The notes under the pieces: model-generated | Database searches by the model: none | Seen by the model: only the letters and a program-made list of their open reading frames with translations | Told to the model about the DNA's origin: nothing | Shown here: in pieces, positions 1 to 42,571 of the stretch | How positions within the stretch are numbered: the stretch's first letter is position 1 | Layout: the number at the start of each line of letters is the position of its first letter | Position numbers and translations under genes: made by a program | Source: a virus | DNA: 42,571 nucleotides | Virus record (IMG/VR): IMGVR_UViG_3300030085_002899 | Span: 23,969 to 66,539 of that record | Direction: 5' to 3' (one strand)

Positions 1-1914
1 CAAGCCGATACATCTTTTTTTAAATTTCAAAATGTATCTGGAACAAACTTGTTTACTATATCAGAAACAGGAGAAGCTGTTATTACAGGAAGTTTATCTG
101 TAAATGGAAATATAACAGTTACAGGTACTGTAGATGGAATAGATATTAACACAGCGCTTTCTGTTGTACAATCTAATTTAACTAAAATATCGTATTTAAC
201 TGTTACACAGCCAGTTGACTTAGATGCAATGGAAACTAAGTTAAATGGTATATCTGATAATGAAGTTATTGACTGGACTACAGACCAGGGAAGTACTAAT
301 ATACATGCTGGTAATTATACAGATACAAATACAACTTATAGTATATCTTGTGTAGATGGAGATAATAGTGATGAAGAAAAGATAAGACTTACAGATAGTG
401 GTGGCACAAATGACGATATAGTTTTAGAGGCAGGTACAGGACTTTCTATTGCTAGAAGTGGAGATAAAATTACTTTTACTAATACTGTAGCAGATACAGA
501 TACTGTTTTAACAGCAGAACAAGTCCAAGACATAGTAGGAGCTATGTTTACGTCTAACACTGAAACAAGGATAGCTGTAACGTATGATGATAGTGACGGC
601 ACTATAGACCTTGTTGTAGATGATATGACTGCTGATACTAATACTCAGCTTACAAACGAACAGGTTCAAGATATTGTAGGTGCTATGGTCGATGGTGGTA
701 CTGAAACTAACATTGCTGTTACATATGATGATACTAGTGGAAAGCTAAACTTTGTATCTACAGATACTAACACTACATATTCAGAAGCTACAAGCTCTGA
801 TGCTGGTCTTATGTCTACTGCGCACCATGATAAGCTTGATGGTATAGCAGCAGGAGCAGAAGTTAATGTACAAAGTGATTGGAACTCTTCTAGTGGAGAT
901 AGTCAAATACTTAATAAGCCTACTATACCTGTAGACCTAACATCAGATGGTGCAGGTACTATACACGCAAATAATGTACCTACATTAAATCAAGACACTA
1001 CAGGTACTTCTGCAGTAGCTACTACTGCTAGGGGATTACAAAGCACTGTTGATGGAGATATAGATATAACTTCTGATGGACATGTTACTATAAAGCTTGA
1101 TAAAGATAATGATGAAACTTTTCAAAGACTTAAGATAACAAATAATGTAGACGCAGAAGTAGCTTATATATCTGAGGTAGGTGATTTTTTTATTCGAGGT
1201 AAAATAACGAATACTGGTTCAGATGCTAATTTGAATATTGAATCTGATGGTAATATGGTATTTGTTCTCGATAGAGACAATGATGAAACAGGGCAATATT
1301 TTTCTTTTAATAACTTCGTTACAGAAATAGCTAGGTTAGATGAGTCTGGTGATTTACAAATAGATGGCGGACTTATTACAGGTTCAAGCGCTAGTGTGCA
1401 AACTGGTACAATAGAGTTGGGGCATGCAAGTGATACAACTATAGCAAGGTCAGCTGCAGGTACAGTTACCATAGAAGGTAATACTATAGCTACTACAAAT
1501 AAAGTAATAGATGCTAAAACTGTTGCATATTGGAGTAGTTCTACTAGTGGTTTTTATATAACATTAAGTGGTGCAAGTACATCTGAAAATACAAGTTTAT
1601 CTACTGCGTCATATACATTAATGTACGTTGCGCCTTATGATGGTAAGATTAAAAGAATAAGTTCTTTTCATCAAAACGCAGCATCAGGTACAAGTACATT
1701 CGAGGTATATATAGATGGTGATGACTCTGATTTAACTAATGACCAAAGGGGTAGTGATATGACTACATCTTCTTTTACTACAAAGTTTACAGAAGATTGT
1801 CCTGCTGATTGGACTTTTAGTAAAGGTGAGGCTATAGCAATAAAGCGTACAGATAGTGTAGCACGATATGGTGTTACAATGACGATTGTTTTTGAATATG
1901 ATACAACAACATAA
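1..1914 (+). CDS. Tail fibre / receptor-binding protein, 5' partial
   Basis: The frame is open from base 1, so the true start lies before the window; the first in-window start-like codon (TTG at 49) is internal. At least 637 residues are seen. The protein is Thr/Asp/Ser-rich and repetitive. Two copies of a block with the core EQVQDIVGAM followed by ETxIAVTYDD are seen, then AHHDKLDGIAAGAEVNVQ, a motif common in phage tail fibres. Two copies of a unit with SDG, LDxDNDET and GDxxIxG follow, and the C-terminal ~110 residues look like a beta-rich tip. It would form the trimeric fibre that contacts the host surface (inference from family style). The stop overlaps the ATG of the collagen-like gene by one base (TAATG). 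Tail-fibre identity is likely; the receptor is unknown. Confidence 0.8.
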   Translation, partial: QADTSFFKFQNVSGTNLFTISETGEAVITGSLSVNGNITVTGTVDGIDINTALSVVQSNLTKISYLTVTQPVDLDAMETKLNGISDNEVIDWTTDQGSTNIHAGNYTDTNTTYSISCVDGDNSDEEKIRLTDSGGTNDDIVLEAGTGLSIARSGDKITFTNTVADTDTVLTAEQVQDIVGAMFTSNTETRIAVTYDDSDGTIDLVVDDMTADTNTQLTNEQVQDIVGAMVDGGTETNIAVTYDDTSGKLNFVSTDTNTTYSEATSSDAGLMSTAHHDKLDGIAAGAEVNVQSDWNSSSGDSQILNKPTIPVDLTSDGAGTIHANNVPTLNQDTTGTSAVATTARGLQSTVDGDIDITSDGHVTIKLDKDNDETFQRLKITNNVDAEVAYISEVGDFFIRGKITNTGSDANLNIESDGNMVFVLDRDNDETGQYFSFNNFVTEIARLDESGDLQIDGGLITGSSASVQTGTIELGHASDTTIARSAAGTVTIEGNTIATTNKVIDAKTVAYWSSSTSGFYITLSGASTSENTSLSTASYTLMYVAPYDGKIKRISSFHQNAASGTSTFEVYIDGDDSDLTNDQRGSDMTTSSFTTKFTEDCPADWTFSKGEAIAIKRTDSVARYGVTMTIVFEYDTTT

Positions 1915-2393
1915 TGGCATTAGCAGATAAAAAATACGAAAGAATATTCTCTACTACAGGTAGCGATTCTGATAAAATAGATAATAGTAAGTTTGCTAGA
2001 ATTAAATCTAAGTTTGACAACAATGAATACTTAGAAGATGATGATTCTTTTGAAACTTTAGCTCCTTTACTATACCAAATACAAAAAATGCAAGATGAGC
2101 TTGATGAAATTAGAAGACATGTTGTAAATGATATTGTAGGTACACAAGGACCTCAAGGAGCAACAGGCCCACAAGGGCCACAAGGACCAGCAGGTGCTAA
2201 AGGAGATACAGGAGACACAGGGGCGAGAGGTGCTACTGGTGCAGCAGGGGCTAACGGACGAGATGGCTCTAATGGTAGAGATGGTACAACACCAACAATG
2301 ACAGACTTAAGCGGAAGTAGCCTTCCTACTAGCAGCAGAGGTTTGTCTTCAGGTAAATTGTATAATGACAGAGGAATAGTTAAAATAGCATAA
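1914..2393 (+). CDS. Collagen-like phage structural protein
   Basis: 159 aa. Residues 1-76 are charged and helical with a short coiled-coil-like stretch (QKMQDELDEIRRH). Residues ~77-126 are about 16 uninterrupted Gly-X-Y triplets (GPQGATGPQGPQGPAG and onward), which should form a collagen triple helix. The C-terminal ~33 residues form a small Ser/Gly-rich cap. Collagen repeats are known as trimeric shafts in phage tail fibres. Position directly after the fibre gene, with a one-base overlap, supports a fibre-associated role. The start is the ATG at 1914. Confident for the collagen repeat, moderate for virion location. Confidence 0.85.
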   Translation: MALADKKYERIFSTTGSDSDKIDNSKFARIKSKFDNNEYLEDDDSFETLAPLLYQIQKMQDELDEIRRHVVNDIVGTQGPQGATGPQGPQGPAGAKGDTGDTGARGATGAAGANGRDGSNGRDGTTPTMTDLSGSSLPTSSRGLSSGKLYNDRGIVKIA

Positions 2394-2394
2394 C

Positions 2395-2826
2395 ATGGCA
2401 GCAATAAATACTGATATATCTCAGAAAATCGACATTACTATTAAGGCTGAAGATTCTTTATCTTTAGTTCTTAATATAACAGATTCAACTGGCGCAGCAT
2501 TTAACTTATCAGAATATTATGTGTTCTTTGATATATACGGAACAACATCTGATGACACATTAATAGCAGCGTCTAATTTAACTGCTAGAAATACAGAGTT
2601 AAGCGGTGATGACTTAACGCAATCTGATTATTTTAATATAGTTTCAGGGTATACATTAGATAAACCTGCCGCTGTAGTAGTAACTGATGCAACAGGAAAA
2701 ATAGAGTTAACTCTTACATCTGATGAAACTTCTTTAACACCTGGCTCGTATAAATATAAAGTAAAATTAAAAAAAGGTACAACTATTAAAACATGGATGC
2801 ATGGAAAATTCAAAGTCAATGAATGA
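2395..2826 (+). CDS. Putative tail/baseplate beta-domain protein
   Basis: 143 aa, one base after the collagen-like gene stop. No signal peptide or membrane segment. The sequence alternates hydrophobic and polar residues (SLSLVLNITDSTG, KIELTLTSDETSL, YKYKVKLKKG), as in an Ig-like or beta-sandwich fold. This is typical of small tail-tip accessory proteins found beside fibre genes. The end (HGKFKVNE) resembles the last strand of baseplate-upper-protein-like domains. I do not recognise a specific family. Function is inferred from fold style and position only. Confidence 0.6.
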   Translation: MAAINTDISQKIDITIKAEDSLSLVLNITDSTGAAFNLSEYYVFFDIYGTTSDDTLIAASNLTARNTELSGDDLTQSDYFNIVSGYTLDKPAAVVVTDATGKIELTLTSDETSLTPGSYKYKVKLKKGTTIKTWMHGKFKVNE

Positions 2827-2950
2827 TAAAAAGAAAAACGAAGAAATTGCAGAATCGCAATGGGAGTCATGGATTGTTGATTTAGAAGAGCAAGAACAAC
2901 CAGAGGCGTGTAGTATTGATGATGATAACTGTGAAAACTGTGGTTCATAA
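2801..2950 (+). CDS. Small acidic Cys-ended protein (49 aa)
   Basis: Starts inside the end of the preceding gene in another frame (ATG at 2801; an alternative ATG at 2819 gives 43 aa). The stop TAA overlaps the ATG of the T9SS-cargo gene by one base. The product is charged and ends in a Cys/Asp cluster, CSIDDDNCENCGS. The tight TAATG junction and the lack of any other reading of 2827-2949 support a real gene. The C-terminal CxxxxxxCxxC could bind metal or form disulfides. Function unknown. Confidence 0.6.
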   Translation: MENSKSMNDKKKNEEIAESQWESWIVDLEEQEQPEACSIDDDNCENCGS

Positions 2951-5115
2951 TGAAAAATTTAATTTATATAATTCTATTTATTAGTTCTTACGCTTACTCT
3001 CAAGACACTATATTTGATTGTAATGGAATACTTGCACCTGAAGCCTGGCTAGGTGATGGATATTGTGATGACGGTTCTTACGTTTGGAATGATAATCCTA
3101 TACACTTTGATTGTGAAGAGTTTGCTTACGATGGGGGTGATTGCGAAGTACCTTTACCTGAAGGTATATACGGCTGTACTGACCCTGAAGCACCTAACTT
3201 TAACCCTTGGGCTGACTACGATGACGATAGTTGTGTAGGGGTAAGCTGCTCTGATGGTGAGTCTAAAATGATTCTACAGTTAACTTTAGACCAATTTCCT
3301 GGTGAAACTGGATGGATACTTACAGATATAACAACAGGACAGCCAGTTGCTAATGTAGTAGCAGGAGAATATTCTTATGAACAATCTTACCAAACTATTA
3401 TATACGATTTATGTGTACCTGAAACAGGTGTAGAACTTATATTAAGTGATATATATGGTGATGGTTTAGGAGGTTCTATGTATGGTGGAGGCTCAGATGG
3501 AAACTTTATTATACTAGGTGATGCACAACCTTGTGGTAGCCTAGATACTTTGTGGGCTTTACCAGAGGCTAACTTTGGTGGCGCTGCTTACTCAGGCCCT
3601 ATATGGCTACAACAATGCGATATACCTATAATAGAAGGCTGTACAAATAACACATATGTAGAGTTTAATTTTGAAGCTAACTTTGACGATGGTTCTTGTG
3701 AAACATTACATACACTAGGATGCGTAAACCCTAGTTCTTTTAACTATAATCCACAAGCTACATTAAATGAAATTATACCTATCTGCAATTACACTCTTAT
3801 TATAGAAGATGACGGTGGTGACGGATGGGGAGATTCTTATATAGGAATTGTTCAAGAAGACAGCATTCTTGGTACGTATACTATTGGTCCTGGATTATAC
3901 TCTCAAGAATTTGATATAGTATTAGAAACTGATAAAGCCGTTAAAGTATACTATTTTGAAGTAGCTAGTCCACAAACTCCCCTTGCAGAAGTTGCTTTTC
4001 AGACTATGCATAACTCATTTACACTTATAAATTCTAACGATATTATTACACTTCAAGGAGGTGCTTACCCATTTGCTGAAAATGGTGCTGGTGCTTTACA
4101 GCCTTATGCTCCTCCATTTTGGAATGTATATAGCGCTATGCCTTTTTGTGGTGATTACTGTATACCTACAATATACGGATGTATGGATGAACAGTCTCTT
4201 AATTTTAATGAATTAGCTAATACGGACGATGGTAGCTGCATAGATATTATACAAGGATGTACATCACCTTTTGCTTTTAACTACGACTCTATCGCCAATG
4301 TAGATGATGGAAGTTGTGTTGCTATAGTTTATGGTTGTATGAGTGAAAGCGCATGGAATTATAACCCATTTGCTAACACAGCAGATGAATCTTGTATATA
4401 CTTTGGTTGTATGGATACATTAGCTGATAACTACGACCCTATTGCCAACGTAGAGCTTGAAGGAGCTTGTTTTACGACAGTTCTTGGTTGTACCGACCCT
4501 GAAGCTTTTAATTATAATGAAGAAGCTAATACAGAAGATTTTAGTTGTATACCAGTTATATTTGGATGCATGGATTCTACAGCATTCAATTACGACCCTA
4601 TGGCTAATACAGAAGGTGAGTGTCTAGAAATTATAGAAGGATGTATGGATGTAACAGCGTATAATTACGATGTTTTTGCTAATACAAATGCTGAATGTTT
4701 ATATGACGCAGGATGTATTGGAGAACCAGGAGAACCTTATTGGTTAAATGATACATGTTACGCTTGGGTGATAATGGTAGACCCTTATTGTTGTAATACT
4801 GATTGGGATGAGAAATGTCAAGCATTGTATTGGAGTTGTAGTTGGGATAGTCCATTAGATACTAGAGATTTACTTAGAGGAAATGATGTTGTTATATACC
4901 CAAACCCTATGGATGATTTATTAAATGTACTAACAAATGGTCCTGTAGGTATAAAAGTATATGATGTAACAGGAAAACTTGTAATTAAAGTAAAAGAATC
5001 ACAAACTAAAGAAGGATTAAATCAGCTTGATGTAGGTTTATTACCATCAGGTATATACAACTTTAGCATTACATACGAAGGAGTAACTAGCAACCAAAAA
5101 CTATTTAAAAGATGA
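2950..5115 (+). CDS. Secreted T9SS cargo-like protein with Cys-rich repeats
   Basis: 721 aa. Residues 1-18 are a Sec signal peptide (hydrophobic core, cleavage near YAYSQ|D). Residues 24-65 resemble a Notch/LNR module (GDGYCDDGS ... YDGGDC). Ten ~21-residue repeats of the form GCxDxxAxNYNxxANxxDGSC lie at about 75, 230, 257, 410, 436, 462, 486, 513, 539 and 564; these are typical of secreted flavobacterial proteins. A CC...WDEKC segment follows at 614-630. Residues ~646-721 match a type A T9SS C-terminal sorting domain: VVIYPNP, then YDVTGKLV, LPSGIYNF, and a basic end (KLFKR). The expected route is Sec export, then T9SS transfer across the outer membrane of the infected host. Alternatively the gene was captured and now serves as a virion fibre. 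Its stop overlaps the next ATG (ATGA), so it is translationally coupled to the barrel-like gene. Confidence 0.85.
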   Translation: MKNLIYIILFISSYAYSQDTIFDCNGILAPEAWLGDGYCDDGSYVWNDNPIHFDCEEFAYDGGDCEVPLPEGIYGCTDPEAPNFNPWADYDDDSCVGVSCSDGESKMILQLTLDQFPGETGWILTDITTGQPVANVVAGEYSYEQSYQTIIYDLCVPETGVELILSDIYGDGLGGSMYGGGSDGNFIILGDAQPCGSLDTLWALPEANFGGAAYSGPIWLQQCDIPIIEGCTNNTYVEFNFEANFDDGSCETLHTLGCVNPSSFNYNPQATLNEIIPICNYTLIIEDDGGDGWGDSYIGIVQEDSILGTYTIGPGLYSQEFDIVLETDKAVKVYYFEVASPQTPLAEVAFQTMHNSFTLINSNDIITLQGGAYPFAENGAGALQPYAPPFWNVYSAMPFCGDYCIPTIYGCMDEQSLNFNELANTDDGSCIDIIQGCTSPFAFNYDSIANVDDGSCVAIVYGCMSESAWNYNPFANTADESCIYFGCMDTLADNYDPIANVELEGACFTTVLGCTDPEAFNYNEEANTEDFSCIPVIFGCMDSTAFNYDPMANTEGECLEIIEGCMDVTAYNYDVFANTNAECLYDAGCIGEPGEPYWLNDTCYAWVIMVDPYCCNTDWDEKCQALYWSCSWDSPLDTRDLLRGNDVVIYPNPMDDLLNVLTNGPVGIKVYDVTGKLVIKVKESQTKEGLNQLDVGLLPSGIYNFSITYEGVTSNQKLFKR

Positions 5116-6206
5116 AAAAATTTCTAGAAAATATAACACCTAGTACTACATATATATCGTACTGGTTAATGCTAATTTTATTTTTTATTGTATTTTTCGG
5201 AGGAATTTCTACATGTAATGCACAAGGATTGCATAAGATATTTAAGTACTCTACGTTTTACGCTGCAGTAAATGGTGGTACGTCTTTATCTGACGACCAA
5301 ATATGGTCAGTTACTTCAGGCACATTAGAAGAAGATGTAATTGTTACACCATTTGATTACGCATTGTCTATAGGTATTAGAAAGATTAAGCGTTTTGGTT
5401 ATGAAAATAGAGCTAATACTTTTTATAATGGTACAGAAAATTCTTACAGTGATGCTGCTACAATAGGTAGAGTTGATGGTTTTGAATATTTATTCGAAGC
5501 TGACTTTGTACGTCGACTCGGTATAAACTATACTAACCAGCATCACTTTGTAAGATATGTAGCAGACAACTGGGTTGGTAAGGTAGAGTATTTAGAGGAT
5601 GGCTTTGCTGATATTAAATATTTTGAAGCATCACAAAGATATAGACTAAAAGTAAGGGAAGGCAAGCTGTCATTTAACGGGGGTTTTGTGCAGAGACTTG
5701 CCGAGCCTTACGGATTTGACCCTCTTGCAGACTGGGTTTTAGATAATGGTACTTTACATTACACATACCTAGCACTGCAAGAAGGATACAACATCAGCCT
5801 GGGGGGAGAGTATTTTTCACCTGACGGAGAGCTTGTAGCTAACAGTCAAGAAGTGTGGGAAGAGGTTGTAATACCTGAAGTTATAAATAATTATGTAGAA
5901 AAACAAAGAAACGCTTTAAAAGATATAGTAGAGTATTCTTTTGTAGCAGGTTTAGACTATTATCATTTTACAAAAAACTTTTGGTTTCACACTTGGGGTA
6001 ATATAATGCCATACCATTTAGATACAGGTAATAATTACTCTTATTATAACTTTAAAGGTAAACAATGGATTGACTATTCTTGTGGTTTAATATTTGGATA
6101 TAGGTTTAATAAAAGTTTAGGTATATTTGTAGAAGGTCGATATAATAAATACTGGAATAGACAATGGCATAACTTCAGTGTAGGTGTCAATTATGTAATA
6201 TTTTAA
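5112..6206 (+). CDS. Putative outer-membrane beta-barrel protein
   Basis: 364 aa. A hydrophobic segment at ~17-33 (YWLMLILFFIVFFGG) followed by ISTCNAQ|G looks like a signal peptide with the usual Bacteroidota AQ junction. The Cys just before it might instead allow lipidation. The rest is rich in alternating aromatic/polar strands (YSFVAGLDYYHF, SCGLIFGYRFN, LGIFVEGRYN) and ends in FSVGVNYVIF. A terminal strand ending in Phe is the usual beta-barrel assembly signal of outer-membrane proteins. It overlaps the T9SS-cargo gene by 4 bases. A role in the host envelope, such as receptor masking or helping surface display of the upstream protein, is inference. No specific family recognised. Confidence 0.6.
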   Translation: MKKFLENITPSTTYISYWLMLILFFIVFFGGISTCNAQGLHKIFKYSTFYAAVNGGTSLSDDQIWSVTSGTLEEDVIVTPFDYALSIGIRKIKRFGYENRANTFYNGTENSYSDAATIGRVDGFEYLFEADFVRRLGINYTNQHHFVRYVADNWVGKVEYLEDGFADIKYFEASQRYRLKVREGKLSFNGGFVQRLAEPYGFDPLADWVLDNGTLHYTYLALQEGYNISLGGEYFSPDGELVANSQEVWEEVVIPEVINNYVEKQRNALKDIVEYSFVAGLDYYHFTKNFWFHTWGNIMPYHLDTGNNYSYYNFKGKQWIDYSCGLIFGYRFNKSLGIFVEGRYNKYWNRQWHNFSVGVNYVIF

Positions 6207-6208
6207 TT

Positions 6209-6493
6209 ATGGCAAAAGAATTAAGTGAAGAAACATCTTTTAATATAAGTTTAAAAACTTTAGCTGGTATAGCAGTTCTTATATTTACATTAGTGGGTAT
6301 GTGGTTTACACTACAAAATGATATAGCAGAGGCTAAAGAATTACCATTACCTCTTGACCCTGAGATTACTCGTATGGAGTATGACATGAAAGACCAACTT
6401 ATTAGGCAAACGATTATGTCTACTCAGGATGATGTAAAAGAAATTAAAGACCACATGTTAAGACTTGAAAGTAAAATTGACCAATTGAATTAA
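6209..6493 (+). CDS. Membrane-anchored coiled-coil protein (holin/spanin-like candidate)
   Basis: 94 aa. A single transmembrane helix at ~15-33 (LAGIAVLIFTLVGMWFT) is followed by a heptad-like helix to the C-terminus (DDVKEIKDHMLRLESKIDQL). The short charged N-terminus suggests an N-in, C-out topology with a periplasmic coiled coil, as in inner-membrane spanins or class III holins. It sits between exported proteins and the lysis genes. It starts three bases after the barrel gene and ends with a one-base TAATG overlap. The lysis role is inferred; a structural or envelope role is also possible. Confidence 0.6.
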   Translation: MAKELSEETSFNISLKTLAGIAVLIFTLVGMWFTLQNDIAEAKELPLPLDPEITRMEYDMKDQLIRQTIMSTQDDVKEIKDHMLRLESKIDQLN

Positions 6494-6795
6494 TGATTAA
6501 GCTGTTTTGGATTTTATTATTTATAACAGCAATAGCAAAAGCACAAGTAATACAAAATGACAAACTTCTACATATGGGTGGAAGTTACGTTATAAGTTCT
6601 ACAGTTGCATCTTTAGTATATAACAAAACTAAAAACAAAAAATGTTCTTTACTTTCTGGGTTAACAGTTTCAATGATTATTGGCGCAGGTAAAGAAATAT
6701 ACGATAGAAAACATGGTAGTCCTGATTGGAATGACATGTTAGCAAATACAGTAGGGAGTACTTTAGGTGTAGTAACTATAAAAATAGCAATATGA
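6493..6795 (+). CDS. YfiM/DUF2279-like exported small protein
   Basis: 100 aa. Signal peptide 1-18 (LFWILLFITAIAKAQ|V). The mature part has DKLLHMGGSYVISS, then a hydrophobic segment (LLSGLTVSMIIGAG) running into KEIYDRKHGSPDWNDML, then NTVGSTLGV. This pattern (DK..H...Y..S, GKEiYD, DxxANxxG) matches the YfiM/DUF2279 or VanZ-like group of small envelope proteins common in Bacteroidota and their phages. It is coupled to the next gene by an ATGA overlap. Biochemical role unknown; membrane or periplasmic location is likely. Confidence 0.65.
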   Translation: MIKLFWILLFITAIAKAQVIQNDKLLHMGGSYVISSTVASLVYNKTKNKKCSLLSGLTVSMIIGAGKEIYDRKHGSPDWNDMLANTVGSTLGVVTIKIAI

Positions 6796-7127
6796 AAAAT
6801 TTAATATTTTTATTATTAATACCTTGCATAAGTTTTGCCCAGGACTTTTCTGATGGTTTAGTTGTTGTTCATTTTAATGCTAGTTTTAATAGTGCAAACG
6901 AAGTTTCTTGGATAACAAACTTAACAGACTGTGAAGTAGAAAAAGTAGATATTGCAGCAGACCCTAGATGGTCTTCTGAATATAAAATAGTTGTAGTTCC
7001 TACTATAGTAGTCTTTAATAATAACGAAGAAGTAAAAAGGTTTCAGGCAAATATTATGATGACTATGGAAGCTACAAAAAAAGAAGTGCAAACTTCTATA
7101 GACGAAATAATTATGGAAGCATTTTAA
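6792..7127 (+). CDS. Exported thioredoxin-fold protein lacking CxxC
   Basis: 111 aa. Signal peptide ~1-16 (LIFLLLIPCISFAQ|D). The mature sequence follows a thioredoxin pattern: LVVVHFNASFNSANEV aligns with the beta strand and active-site loop, then VEKVDIAADPRWSSEYKI, then VVVPTIVVFNNNEEVKRF with the conserved cis-Pro (VPT). The usual CxxC is absent: the loop reads ASFNSANE, and the only mature Cys lies in a later helix (TDCEVEK). It therefore should not be a dithiol oxidoreductase and may act as a binding module. It is the fourth gene with a signal peptide in this block. Confidence 0.7.
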   Translation: MKNLIFLLLIPCISFAQDFSDGLVVVHFNASFNSANEVSWITNLTDCEVEKVDIAADPRWSSEYKIVVVPTIVVFNNNEEVKRFQANIMMTMEATKKEVQTSIDEIIMEAF

Positions 7128-7135
7128 ATTAAATT

Positions 7136-7585
7136 ATGAAACTAAGTAAGAACTTTGTATTATCAGAAATTACTCAAAGTAATACAGCAACAAGATTAGG
7201 TATAAGTAATGAACCAACTAAAGAACACTTGGAAAATATGCAAAGGCTTATTTCTAATCTTATACAGCCTATGCGTGACCGTATTGGTCCTATCCGTATC
7301 AGTAGTGGTTATCGCTCTAAAGAACTTAATCGTGCTATCGGTGGAAGTAATAAGTCACAACATTGCAAAGGCGAAGCTCTTGATTTGCAGTATTGGGAAA
7401 ACGGCAAAATGAATAACAAAGTAATCTACGATTGGATATTAAATTCAGGTTTAGAGTTTGACCAAATGATTAATGAGTTTGACTTTGCTTGGATACATAT
7501 ATCTTTAAAAGCTAAAGGCAACAGAAAGCAAGTATTAGAAGCTTACAAAGATGAGGATGGCGACACTAAATATAGATACGCATAA
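7136..7585 (+). CDS. Peptidase M15A-type endolysin
   Basis: 149 aa. The Peptidase_M15_3 pattern is clear: an N-terminal FVLSEIT element, SGYRS at ~57-61, the zinc ligands His76 and Asp83 in SQHCKGEALDL, and the third ligand His121 in WIHIS. Family members are zinc D,D- or L,D-carboxypeptidases/endopeptidases that cut peptidoglycan cross-links, and phages use them as endolysins. Residues 46-62 (MRDRIGPIRISSGYRS) form the typical core. There is no signal peptide, so release would depend on the holin downstream at 8347. Function is well supported. Confidence 0.9.
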   Translation: MKLSKNFVLSEITQSNTATRLGISNEPTKEHLENMQRLISNLIQPMRDRIGPIRISSGYRSKELNRAIGGSNKSQHCKGEALDLQYWENGKMNNKVIYDWILNSGLEFDQMINEFDFAWIHISLKAKGNRKQVLEAYKDEDGDTKYRYA

Positions 7586-7602
7586 GTTTTATATATATTA
7601 TT

Positions 7603-7791
7603 ATGGCAAAAGACGCATGTTACAGAAAAGCAAAAGCAAAATATAGAGTATTTCCTAGTGCATATGCATCAGGGTATATAGCAAAATGTCGTAAACGTAA
7701 AGGAAATATTAAAAAACATGGCGGTGTAATGAAATCAAAATCAACTGCATGTTGTTGTAATATGGATAGATTTAGTAAACAATACGATTAA
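7603..7791 (+). CDS. Small basic Cys-containing phage protein (DUF5872-like)
   Basis: 62 aa, strongly basic. The core CYRKAKAKYRVFPSAYASGY followed by IAKCRKRKG matches a short module widespread in marine phages (DUF5872-like). It then has KKHGGVMKSKS, a CCC cluster and the ending FSKQYD. The GG...QYD ending recurs in the unlinked basic proteins at 23839 and 24041. Likely virion-associated or DNA-binding (inference). The stop overlaps the next ATG by one base. Confidence 0.7.
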   Translation: MAKDACYRKAKAKYRVFPSAYASGYIAKCRKRKGNIKKHGGVMKSKSTACCCNMDRFSKQYD

Positions 7792-8072
7792 TGGCTGTTC
7801 GTAAAACAAAAGCTGGTGCAAACCTAAAACGTTGGTTTAAAGAAAAGTGGAAGGACGAAAAAGGTAATCCTTGTGGCTCATCTAAAAATAAAAAAACAAA
7901 AAAATGCAGACCAACAAAAAAAATAAGCAGCAAAACTCCTGTAACGTGGAAAGGTGTGGGAAAAAGAAAAGCTGCTGTGGTTGCAGAAAAGAAAAAAGTA
8001 GGGATGGGCAAAAGGACAAGCGCAATCCGTAAAAAGAAAACCAATGCCAAGAAAAAAAGAAAATCCAATTAG
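7791..8072 (+). CDS. Highly basic phage protein, DUF5872-like N-part
   Basis: 93 aa, about one third Lys/Arg. The N-terminal LKRWFKEKW then NPCGSSKNKKTKKCRP matches the second half of marine-phage proteins in which this module sits next to the CYRKAKAKYR module. Here the two are separate adjacent genes. The C-terminal half is a low-complexity Lys-rich tail. Such proteins probably bind DNA or condense it in the capsid (inference). It overlaps the next gene by 29 bases. Confidence 0.65.
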   Translation: MAVRKTKAGANLKRWFKEKWKDEKGNPCGSSKNKKTKKCRPTKKISSKTPVTWKGVGKRKAAVVAEKKKVGMGKRTSAIRKKKTNAKKKRKSN

Positions 8073-8343
8073 AAGAACCACCAAAGGTAAAGGCGCTAAT
8101 TATAGACCTACCAAAAAAGGTGCTGGTATGACAGCTAAAGGGGTTAAAGCATATAGAAAAGCTAATCCTGGAAGTAAACTTAAAACTGCTGTAACAGGCA
8201 AAGTTAAACCAGGTAGTAAATCAGCTAAAAGACGCAAATCTTATTGCGCACGCTCGTTAGGTCAACTTAAACGAAGTAGCGCTAAAACAAAAAATAATCC
8301 AAATTCAAGAATACGTCAAGCAAGAAGACGTTGGAAATGTTAA
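8044..8343 (+). CDS. Highly basic phage protein (DUF6321-like)
   Basis: 99 aa. Carries the recognisable run GMTAKGVKAYRKANPGSKLK, then AVTGKVKPGSKSAKRRKSYC and ARSLGQ, which is widely conserved in marine phages as a small structural or DNA-binding protein (DUF6321-like). It ends in RRWKC. The ATG at 8044 lies inside the previous gene, giving a 29-base overlap, and there is no alternative start that keeps the conserved N-terminus. Third consecutive Lys/Arg-rich gene, suggesting a shared nucleic-acid-binding or packaging role. Confidence 0.7.
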   Translation: MPRKKENPIRRTTKGKGANYRPTKKGAGMTAKGVKAYRKANPGSKLKTAVTGKVKPGSKSAKRRKSYCARSLGQLKRSSAKTKNNPNSRIRQARRRWKC

Positions 8344-8346
8344 GTT

Positions 8347-8736
8347 ATGTTAAAAAATATACTAAGTAATTTAGTAGGTCAGGCATCTACTATTATAGAT
8401 GAAGTAGTTACAACAGATGAAGAGAGATTAGCTCTAAAGAATAAACTTGAAAAACTACATAAAGAACACGAACAAGAAATATTTAAACTAGAGGTAGAAG
8501 ACAGAAAAAGTGCTCGTACTATGTTTATGGGCGACAATGTTATACAAAAAACTTTAGCAATAATTTTTACTGCAGCGTATTTTTTTCTATCTTACACCAT
8601 GTTTAAGTACTTTGTTATGAATAGCTTAGAATTATCTGATTATGAAATAGGTTTTATTTCTACAGTATTTGGTGCAATGTCAAGTAAGGTAAACACTATT
8701 ATAGACTTCTTTTTTGGAGGTTCTTCAAAGAATTAA
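8347..8736 (+). CDS. Holin, GTA_holin_3TM-like
   Basis: 129 aa. The N-terminal ~60 residues form a charged amphipathic helix (DEERLALKNKLEKLHKEHEQE) ending in a conserved-looking RKSAR motif. Two hydrophobic segments follow at ~68-88 (TLAIIFTAAYFFLSYTMF) and ~100-120 (YEIGFISTVFGAMSSKVN). This arrangement, with RxxAR before the membrane helices and a GxxxSxxxxxxxFFFG end, is typical of the GTA_holin_3TM family. It would permeabilise the inner membrane to release the M15 endolysin encoded upstream at 7136. Confidence 0.8.
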   Translation: MLKNILSNLVGQASTIIDEVVTTDEERLALKNKLEKLHKEHEQEIFKLEVEDRKSARTMFMGDNVIQKTLAIIFTAAYFFLSYTMFKYFVMNSLELSDYEIGFISTVFGAMSSKVNTIIDFFFGGSSKN

Positions 8737-8737
8737 A

Positions 8738-8920
8738 ATGAGTGCAATAGAAGATGTAGTTCGTGCTAAAATAGCACAAAGAGCTGAAGTAGGTGAAAAA
8801 AAGTACGGAGTTACGATGGAGCGTAATGATTTAACAGAAATTCAATGGTTAAAACACGCTCAAGAGGAAGCTATGGATTTAGCTGTTTACCTTGAAAAGC
8901 TTATACAAGAAAAGTCGTGA
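8738..8920 (+). CDS. MazG-like NTP pyrophosphohydrolase-type small protein
   Basis: 60 aa from ATG 8738, one base after the holin stop. A start at 8714 would overlap the holin by 23 bases and is less likely. The sequence AKIAQRAEVGEKKYGVTMER, then WLKHAQEEAMDLAVYLEKL, matches a short phage family related to all-alpha NTP pyrophosphatases (MazG/dUTPase-like), in which the E-E-x-x-D helix binds Mg. At 60 aa it is only the core helix pair. Possible roles are nucleotide-pool control or (p)ppGpp interference; both are inference. Confidence 0.6.
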   Translation: MSAIEDVVRAKIAQRAEVGEKKYGVTMERNDLTEIQWLKHAQEEAMDLAVYLEKLIQEKS

Positions 8921-9300
8921 TTGAATATCTGGTAATCCATTCTACTGGAACAGAGAAAAATCATGTTCCTGAAAAACAAGAATATAATTTATCAGTATCT
9001 TGCGATATAATCCATTTTAATGGACAGCTTTCAAGATACAAAGCGGAGCAGTCAGAACACCCATCAGATGCTAGTAACTATAAGCATATAGCATATATAG
9101 GAGGCAAGTTAGATGGTAATGAAGCTGACACCGCTACTTGGAAGCAATACGACACTCTAGAACATATAGTAATGTATCATTTACTGTATAATCAAAACTT
9201 AAAAATTTGCAAGTCATCTTTCTTTTTTGAAGAATATTTAGGTATAAACCTTAATAGATGGCTATTAGATATAGGCGTTAATCCTAAAAATATAATGTAA
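8917..9300 (+). CDS. Degenerate N-acetylmuramoyl-L-alanine amidase-like protein
   Basis: 127 aa, GTG start at 8917 inside a GTGA overlap with the previous gene. The N-terminus EYLVIHSTGTE matches the first beta strand and His ligand (His8) of the Amidase_2/PGRP fold. AYIGGKLDGNEADTATWKQY matches the family's GG...DTRT.xQ region. The C-terminus FFFEEYLGINLNRWLLDIGV matches the Bacteroidota amidase end. The usual GH(R/x)D and ACPxFD zinc/catalytic segments are not visible (the expected CPxFD region reads CKSSFFF). It is probably an inactive or repurposed amidase, perhaps a cell-wall binder. Confidence 0.6.
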   Translation: MIEYLVIHSTGTEKNHVPEKQEYNLSVSCDIIHFNGQLSRYKAEQSEHPSDASNYKHIAYIGGKLDGNEADTATWKQYDTLEHIVMYHLLYNQNLKICKSSFFFEEYLGINLNRWLLDIGVNPKNIM

Positions 9301-9578
9301 TGGCTCGTAACTCGTTAGCAGGAAAAAGTTCGGGTAAAAGCAAAAGCGCAAAACATTATGCAAAAAACAAGTCGTCTCGTAAGAAAAAAAATGAGTACGA
9401 CAAAAAGTACTCTTCTACTACAAAAAGAAAAAAATACCGTTCATCTTTAAATAAAGCTAATAAAAAAGCCAAAACTTATGGTAATAAGGATGGCTTGGAT
9501 ATGTCGCATACTAAAAAAGGTAAGTTAGTTAAAGAAAAACAATCTAAAAACAGAGCAAGAAATCGTGGTAAAAAGTAA
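9300..9578 (+). CDS. Basic phage protein with DxSH...NRARN motif
   Basis: 92 aa, Lys/Ser-rich. A conserved core is visible: YDKKY, KYRSSLNKANKKAKTYGN, DGLDMSHTKKGKLV, then SKNRARN. I recognise this arrangement as a small uncharacterised phage protein with a His in DxSH and NRxRN, faintly like an HNH-type layout. No enzymatic function is established as far as I know. Probably virion or DNA associated. One-base overlap with the amidase-like gene; 14-base overlap with the phosphoesterase gene. Confidence 0.6.
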   Translation: MARNSLAGKSSGKSKSAKHYAKNKSSRKKKNEYDKKYSSTTKRKKYRSSLNKANKKAKTYGNKDGLDMSHTKKGKLVKEKQSKNRARNRGKK

Positions 9579-10887
9579 AAAAATTGAAGAATACTTAATT
9601 AATCACCCTGAAAAATTAAGAAAAGACTATTCTGATACAGCAAAACTTTTTGATGCTACCTATGAGCAAGTAAGAAGTATAGCTAGACGCATAAGGGCAA
9701 GTTATGAAAATGCATTTGAAATAAGTCAAAACTCAACTCATAACGATGAGAAAATAACTACAAACGAACAAAAAGACTCGTTAGTTATATCTGTAGAAGA
9801 CAGCAAAAGAGTAAAATCACTCGACGACCTTATTGAAAATTGTAAAGTTGACCTTGACACATGGGAAGTAGATTGGTTTGATATTGGTACATACGAAGTT
9901 ACTGGTTTTGACAATGATAGAAAGCCTGTAACCGTTACTATGTATAGAACTAAGGCTAAATTTAAGAAGATAGATATATGGAAAAATATCAGTATATTAA
10001 AGGAGGACCTTAAAAACGATTTATTTGAAGCCTTCAAATCATACTCTTTACAGCCAAATTATAAAACTGATGATAAAGACATGTCATCTGATAAAGAAGG
10101 CTATCTACTTGAGATTGGGGCATACGATTTACATCTTGGTAAGTTGGGTATTGATGGTGATGATTATTCACTCGATATTGCTAGGAGAAGGTTATTTTCT
10201 GCTATTAATTCCTTATTTGACAGAGCAAGAGGTTTTAAAATCGAAGAAATAGTATTTGTAGTTGGTAATGATTTTCTTAATATAGATAAAGATAAACCTT
10301 TTGGTTCTACTACTAAAGGAACACCTCAAAACAATACTGTATCTGCATACGAAGCTTACAGGTACGGTAGAAAATTACTTGTAGAGTGTATAAACTTTTT
10401 AGCAGAAAAAGCTCCAGTAAGTGTAATAGTAATACCAGGTAATCACGATGAAGAATCTATGTTACATATGGGAGATGCCTTAGAGGTATTGTATGAAAAT
10501 ACACCACACATAAGGGTAGATAATTCAAGACCACTTATGAAAGCATATAAGTATGGTGAATGTTTACTTATATTTGACCACGGTGATAGAGTTAAAAACT
10601 ACAAAAATCTTGCATCTGTTATATCGCAACGTTTTAGAGATGTATGGAGTAGTGTAAGGCACATAGAAGTCCATAGAGGGCATCTACATAGCTTAAAAAC
10701 AAATATTATGGGTCAGGTAGAAGAGCTGAACGGAATAGCTGTAAGGCATTTAGGAAGCATGTCGCCAACTGACCAATGGCATGATGATAGTGGATACCTA
10801 TCTACAGTTAAACGAGCCCATGCTTTTATATGGCATAAGAAAAATGGTATGCAGTGTGAGTATTATTACAATGTACCATTTAACTAA
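9565..10887 (+). CDS. Metallophosphoesterase with N-terminal HTH-like region
   Basis: 440 aa, GTG start at 9565. Residues 1-47 look like a helix-turn-helix (KLFDATYEQVRSIARRIR). Calcineurin-like motifs are all present: DLH at 188-190, GND at 234-236, GNHDE at 292-296, HGD at 339-341 and GHLH at 372-375. These residues hold two metals for phosphodiester cleavage. Phage versions are usually annotated as DNA phosphoesterases or exonucleases of the SbcD/Mre11 superfamily. The HTH suggests the substrate is DNA (inference). It lies near the 3' end of the rightward late operon, away from the replication genes. Confidence 0.85.
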   Translation: MVKSKKIEEYLINHPEKLRKDYSDTAKLFDATYEQVRSIARRIRASYENAFEISQNSTHNDEKITTNEQKDSLVISVEDSKRVKSLDDLIENCKVDLDTWEVDWFDIGTYEVTGFDNDRKPVTVTMYRTKAKFKKIDIWKNISILKEDLKNDLFEAFKSYSLQPNYKTDDKDMSSDKEGYLLEIGAYDLHLGKLGIDGDDYSLDIARRRLFSAINSLFDRARGFKIEEIVFVVGNDFLNIDKDKPFGSTTKGTPQNNTVSAYEAYRYGRKLLVECINFLAEKAPVSVIVIPGNHDEESMLHMGDALEVLYENTPHIRVDNSRPLMKAYKYGECLLIFDHGDRVKNYKNLASVISQRFRDVWSSVRHIEVHRGHLHSLKTNIMGQVEELNGIAVRHLGSMSPTDQWHDDSGYLSTVKRAHAFIWHKKNGMQCEYYYNVPFN

Positions 10888-10892
10888 ATTAT

Positions 10893-11069
10893 ATGACTAC
10901 GATATTACAAATAACATACAAAGATTATATATTTGAGTTAGGCTCATATTGGGGTGTGCTTTTAGGTTTAAGAACATTTGAGCCAGATGAAAATTACAAC
11001 CAACAAGAATTGCAGATTTTCATACCGTTTATATATATAGCGATTGTAAAAAAACTACAGGATGATTAG
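10893..11069 (+). CDS. Small hypothetical protein (58 aa), last late gene
   Basis: ATG at 10893, six bases after the phosphoesterase stop; TAG stop at 11067-11069. The product begins MTTILQITYKDYIFELGSYW and has a hydrophobic centre (QIFIPFIYIAIV) that could be a short amphipathic or membrane segment. Its stop overlaps the stop of the convergent HNH gene and falls in the loop of a terminator hairpin. No family recognised. Real-gene status is supported by spacing only. Confidence 0.5.
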   Translation: MTTILQITYKDYIFELGSYWGVLLGLRTFEPDENYNQQELQIFIPFIYIAIVKKLQDD

Positions 11070-11077
11070 TCCTGTAG
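11055..11077 (-). terminator. Hairpin terminator between convergent operons
   Basis: Perfect 8-bp stem CTACAGGA (11055-11062) / TCCTGTAG (11070-11077) with loop TGATTAG. On the leftward strand it is followed by seven Ts (complement of A 11048-11054), a classical intrinsic terminator for the leftward operon. For rightward transcripts the tract after the stem is weaker (CTTCATAATT). The loop holds both stop codons of the convergent genes. Confidence 0.85.
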
Positions 11078-11326
11078 CTTCATAATTACTTTTTGTAAAT
11101 GTTTAACTCTAACGTGCTTGTTAAATGAACGACTACTCTCAGCCTTATCATGACATTTCCTACATAGTGCTACAAGGTTTTCTATATAGTCTTTATGAGA
11201 ACCGCCCATACCACGCGCATCTATATGATGAATGTCTACGGCAACTTTCCCACAACTGGTACATAGAATCAGGTCACTTACATCTAAGTTAAAGAATGTA
11301 CAGTAAAGTTTTTTATGATTTACCAT
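11066..11326 (-). CDS. HNH endonuclease
   Basis: 86 aa. Zinc-binding CTSC (22-25), the catalytic DIHHIDARGMGG block (31-42), Asn50 in IENLVALC, and CRKCH (55-59) give the complete HNH pattern with two CxxC zinc knuckles. Small HNH nucleases of this kind nick or cut DNA, and in phages they assist packaging or act as free-standing homing-type enzymes. It is the last gene of the leftward operon and is preceded by a small ORF with a 14-base overlap. It is not next to the terminase genes, so a packaging role is less obvious. Confidence 0.88.
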   Translation of the reverse strand: MVNHKKLYCTFFNLDVSDLILCTSCGKVAVDIHHIDARGMGGSHKDYIENLVALCRKCHDKAESSRSFNKHVRVKHLQKVIMKLQD

Positions 11327-11444
11327 TTTCTTTTTCTTTAGCTTCTTCTATAAGCTTTAATAATTCAGGCATTACTTCGGCATTAAATGCTTTACGCTTT
11401 TCCTTCCTCATCTTTACTATAGATTGTCTTTTAGTTTTACTCAT
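11313..11444 (-). CDS. Small basic helical protein (43 aa)
   Basis: ATG at 11444 overlaps the stop of the upstream gene by one base (TAATG), and its stop lies 14 bases inside the HNH gene. The sequence (MSKTKRQSIVKMRKEKRKAF ... LIEEAKEKENGKS) is charged and helical. Tight coupling on both sides supports translation. Function unknown. Confidence 0.55.
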   Translation of the reverse strand: MSKTKRQSIVKMRKEKRKAFNAEVMPELLKLIEEAKEKENGKS

Positions 11445-11677
11445 TAGTTTTTATTTTTGAGAGCCTTCTTTTTAGAGCTAATTGACCTACGTTTATTCGG
11501 TGTTTTATTTTTAGATACCGTTGTATTAGCTTTAGGTTTTGCGTTCTCTTTTTTAAACTTTTTAGAATTTGGTTTATAAAGTCCATCGTGTTTCTTTTTT
11601 TCGTTTACATCTTTGAATATTAAGTATGCAATATAAGTTACAATTAATATTACTGTTCCAAGTACTAGTTTAATCAT
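11444..11677 (-). CDS. Small membrane protein with Lys-rich tail
   Basis: 77 aa from ATG 11677, four bases after the upstream stop; an upstream ATG at 11713 would overlap it by 32 bases. One transmembrane helix at the N-terminus (LVLGTVILIVTYIAYLIF) is followed by a ~50-residue Lys/Asn/Ser-rich cytoplasmic tail. A membrane anchor with a basic tail could tether nucleic acid or the replisome to the membrane, but this is inference. No family recognised. Confidence 0.6.
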   Translation of the reverse strand: MIKLVLGTVILIVTYIAYLIFKDVNEKKKHDGLYKPNSKKFKKENAKPKANTTVSKNKTPNKRRSISSKKKALKNKN

Positions 11678-11681
11678 TTTT

Positions 11682-11888
11682 TTAAAATTTTTGTAGTGAG
11701 TATCCATGCTCACTAATTGGTTTAACTTCAGTTATTTCTATTTCACAACCATTGGTTTTGTGTCCGTATTTATACTTAAGTCTGTTATGTAAATATAAAT
11801 TGTATTTAGGATTGTTTATTATTTCTATGTCATTCCCTATACAAATTTCTTCACTAGATATTTTATGTACTTTCTTTTGAAGACACAA
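11682..11888 (-). CDS. Hypothetical protein, start uncertain
   Basis: No ATG lies near the end of the upstream gene. A TTG at 11888 gives 68 aa with a 26-base overlap; ATGs at 11951, 11957 and 11975 would give up to 97 aa but overlap the DnaA-like gene by 89-113 bases. The conserved-looking part is EEICIGNDIEIINNPKYNLY followed by NGCEIEITEVKP. The beta-rich pattern suggests a small fold. Function unknown; the start is the main doubt. Confidence 0.5.
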   Translation of the reverse strand: MCLQKKVHKISSEEICIGNDIEIINNPKYNLYLHNRLKYKYGHKTNGCEIEITEVKPISEHGYSLQKF

Positions 11889-12258
11889 TTCTTTCTTTTT
11901 CCTTGAGTAGTTGCGCAATTTGAATGTTAATCTGTTTAAGCATATCTTCATTTTCATCTTTAGATTCACGTGCAATTTTGTTTAACTTACTTTCTATTTC
12001 ACCGTATGTAATTCTGTATTTCTTATCATACTTTAAAAGTTGAGGTGTAATTTTACAATAGTGTATGCAAGTAGCATGATGTCTATTTACATACTTTGAT
12101 ATTTCTTGTACACCACAATTAGTAAAATTTCTTGCGAACAAAAAGTACAAACCCCTAGCTTCGCTAAAGATTCTGTACCTTTTTTTTGAACGCAAGTTTG
12201 TTACAGAAATTTTACACACTAACGAAACAGTTTCTAATATTTCTTTAAGTGTTACCAT
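11863..12258 (-). CDS. Stand-alone DnaA domain IV-like DNA-binding protein
   Basis: 131 aa. Residues ~5-70 resemble the C-terminal DNA-binding domain of DnaA: RGLYFLFARNFTNCGVQEIS followed by KYVNRHHATCIHYCK, where the RHHATxxH recognition helix corresponds to the DnaA signature with D/RHxTV. The AAA+ ATPase part is absent. Residues ~85-131 form a charged coiled-coil-like helix (EDMLKQINIQIAQLLKEKER), perhaps for dimerisation. It could bind DnaA boxes to recruit or block host initiation. It is transcribed with the phage replication genes. Confidence 0.8.
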   Translation of the reverse strand: MVTLKEILETVSLVCKISVTNLRSKKRYRIFSEARGLYFLFARNFTNCGVQEISKYVNRHHATCIHYCKITPQLLKYDKKYRITYGEIESKLNKIARESKDENEDMLKQINIQIAQLLKEKERIVSSKEST

Positions 12259-12261
12259 TTC

Positions 12262-12681
12262 TTATTTTAAGTATTTGTTATACAACTCTTCAGGCATTTC
12301 AAAAATACCTGTATTGTTTATAGATGCATTTTCTGGTATTTCTTCATTGAAATAAAGCCAAGCAGATATTGTATTTATATCTTCATCTTCGTAGTTTGCT
12401 ACATGGTCTTTAATAAATAGTATATCTACTTTTTTTCTTTTATACCAAACAGGATGACACTCTAGGTTATCTAAAGATTTAAGTGTATGCCTATCTACTT
12501 TATAGACCTCTCCAACAATGTTTGTATTTTCTAAAGATTCAGAAACGTAGGGTATACCAGCTTCGTACATAGCGTACTTATTTTTAGTAACCCCAAGCCC
12601 TAAATACTCAGAGCCTAACATCAAAATATTATTAGCTTTACCTCTTTTTAAAGTTCCATATACAAAAACAATTTCACTCAT
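12262..12681 (-). CDS. Gamma-glutamylcyclotransferase (AIG2/GGCT-like)
   Basis: 139 aa. VFVYGTLKRG at 5-14 is the substrate-binding signature of the AIG2/YtfP/GGCT fold. Glu74 in LDNLECHP is the likely catalytic acid; the WYKRKKV strand and the late WLYF strand also fit. The family cleaves gamma-glutamyl amines or peptides to 5-oxoproline. It overlaps the exonuclease gene by one base. Together with the amidoligase and class II amidotransferase of the same operon it makes a gamma-glutamyl/amide chemistry set. Confidence 0.88.
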   Translation of the reverse strand: MSEIVFVYGTLKRGKANNILMLGSEYLGLGVTKNKYAMYEAGIPYVSESLENTNIVGEVYKVDRHTLKSLDNLECHPVWYKRKKVDILFIKDHVANYEDEDINTISAWLYFNEEIPENASINNTGIFEMPEELYNKYLK

Positions 12682-13454
12682 TAGATTTGTATTATACGGT
12701 TAAACATACTATAACTATCTTGACCTGCTTCTTCTATCTCATTAAAAGATTGAATGTTTGATATACCAGCTTTGTAGGCTTTTCTACCATCTTCTAATGA
12801 ATTAAAGTCTACTACTACAACATCATAAGGAGCTTTCTTTTCTATAAATACAAAATAGAATTTGTGTGCTTTCATTCCATCTAAATAAAATGCAGCTTGA
12901 ACTCCATATGAATATTTCTTAATAGACTCTAGAATACTTTCTATATCTATAGACTTGCAAGTTTTAATATCTACTATATAGTTTTCTTTTGTGTTATAGT
13001 AATCTACTTTAGATTTACATTTTGCACCTTCTAATTCAAATAGATTTATTTTTTCAAACTCACCATTTTCCTGCAACACTAGCTCTTTATATCTAGGATG
13101 ATTGCTTAAACTTTCCTGCATATTAATAAGCATGTTTTCATACTTACCTGGTACGTGGTAGGGCACATCTTTATTTGCTTCCTTCCAATCTGTTATATAC
13201 GCTTTACCTGCTTTAGTTCTCCTGTCCATATCAGGTTCGAAAGCGTATAGTTTTTTAAACTCTTCTGGCTCTAACATCATAGCATGGAATGCAGACCCTA
13301 CAAGCATTGCTTCGGTTTCTACACTTTGTTGCATAGCATAATCGAATTGCTTTTTGCTTCCTTGAAGGGCCTGCTTTACCATACTAGCTGATATATACTC
13401 TCTATCTTGAAAGTAATTTTCGTTTGTAATAATACCGTTGTTATCTAATTTCAT
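12681..13454 (-). CDS. PD-(D/E)XK exonuclease (RecE/exo VIII-like, DUF3799-like)
   Basis: 257 aa. The layout fits the RecB/RecE-type nuclease fold: GSAFHAMMLEPE at 53-64, Asp151 in KCKSKVDYY, the catalytic IVDIKT at 160-165 (D162, K164) and YGVQAAFYLDGM at 183-194. It should degrade one strand from dsDNA ends to expose ssDNA for the Sak4-like annealing protein and SSB of the same operon. It is coupled to RusA upstream by a 4-base overlap and to GGCT downstream by one base. Confidence 0.88.
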   Translation of the reverse strand: MKLDNNGIITNENYFQDREYISASMVKQALQGSKKQFDYAMQQSVETEAMLVGSAFHAMMLEPEEFKKLYAFEPDMDRRTKAGKAYITDWKEANKDVPYHVPGKYENMLINMQESLSNHPRYKELVLQENGEFEKINLFELEGAKCKSKVDYYNTKENYIVDIKTCKSIDIESILESIKKYSYGVQAAFYLDGMKAHKFYFVFIEKKAPYDVVVVDFNSLEDGRKAYKAGISNIQSFNEIEEAGQDSYSMFNRIIQI

Positions 13455-13825
13455 TTTAAGACTTTAATAATTACTCCTGCTTTTTCTTTATCTACATGAT
13501 ACCCACTAAAATGTGGTATAATAATATCGCAGTTGTCATCATCAATCCAACCATACTCAACCATAAGGTCTTGTACTGTTTGTGCAGGATTAATATAATC
13601 GAACTTACGTTTGCTGTTTCTTATGAAATAAAAGTCAACTATTATAGGTAGCTTAGGATTTTCACCAATAAGCTCTATAAACTTTTCTTTGTTTTCTATA
13701 TAAAAAGATTTACTAGCTTTAATATAGTTTCTTGTTGACTTGCTGTGTATAAGATACTTGCCCGTCCATTGCTTTCCATTCTTACTAGAACTAACATTAC
13801 CTGGTATAAATATTTCTTTACTCAT
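13451..13825 (-). CDS. rusA: RusA-like Holliday junction resolvase
   Basis: 124 aa from ATG 13825, which overlaps the upstream stop by 8 bases; the ATG at 13849 would overlap by 32. RusA features: IFIPGNVSSSKNGKQW near the N-terminus, then RKFDYINPAQTVQDLMVEYG followed by WIDDDN. The Asp in the FDxxN motif and the DDD cluster supply the metal ligands. RusA dimers resolve four-way junctions formed by recombination or replication. Directly between the NinB-like and exonuclease genes. Confidence 0.88.
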   Translation of the reverse strand: MSKEIFIPGNVSSSKNGKQWTGKYLIHSKSTRNYIKASKSFYIENKEKFIELIGENPKLPIIVDFYFIRNSKRKFDYINPAQTVQDLMVEYGWIDDDNCDIIIPHFSGYHVDKEKAGVIIKVLK

Positions 13826-14201
13826 TTGGGTCAGGTATATAAACACCAAGCTCTTCTATACAAAACCTTTTGATTTGGTCTATGTATGTTATCATTTCTT
13901 TGCTTGATATTCTAGTTGTACTTCTTATAATTTTCATCCATTCACCATTTACTATTTCTTTTTTGTACAAGAATTTTTCTTTAAATACATTATGCATTTC
14001 TTCTTTCTCGTAACCTAAAGATTTTGCTGGTAATGAAACAACAACACTCCAATAATATTTATTTAAGTTTGTACTTCTAGGTACATTTTTAGTTATGCTA
14101 ACTACTACTGACTCTCCTTCTAAACTTTTAAGGTAATCATCAAGTTTGTACTTATCTGTAAATATTATTTGATTGTGTAATATTTTTGCTGAATGCTTCA
14201 T
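13818..14201 (-). CDS. NinB-like recombination protein
   Basis: 127 aa. RSTNLNKYYWSVVVSLPAKS, YEKEEMHNVFKEKFL, STTRISSKEMITYIDQIKRF and the end LGVYIPDPNE match the NinB/Orf family as seen in Bacteroidota phages. Lambda NinB (Orf) binds ssDNA and SSB and helps load recombinases. It sits between SSB and RusA, a typical recombination setting. A stable hairpin (14208-14254) lies just before its start and may limit or tune translation. Confidence 0.75.
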   Translation of the reverse strand: MKHSAKILHNQIIFTDKYKLDDYLKSLEGESVVVSITKNVPRSTNLNKYYWSVVVSLPAKSLGYEKEEMHNVFKEKFLYKKEIVNGEWMKIIRSTTRISSKEMITYIDQIKRFCIEELGVYIPDPNE

Positions 14202-14207
14202 AATAAC

Positions 14208-14254
14208 AAGCAGCAGCCCATCGGGCCGAAGGCCAGTTCCCTGGGCTACTACTT
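14208..14254 (-). ncRNA. Stable two-part RNA hairpin before the ninB-like gene
   Basis: In the leftward transcript a 13-bp stem pairs AAGUAGUAGCCCA with UGGGCUGCUGCUU (two G-U pairs). Inside is a second stem GGCC-UUC-GGCC separated by an asymmetric internal loop. The ATG of the ninB-like gene follows 7 bases after the stem, in UUGUUAUU, so there is only a weak U-tract. It may be a processing site, an attenuator, or a translation-control element between ssb and ninB. Much more GC-rich than its surroundings. Confidence 0.65.
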
Positions 14255-14263
14255 TATTATATA

Positions 14264-14806
14264 TTAGAATGGCATATCGTTAGGAGCTTCTGAGTCAGCA
14301 GTATTAGCAAACTTACAAGCTTCATTATACGCACGCATATCTGTTTGTGATAAACCTTTGTTATACTTTACATCAAACGTAATAGGTTTGTTTTCAGGAT
14401 TAGAAAACTTATACTCTATGACGTGTCTAATCTCAGGCTTACCATCTGAATTATTAGTCCAGTACTCACGCTTAGATAAACAAACATTTACTTTCTTACC
14501 TACAGCTTCTTTACAAGACGCTATCCAATCATTAAACTCACGTACTCCACAATTGTGTAAGAACTGCTTAAATATCTTAACCCTTATTTCTTTAGCTTTT
14601 TCTGAAGTTTGTGAATCGCTACCTAAGAATTTTAATTTTGCAATAGAGCCATTGGCTGCTTCTACTGTAAATTCTACGTATGGTATCTTCGGTTTCTTAG
14701 GTTCTTTATCAGAAGATTTTACGCTTTTTACTTTTACTAGATAAGCACCTTCTTTTAAGTAAGAAGACTTTTCTTCTAGCACTACTGAATTCATGTTTTC
14801 AAACAT
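14264..14806 (-). CDS. Single-stranded DNA-binding protein (SSB-like)
   Basis: 180 aa from ATG 14806, 19 bases after the Sak4-like stop; an ATG at 14866 would overlap that gene by 41 bases. It begins MFENMNSVVLEEKSSYLKEG. An OB-fold-like beta pattern is visible (GAYLVKVKSVKSS, YVEFTVEAANGSIAKLKF, KKVNVCLSKREYW, VIEYKF). The very end, SEAPNDMPF, matches the acidic SSB tail (DDxPF) that docks recombination and replication partners. Position between the Sak4-like ATPase and NinB supports the assignment. Confidence 0.78.
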   Translation of the reverse strand: MFENMNSVVLEEKSSYLKEGAYLVKVKSVKSSDKEPKKPKIPYVEFTVEAANGSIAKLKFLGSDSQTSEKAKEIRVKIFKQFLHNCGVREFNDWIASCKEAVGKKVNVCLSKREYWTNNSDGKPEIRHVIEYKFSNPENKPITFDVKYNKGLSQTDMRAYNEACKFANTADSEAPNDMPF

Positions 14807-14825
14807 TTCTTTTTGTTTTTTTTGG

Positions 14826-15461
14826 TTAGTTATAATACTCTTCGCACTTTTCAATGACCTGTGCAAGGTCGTTTTCTATATACAAATCTTCGAACATACC
14901 CATCGGGCTTTTCGCAGAGTCGCTTCCATTGGATTGTGTTCTAAATCTAAACTTAGTTCCTCCATCTCCATAGTAGTTGTCTGTAAATAAACAGCATACA
15001 AATTCTTTTTCGACACGCTTCTTCCATCTGTTCCCGTCAACAGCAACAAATCTTTCTTGTACTCCTGAATCGCTGTCGTAAGCACCATCAATAGCTAAGT
15101 ATATAATATACTTGTCTGTATTCTTGGAAAGGTTTAGTATCCTATCTATTTCTTTATTATAGAATGACCACACATCAAAGCCTTTAAATCTAATATCAGC
15201 TTCTCTATATATCATTTCTATTAAACTAGTAAACGATTCTACTACTATAGTTTTAATCTCATCAGAGGCCATAGCTTTCTCTATAGCAGAGTTAAATGTA
15301 GATAAGTTAGGAACTGCTACGTTCTTAAACTTATTAGCACCTTTAAATGGTAGTTGTTTACGTTCTGTATTTAATACCGCAGTTGTGTTAGGGTCTAAAT
15401 TCCTTAAGGATGATGACTTACCTGAGCCACTCTTTCCTACTACAATAATGTTTGGTTTCAT
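14826..15461 (-). CDS. Sak4-like RecA-fold ATPase / annealing protein
   Basis: 211 aa. Walker A GKSGSGKS at 9-16 and a Walker B-like strand KTIVVESF. Short RecA-core proteins of this size next to SSB are the Sak4 group of phage single-strand annealing proteins. The segment TDKYIIYLAIDGAYD and FRTQSNGSDSAKSPMGMFED near the end fit the AAA_24-like family. It overlaps the upstream gene by 4 bases and is followed by the SSB, its usual partner. Confidence 0.8.
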   Translation of the reverse strand: MKPNIIVVGKSGSGKSSSLRNLDPNTTAVLNTERKQLPFKGANKFKNVAVPNLSTFNSAIEKAMASDEIKTIVVESFTSLIEMIYREADIRFKGFDVWSFYNKEIDRILNLSKNTDKYIIYLAIDGAYDSDSGVQERFVAVDGNRWKKRVEKEFVCCLFTDNYYGDGGTKFRFRTQSNGSDSAKSPMGMFEDLYIENDLAQVIEKCEEYYN

Positions 15462-15751
15462 TTTTTCTTTTGATTTTTAATAAATTCTACTACTGATTCG
15501 TACACCTCGTCTATATCACTATATAAACTAATGTTAAGCATTTCTTGTGGTACTCCTTCACAATCTTGCTCTATCTTTAGTACTACGGGTCTTAACCAAT
15601 CCCAAGAGGTGTGGTAATGCAAGTCCATCAAACTTCTATTGTTTGAGATAAGCCCCACGTCTTCTACCCTCTCGTCAGGAAAGGCTACCATATTACCATT
15701 ATGGATTATCTCACATCCCATAAATTCTGCTATAAGTTTGTTTGATTTCAT
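15458..15751 (-). CDS. Hypothetical protein common in Bacteroidota phages
   Basis: 97 aa. A LIAEFMG start, the core LHYHTSWDWLRPVVLKIE, and EVYESVVEFIKN at the end form a pattern I recognise from uncharacterised proteins of Bacteroidota phages and mobile elements. No function known to me. It overlaps both neighbours by 4 bases (ATGA), so it is translated with HU and the Sak4-like protein, pointing to a replication or recombination link. Confidence 0.7.
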   Translation of the reverse strand: MKSNKLIAEFMGCEIIHNGNMVAFPDERVEDVGLISNNRSLMDLHYHTSWDWLRPVVLKIEQDCEGVPQEMLNISLYSDIDEVYESVVEFIKNQKKK

Positions 15752-15978
15752 TTTTTAGTTGGTAATTTAATTATCTGTTCTACTTTTAATTTATCAGGTT
15801 TTTTGTAGTGCTTTCTTTTCGATGTAACAAACTTAAAGTACCCACGCAGCATTATATTGTTTTCTTTAGTTAGCAATTCTTTTATGCTTTTAAAAGTTTT
15901 ATTTACAATACTTTCTACTGCGTAGATAGGTACGTTAGTTTGTTCACTTACTTTTCTTATAATTTGTTTATAATTCAT
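15748..15978 (-). CDS. HU/IHF-family DNA-binding protein
   Basis: 76 aa, slightly shorter than the usual ~90. IIRKVSEQTNVPIYAVESIV then LLTKENNIMLRGYFKFVTSK matches the HU dimerisation helices and the saddle strand (xxLxGFGxF replaced by IMLRGYFKF). The DNA-binding arms are short and Lys-rich (KRKHYKKPDKLKVEQ). It would bend or coat DNA during replication. It overlaps the DnaB stop by 11 bases. Confidence 0.82.
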   Translation of the reverse strand: MNYKQIIRKVSEQTNVPIYAVESIVNKTFKSIKELLTKENNIMLRGYFKFVTSKRKHYKKPDKLKVEQIIKLPTKK

Positions 15979-17284
15979 CTACTGTAAAGAAACTATTATC
16001 ACTAGAACTTTCAACAAATTTAGTAAATTTATTGTTGAAATCCAAATTGACACTACCTATACCTATGTTACGACCTTTAGCAAAAATGATTTCAGCTTTA
16101 CCTATTGTGCTGTTACCATTCTCATCAGATTCTATACCATAATATTCAGGTCTATAAACAAATACAACAGTATCAGCTGCTTGTTCTATTTCGCCAGACT
16201 CTCTAAGGTCAGCAAGACAAGGGCGACAGCCTGCTCTGTTTTGTACATTACGTGAAAGCTGAGATAAAGCCATAACGCATATGTCTAATTCTTTAGCTAC
16301 ATTCTTTAAAGCTCTAGCAATTTGAGACACCTCTTGCTCACGACTTCTACCTTTGTTGAAATTGTTAACTAACTGTAAGTAGTCAATCATTACAAGCTTT
16401 ACTTTTTTGCTAACAACATATCTTCTAATTCTGTTAATTAAATACCTTAGACTTGTGTTAGAACACTCGTCTATATACATAGGTAATGATTTAACTTTAT
16501 TAGAATAATCAATTACTCTATCGTAATCTTCTTTAGACAACTCACCTGAAGATATAGATTTGTTTTCTACATAGGATTCTGAACTAACAACTCTAGTTAG
16601 TAATTGATTAACTGACATCTCATACGAAAATACTACAGTAGGTATATCAGATTTAGCTGCGTTTAATGCAAGGTTTAAAGATAAACTAGTCTTACCCATA
16701 GATGATGCACCACCGACTATAATTAAGTCTTGATTCTTCCAACCATTAGTGTGTTCATCTATAGATTTATAACCACTAGTTATACCTGTAATACCTTCTT
16801 TCTTGCAGTTTTCATGTACCTCATATAAGAAACCTTCAAGCTGATGATTCATGTCAGGAAGCCCAGAGTCATTGTGTTCACCAATACTCCCAAGCTTCTC
16901 GACAGAATATTCAATAAGACTGTTGATGTCTTCTTCACCACATCTCTTACTTAAATCTATAATTAGATTTTTAAACTTAACTAGTTTCTTTTCGTTTATG
17001 AGGTATTCGACACAACTTTCAAATGGCATATAGTAGGACTCGAATGACATAATTTTTGCTATTTCAAACTGCATATTAAATGCATTTAAGTTTGAAATTT
17101 TATCAGCTTTAATTATATCAAACGATTCCCCTTGCTGGTACAGCGTATCTATTACACTAAACACTTCCTTATGTAACAAACTTTCAAACAAGTCTGTATC
17201 CAGGACTGTAAAGAAAGTATAATAGTAATCCTTTTTTTGCATTAACTTAGCAAGCAACGCCTTTTCTACCTCATCTCTACTCAT
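15968..17284 (-). CDS. dnaB: Replicative DNA helicase, DnaB family
   Basis: 438 aa, the normal size. Helical N-terminal domain ~1-130, then the RecA-like motor: Walker A GGASSMGKTS at 191-200, YEMS at 221-224, Walker B VMIDYLQL at 298-305, the SQLSR motif at 341-345, and DLRESGEIEQAADTVVFVYR at 359-378 with the arginine finger region. It unwinds the fork 5' to 3' as a hexamer. No phage primase or loader is seen in the window, so host primase or genes outside it are needed. Two bases separate it from DUF932. Confidence 0.95.
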   Translation of the reverse strand: MSRDEVEKALLAKLMQKKDYYYTFFTVLDTDLFESLLHKEVFSVIDTLYQQGESFDIIKADKISNLNAFNMQFEIAKIMSFESYYMPFESCVEYLINEKKLVKFKNLIIDLSKRCGEEDINSLIEYSVEKLGSIGEHNDSGLPDMNHQLEGFLYEVHENCKKEGITGITSGYKSIDEHTNGWKNQDLIIVGGASSMGKTSLSLNLALNAAKSDIPTVVFSYEMSVNQLLTRVVSSESYVENKSISSGELSKEDYDRVIDYSNKVKSLPMYIDECSNTSLRYLINRIRRYVVSKKVKLVMIDYLQLVNNFNKGRSREQEVSQIARALKNVAKELDICVMALSQLSRNVQNRAGCRPCLADLRESGEIEQAADTVVFVYRPEYYGIESDENGNSTIGKAEIIFAKGRNIGIGSVNLDFNNKFTKFVESSSDNSFFTVDEL

Positions 17285-17286
17285 AA

Positions 17287-18159
17287 TTAATTAAGGCTTA
17301 TGCCTTTGTCTATTAAGTCTTTAACTAAAAGGTTAAGTACTTTGTTTGAATATTTATTTGAATTACCTGCAAGCATTTCATAATCAGCTGACCAATTAGT
17401 TTTATACTTATGTGTTAAGTAATTAGTTACTCCATTGAATAAACCAAAATGTGTATGACCTTTGTTGTCCATTTCCATTTTGATACACTCCATTAATTCC
17501 TTTCTTCTTTCAGCAGTCTTTCTTGGAATTTTCTTAAGCTTAGAGCTAGCTATAATATCAGCAGTTTTTTCTATTAACTCTGAACTTGGAGAAGCATCAA
17601 TAAGTTTTGTGTATAGTTTCTTTAAGCCAGACATGTTTCGATTAATCATTTCATTAATCTTATCTGTATTAATTTGCTCTACTTGCTTAGTGTGTTTGAT
17701 AACATGAACATTATCTTTATTGGACATTAATATAGAAAACATATTTGCACAACTGTGCATTCTAGTACTAATACCAAACACTAGTTTTTGACTACCATCA
17801 TGTGAAGAGAGTGCATAAAGATACTTATCTATCTTGTCATCACCAAATACATCATAACTATTTAGCTTAATAAAAAAGTATATTTTTTTACCTCCAGCAA
17901 ATGAACCGCATCTAGATTCATCTAAGTTGTAAGAACCATCTTCAAGTTTATCAAGTATAGTATTTAATAAATCTTCATTCTGTATTACTGTATATTGTTT
18001 ACGCACTGGTCCTAATGCTTGACCTGTTTGGTCATTAACAGTAGCAAAGAATGGTGTTTCTGCATAGTCATCTGCATGCAATGTATTATATGTATGCATT
18101 CTAACTTTGCTAACGGTAAAGTTTAACTGACCATATTCTAAAAATTCTTGTTTAGTCAT
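17287..18159 (-). CDS. DUF932 phage/plasmid protein
   Basis: 290 aa. DUF932 features: an N-terminal strand region, ALGPVRKQYTVIQNEDLLNT, the GGKKIYFFIKL strand, a YLYALSSHDGSQKLVFGIS block, STRMHSCANMF, and a helical C-terminal part ending HKYKTNW. The family is common beside phage and plasmid replication genes; its biochemical role is not established. Its ATG overlaps the upstream 53-aa ORF stop by 8 bases. Confidence 0.88.
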   Translation of the reverse strand: MTKQEFLEYGQLNFTVSKVRMHTYNTLHADDYAETPFFATVNDQTGQALGPVRKQYTVIQNEDLLNTILDKLEDGSYNLDESRCGSFAGGKKIYFFIKLNSYDVFGDDKIDKYLYALSSHDGSQKLVFGISTRMHSCANMFSILMSNKDNVHVIKHTKQVEQINTDKINEMINRNMSGLKKLYTKLIDASPSSELIEKTADIIASSKLKKIPRKTAERRKELMECIKMEMDNKGHTHFGLFNGVTNYLTHKYKTNWSADYEMLAGNSNKYSNKVLNLLVKDLIDKGISLN

Positions 18160-18313
18160 CTTCTAAAAGTTTTTTAAGTTTAGTTATAGAAATTAAAAGT
18201 TCATTGTCTTCATCAGGTAAATATTCACCGCAATAATTAATGTACATAGCAGTAATATCTTTAGCTGTTTTTTCAATAAATTCTAATTCTTTTTTAATTT
18301 TTTCTATATCCAT
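18152..18313 (-). CDS. Small acidic helical protein (53 aa)
   Basis: ATG at 18313 (start MDIEKIKKELEFIEKTAKDI) and an end in LLEDD. It overlaps the DUF932 start by 8 bases (ATGACTAA). It follows the structured RNA at 18327-18416 by 13 bases, so its translation may depend on that element. Helical, acidic, no family recognised. Confidence 0.6.
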   Translation of the reverse strand: MDIEKIKKELEFIEKTAKDITAMYINYCGEYLPDEDNELLISITKLKKLLEDD

Positions 18314-18326
18314 AATTTTGTATAAA

Positions 18327-18416
18327 AATATATAAGGCGCACGTCCAATTCGTCAGGCTCGCACTAGTGAGACGGTCTTAAAAGAAGGTACACTACCTCT
18401 TCTTACCTTATATATT
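18327..18416 (-). ncRNA. Multibranched structured RNA between amidoligase and 53-aa gene
   Basis: In the leftward transcript an 11-bp perfect terminal stem pairs AAUAUAUAAGG with CCUUAUAUAUU (18406-18416 and 18327-18337). It encloses one long hairpin (GAAGAGGUA-GUG-UACCUUCUUUU, with a bulge) and a second arm CGUC...GACG that contains the palindrome CACUAGUG. The outer stem includes the stop codon of the amidoligase gene. No known class recognised; it is not a canonical tRNA. It could protect or process the mRNA between two operon segments. Confidence 0.65.
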
Positions 18417-19881
18417 AAAGTTTAACTCCAAATCTAGAGGCTCTAGCTTTTACATAAAGCCAAACCTTTTCAAAATCTTTGCTGTTAAGCGAGTATTTAA
18501 GAACATCTTTTAAAGTTATTCTATGCTTATCACTCAAACCACAATTCCATATACGTCGTTGTTGGTTTTCAGCAAATTTTACAATAGACATACATATTAA
18601 AATCCAATTATAGATTTTATTAAAGTCTAGTGTACCACTATGATTACGAAATTCAATTGTATCAGGTCCTGTTGCACAAGAATAATTAGTCATATTTAAC
18701 CAATAATATCTTTGGCTATTGTAGTGACCACCAGGATGGTTTTTCTTCTTATTGTATGTCCTATCTATAACCATGTTCATAATTAACTTACCAAGATTAT
18801 CTCTATAATTTCTAAAGTTTAATTCTGAAACATAATTAGGTAGTTTTCTACAATAAGTATTATCATTCCTAGATTGAGGTAACATAGCGTATAAATCAGA
18901 TTCTATTTCTTTACACAACCTAGCTACCATAATAGAAAATCTACGATTAAAAGAAGCACCACCTATATGAACATGAACACCACACTTTCTATCTACTTTA
19001 GCGTTGTGTTCATTTAAGTAGTCACACATTTCTCTAATAGTTTTTATGCCTTTATTACCATGCAGTACACCTGAAACGAATTCATGACCATCAGTTGAAC
19101 CGTCATAGACAGCTTTCATGTTTATGTTTGGTGTATAAGGAACGTCTTTAGAGAAAGAAGTTTCTAATTCAACTCCAAAAGTATATTTCATACCAGATGT
19201 TTTCGTAAAGTCTACAAATGCTTCTCTTGTGTAAATATCTGTAAAAGCTGAATCAAAAGTTTCTCCTGTTGTGTTATAGCTACAACAATAGTCTGTATCT
19301 TCATGAACATATTCATCACAACAGTCTCTATAAACAATTCCATGCATTTCTGCAACTTCTGAATCTATATAATATTCGTCGTTATAACATATATAGTCTT
19401 CACTTGTAGAATAACCTTCTTCATATCTACCTGTCCATACATAATTGCAGCAGGTTTGTTCAGCACACAATCTTACACCTGAACCATTAAAACTTTCATC
19501 AGGTTCTAAGACACAATAAACATCATTATCATAAGTATCATTGAACAAAACAAAACCTTCTGCTATAACGCAGTATAGTATATAGTTTTGTTCTAATATT
19601 TTAAGATACTTAATTATTAACTCTTTGTCTGGATGTTCTCTAGGACTTCTAAATCTTAACCATTCAAGTAAAGACCTTTCTCTTGTAACGCCAAACGCTT
19701 CAAACTCTATATTAAAATTACAACCGATAAGTATTTTAATTCTTTCGAATTCTGTTTGAGTAAAGCTTGATAAATCTATAGGCGGAACTTCAACAAATTC
19801 ATCTGTATAATCTCGTACAGATGTTAATACAATTTCTTGTCTTCTTTCTTCTACGAATAAATCTAAGGTATTTGTTGGCAT
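18415..19881 (-). CDS. Amidoligase (COOH-NH2 ligase, glutamine synthetase fold)
   Basis: 488 aa. The Amidoligase_2 core starts at ~230: YTFGVELET at 233-241 (metal-binding Glu pair), VYDGSTDGHEFVS at 258-270, CGVHVHIGG at 300-308 and IEFRNHSGTLD at 409-419. This set defines the ATP-dependent glutamine-synthetase-like amidoligases, which join a carboxyl group to an amine. The N-terminal ~225 residues are extra and Cys-rich (C139, C144, C145, C165, C187, C188, C199, C200), perhaps a metal-binding substrate module. The same operon has a class II amidotransferase and GGCT. Substrate unknown; a small peptide, a protein tail or cell-wall peptide are options. Confidence 0.88.
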   Translation of the reverse strand: MPTNTLDLFVEERRQEIVLTSVRDYTDEFVEVPPIDLSSFTQTEFERIKILIGCNFNIEFEAFGVTRERSLLEWLRFRSPREHPDKELIIKYLKILEQNYILYCVIAEGFVLFNDTYDNDVYCVLEPDESFNGSGVRLCAEQTCCNYVWTGRYEEGYSTSEDYICYNDEYYIDSEVAEMHGIVYRDCCDEYVHEDTDYCCSYNTTGETFDSAFTDIYTREAFVDFTKTSGMKYTFGVELETSFSKDVPYTPNINMKAVYDGSTDGHEFVSGVLHGNKGIKTIREMCDYLNEHNAKVDRKCGVHVHIGGASFNRRFSIMVARLCKEIESDLYAMLPQSRNDNTYCRKLPNYVSELNFRNYRDNLGKLIMNMVIDRTYNKKKNHPGGHYNSQRYYWLNMTNYSCATGPDTIEFRNHSGTLDFNKIYNWILICMSIVKFAENQQRRIWNCGLSDKHRITLKDVLKYSLNSKDFEKVWLYVKARASRFGVKL

Positions 19882-20024
19882 AACTTAATGGTATTATCTA
19901 TTATACACTTAAGTTCTTCAATATCAGGACTTTTTCCTTTACGACTCTCAAGGTTTTCTACAGCTTGAGATAACTCATTAGCAAATTCTGAATCTGCGCA
20001 GAGTATAAGTAGTTTTTCTAACAT
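19863..20024 (-). CDS. Small protein between amidotransferase and amidoligase (53 aa)
   Basis: ATG at 20024, one base after the amidotransferase stop; the TAG stop lies 19 bases inside the amidoligase gene. The sequence starts MLEKLLILCADSEFANELSQ and is mostly helical. Its position locked between the two enzymes makes it a candidate partner, carrier or substrate peptide. This is inference from position only. Confidence 0.6.
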   Translation of the reverse strand: MLEKLLILCADSEFANELSQAVENLESRKGKSPDIEELKCIIDNTIKLCQQIP

Positions 20025-20025
20025 A

Positions 20026-20961
20026 TTACACGTAAATTTCTTGTTCGACTAAATCTAAAAACATTTGTATTTTTTCTATATCTTTTTCGTCAATAGAATT
20101 AAACTCTTTCATGTTTTTAAACATTTCATTAACTGATTCAAATCCTTGTGACATACAGTTATAATAATCTTCAGTATAAGGTTCAGGTAAACTATTTGTA
20201 TCTAGTACGTTAAAAGACCTATTCCATGTATTCTCTTCTGCTTCAGTCCACGAAGATTTGATTGAAGCCGTACCGTTTCCCATGTAATCTCCATACTCGT
20301 ACCAATTTTTGCTATTAACTTTCGTTATAGCTGTAACAGGTATTTTAACAGAGTCAACAAGCTCACCAGTAGGAGAGTATATAAATAACTTATCCTTAGT
20401 TACTTCTTTAACTTTATTTTCGTCAAATAAAATATCTAAACATTCACGTCTTGAACTAAAGTATATACCAGTTTCATCTCTGTATCTAAACAAAGGATTA
20501 TTTCTACGATATACATAAAGTTGACCATCGCTTTGAGTAAATACAGCGTTAATTGTACCACCAAAAGAACCTAAAGTAGCATAGTCATCAGTCTTTTTAA
20601 GTACGCTATATATTGCTTTTGAATCAACATCTACGTCATCTAACTCGTGGTCAAATAAAACATCTTCAAAATTGTCTAACACACCATTGTGTACACCAAC
20701 GTATTTACCGTAAGTATAAGGGTGTGTGTTCTCAGCGGTTTTAGCACCATGAGTTCCATACCTAGTATGACCTATAAACAATTGTGATTTTGTTTCATCC
20801 ATTAATGATAAAAGGTTAGGAGAGTCATCTAAGCATTTGTATATTTTTCCATCTGTATACAAACCAGCTGAGTGTCCGCCTCTATTATCATTGTCGTGCA
20901 TCATAAACATTAATTTGTTCATGTTAGCACCTTCTCCTATATATGCAACTATTCCACACAT
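20026..20961 (-). CDS. Class II glutamine amidotransferase (GAT-II, Ntn hydrolase)
   Basis: 311 aa. Met1 removal exposes Cys2 in MCGIVAYIG, the nucleophile of GlmS/PurF-type amidotransferases. Supporting motifs: RGGHSAG (27-33), IGHTRYGTHG (63-72), HNGVLDN (91-97) and DSKAIY (113-118). It should hydrolyse glutamine and release ammonia or act as an amide hydrolase. There is no SIS or phosphoribosyltransferase domain; the C-terminal ~110 residues are unique. Lies two genes upstream of the amidoligase, which could use the ammonia or release a product of the GAT. Confidence 0.9.
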   Translation of the reverse strand: MCGIVAYIGEGANMNKLMFMMHDNDNRGGHSAGLYTDGKIYKCLDDSPNLLSLMDETKSQLFIGHTRYGTHGAKTAENTHPYTYGKYVGVHNGVLDNFEDVLFDHELDDVDVDSKAIYSVLKKTDDYATLGSFGGTINAVFTQSDGQLYVYRRNNPLFRYRDETGIYFSSRRECLDILFDENKVKEVTKDKLFIYSPTGELVDSVKIPVTAITKVNSKNWYEYGDYMGNGTASIKSSWTEAEENTWNRSFNVLDTNSLPEPYTEDYYNCMSQGFESVNEMFKNMKEFNSIDEKDIEKIQMFLDLVEQEIYV

Positions 20962-21179
20962 TTCTTTTTACTTTTAATAGTTTTTGATTTATTTTTTTGA
21001 GAGTATTGAGTTATAAATTCATTTTCTTCGTCAGAAATTAACTCATTTTCTGCGAGTGAACGAAGTTTAAGTTCTTCTTCGTATTGTTCATCTTGTACTT
21101 CATAGTATTTGGCATCATATAAAGAGTCAAGAGCTATGCGCTCTTGCTCTTCAATGAATTTGTCTTTCATTCTACCCAT
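20949..21179 (-). CDS. Charged hypothetical protein (76 aa)
   Basis: The ATG at 21179 lies five bases after the HTH gene stop; it overlaps the amidotransferase by 13 bases. Very acidic helical N-terminal two thirds (EEQERIALDSLYDAKYYEVQ ...) and a Lys-rich tail (KNKSKTIKSKKKC). Such charge separation suggests a nucleic-acid or protein adaptor. No family recognised. Confidence 0.6.
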   Translation of the reverse strand: MGRMKDKFIEEQERIALDSLYDAKYYEVQDEQYEEELKLRSLAENELISDEENEFITQYSQKNKSKTIKSKKKCVE

Positions 21180-21184
21180 GGCTA

Positions 21185-21625
21185 CTATTCTTCCAAGACA
21201 AATTTTGGTAAACCATTAGTACCGATATACATACCAGAAGCTTTAAAGGTTATCTTAGCACCTTTCCAAGTTACTGTATACTCAACTTGATTGTCTTCAA
21301 ATTTCTGTTCAAAAACATTATCATCAATTTGAAGCATGCTAAGCTGCTTATTATCAGTAGTTTCTCCGCTATCTTCAGCAAAATAAAAACCTTCATTAGG
21401 TTGTGTATTTTCCATAGCTTTGTTAACAATAGCATTACTCTTTGTATCAATGTTATGAGTCTTACGTATCTTACTTAACTTGTTTTCAATCGCATGTCTT
21501 GTGCGTCCAAGTCTAGCAGCAAGCTCATCATTTGATAAGTGCATATTATTAATTAAAAATTGTACGTGTTCTACCGACCAAGGTAGACGTGTGATTCTTT
21601 TAGGCGTAGTTCTTTTAGTAGCCAT
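21185..21625 (-). CDS. HTH (SANT/Myb-like) regulator
   Basis: 146 aa from ATG 21625; the in-frame ATG at 21676 adds an AT-rich untranslated-looking leader and is less likely. A basic N-terminus (KRTTPKRITRLPWS) precedes a helix-turn-helix: SVEHVQFLINNMHLSNDELA then ARLGRTRHAIENKLSKIRK, resembling SANT/Myb-like or GcrA-like DNA-binding repeats found in phages. The C-terminal ~60 residues are a beta-rich domain (VEYTVTWKGAKITFKASGMY). Likely a transcription regulator of the leftward operon (inference). Confidence 0.65.
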   Translation of the reverse strand: MATKRTTPKRITRLPWSVEHVQFLINNMHLSNDELAARLGRTRHAIENKLSKIRKTHNIDTKSNAIVNKAMENTQPNEGFYFAEDSGETTDNKQLSMLQIDDNVFEQKFEDNQVEYTVTWKGAKITFKASGMYIGTNGLPKFVLEE

Positions 21626-21710
21626 AATAAAAAAATTAAAGGTATATTGTGTATTGTATTTTATAGTTAGCAACACAACTTAACTAACTGTAGGGGAAGA
21701 AGAAAATCAA

Positions 21711-21878
21711 CTAATTAGTATAGAACATAAGAGCTCTTAACTTGATTATAAATTGAGAGTGTGTTATATACTCTTCTTCATATTCTTTTAGTAAATTTCT
21801 TACTTGCATTAATTTAGATTCCATAGCGTTTATTCTAGCGCTCATGTAATTCATATTTTCGTTATTATACTCAGGCAT
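21711..21878 (-). CDS. Small helical hypothetical protein (55 aa)
   Basis: ATG at 21878, TAG stop at 21711. The sequence starts MPEYNNENMNYMSARINAME and continues as a charged helix (KLMQVRNLLKEYEEEYITHS). It follows the structured region at 21896-21968. Possible coiled coil. No family recognised. Confidence 0.5.
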   Translation of the reverse strand: MPEYNNENMNYMSARINAMESKLMQVRNLLKEYEEEYITHSQFIIKLRALMFYTN

Positions 21879-21895
21879 AACATGTGTATTTAATT

Positions 21896-21968
21896 AAAAG
21901 CCAATAGGCAGAGCCGTTAAGCTCCACCATTGACACTGACTTTGCCTAGCACCCCTGCTAGGACTTTT
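21896..21968 (-). ncRNA. Structured RNA with two mutually exclusive hairpins
   Basis: In the leftward transcript a 7-bp hairpin CCUAGCA-GGGG-UGCUAGG (21962-21945) is clear. The 3' strand of that hairpin overlaps UAGGCA (21948-21943), which can instead pair with UGCCUA (21910-21905) around a small GAGC/GCUC hairpin. AAAAG/CUUUU may close the whole element. No U-tract follows, so it is not a plain terminator. Lies between the 64-aa and 55-aa genes. Confidence 0.55.
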
Positions 21969-21996
21969 CACTTTATGCAGCACTCACGCAGCTTGC

Positions 21997-22191
21997 TCAT
22001 CGTTCTAACTTTTTAAGTTTAGCTTCAAGTTTTTTCATTTGTTTAGTACCTAAACTTCTGTGAGGTTCTTGCATGTAATCTCTTATACCTCTTGCAGTAC
22101 TAATTTGTTCTTGATACGCAGCGTTGCGTTCAATAGCTTGCTCTCTGCGAAGCTCTTCACGTTCTTTACGTGGTAATACTAATCCAGCCAT
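21997..22191 (-). CDS. Charged helical protein (64 aa) behind a structured RNA leader
   Basis: ATG at 22191; a TTG nine bases upstream is less likely. The sequence begins MAGLVLPRKEREELRREQAI and is rich in Arg, Glu and Lys, ending KQMKKLEAKLKKLER. It looks like a single long helix that could form a coiled coil. It is the first gene after the pseudoknotted RNA and U-tract (22220-22314), 29 bases downstream, so that element may control it. Function unknown. Confidence 0.55.
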   Translation of the reverse strand: MAGLVLPRKEREELRREQAIERNAAYQEQISTARGIRDYMQEPHRSLGTKQMKKLEAKLKKLER

Positions 22192-22219
22192 AGCTTTCAA
22201 TTTAGTTTAGTTAATGAAT

Positions 22220-22314
22220 AAAAAAAATAAGCAGGCTCATATATTGCCACAGGAATTTCACCTGTTTGGGCTATATGATACCCAAATGGTTTTTACATCA
22301 AGCTACCTGCTTAT
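22220..22314 (-). ncRNA. Pseudoknotted structured RNA with terminal U-tract (riboswitch- or attenuator-like)
   Basis: Leftward strand. P1: AUAAGCAGG/CCUGCUUAU, 9 bp (22314-22306 with 22235-22227). P2: UUUGGG/CCCAAA (22286-22281 with 22270-22265). P3: ACAGG-UGAAAUU-CCUGU (22265-22261 with 22253-22249). A 7-bp pseudoknot joins the P2 loop UCAUAUA (22278-22272) to UAUAUGA (22243-22237) in the P3-P1 joining strand. All pairs are Watson-Crick and compatible, apart from one base shared by P2 and P3. P1 is followed by seven or more Us, as in an intrinsic terminator. No known class recognised; the 64-aa gene starts 29 bases later. Confidence 0.7.
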
Positions 22315-22605
22315 ATAGTCTTTCCTATTAGTCACCACACAACACTTATTGTTCCTAGAGGTTGCTTTCTTGGGTGCTTACGGTGCATCATACCGCCCAT
22401 CTTGGCCAACAGATGAGGTTGTTAATACATGTTGATAAATTGCAATCTCTTAAATATAAATACATTACATAAGAAACTACCACGCATCCACTTGACTATT
22501 AAAATTAAAAGTTGTAACTTCGAATCAAAATGTCGTAAGCCTCTACGCATTACTGCTCAATCTCCTAAATAGAGCAGAATCCCAAATCAGAAGAAAAGGA
22601 ACTGA

Positions 22606-22791
22606 ATGGGAAGAAGAAAAAACAACCCACATACTACTCAGTATCAAGTACTTAGCGCAAGCACAACGCAAGTCTATCGACCAAAACAACCTAAAGGTAG
22701 CCGATATAGGCGTGTAGGGTGTAGTTCACACACACACTCAAATACAGAAAACTACTGGGTATTTACTGCAGTACTACTGGGTATTTACTAG
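22606..22791 (+). CDS. Possible small rightward protein (61 aa)
   Basis: ATG at 22606, preceded by AAAAGGAACTGA, which contains a possible AGGA ribosome site. The product is basic at the N-terminus (MGRRKNNPHTTQYQVLSAST) and ends in a repeat-encoded hydrophobic stretch (YWVFTAVLLGIY). It is the only rightward ORF inside the leftward cluster and part of it is the 17-nt tandem repeat, so it may not be a gene. No family recognised. Confidence 0.35.
   Translation: MGRRKNNPHTTQYQVLSASTTQVYRPKQPKGSRYRRVGCSSHTHSNTENYWVFTAVLLGIY
22751..22789. repeat. 17-nt tandem direct repeat
   Basis: ACTACTGGGTATTTACT occurs at 22751-22767 and again at 22773-22789, separated by GCAGT, giving a 22-bp period (two helical turns). 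Possible iteron-like protein-binding sites or a simple duplication. Confidence 0.8.
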
Positions 22792-22805
22792 ATGATAGTG
22801 AGAAA

Positions 22806-22827
22806 AGGTGCACCCGAAGGCACACCT
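22806..22827 (-). terminator. Intrinsic terminator after the 260-aa gene
   Basis: Leftward strand: AGGUGUGCC-UUCG-GGUGCACCU, a 9-bp stem (two G-U) with a stable UUCG loop, followed by UUUUCUC. It lies 16 bases past the stop of 22844-23626, so the first leftward gene is probably its own transcript. Confidence 0.85.
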
Positions 22828-22843
22828 GCTCAGTAGTTAGGTT

Positions 22844-23626
22844 CTAGAAGTCTATGTCCTCTTCAGAGCTAACGACAGCGTCTATCTCGTCAAGAGACTT
22901 AACTTTGTTAGCAACTTTAGGCTTACTCTTCGTACCCGACTTAGACATGATGTAAGTCTTACCTCTATTAGAAGTAAGTTTACAGTCTAGAGTCACACCC
23001 GACAATTCCTTGAGGTCAAATCCTTTCTCTTGAAACCACACTAAAAGCGTTTCGCTTGTGTGTTGCACAATGTTTAGGATAAGACCTGGAATCTTGTAAG
23101 GACGTACGTTGTCTTTACTACTAGGGTCAAACTTATCAGGGTTAGATAAATCCTCCATACTCAAACCTGTTTCACTTTCAATGTAAGTAAATAAGTTTGG
23201 GTGAAGCATTTCATCATCATCCTCAATAAGTCTTAGACCACGAAGACAAGCTATTGCTTTACGCAAAGCACCACTACCTATAGAAGGCATAGCACCCTCT
23301 GTAGTAAGCGTCACAACTCTGTCTGGTTGACCCTCTACACCGATAGTAGAAAGGTCAGGAAAGAACCACGTTACAAACACTTTCCCTTGGGAAGGCTTGC
23401 ACTTAACAAACTCAACCTTGTGTACTTTTTCAGCACCACAATATTCAGGATGTTCGGCTTTCTCCAAACGAACATGAGAGTAGTTGCCTACGTTAGCTTG
23501 ACGATATTTGTCAAACCACCCGTAAGGCTTTACGCTTGTAGTTGATGACAACTCACTTGCAGAATGCCCTGCACTAGCTTGTTCCTTAGAACCTAACATA
23601 CCATTAACTTTAGATAATAAATCCAT
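22844..23626 (-). CDS. Unknown protein with SSB-like acidic tail, first leftward gene
   Basis: 260 aa. No family recognised. The middle is beta-rich (HKVEFVKCKPSQGKVFVTWF, RVVTLTTEGAMPSIGSGALR) and the C-terminus is an acidic linker ending SSEEDIDF, very like the SSB tail DDxxPF/DxxF that recruits replication proteins. Codon use leans to CGT, AAG and CTT, unlike most neighbours but like the capsid gene, which suggests high expression. It has its own terminator. A second ssDNA-binding or replisome-binding protein, or an early host-takeover protein, are options; both are inference. Confidence 0.65.
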   Translation of the reverse strand: MDLLSKVNGMLGSKEQASAGHSASELSSTTSVKPYGWFDKYRQANVGNYSHVRLEKAEHPEYCGAEKVHKVEFVKCKPSQGKVFVTWFFPDLSTIGVEGQPDRVVTLTTEGAMPSIGSGALRKAIACLRGLRLIEDDDEMLHPNLFTYIESETGLSMEDLSNPDKFDPSSKDNVRPYKIPGLILNIVQHTSETLLVWFQEKGFDLKELSGVTLDCKLTSNRGKTYIMSKSGTKSKPKVANKVKSLDEIDAVVSSEEDIDF

Positions 23627-23838
23627 AACGTCAATAATATTAAATCCATTAACTTAAACCCTAATGGTTGGGTTGCTACTTAGTGTAGCTGTTGTTGAAG
23701 AAGAAAACTCTCCGTCACAATTACGGGGTGGGTGTACAAAATTTGGAGGTAGTAGGGGCAGTATACTATAAGACAATCGCACTCACAAAAACATAAAAAA
23801 TTTTTTCAGTATATTTGAAAAATAATAAAAAAAAAATT
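23627..23838. promoter_or_regulatory. Divergent intergenic region between leftward and rightward operons
   Basis: About 210 bases with no gene. Leftward (23626) and rightward (23839) genes diverge from it, so it should hold both promoters. It has an inverted repeat AACCC/GGGTT (23656-23674) in the leftward leader and a run AAAAAATTTTTTCAGTATA (23795-23813) next to an A-rich leader. Possible origin or regulator-binding site; no operator motif recognised. Confidence 0.55.
23810..23817 (+). promoter_or_regulatory. Bacteroidota-type -7 promoter element for rightward operon
   Basis: TATATTTG matches the TAnnTTTG -7 box of the Bacteroidota main sigma factor. It lies 22 bases before the ATG at 23839 in the divergent region. 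No clear -33 TTG box was found at the usual spacing. Confidence 0.4.
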
Positions 23839-24039
23839 ATGCCTGGTAAATCAAAAAAAACTACAAAAGTTAAACCTTTATTAAGTAAAGGTAGTAATAC
23901 ACGTAAATTTCTAGATACAGCAGTGTCAGTTATAGGTGGACCAGCTGTTATGGCTTATAAAGGTTTAAAGAATGTCCAAAAGAAACGTAAAGCCTCTGGA
24001 ATGGTTAAGAAAAGAGGTGGTTTAATACAACACGATTAA
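23839..24039 (+). CDS. Small basic protein with KKRGG...QHD ending
   Basis: 66 aa from ATG 23839; a TTG eight codons upstream falls in the promoter region and is unlikely. It starts MPGKSKKTTKVK and is strongly basic, with a hydrophobic stretch (LDTAVSVIGGPAVMAYKGL) and the ending KKRGGLIQHD. The next gene shares MPGK at the start and a KKGGSLNQYD end, so the two are likely related by duplication. First gene of the rightward virion operon, so perhaps an early-made capsid or DNA-binding accessory. Confidence 0.6.
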   Translation: MPGKSKKTTKVKPLLSKGSNTRKFLDTAVSVIGGPAVMAYKGLKNVQKKRKASGMVKKRGGLIQHD

Positions 24040-24040
24040 T

Positions 24041-24262
24041 ATGCCAGGTAAAAATAAAACAGCAGCAGCTTTCAAGAAAGCAGGCCCAGGACAAAGAAAA
24101 AAAATTATGGAAGACCCATTGTATGGAAAAGGGTCTGGTAGTGGTACTATAAGTAAGAGCAAAGGTTTTAATTTTACTAGTTTGTTAAGTGAGAGGCTTA
24201 AAAAGAAAGCACAAAGTTTAATGAAAATGAAAAAAGGTGGTTCTTTGAATCAATACGATTAG
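24041..24262 (+). CDS. Small basic protein with KKGG...NQYD ending
   Basis: 73 aa, one base after the previous stop. Starts MPGKNKTAAAFKKAGPGQRK and ends MKKGGSLNQYD, mirroring its neighbour and sharing the ending style of the DUF5872-like protein at 7603. Basic throughout. A terminator follows at 24309. Virion role inferred from company and conserved ends. Confidence 0.6.
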   Translation: MPGKNKTAAAFKKAGPGQRKKIMEDPLYGKGSGSGTISKSKGFNFTSLLSERLKKKAQSLMKMKKGGSLNQYD

Positions 24263-24308
24263 GATTTAATAATTGCTTTACATATAATATGTTTGTTTGG
24301 TTGAATTA

Positions 24309-24335
24309 GGGTAGCTTTCGGGTTACCCTTTTTTT
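24309..24335 (+). terminator. Intrinsic terminator after the two small basic genes
   Basis: GGGTAGC (24309-24315) pairs with GGTTACCC (24321-24328) with one G-U, followed by seven Ts. It separates the small-basic-protein transcript from the terminase genes. Confidence 0.85.
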
Positions 24336-24338
24336 GTA

Positions 24339-24346
24339 TATATTTG
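24339..24346 (+). promoter_or_regulatory. Possible -7 element placed for a leaderless transcript
   Basis: TATATTTG fits TAnnTTTG and lies only 4 bases before the ATG at 24351, just after a terminator. If used, the mRNA would start at or next to the AUG. No -33 box is obvious, so this is tentative. Confidence 0.3.
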
Positions 24347-24350
24347 TATT

Positions 24351-24635
24351 ATGACAAGAAGTAAGTTTGGAATTGTTCGTGAAAGCAAGGACGGAACTAT
24401 TAAAGGTTACGTTGACATGGGCGAAAAATATTTTTGTTACAACGAAATAGATGTATTTGATAGTTATTTAGATATGGGCTATAGTGTTGTAAACAATTGT
24501 TATGTTATGGTTGGTGGAAATAGGACTACTTATTTATATAGGTATCGTACAGAGCATGGTGAAAAGGTCGAAGAAAGTGTAGACGAATTCACTCACCCAA
24601 CTATGATGATGGTAACGGAGCTAAAAGTAAATTAA
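24351..24635 (+). CDS. Hypothetical protein before terminase
   Basis: 94 aa. Beta-rich sequence (KFGIVRESKDGTIKGYVDMG, CYVMVGGNRTTYLYRYRTEH) with no signal peptide. One-base overlap with the putative small terminase gene. No family recognised. Position at the start of the packaging operon suggests a packaging or regulatory accessory. Confidence 0.65.
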   Translation: MTRSKFGIVRESKDGTIKGYVDMGEKYFCYNEIDVFDSYLDMGYSVVNNCYVMVGGNRTTYLYRYRTEHGEKVEESVDEFTHPTMMMVTELKVN

Positions 24636-25159
24636 TGTACTTAGTAAATTTAGACAAGACAGGTAAAGTCATTATGGATGACTCAATTTATGCTGTCGAA
24701 GAATTCAGAGAAGTTTTAGAAACAAAAACACTTGGAAACAAAGGTATGCTTTGGGTGGCTTTGTATTGTGACTACGACAGTATCTACAGACATTTTACTG
24801 AATCTGAAAGAAGCAGAGCAATAAGTAGTGAAGTTTTTAAAGATTACGATTGGAAGGGTCAAAAAAATAAAAAAATTGCTAACGCAATTAAAAAATATAA
24901 AGAGTTACAATTTGACCCCTTAGATGCTCAGCTACGAGCTTTCAACGAAAAGATAAATGAGTATACCACATTACTTAAAACTGTTACCATAACAGAAGAA
25001 AACGCTAATGAAATGCAAAAGGTAATGATTGGTATAGATAAAATATTATCTACAAGACAAAAATTACTTGACGCAATAGAGCGAAGAGGTCAGCGTACTA
25101 AAATATCTGGTGATGCTGAAATGAACTACCTAGAAAAGAAACAGTCTTACAGTGGGTAA
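24635..25159 (+). CDS. Putative small terminase subunit
   Basis: 174 aa. Residues ~1-80 include YAVEEFREVLETKTLGNKGM and WVALYCDYDSIYRHFTESER; the rest is largely helical (IANAIKKYKELQFDPLDAQL, EENANEMQKVMIGIDKILST). Size, helical content and position directly before the large terminase (8-base overlap) fit a small subunit that recognises phage DNA. No direct HTH signature is certain, so the call rests mainly on context. Confidence 0.6.
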   Translation: MYLVNLDKTGKVIMDDSIYAVEEFREVLETKTLGNKGMLWVALYCDYDSIYRHFTESERSRAISSEVFKDYDWKGQKNKKIANAIKKYKELQFDPLDAQLRAFNEKINEYTTLLKTVTITEENANEMQKVMIGIDKILSTRQKLLDAIERRGQRTKISGDAEMNYLEKKQSYSG

Positions 25160-26951
25160 TATAAAAAAATACCAACCTATAATTTATGAAGGAATACCTG
25201 ACCTTAATCAGGAAAGCATTGCATACAGAGAATTTTGGGATGAGCAGATTGAAAGGTGCAAGAATGGCTATAAGCCAAGAGGTATGGATGCTATATCAGG
25301 TAAACATTATTACTATCTCAATTTTTATAAGATATTGGGTAATAGTGGCGAAAAAGGTGGGCGTAAAACACTTATTGCTCCTTGGTATCGAGATATGGAC
25401 AAAGAGTATTTCGATTTATTTGAAACATGTAAAGACGAAGAAAAAGGAATGATTGTAATTAAAGCTCGTGATAAGGGCTTTAGTTATATGAATTCTGGTA
25501 TACTTGCTCAAGAGTTTACATTTTATCCTTTTAATGAAATAGGTATAGCAGCAGGCTTACAAGTAACAGCTGACTCTTTCTTTGGTAAAGTAAAGAATGG
25601 TTTATTTAATCAAGAAAGAATTTTTCGGCATTCTATATTAAAAGATGCAGATGCTTTACTTAAGTCTGGTTATAAAAAGAAAGACAGAGATGGTAAGTGG
25701 AATGTAGGTGGATTTCAATCTTCTATACACTGCCGTACAATGAGTAATCCTGAAGTATTTAAAGGTGAGCGTTTATCTGTTATGATATTTGAAGAAGCAG
25801 GTGAGTTCAAAGAGCTTTTAAATGCATACATGTCATCCAAAGCATGTTTCATGGATGGTGATATTCAATATGGTGTTCCAGTAATAGGTGGTACAGGAGG
25901 TGATATAGAAACTTCTTCTAAAGACTTTATGGATATGTATTATAATGCAGATGCATTTAATTTAATACCTATGTTTATACCAGCTACTAAATGTTATCAT
26001 GGATTTTTTGATTTAAACACTGGTGTGTCAGATATAAGTGGCGCAGAAAAAAAATTACTCGCAGAGCGAGACCAATTAAAAACTGGTGCTAACAATAAAG
26101 GTTACAATTTACATATACAAAACTATCCACTAACTGTAGAAGAAGCTTTTCTACAAACTAAATCTTCTAAATTTAATATTGGTAATATTAATGAGCAAAG
26201 AGGTCTGATAATGTCATCACCTCAAACTGAAAATCAAATACAAAAAGGTAGGCTTGAATGGTTTGGTGAAGGTATGGATGTAGAATGGATACCTGACGAT
26301 ACTGGTCCTTATAAAATATTATCACACCCAATGACTGATTATCAAGGACTTGACATTGGAGGTATTGATTCTTATGACCAGGATACAGCAAAAAGCTCAA
26401 AGTCTTTAGGTAGTGCAATTATATATAGAAGATTTTATAGTGTTGATTTACCTAGTAATTATGTAGTTGCAGAATATACTGAAAGACCTAAGACTGCAGA
26501 AGAGTTTTGGGATGGTTGTTTAAAGCTAGCTGTATATTATAATTCTAAAATGCTTATTGAGTTTACTAAAATAGGTATTATAGATTACTTTAAACGAATG
26601 GGTGGTATGAAGTTTATGAAAGAAAGACCGACTGCTGCGCACTCTCCTAAAACTGTAAACAGAAATAGGTTTGGTATACAAATGAATAAACATACTAAAT
26701 CTGTAATGGAGCAATATTTACATAAATACGTAGAGGAAAATTGTGGAGATATTTGGTTTATGGAACTGTTAGACGAATTAGCTAATTACGGTGTGCGAAA
26801 TACAGACCGTGTAATAGCTTTTGGGCTGTGTTTGATACATGACATAGACATATACGAAAAAAGTGTTAAATTTGGTGAATCTGAAATAAATAATATTGGG
26901 TTTGTTTATTACAAACGTGAAAACGGCAGACTTGTACCATATAAAGAATAA
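25152..26951 (+). CDS. terL: Large terminase subunit (TerL)
   Basis: 599 aa, GTG start at 25152. ATPase part: a Walker A-like VIKARDKGFSY at 102-112 (a phage-type variant without the standard GKS/T), Walker B LSVMIFEEAGE at 208-218 with the catalytic Glu, and a coupling-motif-like VIGGTGG at 244-250. Nuclease part: GGIDSYDQD at 403-411 with metal-binding Asp residues, then a second acidic site near the end (FGLCLIHDIDIYE). It pumps DNA into the prohead and cuts it. Followed by the portal gene two bases later. Confidence 0.92.
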   Translation: MGNIKKYQPIIYEGIPDLNQESIAYREFWDEQIERCKNGYKPRGMDAISGKHYYYLNFYKILGNSGEKGGRKTLIAPWYRDMDKEYFDLFETCKDEEKGMIVIKARDKGFSYMNSGILAQEFTFYPFNEIGIAAGLQVTADSFFGKVKNGLFNQERIFRHSILKDADALLKSGYKKKDRDGKWNVGGFQSSIHCRTMSNPEVFKGERLSVMIFEEAGEFKELLNAYMSSKACFMDGDIQYGVPVIGGTGGDIETSSKDFMDMYYNADAFNLIPMFIPATKCYHGFFDLNTGVSDISGAEKKLLAERDQLKTGANNKGYNLHIQNYPLTVEEAFLQTKSSKFNIGNINEQRGLIMSSPQTENQIQKGRLEWFGEGMDVEWIPDDTGPYKILSHPMTDYQGLDIGGIDSYDQDTAKSSKSLGSAIIYRRFYSVDLPSNYVVAEYTERPKTAEEFWDGCLKLAVYYNSKMLIEFTKIGIIDYFKRMGGMKFMKERPTAAHSPKTVNRNRFGIQMNKHTKSVMEQYLHKYVEENCGDIWFMELLDELANYGVRNTDRVIAFGLCLIHDIDIYEKSVKFGESEINNIGFVYYKRENGRLVPYKE

Positions 26952-26953
26952 AA

Positions 26954-29188
26954 ATGGCAGTTAATAATCATGGGTTTCCTAGACAAGCTATTCCTGATAG
27001 CGAAAAAACAAAAGAATGGTGTATAGATAACTTACGCTCTATAACTAGATTTCTAGGTGGAGCTAATTCATCTGCTGATAACTTTCTTAATAATAGGAAT
27101 AAAGATATAGCAAACTATGCTATGTATAATGGTCATATTAATACAAAAGACTATGAATACATAACTGACCAATATGGCTTGCCTTTTCCTGCACAAATGG
27201 CAAACTTTCCTTTAGCTCAAACTAAAATAGATTTACTTGTAAATGAAGATACTCAAAGACCTTTAGATAAAAAAGTTACATCTATTAATAAAGAAGCTGC
27301 TCTTCGTAAAGAAAAGTTTAAAGTATCATTAGTTGCTAATAAATTACTTGAAGACATAAATAATCAATTTGCAACTGCTTTTGGCGTTAAGCCACCAACT
27401 GAAAATGGTGACTTTCCTGTGCCAGATGACATTGATGAGTTCATGCGATATGAATACAAAGAACTTATTGAGGAAGTGTGTCAAGATGGTTTAGACTACC
27501 TTATACAAAAATATAGACTTAAAGATGTTTTTGGAGTAGGATTCAGAGATTTTTTAGTTACAGGTAAAGAATTCTATAAAGTATATGTAAAAAATGGCGA
27601 CCCTTTTGTAAGAAGAATAGACCCACGTAGTGTTATATGGGATTCATCTATACAAAGTGATTATTTAGAAGAAGCAAATTGGGTTGCTGAAGAACGCTTC
27701 TTGTCTGTAAATGAGGTAATTGACGAGTATAGAGAACAACTTACTAAAGAAGATGTACAAAAACTTGAAGAGATACGTCAAATAGATGGTATAGATAAGT
27801 TGTCTGACTTTAATGCAGATATTGAGTGGATTGATTTTGATAAAGACAAAGGTGTTCGTATACGTGTTGTTACAGTAGAATGGAAATCAGTTAAAGAAAT
27901 TAATTATAAGATTTCTGAAAATAAACACGACCCTTTTAATCCTTTTAAGAAAATTGTAAAAGAAAATTACCGACCACGTAAAAAAGAAAAAGTAGAAAAA
28001 AAGTTTGTAGATGACATATGGGAAGCAACTGAGATAGGTGGTCAAATATATGTTAACTGTAGACGTAGACCAAATCAAGTACGTTCTGTAGATGACGCTG
28101 GTACTACACCTCTTTCTTATGTAGGATGTATACACAATTACTCAACAGGTCAAAGTACTTCATTATGTGACTTATTGCGTCATGTACAAATGATGTATAA
28201 TATAGTACATTACCACATTGAACTTACATTAGCAAGAGCAGGTGGTAAAGCTGTCGTTTATGATGTATCTCAATTACCAACTAATATTGGTATGGATATG
28301 CAAAGTGTAATGTATCATCTTAAAACAGATGGTATTATTCCTATTAATAGCCAAATGGAAGGACAGGAAGCTTCTAGATTTAACCAATTCCAACAAATAG
28401 ACTTTACCCTTTCAAACTCTGTAAGACAGCTTATAGAGCTTAAATTAATGTTAGAACAAACAGCTGGACAAATTTCTGGTGTATCCCCACAACGTGAAGG
28501 TTCTGTATCTCAATACGAGTATGTAGGAAATGTACAACGCAGTGTGGTACAATCTTCGTTATCAACTAAAGGTTGGTTCTTTCAACATAATGAGGTTAAA
28601 AAAATGATATTCGAAAGAATGTGCAACCTTATGAAAATTTGTTGGTCTGAAGGTAAAAAAGCTGGTTATGTTTTAGGTGATGGTGGTTATAAATTCTTAT
28701 CTGTATTACCTGATATTGCATTAAATGACTATGGTGTATTTATAGGAGACTCTGGTAAAGATGATGCTATGAAACAAGTAGTTCAACAAATGTCACAGGC
28801 TGCGTTACAAAATGGAAGTTTGACTATGTTAGATGCTATCAAAGTTTTAAAAGCAGATAGTCTAAGTGAAGCAGAAACAATACTTGAACGTGGAATGGAC
28901 ACTATGAAAAAAATTCAAGAACAAGCTCAACAACAAGCACAGCAACAACAACAAGCTATGCAAGAGCAAATAGCACAGCAACAACAAATGGAAAGCGATA
29001 AGCAACAAGCTGAAATGCAAAATAAATTAGATATAGCTAAAATAGCAGCAGATTCAAGAGTTACTGTAGCTGAAATTAATCAAGAAGCTAAGTATGAATC
29101 TGAAATGCTAAAAGAAAAATCTAAAATACAACTCGAAGGAGTTAAAGGAAGCGTACAGGAACAATTAAATAACCAATCAGCAAAATAA
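26954..29188 (+). CDS. Portal protein
   Basis: 744 aa. The sequence contains portal-type segments: DFLVTGKEFYKVYVKNGDPF, RRIDPRSVIWDSS, EANWVAEERFLSVNEVID, and a long helical stem. A Gln-rich coiled coil follows at ~645-680 (QQAQQQQQAMQEQIAQQQQ) near the C-terminus. Size and style match portals of crAss-like and related Bacteroidota podoviruses. Twelve copies form the DNA channel at one capsid vertex. It lies between TerL and scaffold, the normal order. Confidence 0.9.
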   Translation: MAVNNHGFPRQAIPDSEKTKEWCIDNLRSITRFLGGANSSADNFLNNRNKDIANYAMYNGHINTKDYEYITDQYGLPFPAQMANFPLAQTKIDLLVNEDTQRPLDKKVTSINKEAALRKEKFKVSLVANKLLEDINNQFATAFGVKPPTENGDFPVPDDIDEFMRYEYKELIEEVCQDGLDYLIQKYRLKDVFGVGFRDFLVTGKEFYKVYVKNGDPFVRRIDPRSVIWDSSIQSDYLEEANWVAEERFLSVNEVIDEYREQLTKEDVQKLEEIRQIDGIDKLSDFNADIEWIDFDKDKGVRIRVVTVEWKSVKEINYKISENKHDPFNPFKKIVKENYRPRKKEKVEKKFVDDIWEATEIGGQIYVNCRRRPNQVRSVDDAGTTPLSYVGCIHNYSTGQSTSLCDLLRHVQMMYNIVHYHIELTLARAGGKAVVYDVSQLPTNIGMDMQSVMYHLKTDGIIPINSQMEGQEASRFNQFQQIDFTLSNSVRQLIELKLMLEQTAGQISGVSPQREGSVSQYEYVGNVQRSVVQSSLSTKGWFFQHNEVKKMIFERMCNLMKICWSEGKKAGYVLGDGGYKFLSVLPDIALNDYGVFIGDSGKDDAMKQVVQQMSQAALQNGSLTMLDAIKVLKADSLSEAETILERGMDTMKKIQEQAQQQAQQQQQAMQEQIAQQQQMESDKQQAEMQNKLDIAKIAADSRVTVAEINQEAKYESEMLKEKSKIQLEGVKGSVQEQLNNQSAK

Positions 29189-29199
29189 ATTATTTATAT

Positions 29200-29207
29200 T
29201 ATCTTTG
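29200..29207 (+). promoter_or_regulatory. -7 promoter element before the scaffold/capsid genes
   Basis: TATCTTTG fits TAnnTTTG and lies 21 bases before the ATG at 29228, in the short gap after the portal gene. A local promoter here would raise scaffold and capsid output. No clear -33 element. Confidence 0.4.
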
Positions 29208-29227
29208 CTGTATAAAAAACAAAAAGC

Positions 29228-30241
29228 ATGAGTGAAAGTAATAGTTTAATCGACCAAGTTACCTCTGAGCAAGAAGGTAACTCTTTTGATGCATCAGCAT
29301 TTATTAGTTCTGATGTAGCAAATAACTTGGAAAGTATTGAAGAAGACAGTAATCAACAGGTTGAAACGCAAGCGCAAGCAGAAGATACCGACCAACAAGA
29401 AGCAACAGCGTCAGGAGAAGTTAATGAAGATGGAGAAAGCGATAATGAGAATTTCAGCTGGGATAGCATCGAAGTTAACGAAGAACCTAAAGAAGATACA
29501 GTTGCCGAACAACCCAAAGAAGAAGACTGGGATGAAGTAGAGTCAACTACAGATACTTTTAATTGGAATGAAGTTGGAACTGAGTTAGGAGTGGAAGCTA
29601 AGACTAAAGAAGAGTTTGTTCAGCAAGTAAAAAATCTAATTGAAAATCCTGTAAAGGACAATGAAAAGATTGCTAACATACAAGAGTATATCAAAAGAAG
29701 TGATGAAGAGTTAGTTATCGCAGATATGCAAGCTTCTAAGTTCGATAATGAATATATAGAAGACACTGTAAATAAACTTAAGGAGTCTGGATTATTAAAG
29801 CGTGAAGCTTTACAGATTAGAACTCAATTACAAAAGTTTGTACAGAAAGAGCGTGAAAACATTAGACAAGCTCAGTTAACTGCTGAACGAGATGAAATCG
29901 CTGCTCAACAAAAAGCAAAAAAAGAATTACAAAGCCACATAAAAAGTAAAAATGAATTTTTTGGTGGTAAAATTAATTCTGATGAAAAACGAAAATTATA
30001 CAATTATATAACGAAAGGAGATTTTTCTAAAGAAATATTTGATACTCATGCCAATGTTGCGGAGGCTGCTTTTCTTTGGAAGAATAAGGACAAAATTTTT
30101 AAAATGATTCGTACGCAAGGCGTTGAACAAGGTAAATCTAAAATCCTTAACAATATTACTTCTCCTAGTAAAAACTCTAGAAGTCAAAATAGTTTTACTC
30201 CAAAGAGTGAAGGCTTTGACCCAAAAGGTTTTTTAAAATAA
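29228..30241 (+). CDS. Scaffolding-like capsid assembly protein
   Basis: 337 aa. The first ~115 residues are very acidic and disordered-looking (Glu/Asp/Gln-rich, with EDWDEVES and NFSWDSIEVNEE). Residues ~120-250 are helical (LRKEALQIRTQLQKFVQKER-type coiled coil). The C-terminal ~40 are basic (SPSKNSRSQNSFTPKSEGF), as expected for the coat-binding end of scaffolding proteins. Position between portal and capsid genes is diagnostic. Confidence 0.8.
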   Translation: MSESNSLIDQVTSEQEGNSFDASAFISSDVANNLESIEEDSNQQVETQAQAEDTDQQEATASGEVNEDGESDNENFSWDSIEVNEEPKEDTVAEQPKEEDWDEVESTTDTFNWNEVGTELGVEAKTKEEFVQQVKNLIENPVKDNEKIANIQEYIKRSDEELVIADMQASKFDNEYIEDTVNKLKESGLLKREALQIRTQLQKFVQKERENIRQAQLTAERDEIAAQQKAKKELQSHIKSKNEFFGGKINSDEKRKLYNYITKGDFSKEIFDTHANVAEAAFLWKNKDKIFKMIRTQGVEQGKSKILNNITSPSKNSRSQNSFTPKSEGFDPKGFLK

Positions 30242-30283
30242 TTGATAATTATATTTATTAATTTATTTAAAATACTTTAAAAA

Positions 30284-31726
30284 ATGAAGGTATATAGTGC
30301 TAAGTACGACCCGTCGTACAACACAGCTGACAACTCGCTTGTCGCAAACATGCTAAAGTACCCTGAGATTGCGAAGAAAATTATCGAATTATATCCTCGC
30401 TACTCAATGACGTACTTACTAGAACGATTAGGTTTCGGAGCTAGTGAAAAAATTATTGGAGCTAACGCTTTCGAATGGAAAGTAATGTCTCGTTACAAAA
30501 AACCTGCTGTCTTAGATGTAGCTGATGCTACTGACCGTAGTGCAGGCGATGTTGTAACTTACAAGATTGCTTCTGCTGAAGCTGCAGGTGAATACTGCCA
30601 TTTAGCAGTAAATGATGTTGTTCGTTTTGATACTACAGGTACAACTGGTATTGTAACTGCAGTAGGAACACAAAATACAGGAGCTGATGGTCAAACTGAT
30701 GTTACTGTAAGATTATTACAAGCATTTACAGCTGACTTAACTACATCTACTAGATTAGGTGTAATTGGTTCTGCGTTTGGTCAAGGTTCTCTTGGTGATG
30801 AAGTAGGTGAAATGTACGCTTACCCAGAAACTCACCGCAATCACTTAACTCTTTCTCGTAGAAAGTGTAAGATTAACGGTATTGATTTACACGATGTTAC
30901 TTGGGTAGAGCACAATGGTCACAGACTATGGTACTTTACTAAAGAGCAACAAATGACTGACCAGTTCATGTATGAGCTTGAATTGAATCGTTGGTTTGGT
31001 AAGTCTTCTGTATCAGGAGATATTACATACCCAGGTCAAGAAGGTAGTGCTACTACAGGTTTCCCAGTTATGGGTGATGGTATCATTGCACAAATTGATT
31101 CAGGTAATGTATTTAACTACACTGCTGGTGCGTTAACTGATGATATTTTATTAGATGCTATGGCTTCTCTTTCATTGAACACATTATCTCCAACAGGAAA
31201 CGAATTTGTTTGTTTCACTGGTATGGCTGGTATGGTTCAATTCCAAAAAGCTATGAAAGCTTTTGTTGGTAATGGTGTAGCTAATGCAGGTTCTGCTGGT
31301 TCTATGATGGTTGACAAAGCTGGACAAGATGTTGCAGTAGGTGTAAACTTTACTACTTACCACGTATTAGGTAACAAGTTAACTGTAGTTCACAACCCTT
31401 GTTTTGATGACCCTAATATTGCGGCATTAACTTCAGGTGTAGGTAATTTCGACTCTGCTGAATTATCTGCATTGATGGTATTTATGGACATGTCAGTTCA
31501 AGATGGAGTTGCTAACGTTGAGCTTATCGCTAAAGGTGCTGAAGGATACAACAGAAACTACGTTAAGAAATACGTTCCTGGTATGATTAACCCTAACGAC
31601 CCATCTTCATTGATGGCTGCTAATGGTAATGATACTTTCGAATGTCACATTCTTTCTGAGTCTGGTGTTATTATTCGTAACCCATTATCTTGCGGTATTT
31701 TAAAGCCAACTGGTCTTAACATATAA
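30284..31726 (+). CDS. Major capsid protein
   Basis: 480 aa, directly after scaffold. Begins MKVYSAKYDPSYNTADNSLV and contains strand/loop segments typical of the HK97-like coat of crAss-type phages (FEWKVMSRYKKPAVLDVADA, HRNHLTLSRRKCKINGIDLH). No N-terminal delta domain is obvious. Codon use is biased (more C-ending and CGT codons than neighbours), as expected for the most abundant virion protein. It shares the transcript with the decoration protein and ends at the terminator at 32227. Confidence 0.9.
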   Translation: MKVYSAKYDPSYNTADNSLVANMLKYPEIAKKIIELYPRYSMTYLLERLGFGASEKIIGANAFEWKVMSRYKKPAVLDVADATDRSAGDVVTYKIASAEAAGEYCHLAVNDVVRFDTTGTTGIVTAVGTQNTGADGQTDVTVRLLQAFTADLTTSTRLGVIGSAFGQGSLGDEVGEMYAYPETHRNHLTLSRRKCKINGIDLHDVTWVEHNGHRLWYFTKEQQMTDQFMYELELNRWFGKSSVSGDITYPGQEGSATTGFPVMGDGIIAQIDSGNVFNYTAGALTDDILLDAMASLSLNTLSPTGNEFVCFTGMAGMVQFQKAMKAFVGNGVANAGSAGSMMVDKAGQDVAVGVNFTTYHVLGNKLTVVHNPCFDDPNIAALTSGVGNFDSAELSALMVFMDMSVQDGVANVELIAKGAEGYNRNYVKKYVPGMINPNDPSSLMAANGNDTFECHILSESGVIIRNPLSCGILKPTGLNI

Positions 31727-31745
31727 TTTATAAAACTTAGAAAAA

Positions 31746-32207
31746 ATGGCTGAAGAAAAATACTTAGCGGAATATGAAAAAAGCGCAGCAGGTAACTACC
31801 TAAAGCGTTCAAGAGGTACATTAATTAATGTAATCTCACAAGGAGCTACTGATAAAACTCTTATTGAGGAAGAGTCAGGCTCAACTGTTTTAGTTACTAT
31901 GACTGGTAACTCAGATAAAACTGTAACTTTACCTGCTGCAAAAGCTGGACTTAACTTTAAATTTGTAGTTGCTGCATCTCCTTCTGGAAGTGGCGACTTA
32001 ATAATTTCATCTGCTGTTGCAGATACAATAGTTGGTCTTACAAACGCTGATGCTGCTGCAGATGGTGCTACTAACACTGCTGCAGACAGTGTTATTATTG
32101 AAGCTGCTGCTGTTGGTGGAGAAGTAATTGAATTATTATGTGACGGTACTAGCTGGTATGCATTTGCACACCAATCTGCTGTTGACTCAATTACATTAGC
32201 TGGATAA
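31746..32207 (+). CDS. Capsid decoration / head-fibre-like protein
   Basis: 153 aa, 19 bases after the capsid gene. Beta-rich, Ala/Thr/Gly-rich: STVLVTMTGNSDKTVTLPAA, GLNFKFVVAASPSGSGDLII, VIELLCDGTSWYAFAHQS. This repeats-and-strands pattern is found in small head-decoration or fibre-base proteins of marine phages. An N-terminal KSAAGNYLKRSRG may anchor it to the coat. Followed by a strong terminator, consistent with high-level expression together with the coat. Confidence 0.75.
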   Translation: MAEEKYLAEYEKSAAGNYLKRSRGTLINVISQGATDKTLIEEESGSTVLVTMTGNSDKTVTLPAAKAGLNFKFVVAASPSGSGDLIISSAVADTIVGLTNADAAADGATNTAADSVIIEAAAVGGEVIELLCDGTSWYAFAHQSAVDSITLAG

Positions 32208-32226
32208 TTGATTATTCAATAATATT

Positions 32227-32254
32227 CATCCCCTCTTCGGAGGGGGTGTTTTTT
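32227..32254 (+). terminator. Strong intrinsic terminator after the capsid operon
   Basis: CATCCCCTC-TTCG-GAGGGGGTG, a 9-bp stem with a TTCG loop and one G-U pair, followed by six Ts. The next gene starts 25 bases later, so some read-through or a separate promoter is needed. Confidence 0.93.
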
Positions 32255-32278
32255 AACTTAACTCAAAAAGCAAGAAAA

Positions 32279-32941
32279 ATGGAGAACAAAAATTTAATTA
32301 TCTACAAACACAAAACTAAATCTAAACTACATAGATGTAGCTTTGGTAATTCTTACAAAGACAAATACGGTAAGCTAAAGAACTTAGTTGACGTAAATGG
32401 TTTAGAAAGAGGGTTTACAGCACGTAGCTCATCATTTGTTTTAAGAAAAGATATTGAAAATGATGTAATTTTAGATAATTGGTTATCTAAACATCCAGAC
32501 ATTTTAAATCAATGGACTCGTGAAGATGTTGTAGAGCAAGAAAAAATTGAAACAGAAAATACATTAAATGAAGCTCAGGCAATTATTGAAGCTGCAAAAA
32601 TGAATGTTAAATCTGTTTTAGATTTTGCTAAACTAAGCAAAATGAATATTAACTCTGATACTGAGGTTCTTAGAGCTAAGATTATAAAGATTGCACAAAA
32701 TGACCCAGCTAAGTTTATGGAGCTTCATTTTGACCCTGAAAAAGACTATAGAGTATTTATTATAGATGCACTAAAGTCAAAAAATCTTACTTATAAAAAT
32801 AGTACTTTTATGTACGGTAAGCAAGCTATTGGAACAAACGAAGAACAAGTAATTGTTTGGCTTAAAGAAAACAAAGACATCTTTGCTTTAATCAAGCATG
32901 AACTTAGAGGTGAAACTAAAACTAAAAAAGTTAAAGCATAA
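32279..32941 (+). CDS. Hypothetical virion-region protein
   Basis: 220 aa from ATG 32279; a GTG at 32246 lies inside the terminator and is ignored. N-terminal ~70 residues form a small basic beta-rich region (IIYKHKTKSKLHRCSFGNSY); the rest is helical (ENTLNEAQAIIEAAKMNVKS, DTEVLRAKIIKIAQNDPAKF). No family recognised. Position between decoration and connector genes suggests a capsid or neck accessory. Confidence 0.7.
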   Translation: MENKNLIIYKHKTKSKLHRCSFGNSYKDKYGKLKNLVDVNGLERGFTARSSSFVLRKDIENDVILDNWLSKHPDILNQWTREDVVEQEKIETENTLNEAQAIIEAAKMNVKSVLDFAKLSKMNINSDTEVLRAKIIKIAQNDPAKFMELHFDPEKDYRVFIIDALKSKNLTYKNSTFMYGKQAIGTNEEQVIVWLKENKDIFALIKHELRGETKTKKVKA

Positions 32942-32944
32942 TTT

Positions 32945-33583
32945 ATGCCACTAGCATTATCAGATGCAGCTTCAATGCAAGCAAGAATTCGTCAGATTGT
33001 AGACCGTGAAGACACGGCTTACTTTAGTGCTGACCAACTCAATGAATATATTGAAATGGCAGTTGATGAATTTTTACAACAATACTATACTATTTTTGAA
33101 GCAAATCAAGATGCAAGAGATAAGTTAGAGTCTTTAGTGAAAACAGAAAGTAAAAGTTTTGCTTCTAGTGCTTATGAGGTTGCAGTTTCTACTTTAGCAG
33201 ATAGTGGTGATGACACATTAATATTTTATAGATTGTTATCTGCAAGACTTACAGATTCACCTAACACATCTGTTAAAATTATTCAACTGTCTGATTATTC
33301 AGCTTACACTAACGACCCTTTTAATAAAGCTGATGATAATAACCCTGTTATATATCAAGAGGGTGGTAAACTGAAAGTTTTAGGTTTAAGTTCTACAACA
33401 AGTATAGATTTAACTTACTTACAATATACAAGTACGTTCAGTGATTTGGCTGGACATACTTATGAGGAATTATGTCAAATTGCTGCGAGAAAAATACTCC
33501 AAACGCTAGGAGACCCAAGATATAGTCTGATGCAAGCAGAGGTCTTGGAAAGAAATACGGCACTTGGAGGTCGCAGTAAATAA
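32945..33583 (+). CDS. Head-tail connector / adaptor-like protein
   Basis: 212 aa. Helical start (ASMQARIRQIVDREDTAYFS, ADQLNEYIEMAVDEFLQQYY) followed by a beta-rich middle (NPVIYQEGGKLKVLGLSSTT) and a helical end (ELCQIAARKILQTLGDPRYS). This helix-beta-helix plan with a C-terminal AARKIL helix fits connector proteins that bind under the portal (gp6/gp15-like). Not a sequence-certain match. A terminator follows at 33609. Confidence 0.65.
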   Translation: MPLALSDAASMQARIRQIVDREDTAYFSADQLNEYIEMAVDEFLQQYYTIFEANQDARDKLESLVKTESKSFASSAYEVAVSTLADSGDDTLIFYRLLSARLTDSPNTSVKIIQLSDYSAYTNDPFNKADDNNPVIYQEGGKLKVLGLSSTTSIDLTYLQYTSTFSDLAGHTYEELCQIAARKILQTLGDPRYSLMQAEVLERNTALGGRSK

Positions 33584-33608
33584 AGGTGCTTTTTGCTCCC
33601 TTGCTTCG

Positions 33609-33650
33609 GAAGAGTGGTTGTGGTGTTAACTGCGCCACTCTTCTTTTTTT
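33609..33650 (+). terminator. Intrinsic terminator after the connector-like gene
   Basis: GAAGAGTGG (33609-33617) pairs perfectly with CCACTCTTC (33635-33643) around a 17-nt loop, followed by seven Ts. The next gene starts 15 bases later. Confidence 0.88.
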
Positions 33651-33664
33651 AATAAAAATATGAT

Positions 33665-34315
33665 ATGGCAACATTAAACGAAATTGCGTACAACATTAAA
33701 AACATCGTAGAAGGCGGTGTAGGTTCTGATGATTCGAATTTGTCAACACGACAAATAAAACAAATGATACACGTAAAGCGTGCTGAATTATTGGTTAAGT
33801 ATACAGATAATGGTAGAAAAACATCGGATGTATGTTATCAAGTAGATATTGCTACACCATCAATGTCAGGATACGCATATAAAGAGTTTTTAGGCTTTAA
33901 TAACAATAGAGCTATAAGAAGTGTCAGCTTAAGAGAGTCGAGCAATATAGAAGCGTCTAGTGAGATTTTACCTTTAGTTCAAGACCAAGACAGAACATTT
34001 ATACAGTCTGCAAGATTTATGCGAAATGTTACTAAAAAATACGCAAGTCTTTTAGATGATAAAATATATGTATTTGATGGCGATTCTTTAGTTTCTAGTG
34101 GTACTTTAGAAATAAAAGGTATATATAGTAATCCAACAACAGTAAGTTCTTATGTGGATGACGATACAACTCAATATCCTTTTCCAAATGAATTGATTAG
34201 TGTATTGACTCAAGAAATAATTAGCAAAGAAATTGTTATGTTATATAATTTGTCTGCTAATACACCAAACAACCAGACAGATGAAAAAACTCAATCTAAG
34301 AACGTACAAAGATAA
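33665..34315 (+). CDS. Neck / ring-type structural protein
   Basis: 216 aa. Starts MATLNEIAYNIKNIVEGGVG, with STRQIKQMIHVKRAELLVKY; this NEIAYNI...RQI...HVKRAELL opening recurs in neck proteins of crAss-like and related podoviruses in my reading. A beta-rich middle and helical C-terminal end (ELISVLTQEIISKEIVMLYN) follow. It precedes two further small neck genes. Ring or neck assignment is from order and pattern, not a search. Confidence 0.65.
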   Translation: MATLNEIAYNIKNIVEGGVGSDDSNLSTRQIKQMIHVKRAELLVKYTDNGRKTSDVCYQVDIATPSMSGYAYKEFLGFNNNRAIRSVSLRESSNIEASSEILPLVQDQDRTFIQSARFMRNVTKKYASLLDDKIYVFDGDSLVSSGTLEIKGIYSNPTTVSSYVDDDTTQYPFPNELISVLTQEIISKEIVMLYNLSANTPNNQTDEKTQSKNVQR

Positions 34316-34703
34316 ATACAAGTTTATAAAAGACATATATAAACCTATTCGAAATGAACTAAGAATAAATGGAAAAAGGATTACATATTCTACTTACTTT
34401 AAAGTTATAACTTGTTTTTTAGAAAATATAATACATGAAGTAGCTGTAGAAAAAAATAAATTTGTATTACCATTTAGTTTAGGTAAAATGTATATAAAAA
34501 AAGAGGTACATAAAAGACCTTTTCATATACAAATAGATATACAAGAATCTGAAAAAAGAGGTGAGTTAGTAAAATACAAAGTGCCTATTGTGGATGATTT
34601 TTACAATAAATTAGTCTGGGAGCGACCAACAACTTATAAAAGGTATAAAATATTACCTTTAAATAAATTTAAAAAATTAATAAACAAAGTTAAAGAATAT
34701 TAA
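34281..34703 (+). CDS. crAss-like conserved small structural protein
   Basis: 140 aa from ATG 34281, overlapping the previous gene by 35 bases; an upstream ATG at 34233 is a different, longer choice and is less likely. The pattern YKFIKDIYKPIRNELRINGK, then ITCFLENIIHEVAVEKN, FVLPFSLGKMYIKKE, and a basic end (KRYKILPLNKFKKLINKVK) matches a small gene kept in the neck cluster of crAss-like phages. Function there is structural or assembly-related. Confidence 0.65.
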   Translation: MKKLNLRTYKDKYKFIKDIYKPIRNELRINGKRITYSTYFKVITCFLENIIHEVAVEKNKFVLPFSLGKMYIKKEVHKRPFHIQIDIQESEKRGELVKYKVPIVDDFYNKLVWERPTTYKRYKILPLNKFKKLINKVKEY

Positions 34704-34704
34704 T

Positions 34705-35334
34705 ATGCAGCCTAGAATAAGTGTAAAACAAGTAGTTCAAGCAGTTATTAGAAATTTAGGAGTTCAAGATGCAGCTTCTGAGTTTCATAATTTTGTTGAA
34801 TGGGCATTTGAAGCTGAAAAGAAAATTGGTTCTTTTAAAACATTTGTAGTTAAAGAAGTAAGTATTTCTGTTAGTAATAAACAAGCTGCTTTACCAAATG
34901 ATTTTATAGAATTAATTGATGTAAAAAATGCTAACAATCGTTTTTACGAAGCTGAGCAAAGACCTTTTCGAGAAAAGAATACTCACATGAATAGCTATAA
35001 TACATACTATTTAACTAATGGTTTTATAAGGTTTAGTGAGGTTACAGATACTTCTATAGACATTGCTTACACTGCATTAGACACAGATGATGAAGGTTAC
35101 CCAACAATAGAGGCTAATCACGAAGATGCTGTTTCTGCATATTTAATGTATAAATATAAAGCTAGAGATTATTATAATCAAAAACTACCTAAGTACATAC
35201 ATGACGATATGAAGCGTGAATGGTTTAGATTATGTGCTCAAGCAAGAGGTAATGACAACTTACCTAATAGAAACCAAATGAGAGCTATTTCTAAATACTG
35301 GAATAGTTTAGTACCACATGTACCAAGATACTAA
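34705..35334 (+). CDS. Ring / tail-connector protein
   Basis: 209 aa, one base after the previous stop. Features: helical start (SVKQVVQAVIRNLGVQDAAS), a beta strand set with QAALPNDFIELIDVKNANNR (the LPxDFxxLxxV pattern of neck and tail ring proteins), and a helical end (EDAVSAYLMYKYKARDYYNQ). The N.H.DAV.AYLxYKYKAR segment is typical of crAss-like ring proteins. It lies directly before the large tail gene. Confidence 0.7.
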   Translation: MQPRISVKQVVQAVIRNLGVQDAASEFHNFVEWAFEAEKKIGSFKTFVVKEVSISVSNKQAALPNDFIELIDVKNANNRFYEAEQRPFREKNTHMNSYNTYYLTNGFIRFSEVTDTSIDIAYTALDTDDEGYPTIEANHEDAVSAYLMYKYKARDYYNQKLPKYIHDDMKREWFRLCAQARGNDNLPNRNQMRAISKYWNSLVPHVPRY

Positions 35335-35337
35335 AAA

Positions 35338-38300
35338 ATGGCTAAAACAGTAAGACAACAACTAGCAGATTTAGCAGGAGGTAAAAAACCAAATGTATTT
35401 TATAAAGGTCTTAATACTGATACTGATGAGCACTTAATTGGTAATGACCAATTTACTGATGCAAAAAATGTACGTATAAATTCAAAAGACACTGACCTTG
35501 GTACATTACAAAATTTAAAATCTAATTTATTAGAATCTACAATAAGCACACCTGGATGGGTTTTTACCCCTACATCTGTAGCTAATCAACATTTTTGGGG
35601 TGCAACAGCACCTGGAGATAGTAGTGTAAATCTTAGTAAGTTAAGTTTTGCATTTGAACTAACAGGTGGTTCTTTTGTTCAATTTGCCTCAAATCCTAGT
35701 GATGATTATAGAATAGATGTAGGTCTTACATATGCAGATTTTATTTATGGTAGACCTTATTATGCTTCTTCTATAGCATATACAAACGATGATATAATTT
35801 TACACGTTTATGACTCATTAAAAAATAATGCAATTTTTAATGCAGTTATGACGGTAGCTTTAGGGCAGACAGGTACTGTTAAAGGTAGTAGTTTGAGTTT
35901 GTATTTCTTTCCTAAAAACACTGCTTTAGTACCAGACACGTCTAATTCAATTACTTTGTATAGAACTTTAGATGGAGCTACTACAAATACTACAGGTGGT
36001 ACAAATTTGTTTTCTTCAACATCTTATGGAGCTGATGGATTTGGTTTAAATATATTAGCATTAGAATCTTTTTCTGATTACATGGCAGCTATATGTTTTA
36101 ACTCTAACACAATACAAGCTGTTGTTAAAATATTCACAAATGACGAAGGCCGTATATCTAGCTTTGAACCTGTTGTAATTAGTAATTTTGGATTAACAAA
36201 TTATTATACAGCAATCACTACTCAAAAAGTTGAAGAAAATGAAAATTATAATCGGATATATTGGACTGATGGTGTAAACCCTATTAAGACTGTAAACCTT
36301 GAAGCAACAGGTGGTTTTTATAATGACTTTAGCGACCCAGATGATTTTAATTTATTTGCTAAGTCTTCTTTATCTCCTTTAGAGGTTGTAAGTGTTAAAG
36401 ATGGTGGTTCTATTAATTGCGGTAGCTGGTCGTATTGTTATAGACTAAAAACTGATGATGGTAAAACTACAGTTTTTTCTCCTATAACTAATCCAATACC
36501 ATTACCGAAAAGTAATAAAAATATTGAGTCGCATTTAGTAGAAGGTGGTTTACTTTCTGATAACTCAGGTAAGTCTGTTACATTAACTATAACAGGTATA
36601 GAAGAAGTATATACATCTGTAGAGTTAATAGGAATACATTACTTAGATGAGGTTGGTGGAGCTGCTTTTTATTTAATTAAAGAAGAAGGCGTATCAAGCT
36701 CTATATGTAATCTTACTCATAATGGTAATGAAAGTACTACACCTATTACAGCCGCATCAATATTAACTAAAAAAAATACATGGGATGTATGTCAAGATAT
36801 TGAAGTTAAAGACAATAGACTTTTTGCTGCTAACTTAAAAAATCTTACAGATGAAATTGTAAGTGATTATAATACTTTTAAAGTAAAATCATATAAACAC
36901 TCAGATTCAAGTGCTACATGGAGTCCTAGTTCAGGAACATATACAACTTATACAGATGACTTTGTAAATCCTGACCTTTATGAAGCAGAGCTTTATAAAT
37001 ATCCAAACACTGACACAACTCAATATAGATATGCATTAGGGCCTTCAGGTACATCACCTTTAGTGTTCGGAGCAAGCACACCTACATATCACACTGCCAA
37101 CACAGGTGTATATGTAAGTTTTAAGCTTAAAAAATTTACATTAAATCAATTCGAATATTGGCATAATTTTAAAGCTGATGTAGATGGTAGTGATGACTTT
37201 GAAACAGATGGTGTTTGTATACCTCCATTTGTAGGTGTTCATCCATATGGAGAAGACCAAAATTTCGATAACTATAAAAATCCTGTATTTGCTAATAAGT
37301 ATGTTGGTTATATGCGAGATGAAATATATCGTTTTGGTATACAATTTTATGACAAGGATGGTAATCAATCTTTTACATATCCTATTGGTGATGTAAGGTT
37401 TCCGTCTATAGAGAATGATTTAAGAATTATAGGTACTACAATAGACACGTATTCATTTGCTACTGCTCCAACTAATAAATACATTCTAAAAGATGAATTA
37501 GGTAATGGTTATATACTTTACCCTGAATTTAGAATTAAATTATCTTCAGATATTAGAAAGAAGATTTCTGGTTTTAACATAGTAAGAGCTGAAAGAAATG
37601 ATGTAGACAAACGTGTTGTTGCAGCTGGTATGTTAAATCAAACATTAATATACTCTAATGACTCAGAAAATAAAAGTCTTAAGAACAAAATAGGTTTAGA
37701 TAAGATACCTTTATTTACTCAAAATACAAGTTATAGTACAGGTGATTATGATTTTGGTGCTGCTGACCAAAGTTCAGTATATACTTTAGATACACCTGAA
37801 GTATTATTTAATTCTTTAAACTACATAAAGTCTGGTGAAGAAAAGTTAAAAATATGTAATAAATTTTTATGTAAAAGCTATACGACAGATGATAAACCTA
37901 TGGCTGGAAACCATATTAATGTTACTTCAAGTTCTGGTAGTGATGTAGATTGGATGACACATGAAGGTACTGCAAGTACTTTTTTTGCTGCTCCTATGGA
38001 AGTAAATCATACGACAGCACCAGATTTAACAGATAAAAAACAGAATTCTTTTTTTAGTTTATATTATTCAGATGATTCTGAAACCTCTCCTTTGCATACA
38101 ACAGCGATAGCAGATTCAGGTCATTATTCAAAAACTTTGCATTTTGGTAAAAATGTAGGTGCTGATGAGCTTGTACCATCTTCTTTATTAAGTGCTACAA
38201 AAGATTTTAAAAATAGAGCTGAAGTATATACAGATTCAAATGTATTAAATCATATTAATCTTGACGGTGGTTTTATAGAAAGTGCTGATTCAAGGTTAAT

Positions 38301-39972
38301 GATTGGTGGTAGAACTTTGATGTTAAATTTAACGTCAGATAGTTTTTTTACATTTTCAAATCAATATATATTTCACACAGCTAATACTGTAACACCAGTT
38401 ATTAAAAATAGTAACTATTACGCAGCAAAACCATATGCCAAAATCATTAAAACAATGACAAATGATTCTGGTCAATATGGTGGAAATACAGATAATGCAT
38501 TTATATCGCAAAGATGGATTTCTACAGGTGCATCATTACATGGAGATGATATTACTGATGGCGAAATGATACTTTCAGTTTTTGGTGGAGATACATATAT
38601 AAACATGTTATCTTTAAGTAAATTTCATCAAGAAACATATAATACTGGCTCTAAATTTAGATACACTCAAGGTTTAATTTTTCCTGTGGAATCAAGTATT
38701 AATGTTGATTTAAGAAGAGGTAATTATTTTGGTAAAAATTCTGCTGAGCTTCAAGTAGAAGATGAGTACTTAATAAGCTCATCATACTCTGCTACAAATA
38801 ATTTAAAAAGTTTTCCATCAAAAGACCCTAAAATAGAAATTGTTAATGATTATAAAAATTTAATAGCAGCTTCTAATGTAAAAATATCAGGGCAAACACA
38901 AGATGCTTTTGCTAGGTTTGATGCCAATGAAATTTTTCAAGTTAACCCTAATTACGGGCCTATATACAACATAACATCTTTTAAAGATACTTTGTATGCT
39001 ATACAGGAAAAAGCAATTTCAGTTCTTTCTATAAACACTAGAGCGTTAATTCAAAGTAAAGATGGTTCTTCAATATCAATACAAAGTGAATTAGGTACTG
39101 GTACTGTAATAGAAAGGAATGATTATATAAGTACAAAGTATGGAAGCCAAAATAGGTTAAATGCTATAAGTACTGATATGGGCTTATATTGGTTAGATAA
39201 TAATAATGCTGCAGTATGTGTAGTACCTATAGCTAATAGAAATCAAGTAGTTAATCTGACTGAGTCAAGTTCGTGTTCAAGTTTGCTTTCAGAAATTAAA
39301 ACTACAAGACTTAAAGATAATCCTTTAAATATTGCACTAACTACAAATACAGGTGGTATAGATTTATCTTACAATCCTTACTATAATGAAATACTTTTTA
39401 GTATAAGTTATTACAAATCAGGATATAAACATTTATGCGTTGCCTATGATGAGGCAAATAAAGTATTTTTAGGAAATAGAAGTTATAGTACTCTAGTTAA
39501 CTGTACACATAGAGGTGTGTTATATTCTGTTGGTTATGAACATTCACAAACTTTTCAAGAAGCTACTGATGCTAGAAGAAAAAAAATATACAGTCATGAT
39601 ACTGCCGCTACAAACTATAATGTTTTTTATGGTACAACTACAGATAATCCAAATGTTACATTTGTTAATAATGAAGAGGTAGTATCATTAAAAGTATATG
39701 ATAAAATTGTGCTTAGCACTCAAGAACATCTTGCTAGTGGAATTTTTAGTAAATTTGTTTTCAACACAAATGTAGATGCAGGAGAAACGTTAGATTTAGC
39801 TTCAACTAATATTGATAAAGTAATTGTAGGCAAACAAATTGTTCCTGTATTTGTAACGAAAAGACAAAAAGGCAATTATTTAAAAATTAAAATAGAGCAA
39901 AGTGTAAACCCAACTACTCAGATATTTAACTTATTTTCAGTTGTTTCACACTATAGAAAGAATATTTTATAA
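35338..39972 (+). CDS. Large tail stabilization / muzzle-like protein
   Basis: 1544 aa, the largest gene seen. The start KPNVFYKGLNTDTDEHLIGN, then QFTDAKNVRI, matches the GLNxD...Y/FTDAxNVR opening of the crAss-like large tail (stabilization/muzzle) proteins. The rest is beta-rich (Ser/Thr/Tyr/Asn), with no membrane segment; a propeller or jelly-roll assembly is likely. It probably forms the lower tail and the exit of the DNA channel. One-base overlap with the next gene. Confidence 0.8.
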   Translation: MAKTVRQQLADLAGGKKPNVFYKGLNTDTDEHLIGNDQFTDAKNVRINSKDTDLGTLQNLKSNLLESTISTPGWVFTPTSVANQHFWGATAPGDSSVNLSKLSFAFELTGGSFVQFASNPSDDYRIDVGLTYADFIYGRPYYASSIAYTNDDIILHVYDSLKNNAIFNAVMTVALGQTGTVKGSSLSLYFFPKNTALVPDTSNSITLYRTLDGATTNTTGGTNLFSSTSYGADGFGLNILALESFSDYMAAICFNSNTIQAVVKIFTNDEGRISSFEPVVISNFGLTNYYTAITTQKVEENENYNRIYWTDGVNPIKTVNLEATGGFYNDFSDPDDFNLFAKSSLSPLEVVSVKDGGSINCGSWSYCYRLKTDDGKTTVFSPITNPIPLPKSNKNIESHLVEGGLLSDNSGKSVTLTITGIEEVYTSVELIGIHYLDEVGGAAFYLIKEEGVSSSICNLTHNGNESTTPITAASILTKKNTWDVCQDIEVKDNRLFAANLKNLTDEIVSDYNTFKVKSYKHSDSSATWSPSSGTYTTYTDDFVNPDLYEAELYKYPNTDTTQYRYALGPSGTSPLVFGASTPTYHTANTGVYVSFKLKKFTLNQFEYWHNFKADVDGSDDFETDGVCIPPFVGVHPYGEDQNFDNYKNPVFANKYVGYMRDEIYRFGIQFYDKDGNQSFTYPIGDVRFPSIENDLRIIGTTIDTYSFATAPTNKYILKDELGNGYILYPEFRIKLSSDIRKKISGFNIVRAERNDVDKRVVAAGMLNQTLIYSNDSENKSLKNKIGLDKIPLFTQNTSYSTGDYDFGAADQSSVYTLDTPEVLFNSLNYIKSGEEKLKICNKFLCKSYTTDDKPMAGNHINVTSSSGSDVDWMTHEGTASTFFAAPMEVNHTTAPDLTDKKQNSFFSLYYSDDSETSPLHTTAIADSGHYSKTLHFGKNVGADELVPSSLLSATKDFKNRAEVYTDSNVLNHINLDGGFIESADSRLMIGGRTLMLNLTSDSFFTFSNQYIFHTANTVTPVIKNSNYYAAKPYAKIIKTMTNDSGQYGGNTDNAFISQRWISTGASLHGDDITDGEMILSVFGGDTYINMLSLSKFHQETYNTGSKFRYTQGLIFPVESSINVDLRRGNYFGKNSAELQVEDEYLISSSYSATNNLKSFPSKDPKIEIVNDYKNLIAASNVKISGQTQDAFARFDANEIFQVNPNYGPIYNITSFKDTLYAIQEKAISVLSINTRALIQSKDGSSISIQSELGTGTVIERNDYISTKYGSQNRLNAISTDMGLYWLDNNNAAVCVVPIANRNQVVNLTESSSCSSLLSEIKTTRLKDNPLNIALTTNTGGIDLSYNPYYNEILFSISYYKSGYKHLCVAYDEANKVFLGNRSYSTLVNCTHRGVLYSVGYEHSQTFQEATDARRKKIYSHDTAATNYNVFYGTTTDNPNVTFVNNEEVVSLKVYDKIVLSTQEHLASGIFSKFVFNTNVDAGETLDLASTNIDKVIVGKQIVPVFVTKRQKGNYLKIKIEQSVNPTTQIFNLFSVVSHYRKNIL

Positions 39973-41033
39973 TGAATTATAACAAAGGTTTTAAAAATCC
40001 GTATACAAAAAATATAAGTCTATCTCAATTTAATGAGTTGGAAACGACTAAAGACTACATTCGTTTTTATGAAAACTCACCTACAATTTCTGAAGAAAAA
40101 GTAGATGAAAAAGATGCACGTATGATTAATACGGTTGTACCTTCTATGGGTAAAGGTGGTGCATTTATTAAAAGTGGAATAAAAAAATATAATCCAGGTG
40201 GAGAAATAGCACCTATTCCAATGGCAAAAGGCTCATCTGCATTTCTAGCAGGCTCAACTCCAGTTGGTTCTTATTCAGATGTAGCTGGAAATACTTTTGA
40301 TATGGGAGATATGGGTGGTTCTGACCCACTAATGAGTGGCTTTACACCAGCAAATGTTATTGGCACTGCTGTAAGTTTAACTGAAAATATTGTAGAAGCA
40401 GCTGAAGCAAAAAAAGAATTTAATAAAAATTTAGAGGACAGTCAAGCTGTAGATAAAAAAAGGTTAAAGGATTTAGCTACAGAACAAAGAACAGCGCAAG
40501 GAGAAGCTATTGGTGAAGCAGCTGGTACAGCAATAGGAGCTCTTGTAGGTATGCCTGGACTTGGTGGAAAAGCAGGAAAATTTCTAGGTAATATAGGCTC
40601 TAAAATAAAAGGTAAAAAGTTTGGAGAAAAAATAAACCGTAAATTCAAAAAAGAACAAGGAGAGCATTTAGACTTTAAAACTGGAGAAGAAATAGCTTCT
40701 GTTACAAGAACAATGAGAGAAGATGAATCTGCAGCTAATGAAAAGTATTTAAGTAGTTTAGGTATTCTAAAATACGGTGGTAACTTTAATGGAATGGTAT
40801 ATGGTAAGCGACACGAAGATGGTGGTGTGATGATGTACAAAGATGGCGCTCCTATAGCTGAAGTTGAAGGTGATGAGTATGTTATTAATAATGATATACT
40901 AAAAGATAAGCCAGAGTCTAAAAAGAAGTATAGTATATCAGGAACACCTGTACAAATAGCTTCTGCTTTAAACTCTATAAATAAATATGGTGTCAACTCA
41001 CATCCAGGTGGTGTAGTAAAACAAGTATCGTAA
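39972..41033 (+). CDS. Internal virion / ejection-type protein with glycine-rich helix
   Basis: 353 aa. Residues ~172-206 are Gly/Ala-rich (GEAIGEAAGTAIGALVG then MPGLGGKAGKFLG), a glycine-zipper pattern that can insert in or cross membranes. Short motifs GGAFIKSGIKKYNPGGEI and RHEDGGVMMYKDGAP contain paired Gly that recur in phage cargo proteins. Position before the transglycosylase gene fits internal proteins ejected with DNA in podoviruses. Overlaps both neighbours by one base. Confidence 0.65.
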   Translation: MNYNKGFKNPYTKNISLSQFNELETTKDYIRFYENSPTISEEKVDEKDARMINTVVPSMGKGGAFIKSGIKKYNPGGEIAPIPMAKGSSAFLAGSTPVGSYSDVAGNTFDMGDMGGSDPLMSGFTPANVIGTAVSLTENIVEAAEAKKEFNKNLEDSQAVDKKRLKDLATEQRTAQGEAIGEAAGTAIGALVGMPGLGGKAGKFLGNIGSKIKGKKFGEKINRKFKKEQGEHLDFKTGEEIASVTRTMREDESAANEKYLSSLGILKYGGNFNGMVYGKRHEDGGVMMYKDGAPIAEVEGDEYVINNDILKDKPESKKKYSISGTPVQIASALNSINKYGVNSHPGGVVKQVS

Positions 41034-42442
41034 TGAATCCAGTAACAAAAAGTGTTAGTCCTGACATAAATAAAGATGCGTTTTTAGCGCAAACAGGTAT
41101 TCAAGAAAAAATAAATTCTATAGCTAACAAATTAGGCGTTAGTGTAGATGAACTACTTTATGCAATTGGTAAAGAAACAGCTGGTAGCTATAGCTCTTCT
41201 CAAAGAAACTTAGGCGACGGTAAAGCAGTAGGTCTAATACAATTTTATCCTGATAAAGACCAGACATATAAAACTATAGCTGGTAAGAAGTATGAAATAT
41301 CTGATTTAGAACAAATGAGTGAGTTAGAGCAGCTTGATATAGTTGATGCTTATCTTACACAAAATTTTAAAAATAAAGGGGGTAAACCAGGAGAGTTGTA
41401 TGTTTCAATTGCATATCCTTCATTGGTAGGTGCAAGTCCAGAAACAGAATTAACTCCTGAACAATATGCAATTGTATCTGAACAAAATCCTGGATGGGTT
41501 AAAAACGGCAAAATAACGAAAGCCTCAATATCAAGTTTTGGAAGTAAACCTGAGTATTCAGATAATTTATCATTTAGTATAGAAAACTTAAACCCTGCTC
41601 AAAAAGATTTATACAACAAACTTAAAAAAAGTATTGATGCTTCTGGTTTTCCTGCAAAAAGGCGAAACGAACTTGCTGAAGCAGCGTATCAAAAAGCTTT
41701 AAATTTAGATTCAAGAAATTTACAAAATGTAAAAGAATCAGAAAAGTATACTATACAAAATTTAATATCAGAAGTAAATAAAAAAGGTTTTGCAGATGAT
41801 AAAAAAGCTCTTGAATCTTATATTAATGACCCTAGTATTTCTACAGAAAAAAGACTTGAAGCAGAGAATATTTTAAAAATGTATGAATCAGGAAGGCAAA
41901 AAGTTATTCCTGGTAAGTTGGATAATCCAGCTAGAATGCAAGAAGGGTTTGACCAAATAGAAAAATACGAAAGTGAGATACGTAGATTTGCAAATGAAAA
42001 TATAAATATCTCTGAAGAACCTGTAGTTAAAAAACAAGTAGTTGAAACACCTACAAAGGTAGAAGAACCTGAAGAAAAAGTAGAGCCTACAACGTCAGAA
42101 AATAAACTAGTAGATTCTATTACTACTGAAGGCTTGCTATATGACGGTCAAGGAAGTGAAATAGATTTGTCTAGCCTTCCTAGCGAAGTTCCTCTAACCG
42201 AAGTTCCTCTAACCGAAGAACCTAAAAATACAGGCCTAAAAAATACTATAGAAAAAATTAAAAATTCTGCAGACGAAGCGTTTTTTGCATTATCAGCAGG
42301 TGCTGGTATTATGGGGCAACTTCTACCGGGCGGTGCAGGCACACAAGTAGTAGCACCATTTGCACAAACTAATCCATATGCACAAGCGGCAGGACTTCTT
42401 GCTACAGGGGCAGGTGGGCTAGGAGCATTGATAGGTAATTAA
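41033..42442 (+). CDS. Virion-associated lytic transglycosylase-like protein
   Basis: 469 aa. Residues ~20-110 fit a lysozyme/SLT-type domain: LGVSVDELLYAIGKETAGSY with the candidate catalytic Glu48, then DGKAVGLIQFYPD (the GLxQ motif). Residues ~180-330 are helical and charged; ~330-400 are Pro/Glu-rich with a tandem EVPLT duplication (15-bp repeat at 42184-42216). The C-terminal ~70 residues are Gly/Ala-rich and hydrophobic (LSAGAGIMGQLLPGGAGTQV). It would locally open peptidoglycan during DNA entry. Confidence 0.78.
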   Translation: MNPVTKSVSPDINKDAFLAQTGIQEKINSIANKLGVSVDELLYAIGKETAGSYSSSQRNLGDGKAVGLIQFYPDKDQTYKTIAGKKYEISDLEQMSELEQLDIVDAYLTQNFKNKGGKPGELYVSIAYPSLVGASPETELTPEQYAIVSEQNPGWVKNGKITKASISSFGSKPEYSDNLSFSIENLNPAQKDLYNKLKKSIDASGFPAKRRNELAEAAYQKALNLDSRNLQNVKESEKYTIQNLISEVNKKGFADDKKALESYINDPSISTEKRLEAENILKMYESGRQKVIPGKLDNPARMQEGFDQIEKYESEIRRFANENINISEEPVVKKQVVETPTKVEEPEEKVEPTTSENKLVDSITTEGLLYDGQGSEIDLSSLPSEVPLTEVPLTEEPKNTGLKNTIEKIKNSADEAFFALSAGAGIMGQLLPGGAGTQVVAPFAQTNPYAQAAGLLATGAGGLGALIGN

Positions 42443-42571
42443 TGTCAGTCTTTAATCGTAAACTATTTAATAATCAGTTGTATCAATCTAAAGGCACAGG
42501 AATTACTACGGGTTTAGATGCTGAAGATAACAGACTTAATCAACTTTTTGAACAACAACAAAAAATATTAC
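42442..42571 (+). CDS. Internal virion-type protein, 3' partial
   Basis: ATG at 42442 overlaps the previous stop by one base; the frame stays open to the window end (43 residues seen, MSVFNRKLFNNQLYQSKGTG onward). The visible part is polar with Gln/Asn and a helical end (RLNQLFEQQQKI). Probably a large internal or ejection protein, by position. Nothing more can be said from the fragment. Confidence 0.6.
   Translation, partial: MSVFNRKLFNNQLYQSKGTGITTGLDAEDNRLNQLFEQQQKIL

Follow-up and report, generated by a model that had tools for sequence, protein, structure and literature searches.

The window, by which we mean the whole stretch of 42,571 nucleotides analysed here, corresponds to bases 23969-66539 of a 66,539-base IMG/VR record (IMGVR_UViG_3300030085_002899). 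At positions 2950-5115 it contains an uninterrupted reading frame on the plus strand, with an ATG start and a product of 721 aa, which lies in the late tail/lysis region, with tail-fibre/collagen genes on one side and an M15 endolysin gene on the other. The original prediction viewed this gene singly, as encoding a secreted protein with a type IX secretion system (T9SS) sorting domain; in the present analysis the protein, hereafter the cargo, belongs to an envelope cassette of four genes that is associated with lysis genes, together with a predicted outer-membrane β-barrel, a single-transmembrane (TM) protein and a thioredoxin-like protein (TRX). The features of the region are as follows.

2950..5115, + strand: T9SS cargo protein, 721 aa, with a predicted signal peptide, a putative LNR-like module, ten Cys-bounded repeats, a "PYWLNDTCYAWVIMVDPYCC..WD..C" module and a T9SS type A C-terminal domain (CTD)
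4894..5112, + strand: T9SS type A sorting domain (cargo residues 649-721), from PF18962, TIGR04183 and fold match to 8glk, 8gl6 and 8qb1
5112..6206, + strand: predicted outer-membrane β-barrel, 364 aa, with a signal sequence, about 12 strands and a conserved C-terminal NYVIF (AF2, Foldseek, alignment A1)
6209..6493, + strand: single-TM protein, 94 aa, with a coiled-coil-like C-terminus and the motif EITRMEYDMKDQLIRQTIM[ST]TQ (alignment A3)
6493..6795, + strand: optional DUF2279/VanZ-like protein with a signal sequence (PF10043, 32.5 bits versus 28.6)
6792..7127, + strand: secreted thioredoxin-like protein, TRX (profile A4, alignment A4, Cys positions)
7136..7585, + strand: M15 endolysin, associated with the cassette and not core (PF08291, 64.4 bits; phrog_894, 120.6 bits)
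8347..8736, + strand: holin-like membrane protein, associated and not core (phrog_3427 'holin', 27.8 bits)

Farther along the window, an ORF at 20026-20961 on the minus strand, starting MCGIVAYIGEG, appears by eye to contain a class II glutamine amidotransferase-like domain.

The cargo protein and its sorting domain

Residues 649-720 of the cargo match PF18962 with 45.4 bits (curated cut-off 27), and the CTD matches TIGR04183 with 37.1 bits (curated cut-off 23), so that both profiles bear out the sorting domain that had been proposed from short motifs. The AF2 model of the CTD is a confident β-sandwich (pLDDT about 75-89) that matches the CTDs of NucA (8glk_D; TM by target 0.77, 29% identity) and RemA (8gl6_D; TM by target 0.77), both of which were solved in T9SS substrate-bound complexes, as well as the CTD of mirolase (8qb1; TM by target 0.67). 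The Ig-like seven-strand fold of T9SS type A effectors is thus found by profiles and by fold match, and motif E, a conserved Lys in the last residues, is present both in the window (...NQKLFKR) and in homologues (...KVLKR or KKIIKQ). On sequence and fold together, we classify the cargo as a T9SS type A effector. Another TIGR04183 match, at 2635-2796 in a small fibre-region protein (phrog_1084), scores 15.4-15.8 bits, below the cut-off, and is treated as a chance match.

The N-terminus, MKNLIYIILFISSYAYS followed by QDT, is signal-peptide-like according to a heuristic that also predicts the cut, which would expose a Gln in keeping with the Bacteroidetes 'Q rule' (PMC10367356). Ten GC...C repeats, the number originally counted, begin at residues 75, 230, 257, 410, 436, 462, 486, 513, 539 and 564; nine are caught by a regular expression that finds a mean of 0.0 per shuffle over 1000 shuffles, and the tenth, GCTNNTYVEFNFEANFDDGSC, was recognised by eye. 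The LNR-like module suggested for residues 24-65 is plausible by eye and has no Pfam match at E <= 0.1. A protein encoded at about 36.8 kb in Synechococcus phage S-CAM3 (KU686198, NC_031906), annotated as hypothetical or virion structural, bears the same Cys-bounded repeat, which is therefore not specific to T9SS cargo; since cyanophage proteins have similar repeats, we rejected the repeats alone as evidence of function.

Relatives of the cargo occur at 71 IMG/VR loci, with 46-86% identity, and the architecture is kept across the family, the complete members beginning with a signal-peptide-like segment and ending in a CTD-like one. A simple signal-peptide test is passed by 63 of the 67 distinct complete proteins versus 36 of 674 control ORFs, and 51 of the same 67, versus 102 of the controls, have Gln after a small-residue boundary. 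Length (about 620-1160 aa) and repeat number vary. PF18962 scores above its cut-off in all 41 cassette-bearing genomes or records searched, with exactly one match in nearly all of the viral ones. In three members (L126, L112 and L068), identity with the window cargo drops from 64-69% over residues 400-644 to 31-36% over the CTD, and the CTD of L068 nonetheless reaches 54.7 bits in the PF18962 search; the CTDs of L179, L189 and L195 are diverged and score below the cut-off. To judge by these sequences, the CTD of at least three crAss-type members has been replaced or has diverged strongly while remaining of T9SS type.

Fifteen cargo members end in a short C-terminal tail, 'ITDILGRP..KNKLLFFIYDDGTVEKKI', and the three of them that were scanned match no T9SS profile. 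The tail (LGRxxxxxNxLLFFIYDDGTVEKK), seen in L223, L234, L238, L240 and others, is shared with secreted host proteins that match neither PF18962 nor TIGR04183: a similar one occurs at eight places in a cassette-bearing Flavobacteriales MAG, and both complete host ORFs that were read (L320 and L324) encode a signal-peptide-bearing protein with this tail at its extreme C-terminus. Because the final 22 residues alone support secretion in one type A CTD (PMC10202324), the short tail could act as a sorting signal of the host, possibly a minimal T9SS signal that has so far escaped description. The conserved signal peptide and CTD, the CTDs that have diverged or been exchanged and yet are of T9SS type, and the host-like tails lend good support to the earlier proposal that the phage uses the T9SS of its host to reach the outside. 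Export of the cargo by the T9SS is, in our assessment, very probable, even with the absence of a recognised profile match in the short-tail proteins counted against it.

Linkage and conservation of the cassette

Searches of IMG/VR viral contigs yielded 163 relatives of the window barrel, 123 of a divergent barrel and at least 570 of the TM protein. Among the loci analysed, which are the best 80 of the larger sets of relatives and under-sample very distant cassettes, the barrel, TM and TRX genes occur together in 96 of 96 distinct loci with enough flank, and the cargo in 94 (it is missing in L290 and L310); with the TM protein as the anchor, barrel and TRX are found in 91 of 91 loci. The gene order may be cargo-barrel-TM-TRX, barrel-TM-TRX-cargo or TM-TRX-cargo-barrel, and the linkage therefore survives rearrangement. 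All four genes are under purifying selection (median dN/dS 0.10-0.15), and most loci, like the window (ATGA), show a 4-bp overlap between the cargo stop and the barrel start. Only some cassettes, a minority that includes a cluster of 17 loci, have the DUF2279/VanZ-like gene inserted between those for TM and TRX. Genes for a Cpn10-like co-chaperonin and for an SNase-like nuclease are found repeatedly in the vicinity of the cassette (L041 and L190; clusters of 46 and 22 loci), and one 96-kb contig, IMGVR_UViG_3300030116_004105, carries two non-identical cassettes, one at each end (L086/L276 and L113/L271), whose barrels are 80% and 83% identical to that of the window.

The AF2 model of the barrel (pLDDT 67, pTM 0.61) finds its best Foldseek matches among the porins NanC, KdgM, FapF and OmpG, and the protein is predicted to sit in the outer membrane. 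Its alignment A1 has 62 rows and a mean column identity of 75%. In shape the 94-aa protein could pass for a type II inner-membrane spanin subunit with a periplasmic coiled coil, on a topology read by eye from alignment A3, and an endolysin gene is adjacent. TRX is matched to PDB thioredoxins by profile A4 (E 1e-6), but the CxxC active site is missing and a single Cys (C47) is conserved, so an active thioredoxin was rejected; signal-peptide-like N-termini were scored in 79 of 79 TRX proteins, versus 36 of 674 control ORFs. A reading of the region as a defence system was likewise set aside, with no PADLOC profile match for five proteins.

Phage lineages and hosts

The TerL, portal and capsid proteins match the crAss-like families phrog_6681, 6547 and 11589, the nearest public phages for TerL and capsid being gut Crassvirales, and TerL more distantly resembles its counterparts in Flavobacterium, Cellulophaga and Bacteroides phages. 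Because the phage is crAss-like by these three proteins, its host is very probably a member of the Bacteroidota, the phylum that possesses the T9SS, and probably a marine one. Relatives of the phage infect Flavobacteriia or Bacteroides, and cassettes are carried by contigs that have been assigned to Bacteroidota MAGs, one such MAG having 42 CTD matches.

The cassette is spread over hundreds of IMG/VR contigs. Among 22 longer records, 16 have a crAss-like portal and four a T4-like gp23, never both, and the cassette must therefore have crossed between unrelated phage lineages. A tblastn search of INPHARED with the barrel and the TM protein gave no match in any record, and the cargo gave repeat matches only. 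In Bacteroidia genomes the barrel was matched in 1 of 395 and the TM protein in 1 of 149, in both cases the MAG already known to hold a phage contig; a scan of genome contigs yielded four MAG contigs, at least two of them with clear phage neighbours. The genomes of eight cultured relatives (Crassvirales and flavophages) contained no T9SS genes, and a barrel search of the cultured relatives' genomes, run without a positive control, found none. In G440, the record of L232, the portal match is split in two and includes one in-frame TAG, perhaps reflecting stop-codon recoding, which is known in crAss-like phages.

Lysis genes and the spanin question

The neighbourhood of the cassette was surveyed where 5 kb of sequence flanked it on each side, in 86 distinct loci, counting as endolysin-like any M15, Amidase_2 plus PG_binding, or DUF5675 gene within about 4 kb (DUF5675 was counted as lysis-like by our own choice). 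An endolysin-like gene is present in 68 of the 86 loci and an endolysin- or holin-like gene in 81, whereas in five (L144, L070, L240, L234 and L310) neither was recognised nearby. The M15 gene starts a median of 13 nt past the TRX ORF, and in T4-like members an unrelated endolysin (PG_binding_1 + Amidase_2) occupies its position. At least two unrelated types are represented among the holin-like genes recognised near the cassette. DUF5675 proteins repeatedly occupy the endolysin position adjacent or close to the cassette (L154, L145 and L063), and this family may have a role in lysis.

A lipobox scan of the 66.5-kb record, which recovered lambda Rz1 as a positive control, yielded no credible o- or u-spanin lipoprotein; the only real ORF flagged was the barrel, with a weak 'ISTC' that is not present in all homologues. 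On these tests we do not class the cassette as a two-component spanin, which would require an o-spanin lipoprotein. Kongari et al. considered an outer-membrane protein as a possible o-spanin in spanin-less phages, and their list of such phages includes those of Croceibacter and Bacteroides (PMC6139136).

Proposed function and alternatives

We tentatively favour, as the best explanation of the whole, a T9SS effector that forms part of a trans-envelope late complex, most likely serving the outer-membrane step of lysis. The sequences directly show the domain signatures, the linkage, the exchange of genes between phages and the nearness to lysis genes; localisation, complex formation, timing and the part in lysis we infer as follows. 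The cargo, the barrel and TRX would be exported by Sec; the host T9SS would recognise the CTD and move the cargo across the outer membrane to the surface, where it would most likely act with the phage's own barrel. A link through the periplasm would connect this barrel with the 94-aa coiled-coil protein of the inner membrane, the inactive thioredoxin serving as a periplasmic chaperone or linker, and the complex would be made together with the lysis genes late in infection. Barrel and TM protein would then be a non-lipoprotein stand-in for a spanin pair, with the cargo weakening or uncoupling the surface layer. That the cassette proteins physically form a complex seems to us reasonably probable; that they have a role in lysis is a possibility we advance with some doubt. 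It is similarly conceivable, if somewhat doubtful, that crAss-like and T4-like phages of marine Bacteroidota possess a previously unrecognised trans-envelope apparatus whose outermost subunit is placed by the host T9SS, and which either dispenses with a spanin lipoprotein in opening the outer membrane or times lysis by sensing the exterior. Several points count against the lysis model: proximity to lysis genes may reflect only a shared late operon, five loci have no recognised endolysin- or holin-like gene nearby, a surface repeat protein is not obviously needed for lysis and is missing in two of the 96 loci (L290 and L310), the barrel, modelled with moderate confidence, best matches porins, and 94 aa is short for a protein that would span the periplasm alone.

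The purposes first suggested for the cargo were to mask receptors, aggregate cells or block superinfection; because the cargo belongs to a conserved envelope cassette tied to lysis genes, a role at the lysis stage is at least as likely. The main rival to the lysis model is nevertheless of this kind, namely surface remodelling, superinfection exclusion or debris masking, in which barrel-anchored cargo would coat the cell or its debris and so keep sister virions from adsorbing to cells already infected or to fragments. Of the steps in this scenario, surface targeting has the strongest support, the variation in length and repeat number resembles that of surface adhesins, and there is a precedent for a cargo-barrel pair in type B T9SS substrates, which cluster with their own outer-membrane anchor barrel, PorP/SprF (PMC10202324). 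It leaves unexplained, however, the invariant inner-membrane and periplasmic partners, the two loci in which barrel, TM protein and TRX occur without cargo, and the adjacency of endolysins in unrelated phages, and the barrel is highly conserved (75-90% among crAss-type members), unlike an arms-race surface protein; we regard this alternative as rather unlikely. The same clustering of type B cargo genes with PorP/SprF genes (PMC10202324), along with the 4-bp gene overlap, could be taken to mean that the barrel is a phage-supplied T9SS accessory, a PorV- or PorP/SprF-like shuttle or anchor aiding export of the cargo. An identification of the barrel as PorV or PorP/SprF proper was rejected, since neither family nor fold matches: none of the 62 barrel homologues has a PorP/SprF or PorV match in Pfam at E <= 0.1, the NCBIfam scan gave no match to either barrel, and the 50 best Foldseek PDB matches include no T9SS barrel. 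Moreover, L290 and L310 have the barrel and no cargo, and the cargo CTD is of type A, which uses the PorV of the host. An accessory role is accordingly improbable.

Two further readings appear less probable still. A lysis-timing sensor, in which surface protein and barrel would detect a superinfecting phage or the lysis of a neighbour and relay this through the periplasm and inner membrane to the holin, fits parts that map to the surface, outer membrane, periplasm and inner membrane beside holin- and endolysin-like genes, but the diversity of the holin-like genes counts against it and the signalling would be hypothetical; we hold it to be quite improbable. The least probable is that the repeat protein is a virion component, a tail or decoration protein with a structural CTD: its gene does come after tail-fibre genes, and the S-CAM3 protein with related repeats carries the annotation 'virion structural protein', yet the signal peptides are conserved, one T9SS CTD has been exchanged for another, and upon reordering the cargo travels with barrel, TM protein and TRX instead of the tail genes.

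Relation to known systems and implications

The original prediction also held that phage use of the T9SS is little described. This is so, although it is not unknown: phage T9SS cargo receives brief mention in two earlier papers (PMC7468147, PMC6949934), and what is new here is the conserved cassette context. 'Cryophage' (2020) likewise bears T9SS type A sorting domains, on endoglucanase, GH39 and PA14-domain proteins, but these are variable island genes of one phage, termed a unique occurrence (PMC7468147), whereas the present case involves one conserved cargo family with fixed partners, on hundreds of phage contigs and beside lysis genes. crAss-BACON cluster 2 (2019) resembles it in that crAss-like phages have T9SS sorting-domain proteins, but those contain BACON repeats, are mentioned in passing near head genes, and come with no description of a barrel/TM/TRX cassette (PMC6949934). 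The secreted proteins of Porphyromonas gingivalis phages that follow the Q rule share with the cargo the Bacteroidota-adapted signal peptides on phage genes, but no T9SS domain is mentioned there (PMC10367356). Adjacency of a secreted cargo gene to an outer-membrane barrel gene recalls T9SS type B with PorP/SprF, from which the phage system differs in its type A CTD, a barrel that is not detectably PorP/SprF and two further invariant envelope proteins. Like Rz/Rz1 spanins, it pairs a TM coiled-coil-like protein with a protein of the outer membrane and has endolysin and holin genes as neighbours, but the outer-membrane member is a predicted β-barrel instead of a lipoprotein and there are two extra proteins, one of them probably exported by the T9SS. 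A literature search, largely without subscription papers, found no description of the four-gene cassette.

Phage genes with T9SS tags are thereby moved from a curiosity to a testable conserved system that is shared by unrelated lineages. If the role in lysis is true, the cassette would address how the outer membrane is opened by phages that have no recognisable spanin lipoprotein, and would represent a phage process dependent on a secretion machine of the host; if exclusion is its role, it would be a widespread surface-modification system. Either way, hundreds of hypothetical proteins are grouped into one module, which provides a marker for phages of T9SS-bearing hosts.

Follow-up and report, generated by a model that had tools for sequence, protein, structure and literature searches.

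Do an amidoligase, a class II glutamine amidotransferase (GAT-II) and a gamma-glutamyl cyclotransferase (GGCT), all encoded in one leftward gene block of a marine virus of bacteria, act together, and if so, on what? The genes in question are found in a stretch of 42,571 nucleotides (the window), bases 23969-66539 of the 66,539-base virus record IMGVR_UViG_3300030085_002899. No terminal repeat was detected in this record, and thus it may be slightly incomplete. Two features point to a probable host among the Bacteroidota, namely the similarity of the major capsid protein to the crAss-like capsid family (E 2.1e-36) and a type IX secretion sorting domain at the end of another open reading frame (ORF).

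The Gene Block

The minus-strand block spans 11.0-21.7 kb of the window (Table 1) and holds every ORF that an initial sequence-only reading of this DNA had named, with coordinates in agreement. Pfam and PHROGs recognize in it GAT-II, Amidoligase_2 and a GGACT/AIG2-like protein, separated by genes for DUF932, DnaB, Sak4-like, NinB and exonuclease VIII-like proteins. The location of the three enzyme genes in a single leftward block is confirmed, with one correction: the genes share one direction, and their linkage is conserved, with the order of the intervening genes (12681..18313, minus strand) kept in related contigs, but the GGCT gene is located 5.7 kb downstream of the GAT-II/ligase pair, with replication and recombination genes in between. 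Terminator-like sites are more frequent than by chance, their placement not clearly splitting GAT-II from the ligase; promoter matches in the window are as numerous as by chance, and an Rfam scan of the window gave no match. The best hit in a PADLOC search for anti-phage defence was only PDC-M02A (E 0.025).

Table 1. Genes of the minus-strand block, from GAT-II leftward to GGCT (window coordinates).
Feature	Coordinates	Strand	Basis
GAT-II, class II (Ntn) glutamine amidotransferase, 311 aa	20026..20961	-	Pfam, PHROG, GlmS structure profile, motifs
ORF53a, small conserved protein, 53 aa	19863..20024	-	conservation between GAT-II and ligase genes
Amidoligase_2, predicted glutamine-synthetase-fold carboxylate-amine ligase, 488 aa	18415..19881	-	Pfam PF12224, structure model
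Second 53-aa ORF (intervening gene)	18152-18313	-
DUF932	17287-18159	-	Pfam/PHROGs
DnaB helicase	15968-17284	-	Pfam/PHROGs
HU-like	15748-15978	-	Pfam/PHROGs
97-aa ORF	between HU-like and Sak4-like	-
Sak4-like	14826-15461	-	Pfam/PHROGs
200-aa ORF	between Sak4-like and NinB	-
NinB	13818-14201	-	Pfam/PHROGs
RusA-like	13451-13849	-	named from phi14:2 g044, 49.6% identity
Exonuclease VIII-like	12681-13454	-	Pfam/PHROGs
GGCT/GGACT-like gamma-glutamyl(amine) cyclotransferase, 139 aa	12262..12681	-	Pfam PF06094, phmmer

Three Enzymes with Conserved Catalytic Motifs

The assignment of the three genes to enzyme families with recognizable catalytic motifs, made earlier from the letters of the sequence, is upheld by Pfam scores above the cut-offs, by agreement with PHROGs and by retention of the key residues. 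The GAT-II protein matches GATase_6 (PF13522; E 4.7e-9, above the curated cut-off) and PHROG 4736 (E 3.7e-23), and its profile matches the GlmS structures 4amv and 1xff. The GlmS/PurF-like glutaminase domain occupies residues 1 to ~180, with Cys2 as the N-terminal nucleophile, and the features typical of class II enzymes (Cys following Met, the HxR, NG and D motifs, the profile) are all present, as the Met-Cys start, HTRYGTHG (65-72), VHNG (90-93) and VDVDS (110-114), in common with GlmS-like proteins. Cys2, Arg67, Asn92-Gly93 and Asp113 are common to nine aligned homologues, and by motif the enzyme appears catalytically intact. Between the window and L001, a contig of the same phage group, the gene differs by 28 silent and 14 replacement codon changes, compared with 26 and 4, respectively, in dnaB.

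The ligase matches Amidoligase_2 (PF12224) over residues 265-434 with E 7.5e-25 (88.6 bits versus a cut-off of 22). Its catalytic core (224-487) follows a poorly conserved N-terminus (1-145) and a moderately conserved segment (150-225). Seven residues, Glu238, Glu240, Asp260, His303, His305, Glu410 and Arg412, are invariant in nine close relatives, which keep the ExE, HxH and ExR motifs, and ExE and the terminal ExR are also found in distant homologues. A sequence profile of the ligase gave no match among solved structures. With a mean pLDDT of 62.5, confidence in the structural model is moderate overall, the core being well modelled and residues 1-145 poorly, and the fold search covered mostly residues 224-487; the VIA Z scores for the core (residues 232-486) are 12.7 to 1tt4 (228 residues), 12.4 to YbdK (1r8g) and 12.1 to the plant glutamate-cysteine ligase (GCL; 2gwc), and Foldseek gave E 2e-4. 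Glutamine synthetases and PafA/Dop are further neighbours, the latter ranking below YbdK and GCL. The model thus suggests that the core folds like YbdK, GCL and glutamine synthetase, the gamma-glutamyl ligase fold group, while sequence identity to members of this superfamily is just 11-14%, and the substrate is not inferable from the fold.

The N-terminus of the ligase had also been singled out as an extra, Cys-rich feature. It does contain 11 Cys in ~225 residues, but this is not a stable character, as conservation is poor over residues 1-145 and L032 has lost the CC...CC signature near residues 185-205. The homologues from phi14:2, cr108_1 and the Leptolyngbya phage have long but dissimilar N-termini, and no family was found for the segment, so that, within the reach of these comparisons, the N-terminus does not form a separate conserved domain. 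A Zn-binding domain was considered here and rejected, the Cys residues not being kept in L032 and the segment being modelled at low to moderate confidence.

The third protein matches GGACT (PF06094; E 1.6e-20, 74.3 bits versus a cut-off of 22.8) and, by phmmer, human GGACT (3JUB; E 1.9e-8). It possesses the YGTLKRG motif and a candidate catalytic residue, Glu74, that aligns with the catalytic Glu82 of the human enzyme, the residue mutated in 3JUD, in keeping with a GGCT/AIG2-like (PF06094) protein. Its codon changes relative to L001 (6 silent, 7 replacement) are too few to judge.

Linkage and Fusion of the Genes

The sequence-only reading was to be abandoned if the genes did not co-occur in related phages or if each of the enzymes were dead. 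Neither condition applies: ten other IMG/VR contigs (G001, G004, G005, G019, G020, and G022-G026, some near-identical to one another) encode all three, and the enzymes of the window have intact catalytic motifs. Of two further relatives, G002 lacks GAT-II as the contig begins inside the ligase gene, and G021 encodes GAT-II and the ligase and no GGCT, the contig stopping just after RusA, short of the GGCT position. The gene immediately after the exonuclease VIII-like gene is GGCT, both in the window and in several of its relatives. The same families are clustered in LUZ24, phi14:2 and an Alcaligenes phage, and, except for GGCT (found elsewhere in the record or not found), in a Leptolyngbya phage and in cr108_1. 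Partial sets are also observed: no GGCT was found in cr108_1, a Lachnospiraceae phage has the ligase and GGCT with no GATase_6 match, and Porphyromonas phages have the ligase with no PF06094 or GATase_6 match.

In a second phage group, GAT-II and GGCT are fused. The fusion is encoded by phage C75C1 and its relatives (L023, L033-L045), 15 records of which 13 are viral contigs and two are named phages. An N-terminal GAT-II (Met-Cys, HFRxAT, SNGT) is followed by GGCT (YGTLK, LEGHP), with catalytic residues in both halves, and in the structural model residues 2-162 match the GlmS glutaminase domain (Z 12.1) and residues 160-273 match GGACT (Z 13.3). An amidoligase is encoded in 11 of the 15 records, and two of the four without one are contigs that stop short of where it would lie. 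These phages thus have the same three predicted activities as the window, with the amidoligase adjacent and, in C75C1, no PF14395 match, but two of the activities reside in one polypeptide. Pfam GATase models miss or merely graze the N-terminal domain, so the fusion is easily overlooked. We found no published description of it in the literature, which is not proof of absence, and a genome scan returned only unrelated N-terminal GAT-II matches, in Gammaproteobacteria.

That two of the partners are fused, with the third nearby, argues strongly for a single pathway, and this fusion, along with the conserved synteny, indicates that the three genes are functionally linked. By their motifs, the enzymes are apparently active. 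That the enzymes act in one shared pathway thus seems very probable from gene organization. The opposite notion, of three chance neighbours acting separately, to which the 5.7-kb distance and the partial sets in other phages might point, is made most improbable by the fusion, by the repeated linkage in unrelated phages and by the conserved gene order.

The Small Protein between GAT-II and the Ligase

The 53-aa ORF between GAT-II and the amidoligase (ORF53a), likewise noted earlier, is real in the sense of being conserved: ten other contigs encode it, always in this position and always at 53-54 aa. It overlaps the start of the ligase gene by 19 nt. Seven sequences were aligned and are 53-98% identical to that of the window, much as for GAT-II (49-95%), and the conserved positions are spread over residues 1 to 50. 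L032 lacks ORF53a, and there the GAT-II and ligase genes overlap directly. Codon changes relative to L001 (1 silent, 1 replacement) are too few to judge. The idea that this protein is a peptide substrate for the ligase is not supported: conservation along the whole length and a nearly fixed size, with no conserved leader and variable core of the kind expected of a RiPP-like precursor, speak against a peptide precursor. An adaptor or a subunit thus appears to be the better interpretation of the alignment.

Relation to Published Cassettes

Enzyme sets of this type have been described before, under the name of peptidoglycan modification cassette, in LUZ24, RIO-1/HP1, phiEco32-type and some crAss-like phages. 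The cassette of RIO1-like podoviruses combines GGCT and a glutamine amidotransferase with an ATP-grasp enzyme and two amidoligases, one of them a gamma-glutamyl amidoligase; it is common to phiEco32, LUZ24, PaP3, and others, and a role in peptidoglycan modification against superinfection has been proposed (PMC5498523). The same proposal was made for a LUZ24-like phage, along with a possible role in preparing lysis (PMC11945000), and in HP1 the genes predicted to modify peptidoglycan are expressed from the very start of infection (PMC7082346). Partial sets have been reported as well (PMC10580990, PMC11318856, PMC11253131), in papers that cite Iyer et al. (2009) for such enzyme sets. The literature found contains no phage cassette of this type with a proven substrate or product, or with experimentally altered peptidoglycan.

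In the window, GAT-II, the amidoligase and GGCT are present together, and the full version, with ATP-grasp and COOH-NH2 ligase, is not. LUZ24, phi14:2, cr108_1, the Leptolyngbya phage and the Alcaligenes phage each have matches to both the PF14395 (COOH-NH2) ligase and an ATP-grasp enzyme. PF14395 was not found in the 66.5-kb record or in the related contigs searched, and neither was an ATP-grasp enzyme. For the latter, PF13535 was dropped as uninformative, giving no match even in phages known to carry the enzyme, and protein queries were used instead; the ATP-grasp and ligase queries from LUZ24, phi14:2 and the Leptolyngbya phage had no match in the record. As neither enzyme was found, the gene set, judged by its content, is a reduced three-enzyme version of the published cassette and not a new one. 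The suggestion of a new peptide ligation or cell-wall amidation pathway thus agrees in kind with the published hypothesis, but the novelty is lost, the cassette being already described (PMC5498523, PMC11945000).

The set shares with the RIO-1/HP1, LUZ24-like and phiEco32 cassettes (PMC5498523, PMC11945000, PMC3890496) the presence of GAT-II, Amidoligase_2 and GGCT in one block near replication genes, with GAT-II adjacent to the amidoligase. It differs in having the 53-aa protein between GAT-II and the ligase and GGCT 5.7 kb away, and in lacking recognizable ATP-grasp and PF14395 genes. The closest annotated Bacteroidota phage with these families in a row is Cellulophaga phage phi14:2 (Crassvirales; g037-g041), with 28% identity to the window in GAT-II and in the ligase, but this is a five-gene version, with ATP-grasp and COOH-NH2 ligase, in a larger genome (100 kb). 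The OM43 phages MEP401 and MEP402 are also marine and encode the amidoligase (PF12224) and GATase (PF13522), but no GGCT is mentioned (PMC10580990). What is added here is the fold assignment of the ligase, the alignment of Glu74 with Glu82, the GAT-II-GGCT fusion group and the conserved 53-aa protein.

Proposed Function and Alternatives

On balance, we slightly favor a compact three-enzyme variant of the known phage cassette for amide or gamma-glutamyl chemistry, working as follows. GAT-II would hydrolyze glutamine and pass the nitrogen on. The ligase, of the predicted glutamine synthetase fold, would use ATP for the activation of a carboxylate, by comparison with YbdK and GCL probably a glutamate-type gamma-carboxylate, and join it to the ammonia from GAT-II or to a target amine. 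GGCT would clear or recycle gamma-glutamyl-amide products in the form of 5-oxoproline and in this way limit or edit the modification, and the 53-aa protein may bridge GAT-II and the ligase, by analogy with the small subunits of split amidotransferases elsewhere. A cytoplasmic cell-envelope precursor, such as the peptidoglycan stem peptide, would be the likeliest target; its modification early in infection would alter the surface or wall of the host. The hydrolysis of glutamine, the ligation with ATP and the release of 5-oxoproline are expected from the chemistry of the respective families, and it is likely that the ligase forms a gamma-glutamyl or carboxamide bond; the hand-over of nitrogen from GAT-II to the ligase and the envelope target are weaker propositions, and the latter, a hypothesis taken from the literature, is tentative. 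What speaks against this reading is the position of GGCT, 5.7 kb away amid replication genes, the variation of the core set among phages and the only moderate confidence of the ligase model.

The alternative that survives best, while still rather unlikely, is that these enzymes produce or break down, in the infected cell, a soluble gamma-glutamyl metabolite of the gamma-glutamyl-amine or gamma-glutamyl-cysteine type, as a nitrogen or redox supply, the envelope not being a target. It is consistent with the nearest folds of the ligase being gamma-glutamyl ligases, YbdK and GCL, with GGCT being closest to GGACT, an enzyme for gamma-glutamyl-amines, and with the fact that several phages have these genes amid others for replication and nucleotides, but alone it leaves unexplained the dedicated GAT-II and the many phages with a single ligase.

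A bolder version of the favored cassette reading, an install-and-remove system, is less probable still. GAT-II and a gamma-glutamyl ligase, held by the 53-aa protein as a dedicated subunit or carrier, would attach an amide or gamma-glutamyl group to some target in the host, from which GGCT would remove it, three enzymes replacing five, with the fusion representing the same machine in two polypeptides. We consider a little more doubtful yet a post-translational role, in which a protein of the host or of the phage, possibly the 53-aa protein as a tag or carrier, would be glutamylated or amidated. That the Pup ligase PafA and the depupylase Dop are among the fold neighbours, and that a small conserved protein lies between the two enzymes, would agree with such a role, but PafA/Dop do not rank first, and the 53-aa protein is missing from L032 and, as far as seen, from the fusion group, and is devoid of a Gly-Gly/Glu C-terminal tag pattern. 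GAT-II domains also occur in known deazaguanine DNA modification, and the operon is shared with replication and recombination genes, so that GAT-II and the ligase might add amide groups to a base of the phage DNA; no base-modification gene was recognized among the scanned ORFs of the record, and we regard this as highly improbable.

In conclusion, the three-enzyme and the fused two-gene versions of the cassette narrow the question to a handful of small soluble proteins and indicate which parts are essential. If the envelope-precursor target is true, they would reveal the way in which many phages change their hosts' walls in the course of infection.

Genome context of the cassette

The second 53-aa ORF of the window is fully conserved (100% identity) in L001, a locus of the same phage group, and 92% identical in L002. 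The match of the major capsid protein to the crAss-like family was obtained despite a record of only 66.5 kb, the related contigs G022 and G023 being 67.8 kb. Por_Secre_tail, found on a phage ORF, is a type IX secretion sorting signal, a host-type export signal, and the 4026-aa ORF of the same record had zero matches in Pfam.

Coordinates of fusion proteins in another phage group and of ORFs of the record
Feature	Location	Strand	Remarks
GAT-II-GGCT fusions	L041:10001-10885; L023:7503-8399; L024:7503-8720		also across L033-L045
Second 53-aa ORF	window 18152-18313	-	directly ahead of DUF932 gene in several relatives
Major capsid protein	window 30284-31726	+	crAss-like capsid family, E 2.1e-36
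721-aa ORF	window 2950-5115	+	C-terminal Por_Secre_tail, E 1e-11
4026-aa ORF	L005:2376-14456	+	same record, upstream of window
SbcD-like DNA repair exonuclease	window 9565-10887	+	opposite to cassette; PHROG 704, E 1.5e-61

Cassette variants in other phages

In a phage group other than that of the window, an amidoligase adjoins most of the GAT-II-GGCT fusion genes (L023, L024, and L033-L045, including L041). The GAT-II of Cellulophaga phage phi14:2, as annotated (L020:3519-5435), carries approximately 30 residues, partly hydrophobic, N-terminal to the nucleophilic Cys; it may need processing, or its start may be annotated wrongly. A Lachnospiraceae phage, in which a GATase_6 match was not found, encodes an amidoligase followed by a GGCT (L026:4713-5660; record W10 28231-28533), possibly a two-enzyme version of the cassette, and comparable amidoligase/GGCT pairs have been described in clostridial prophages (PMC11318856, PMC11253131).
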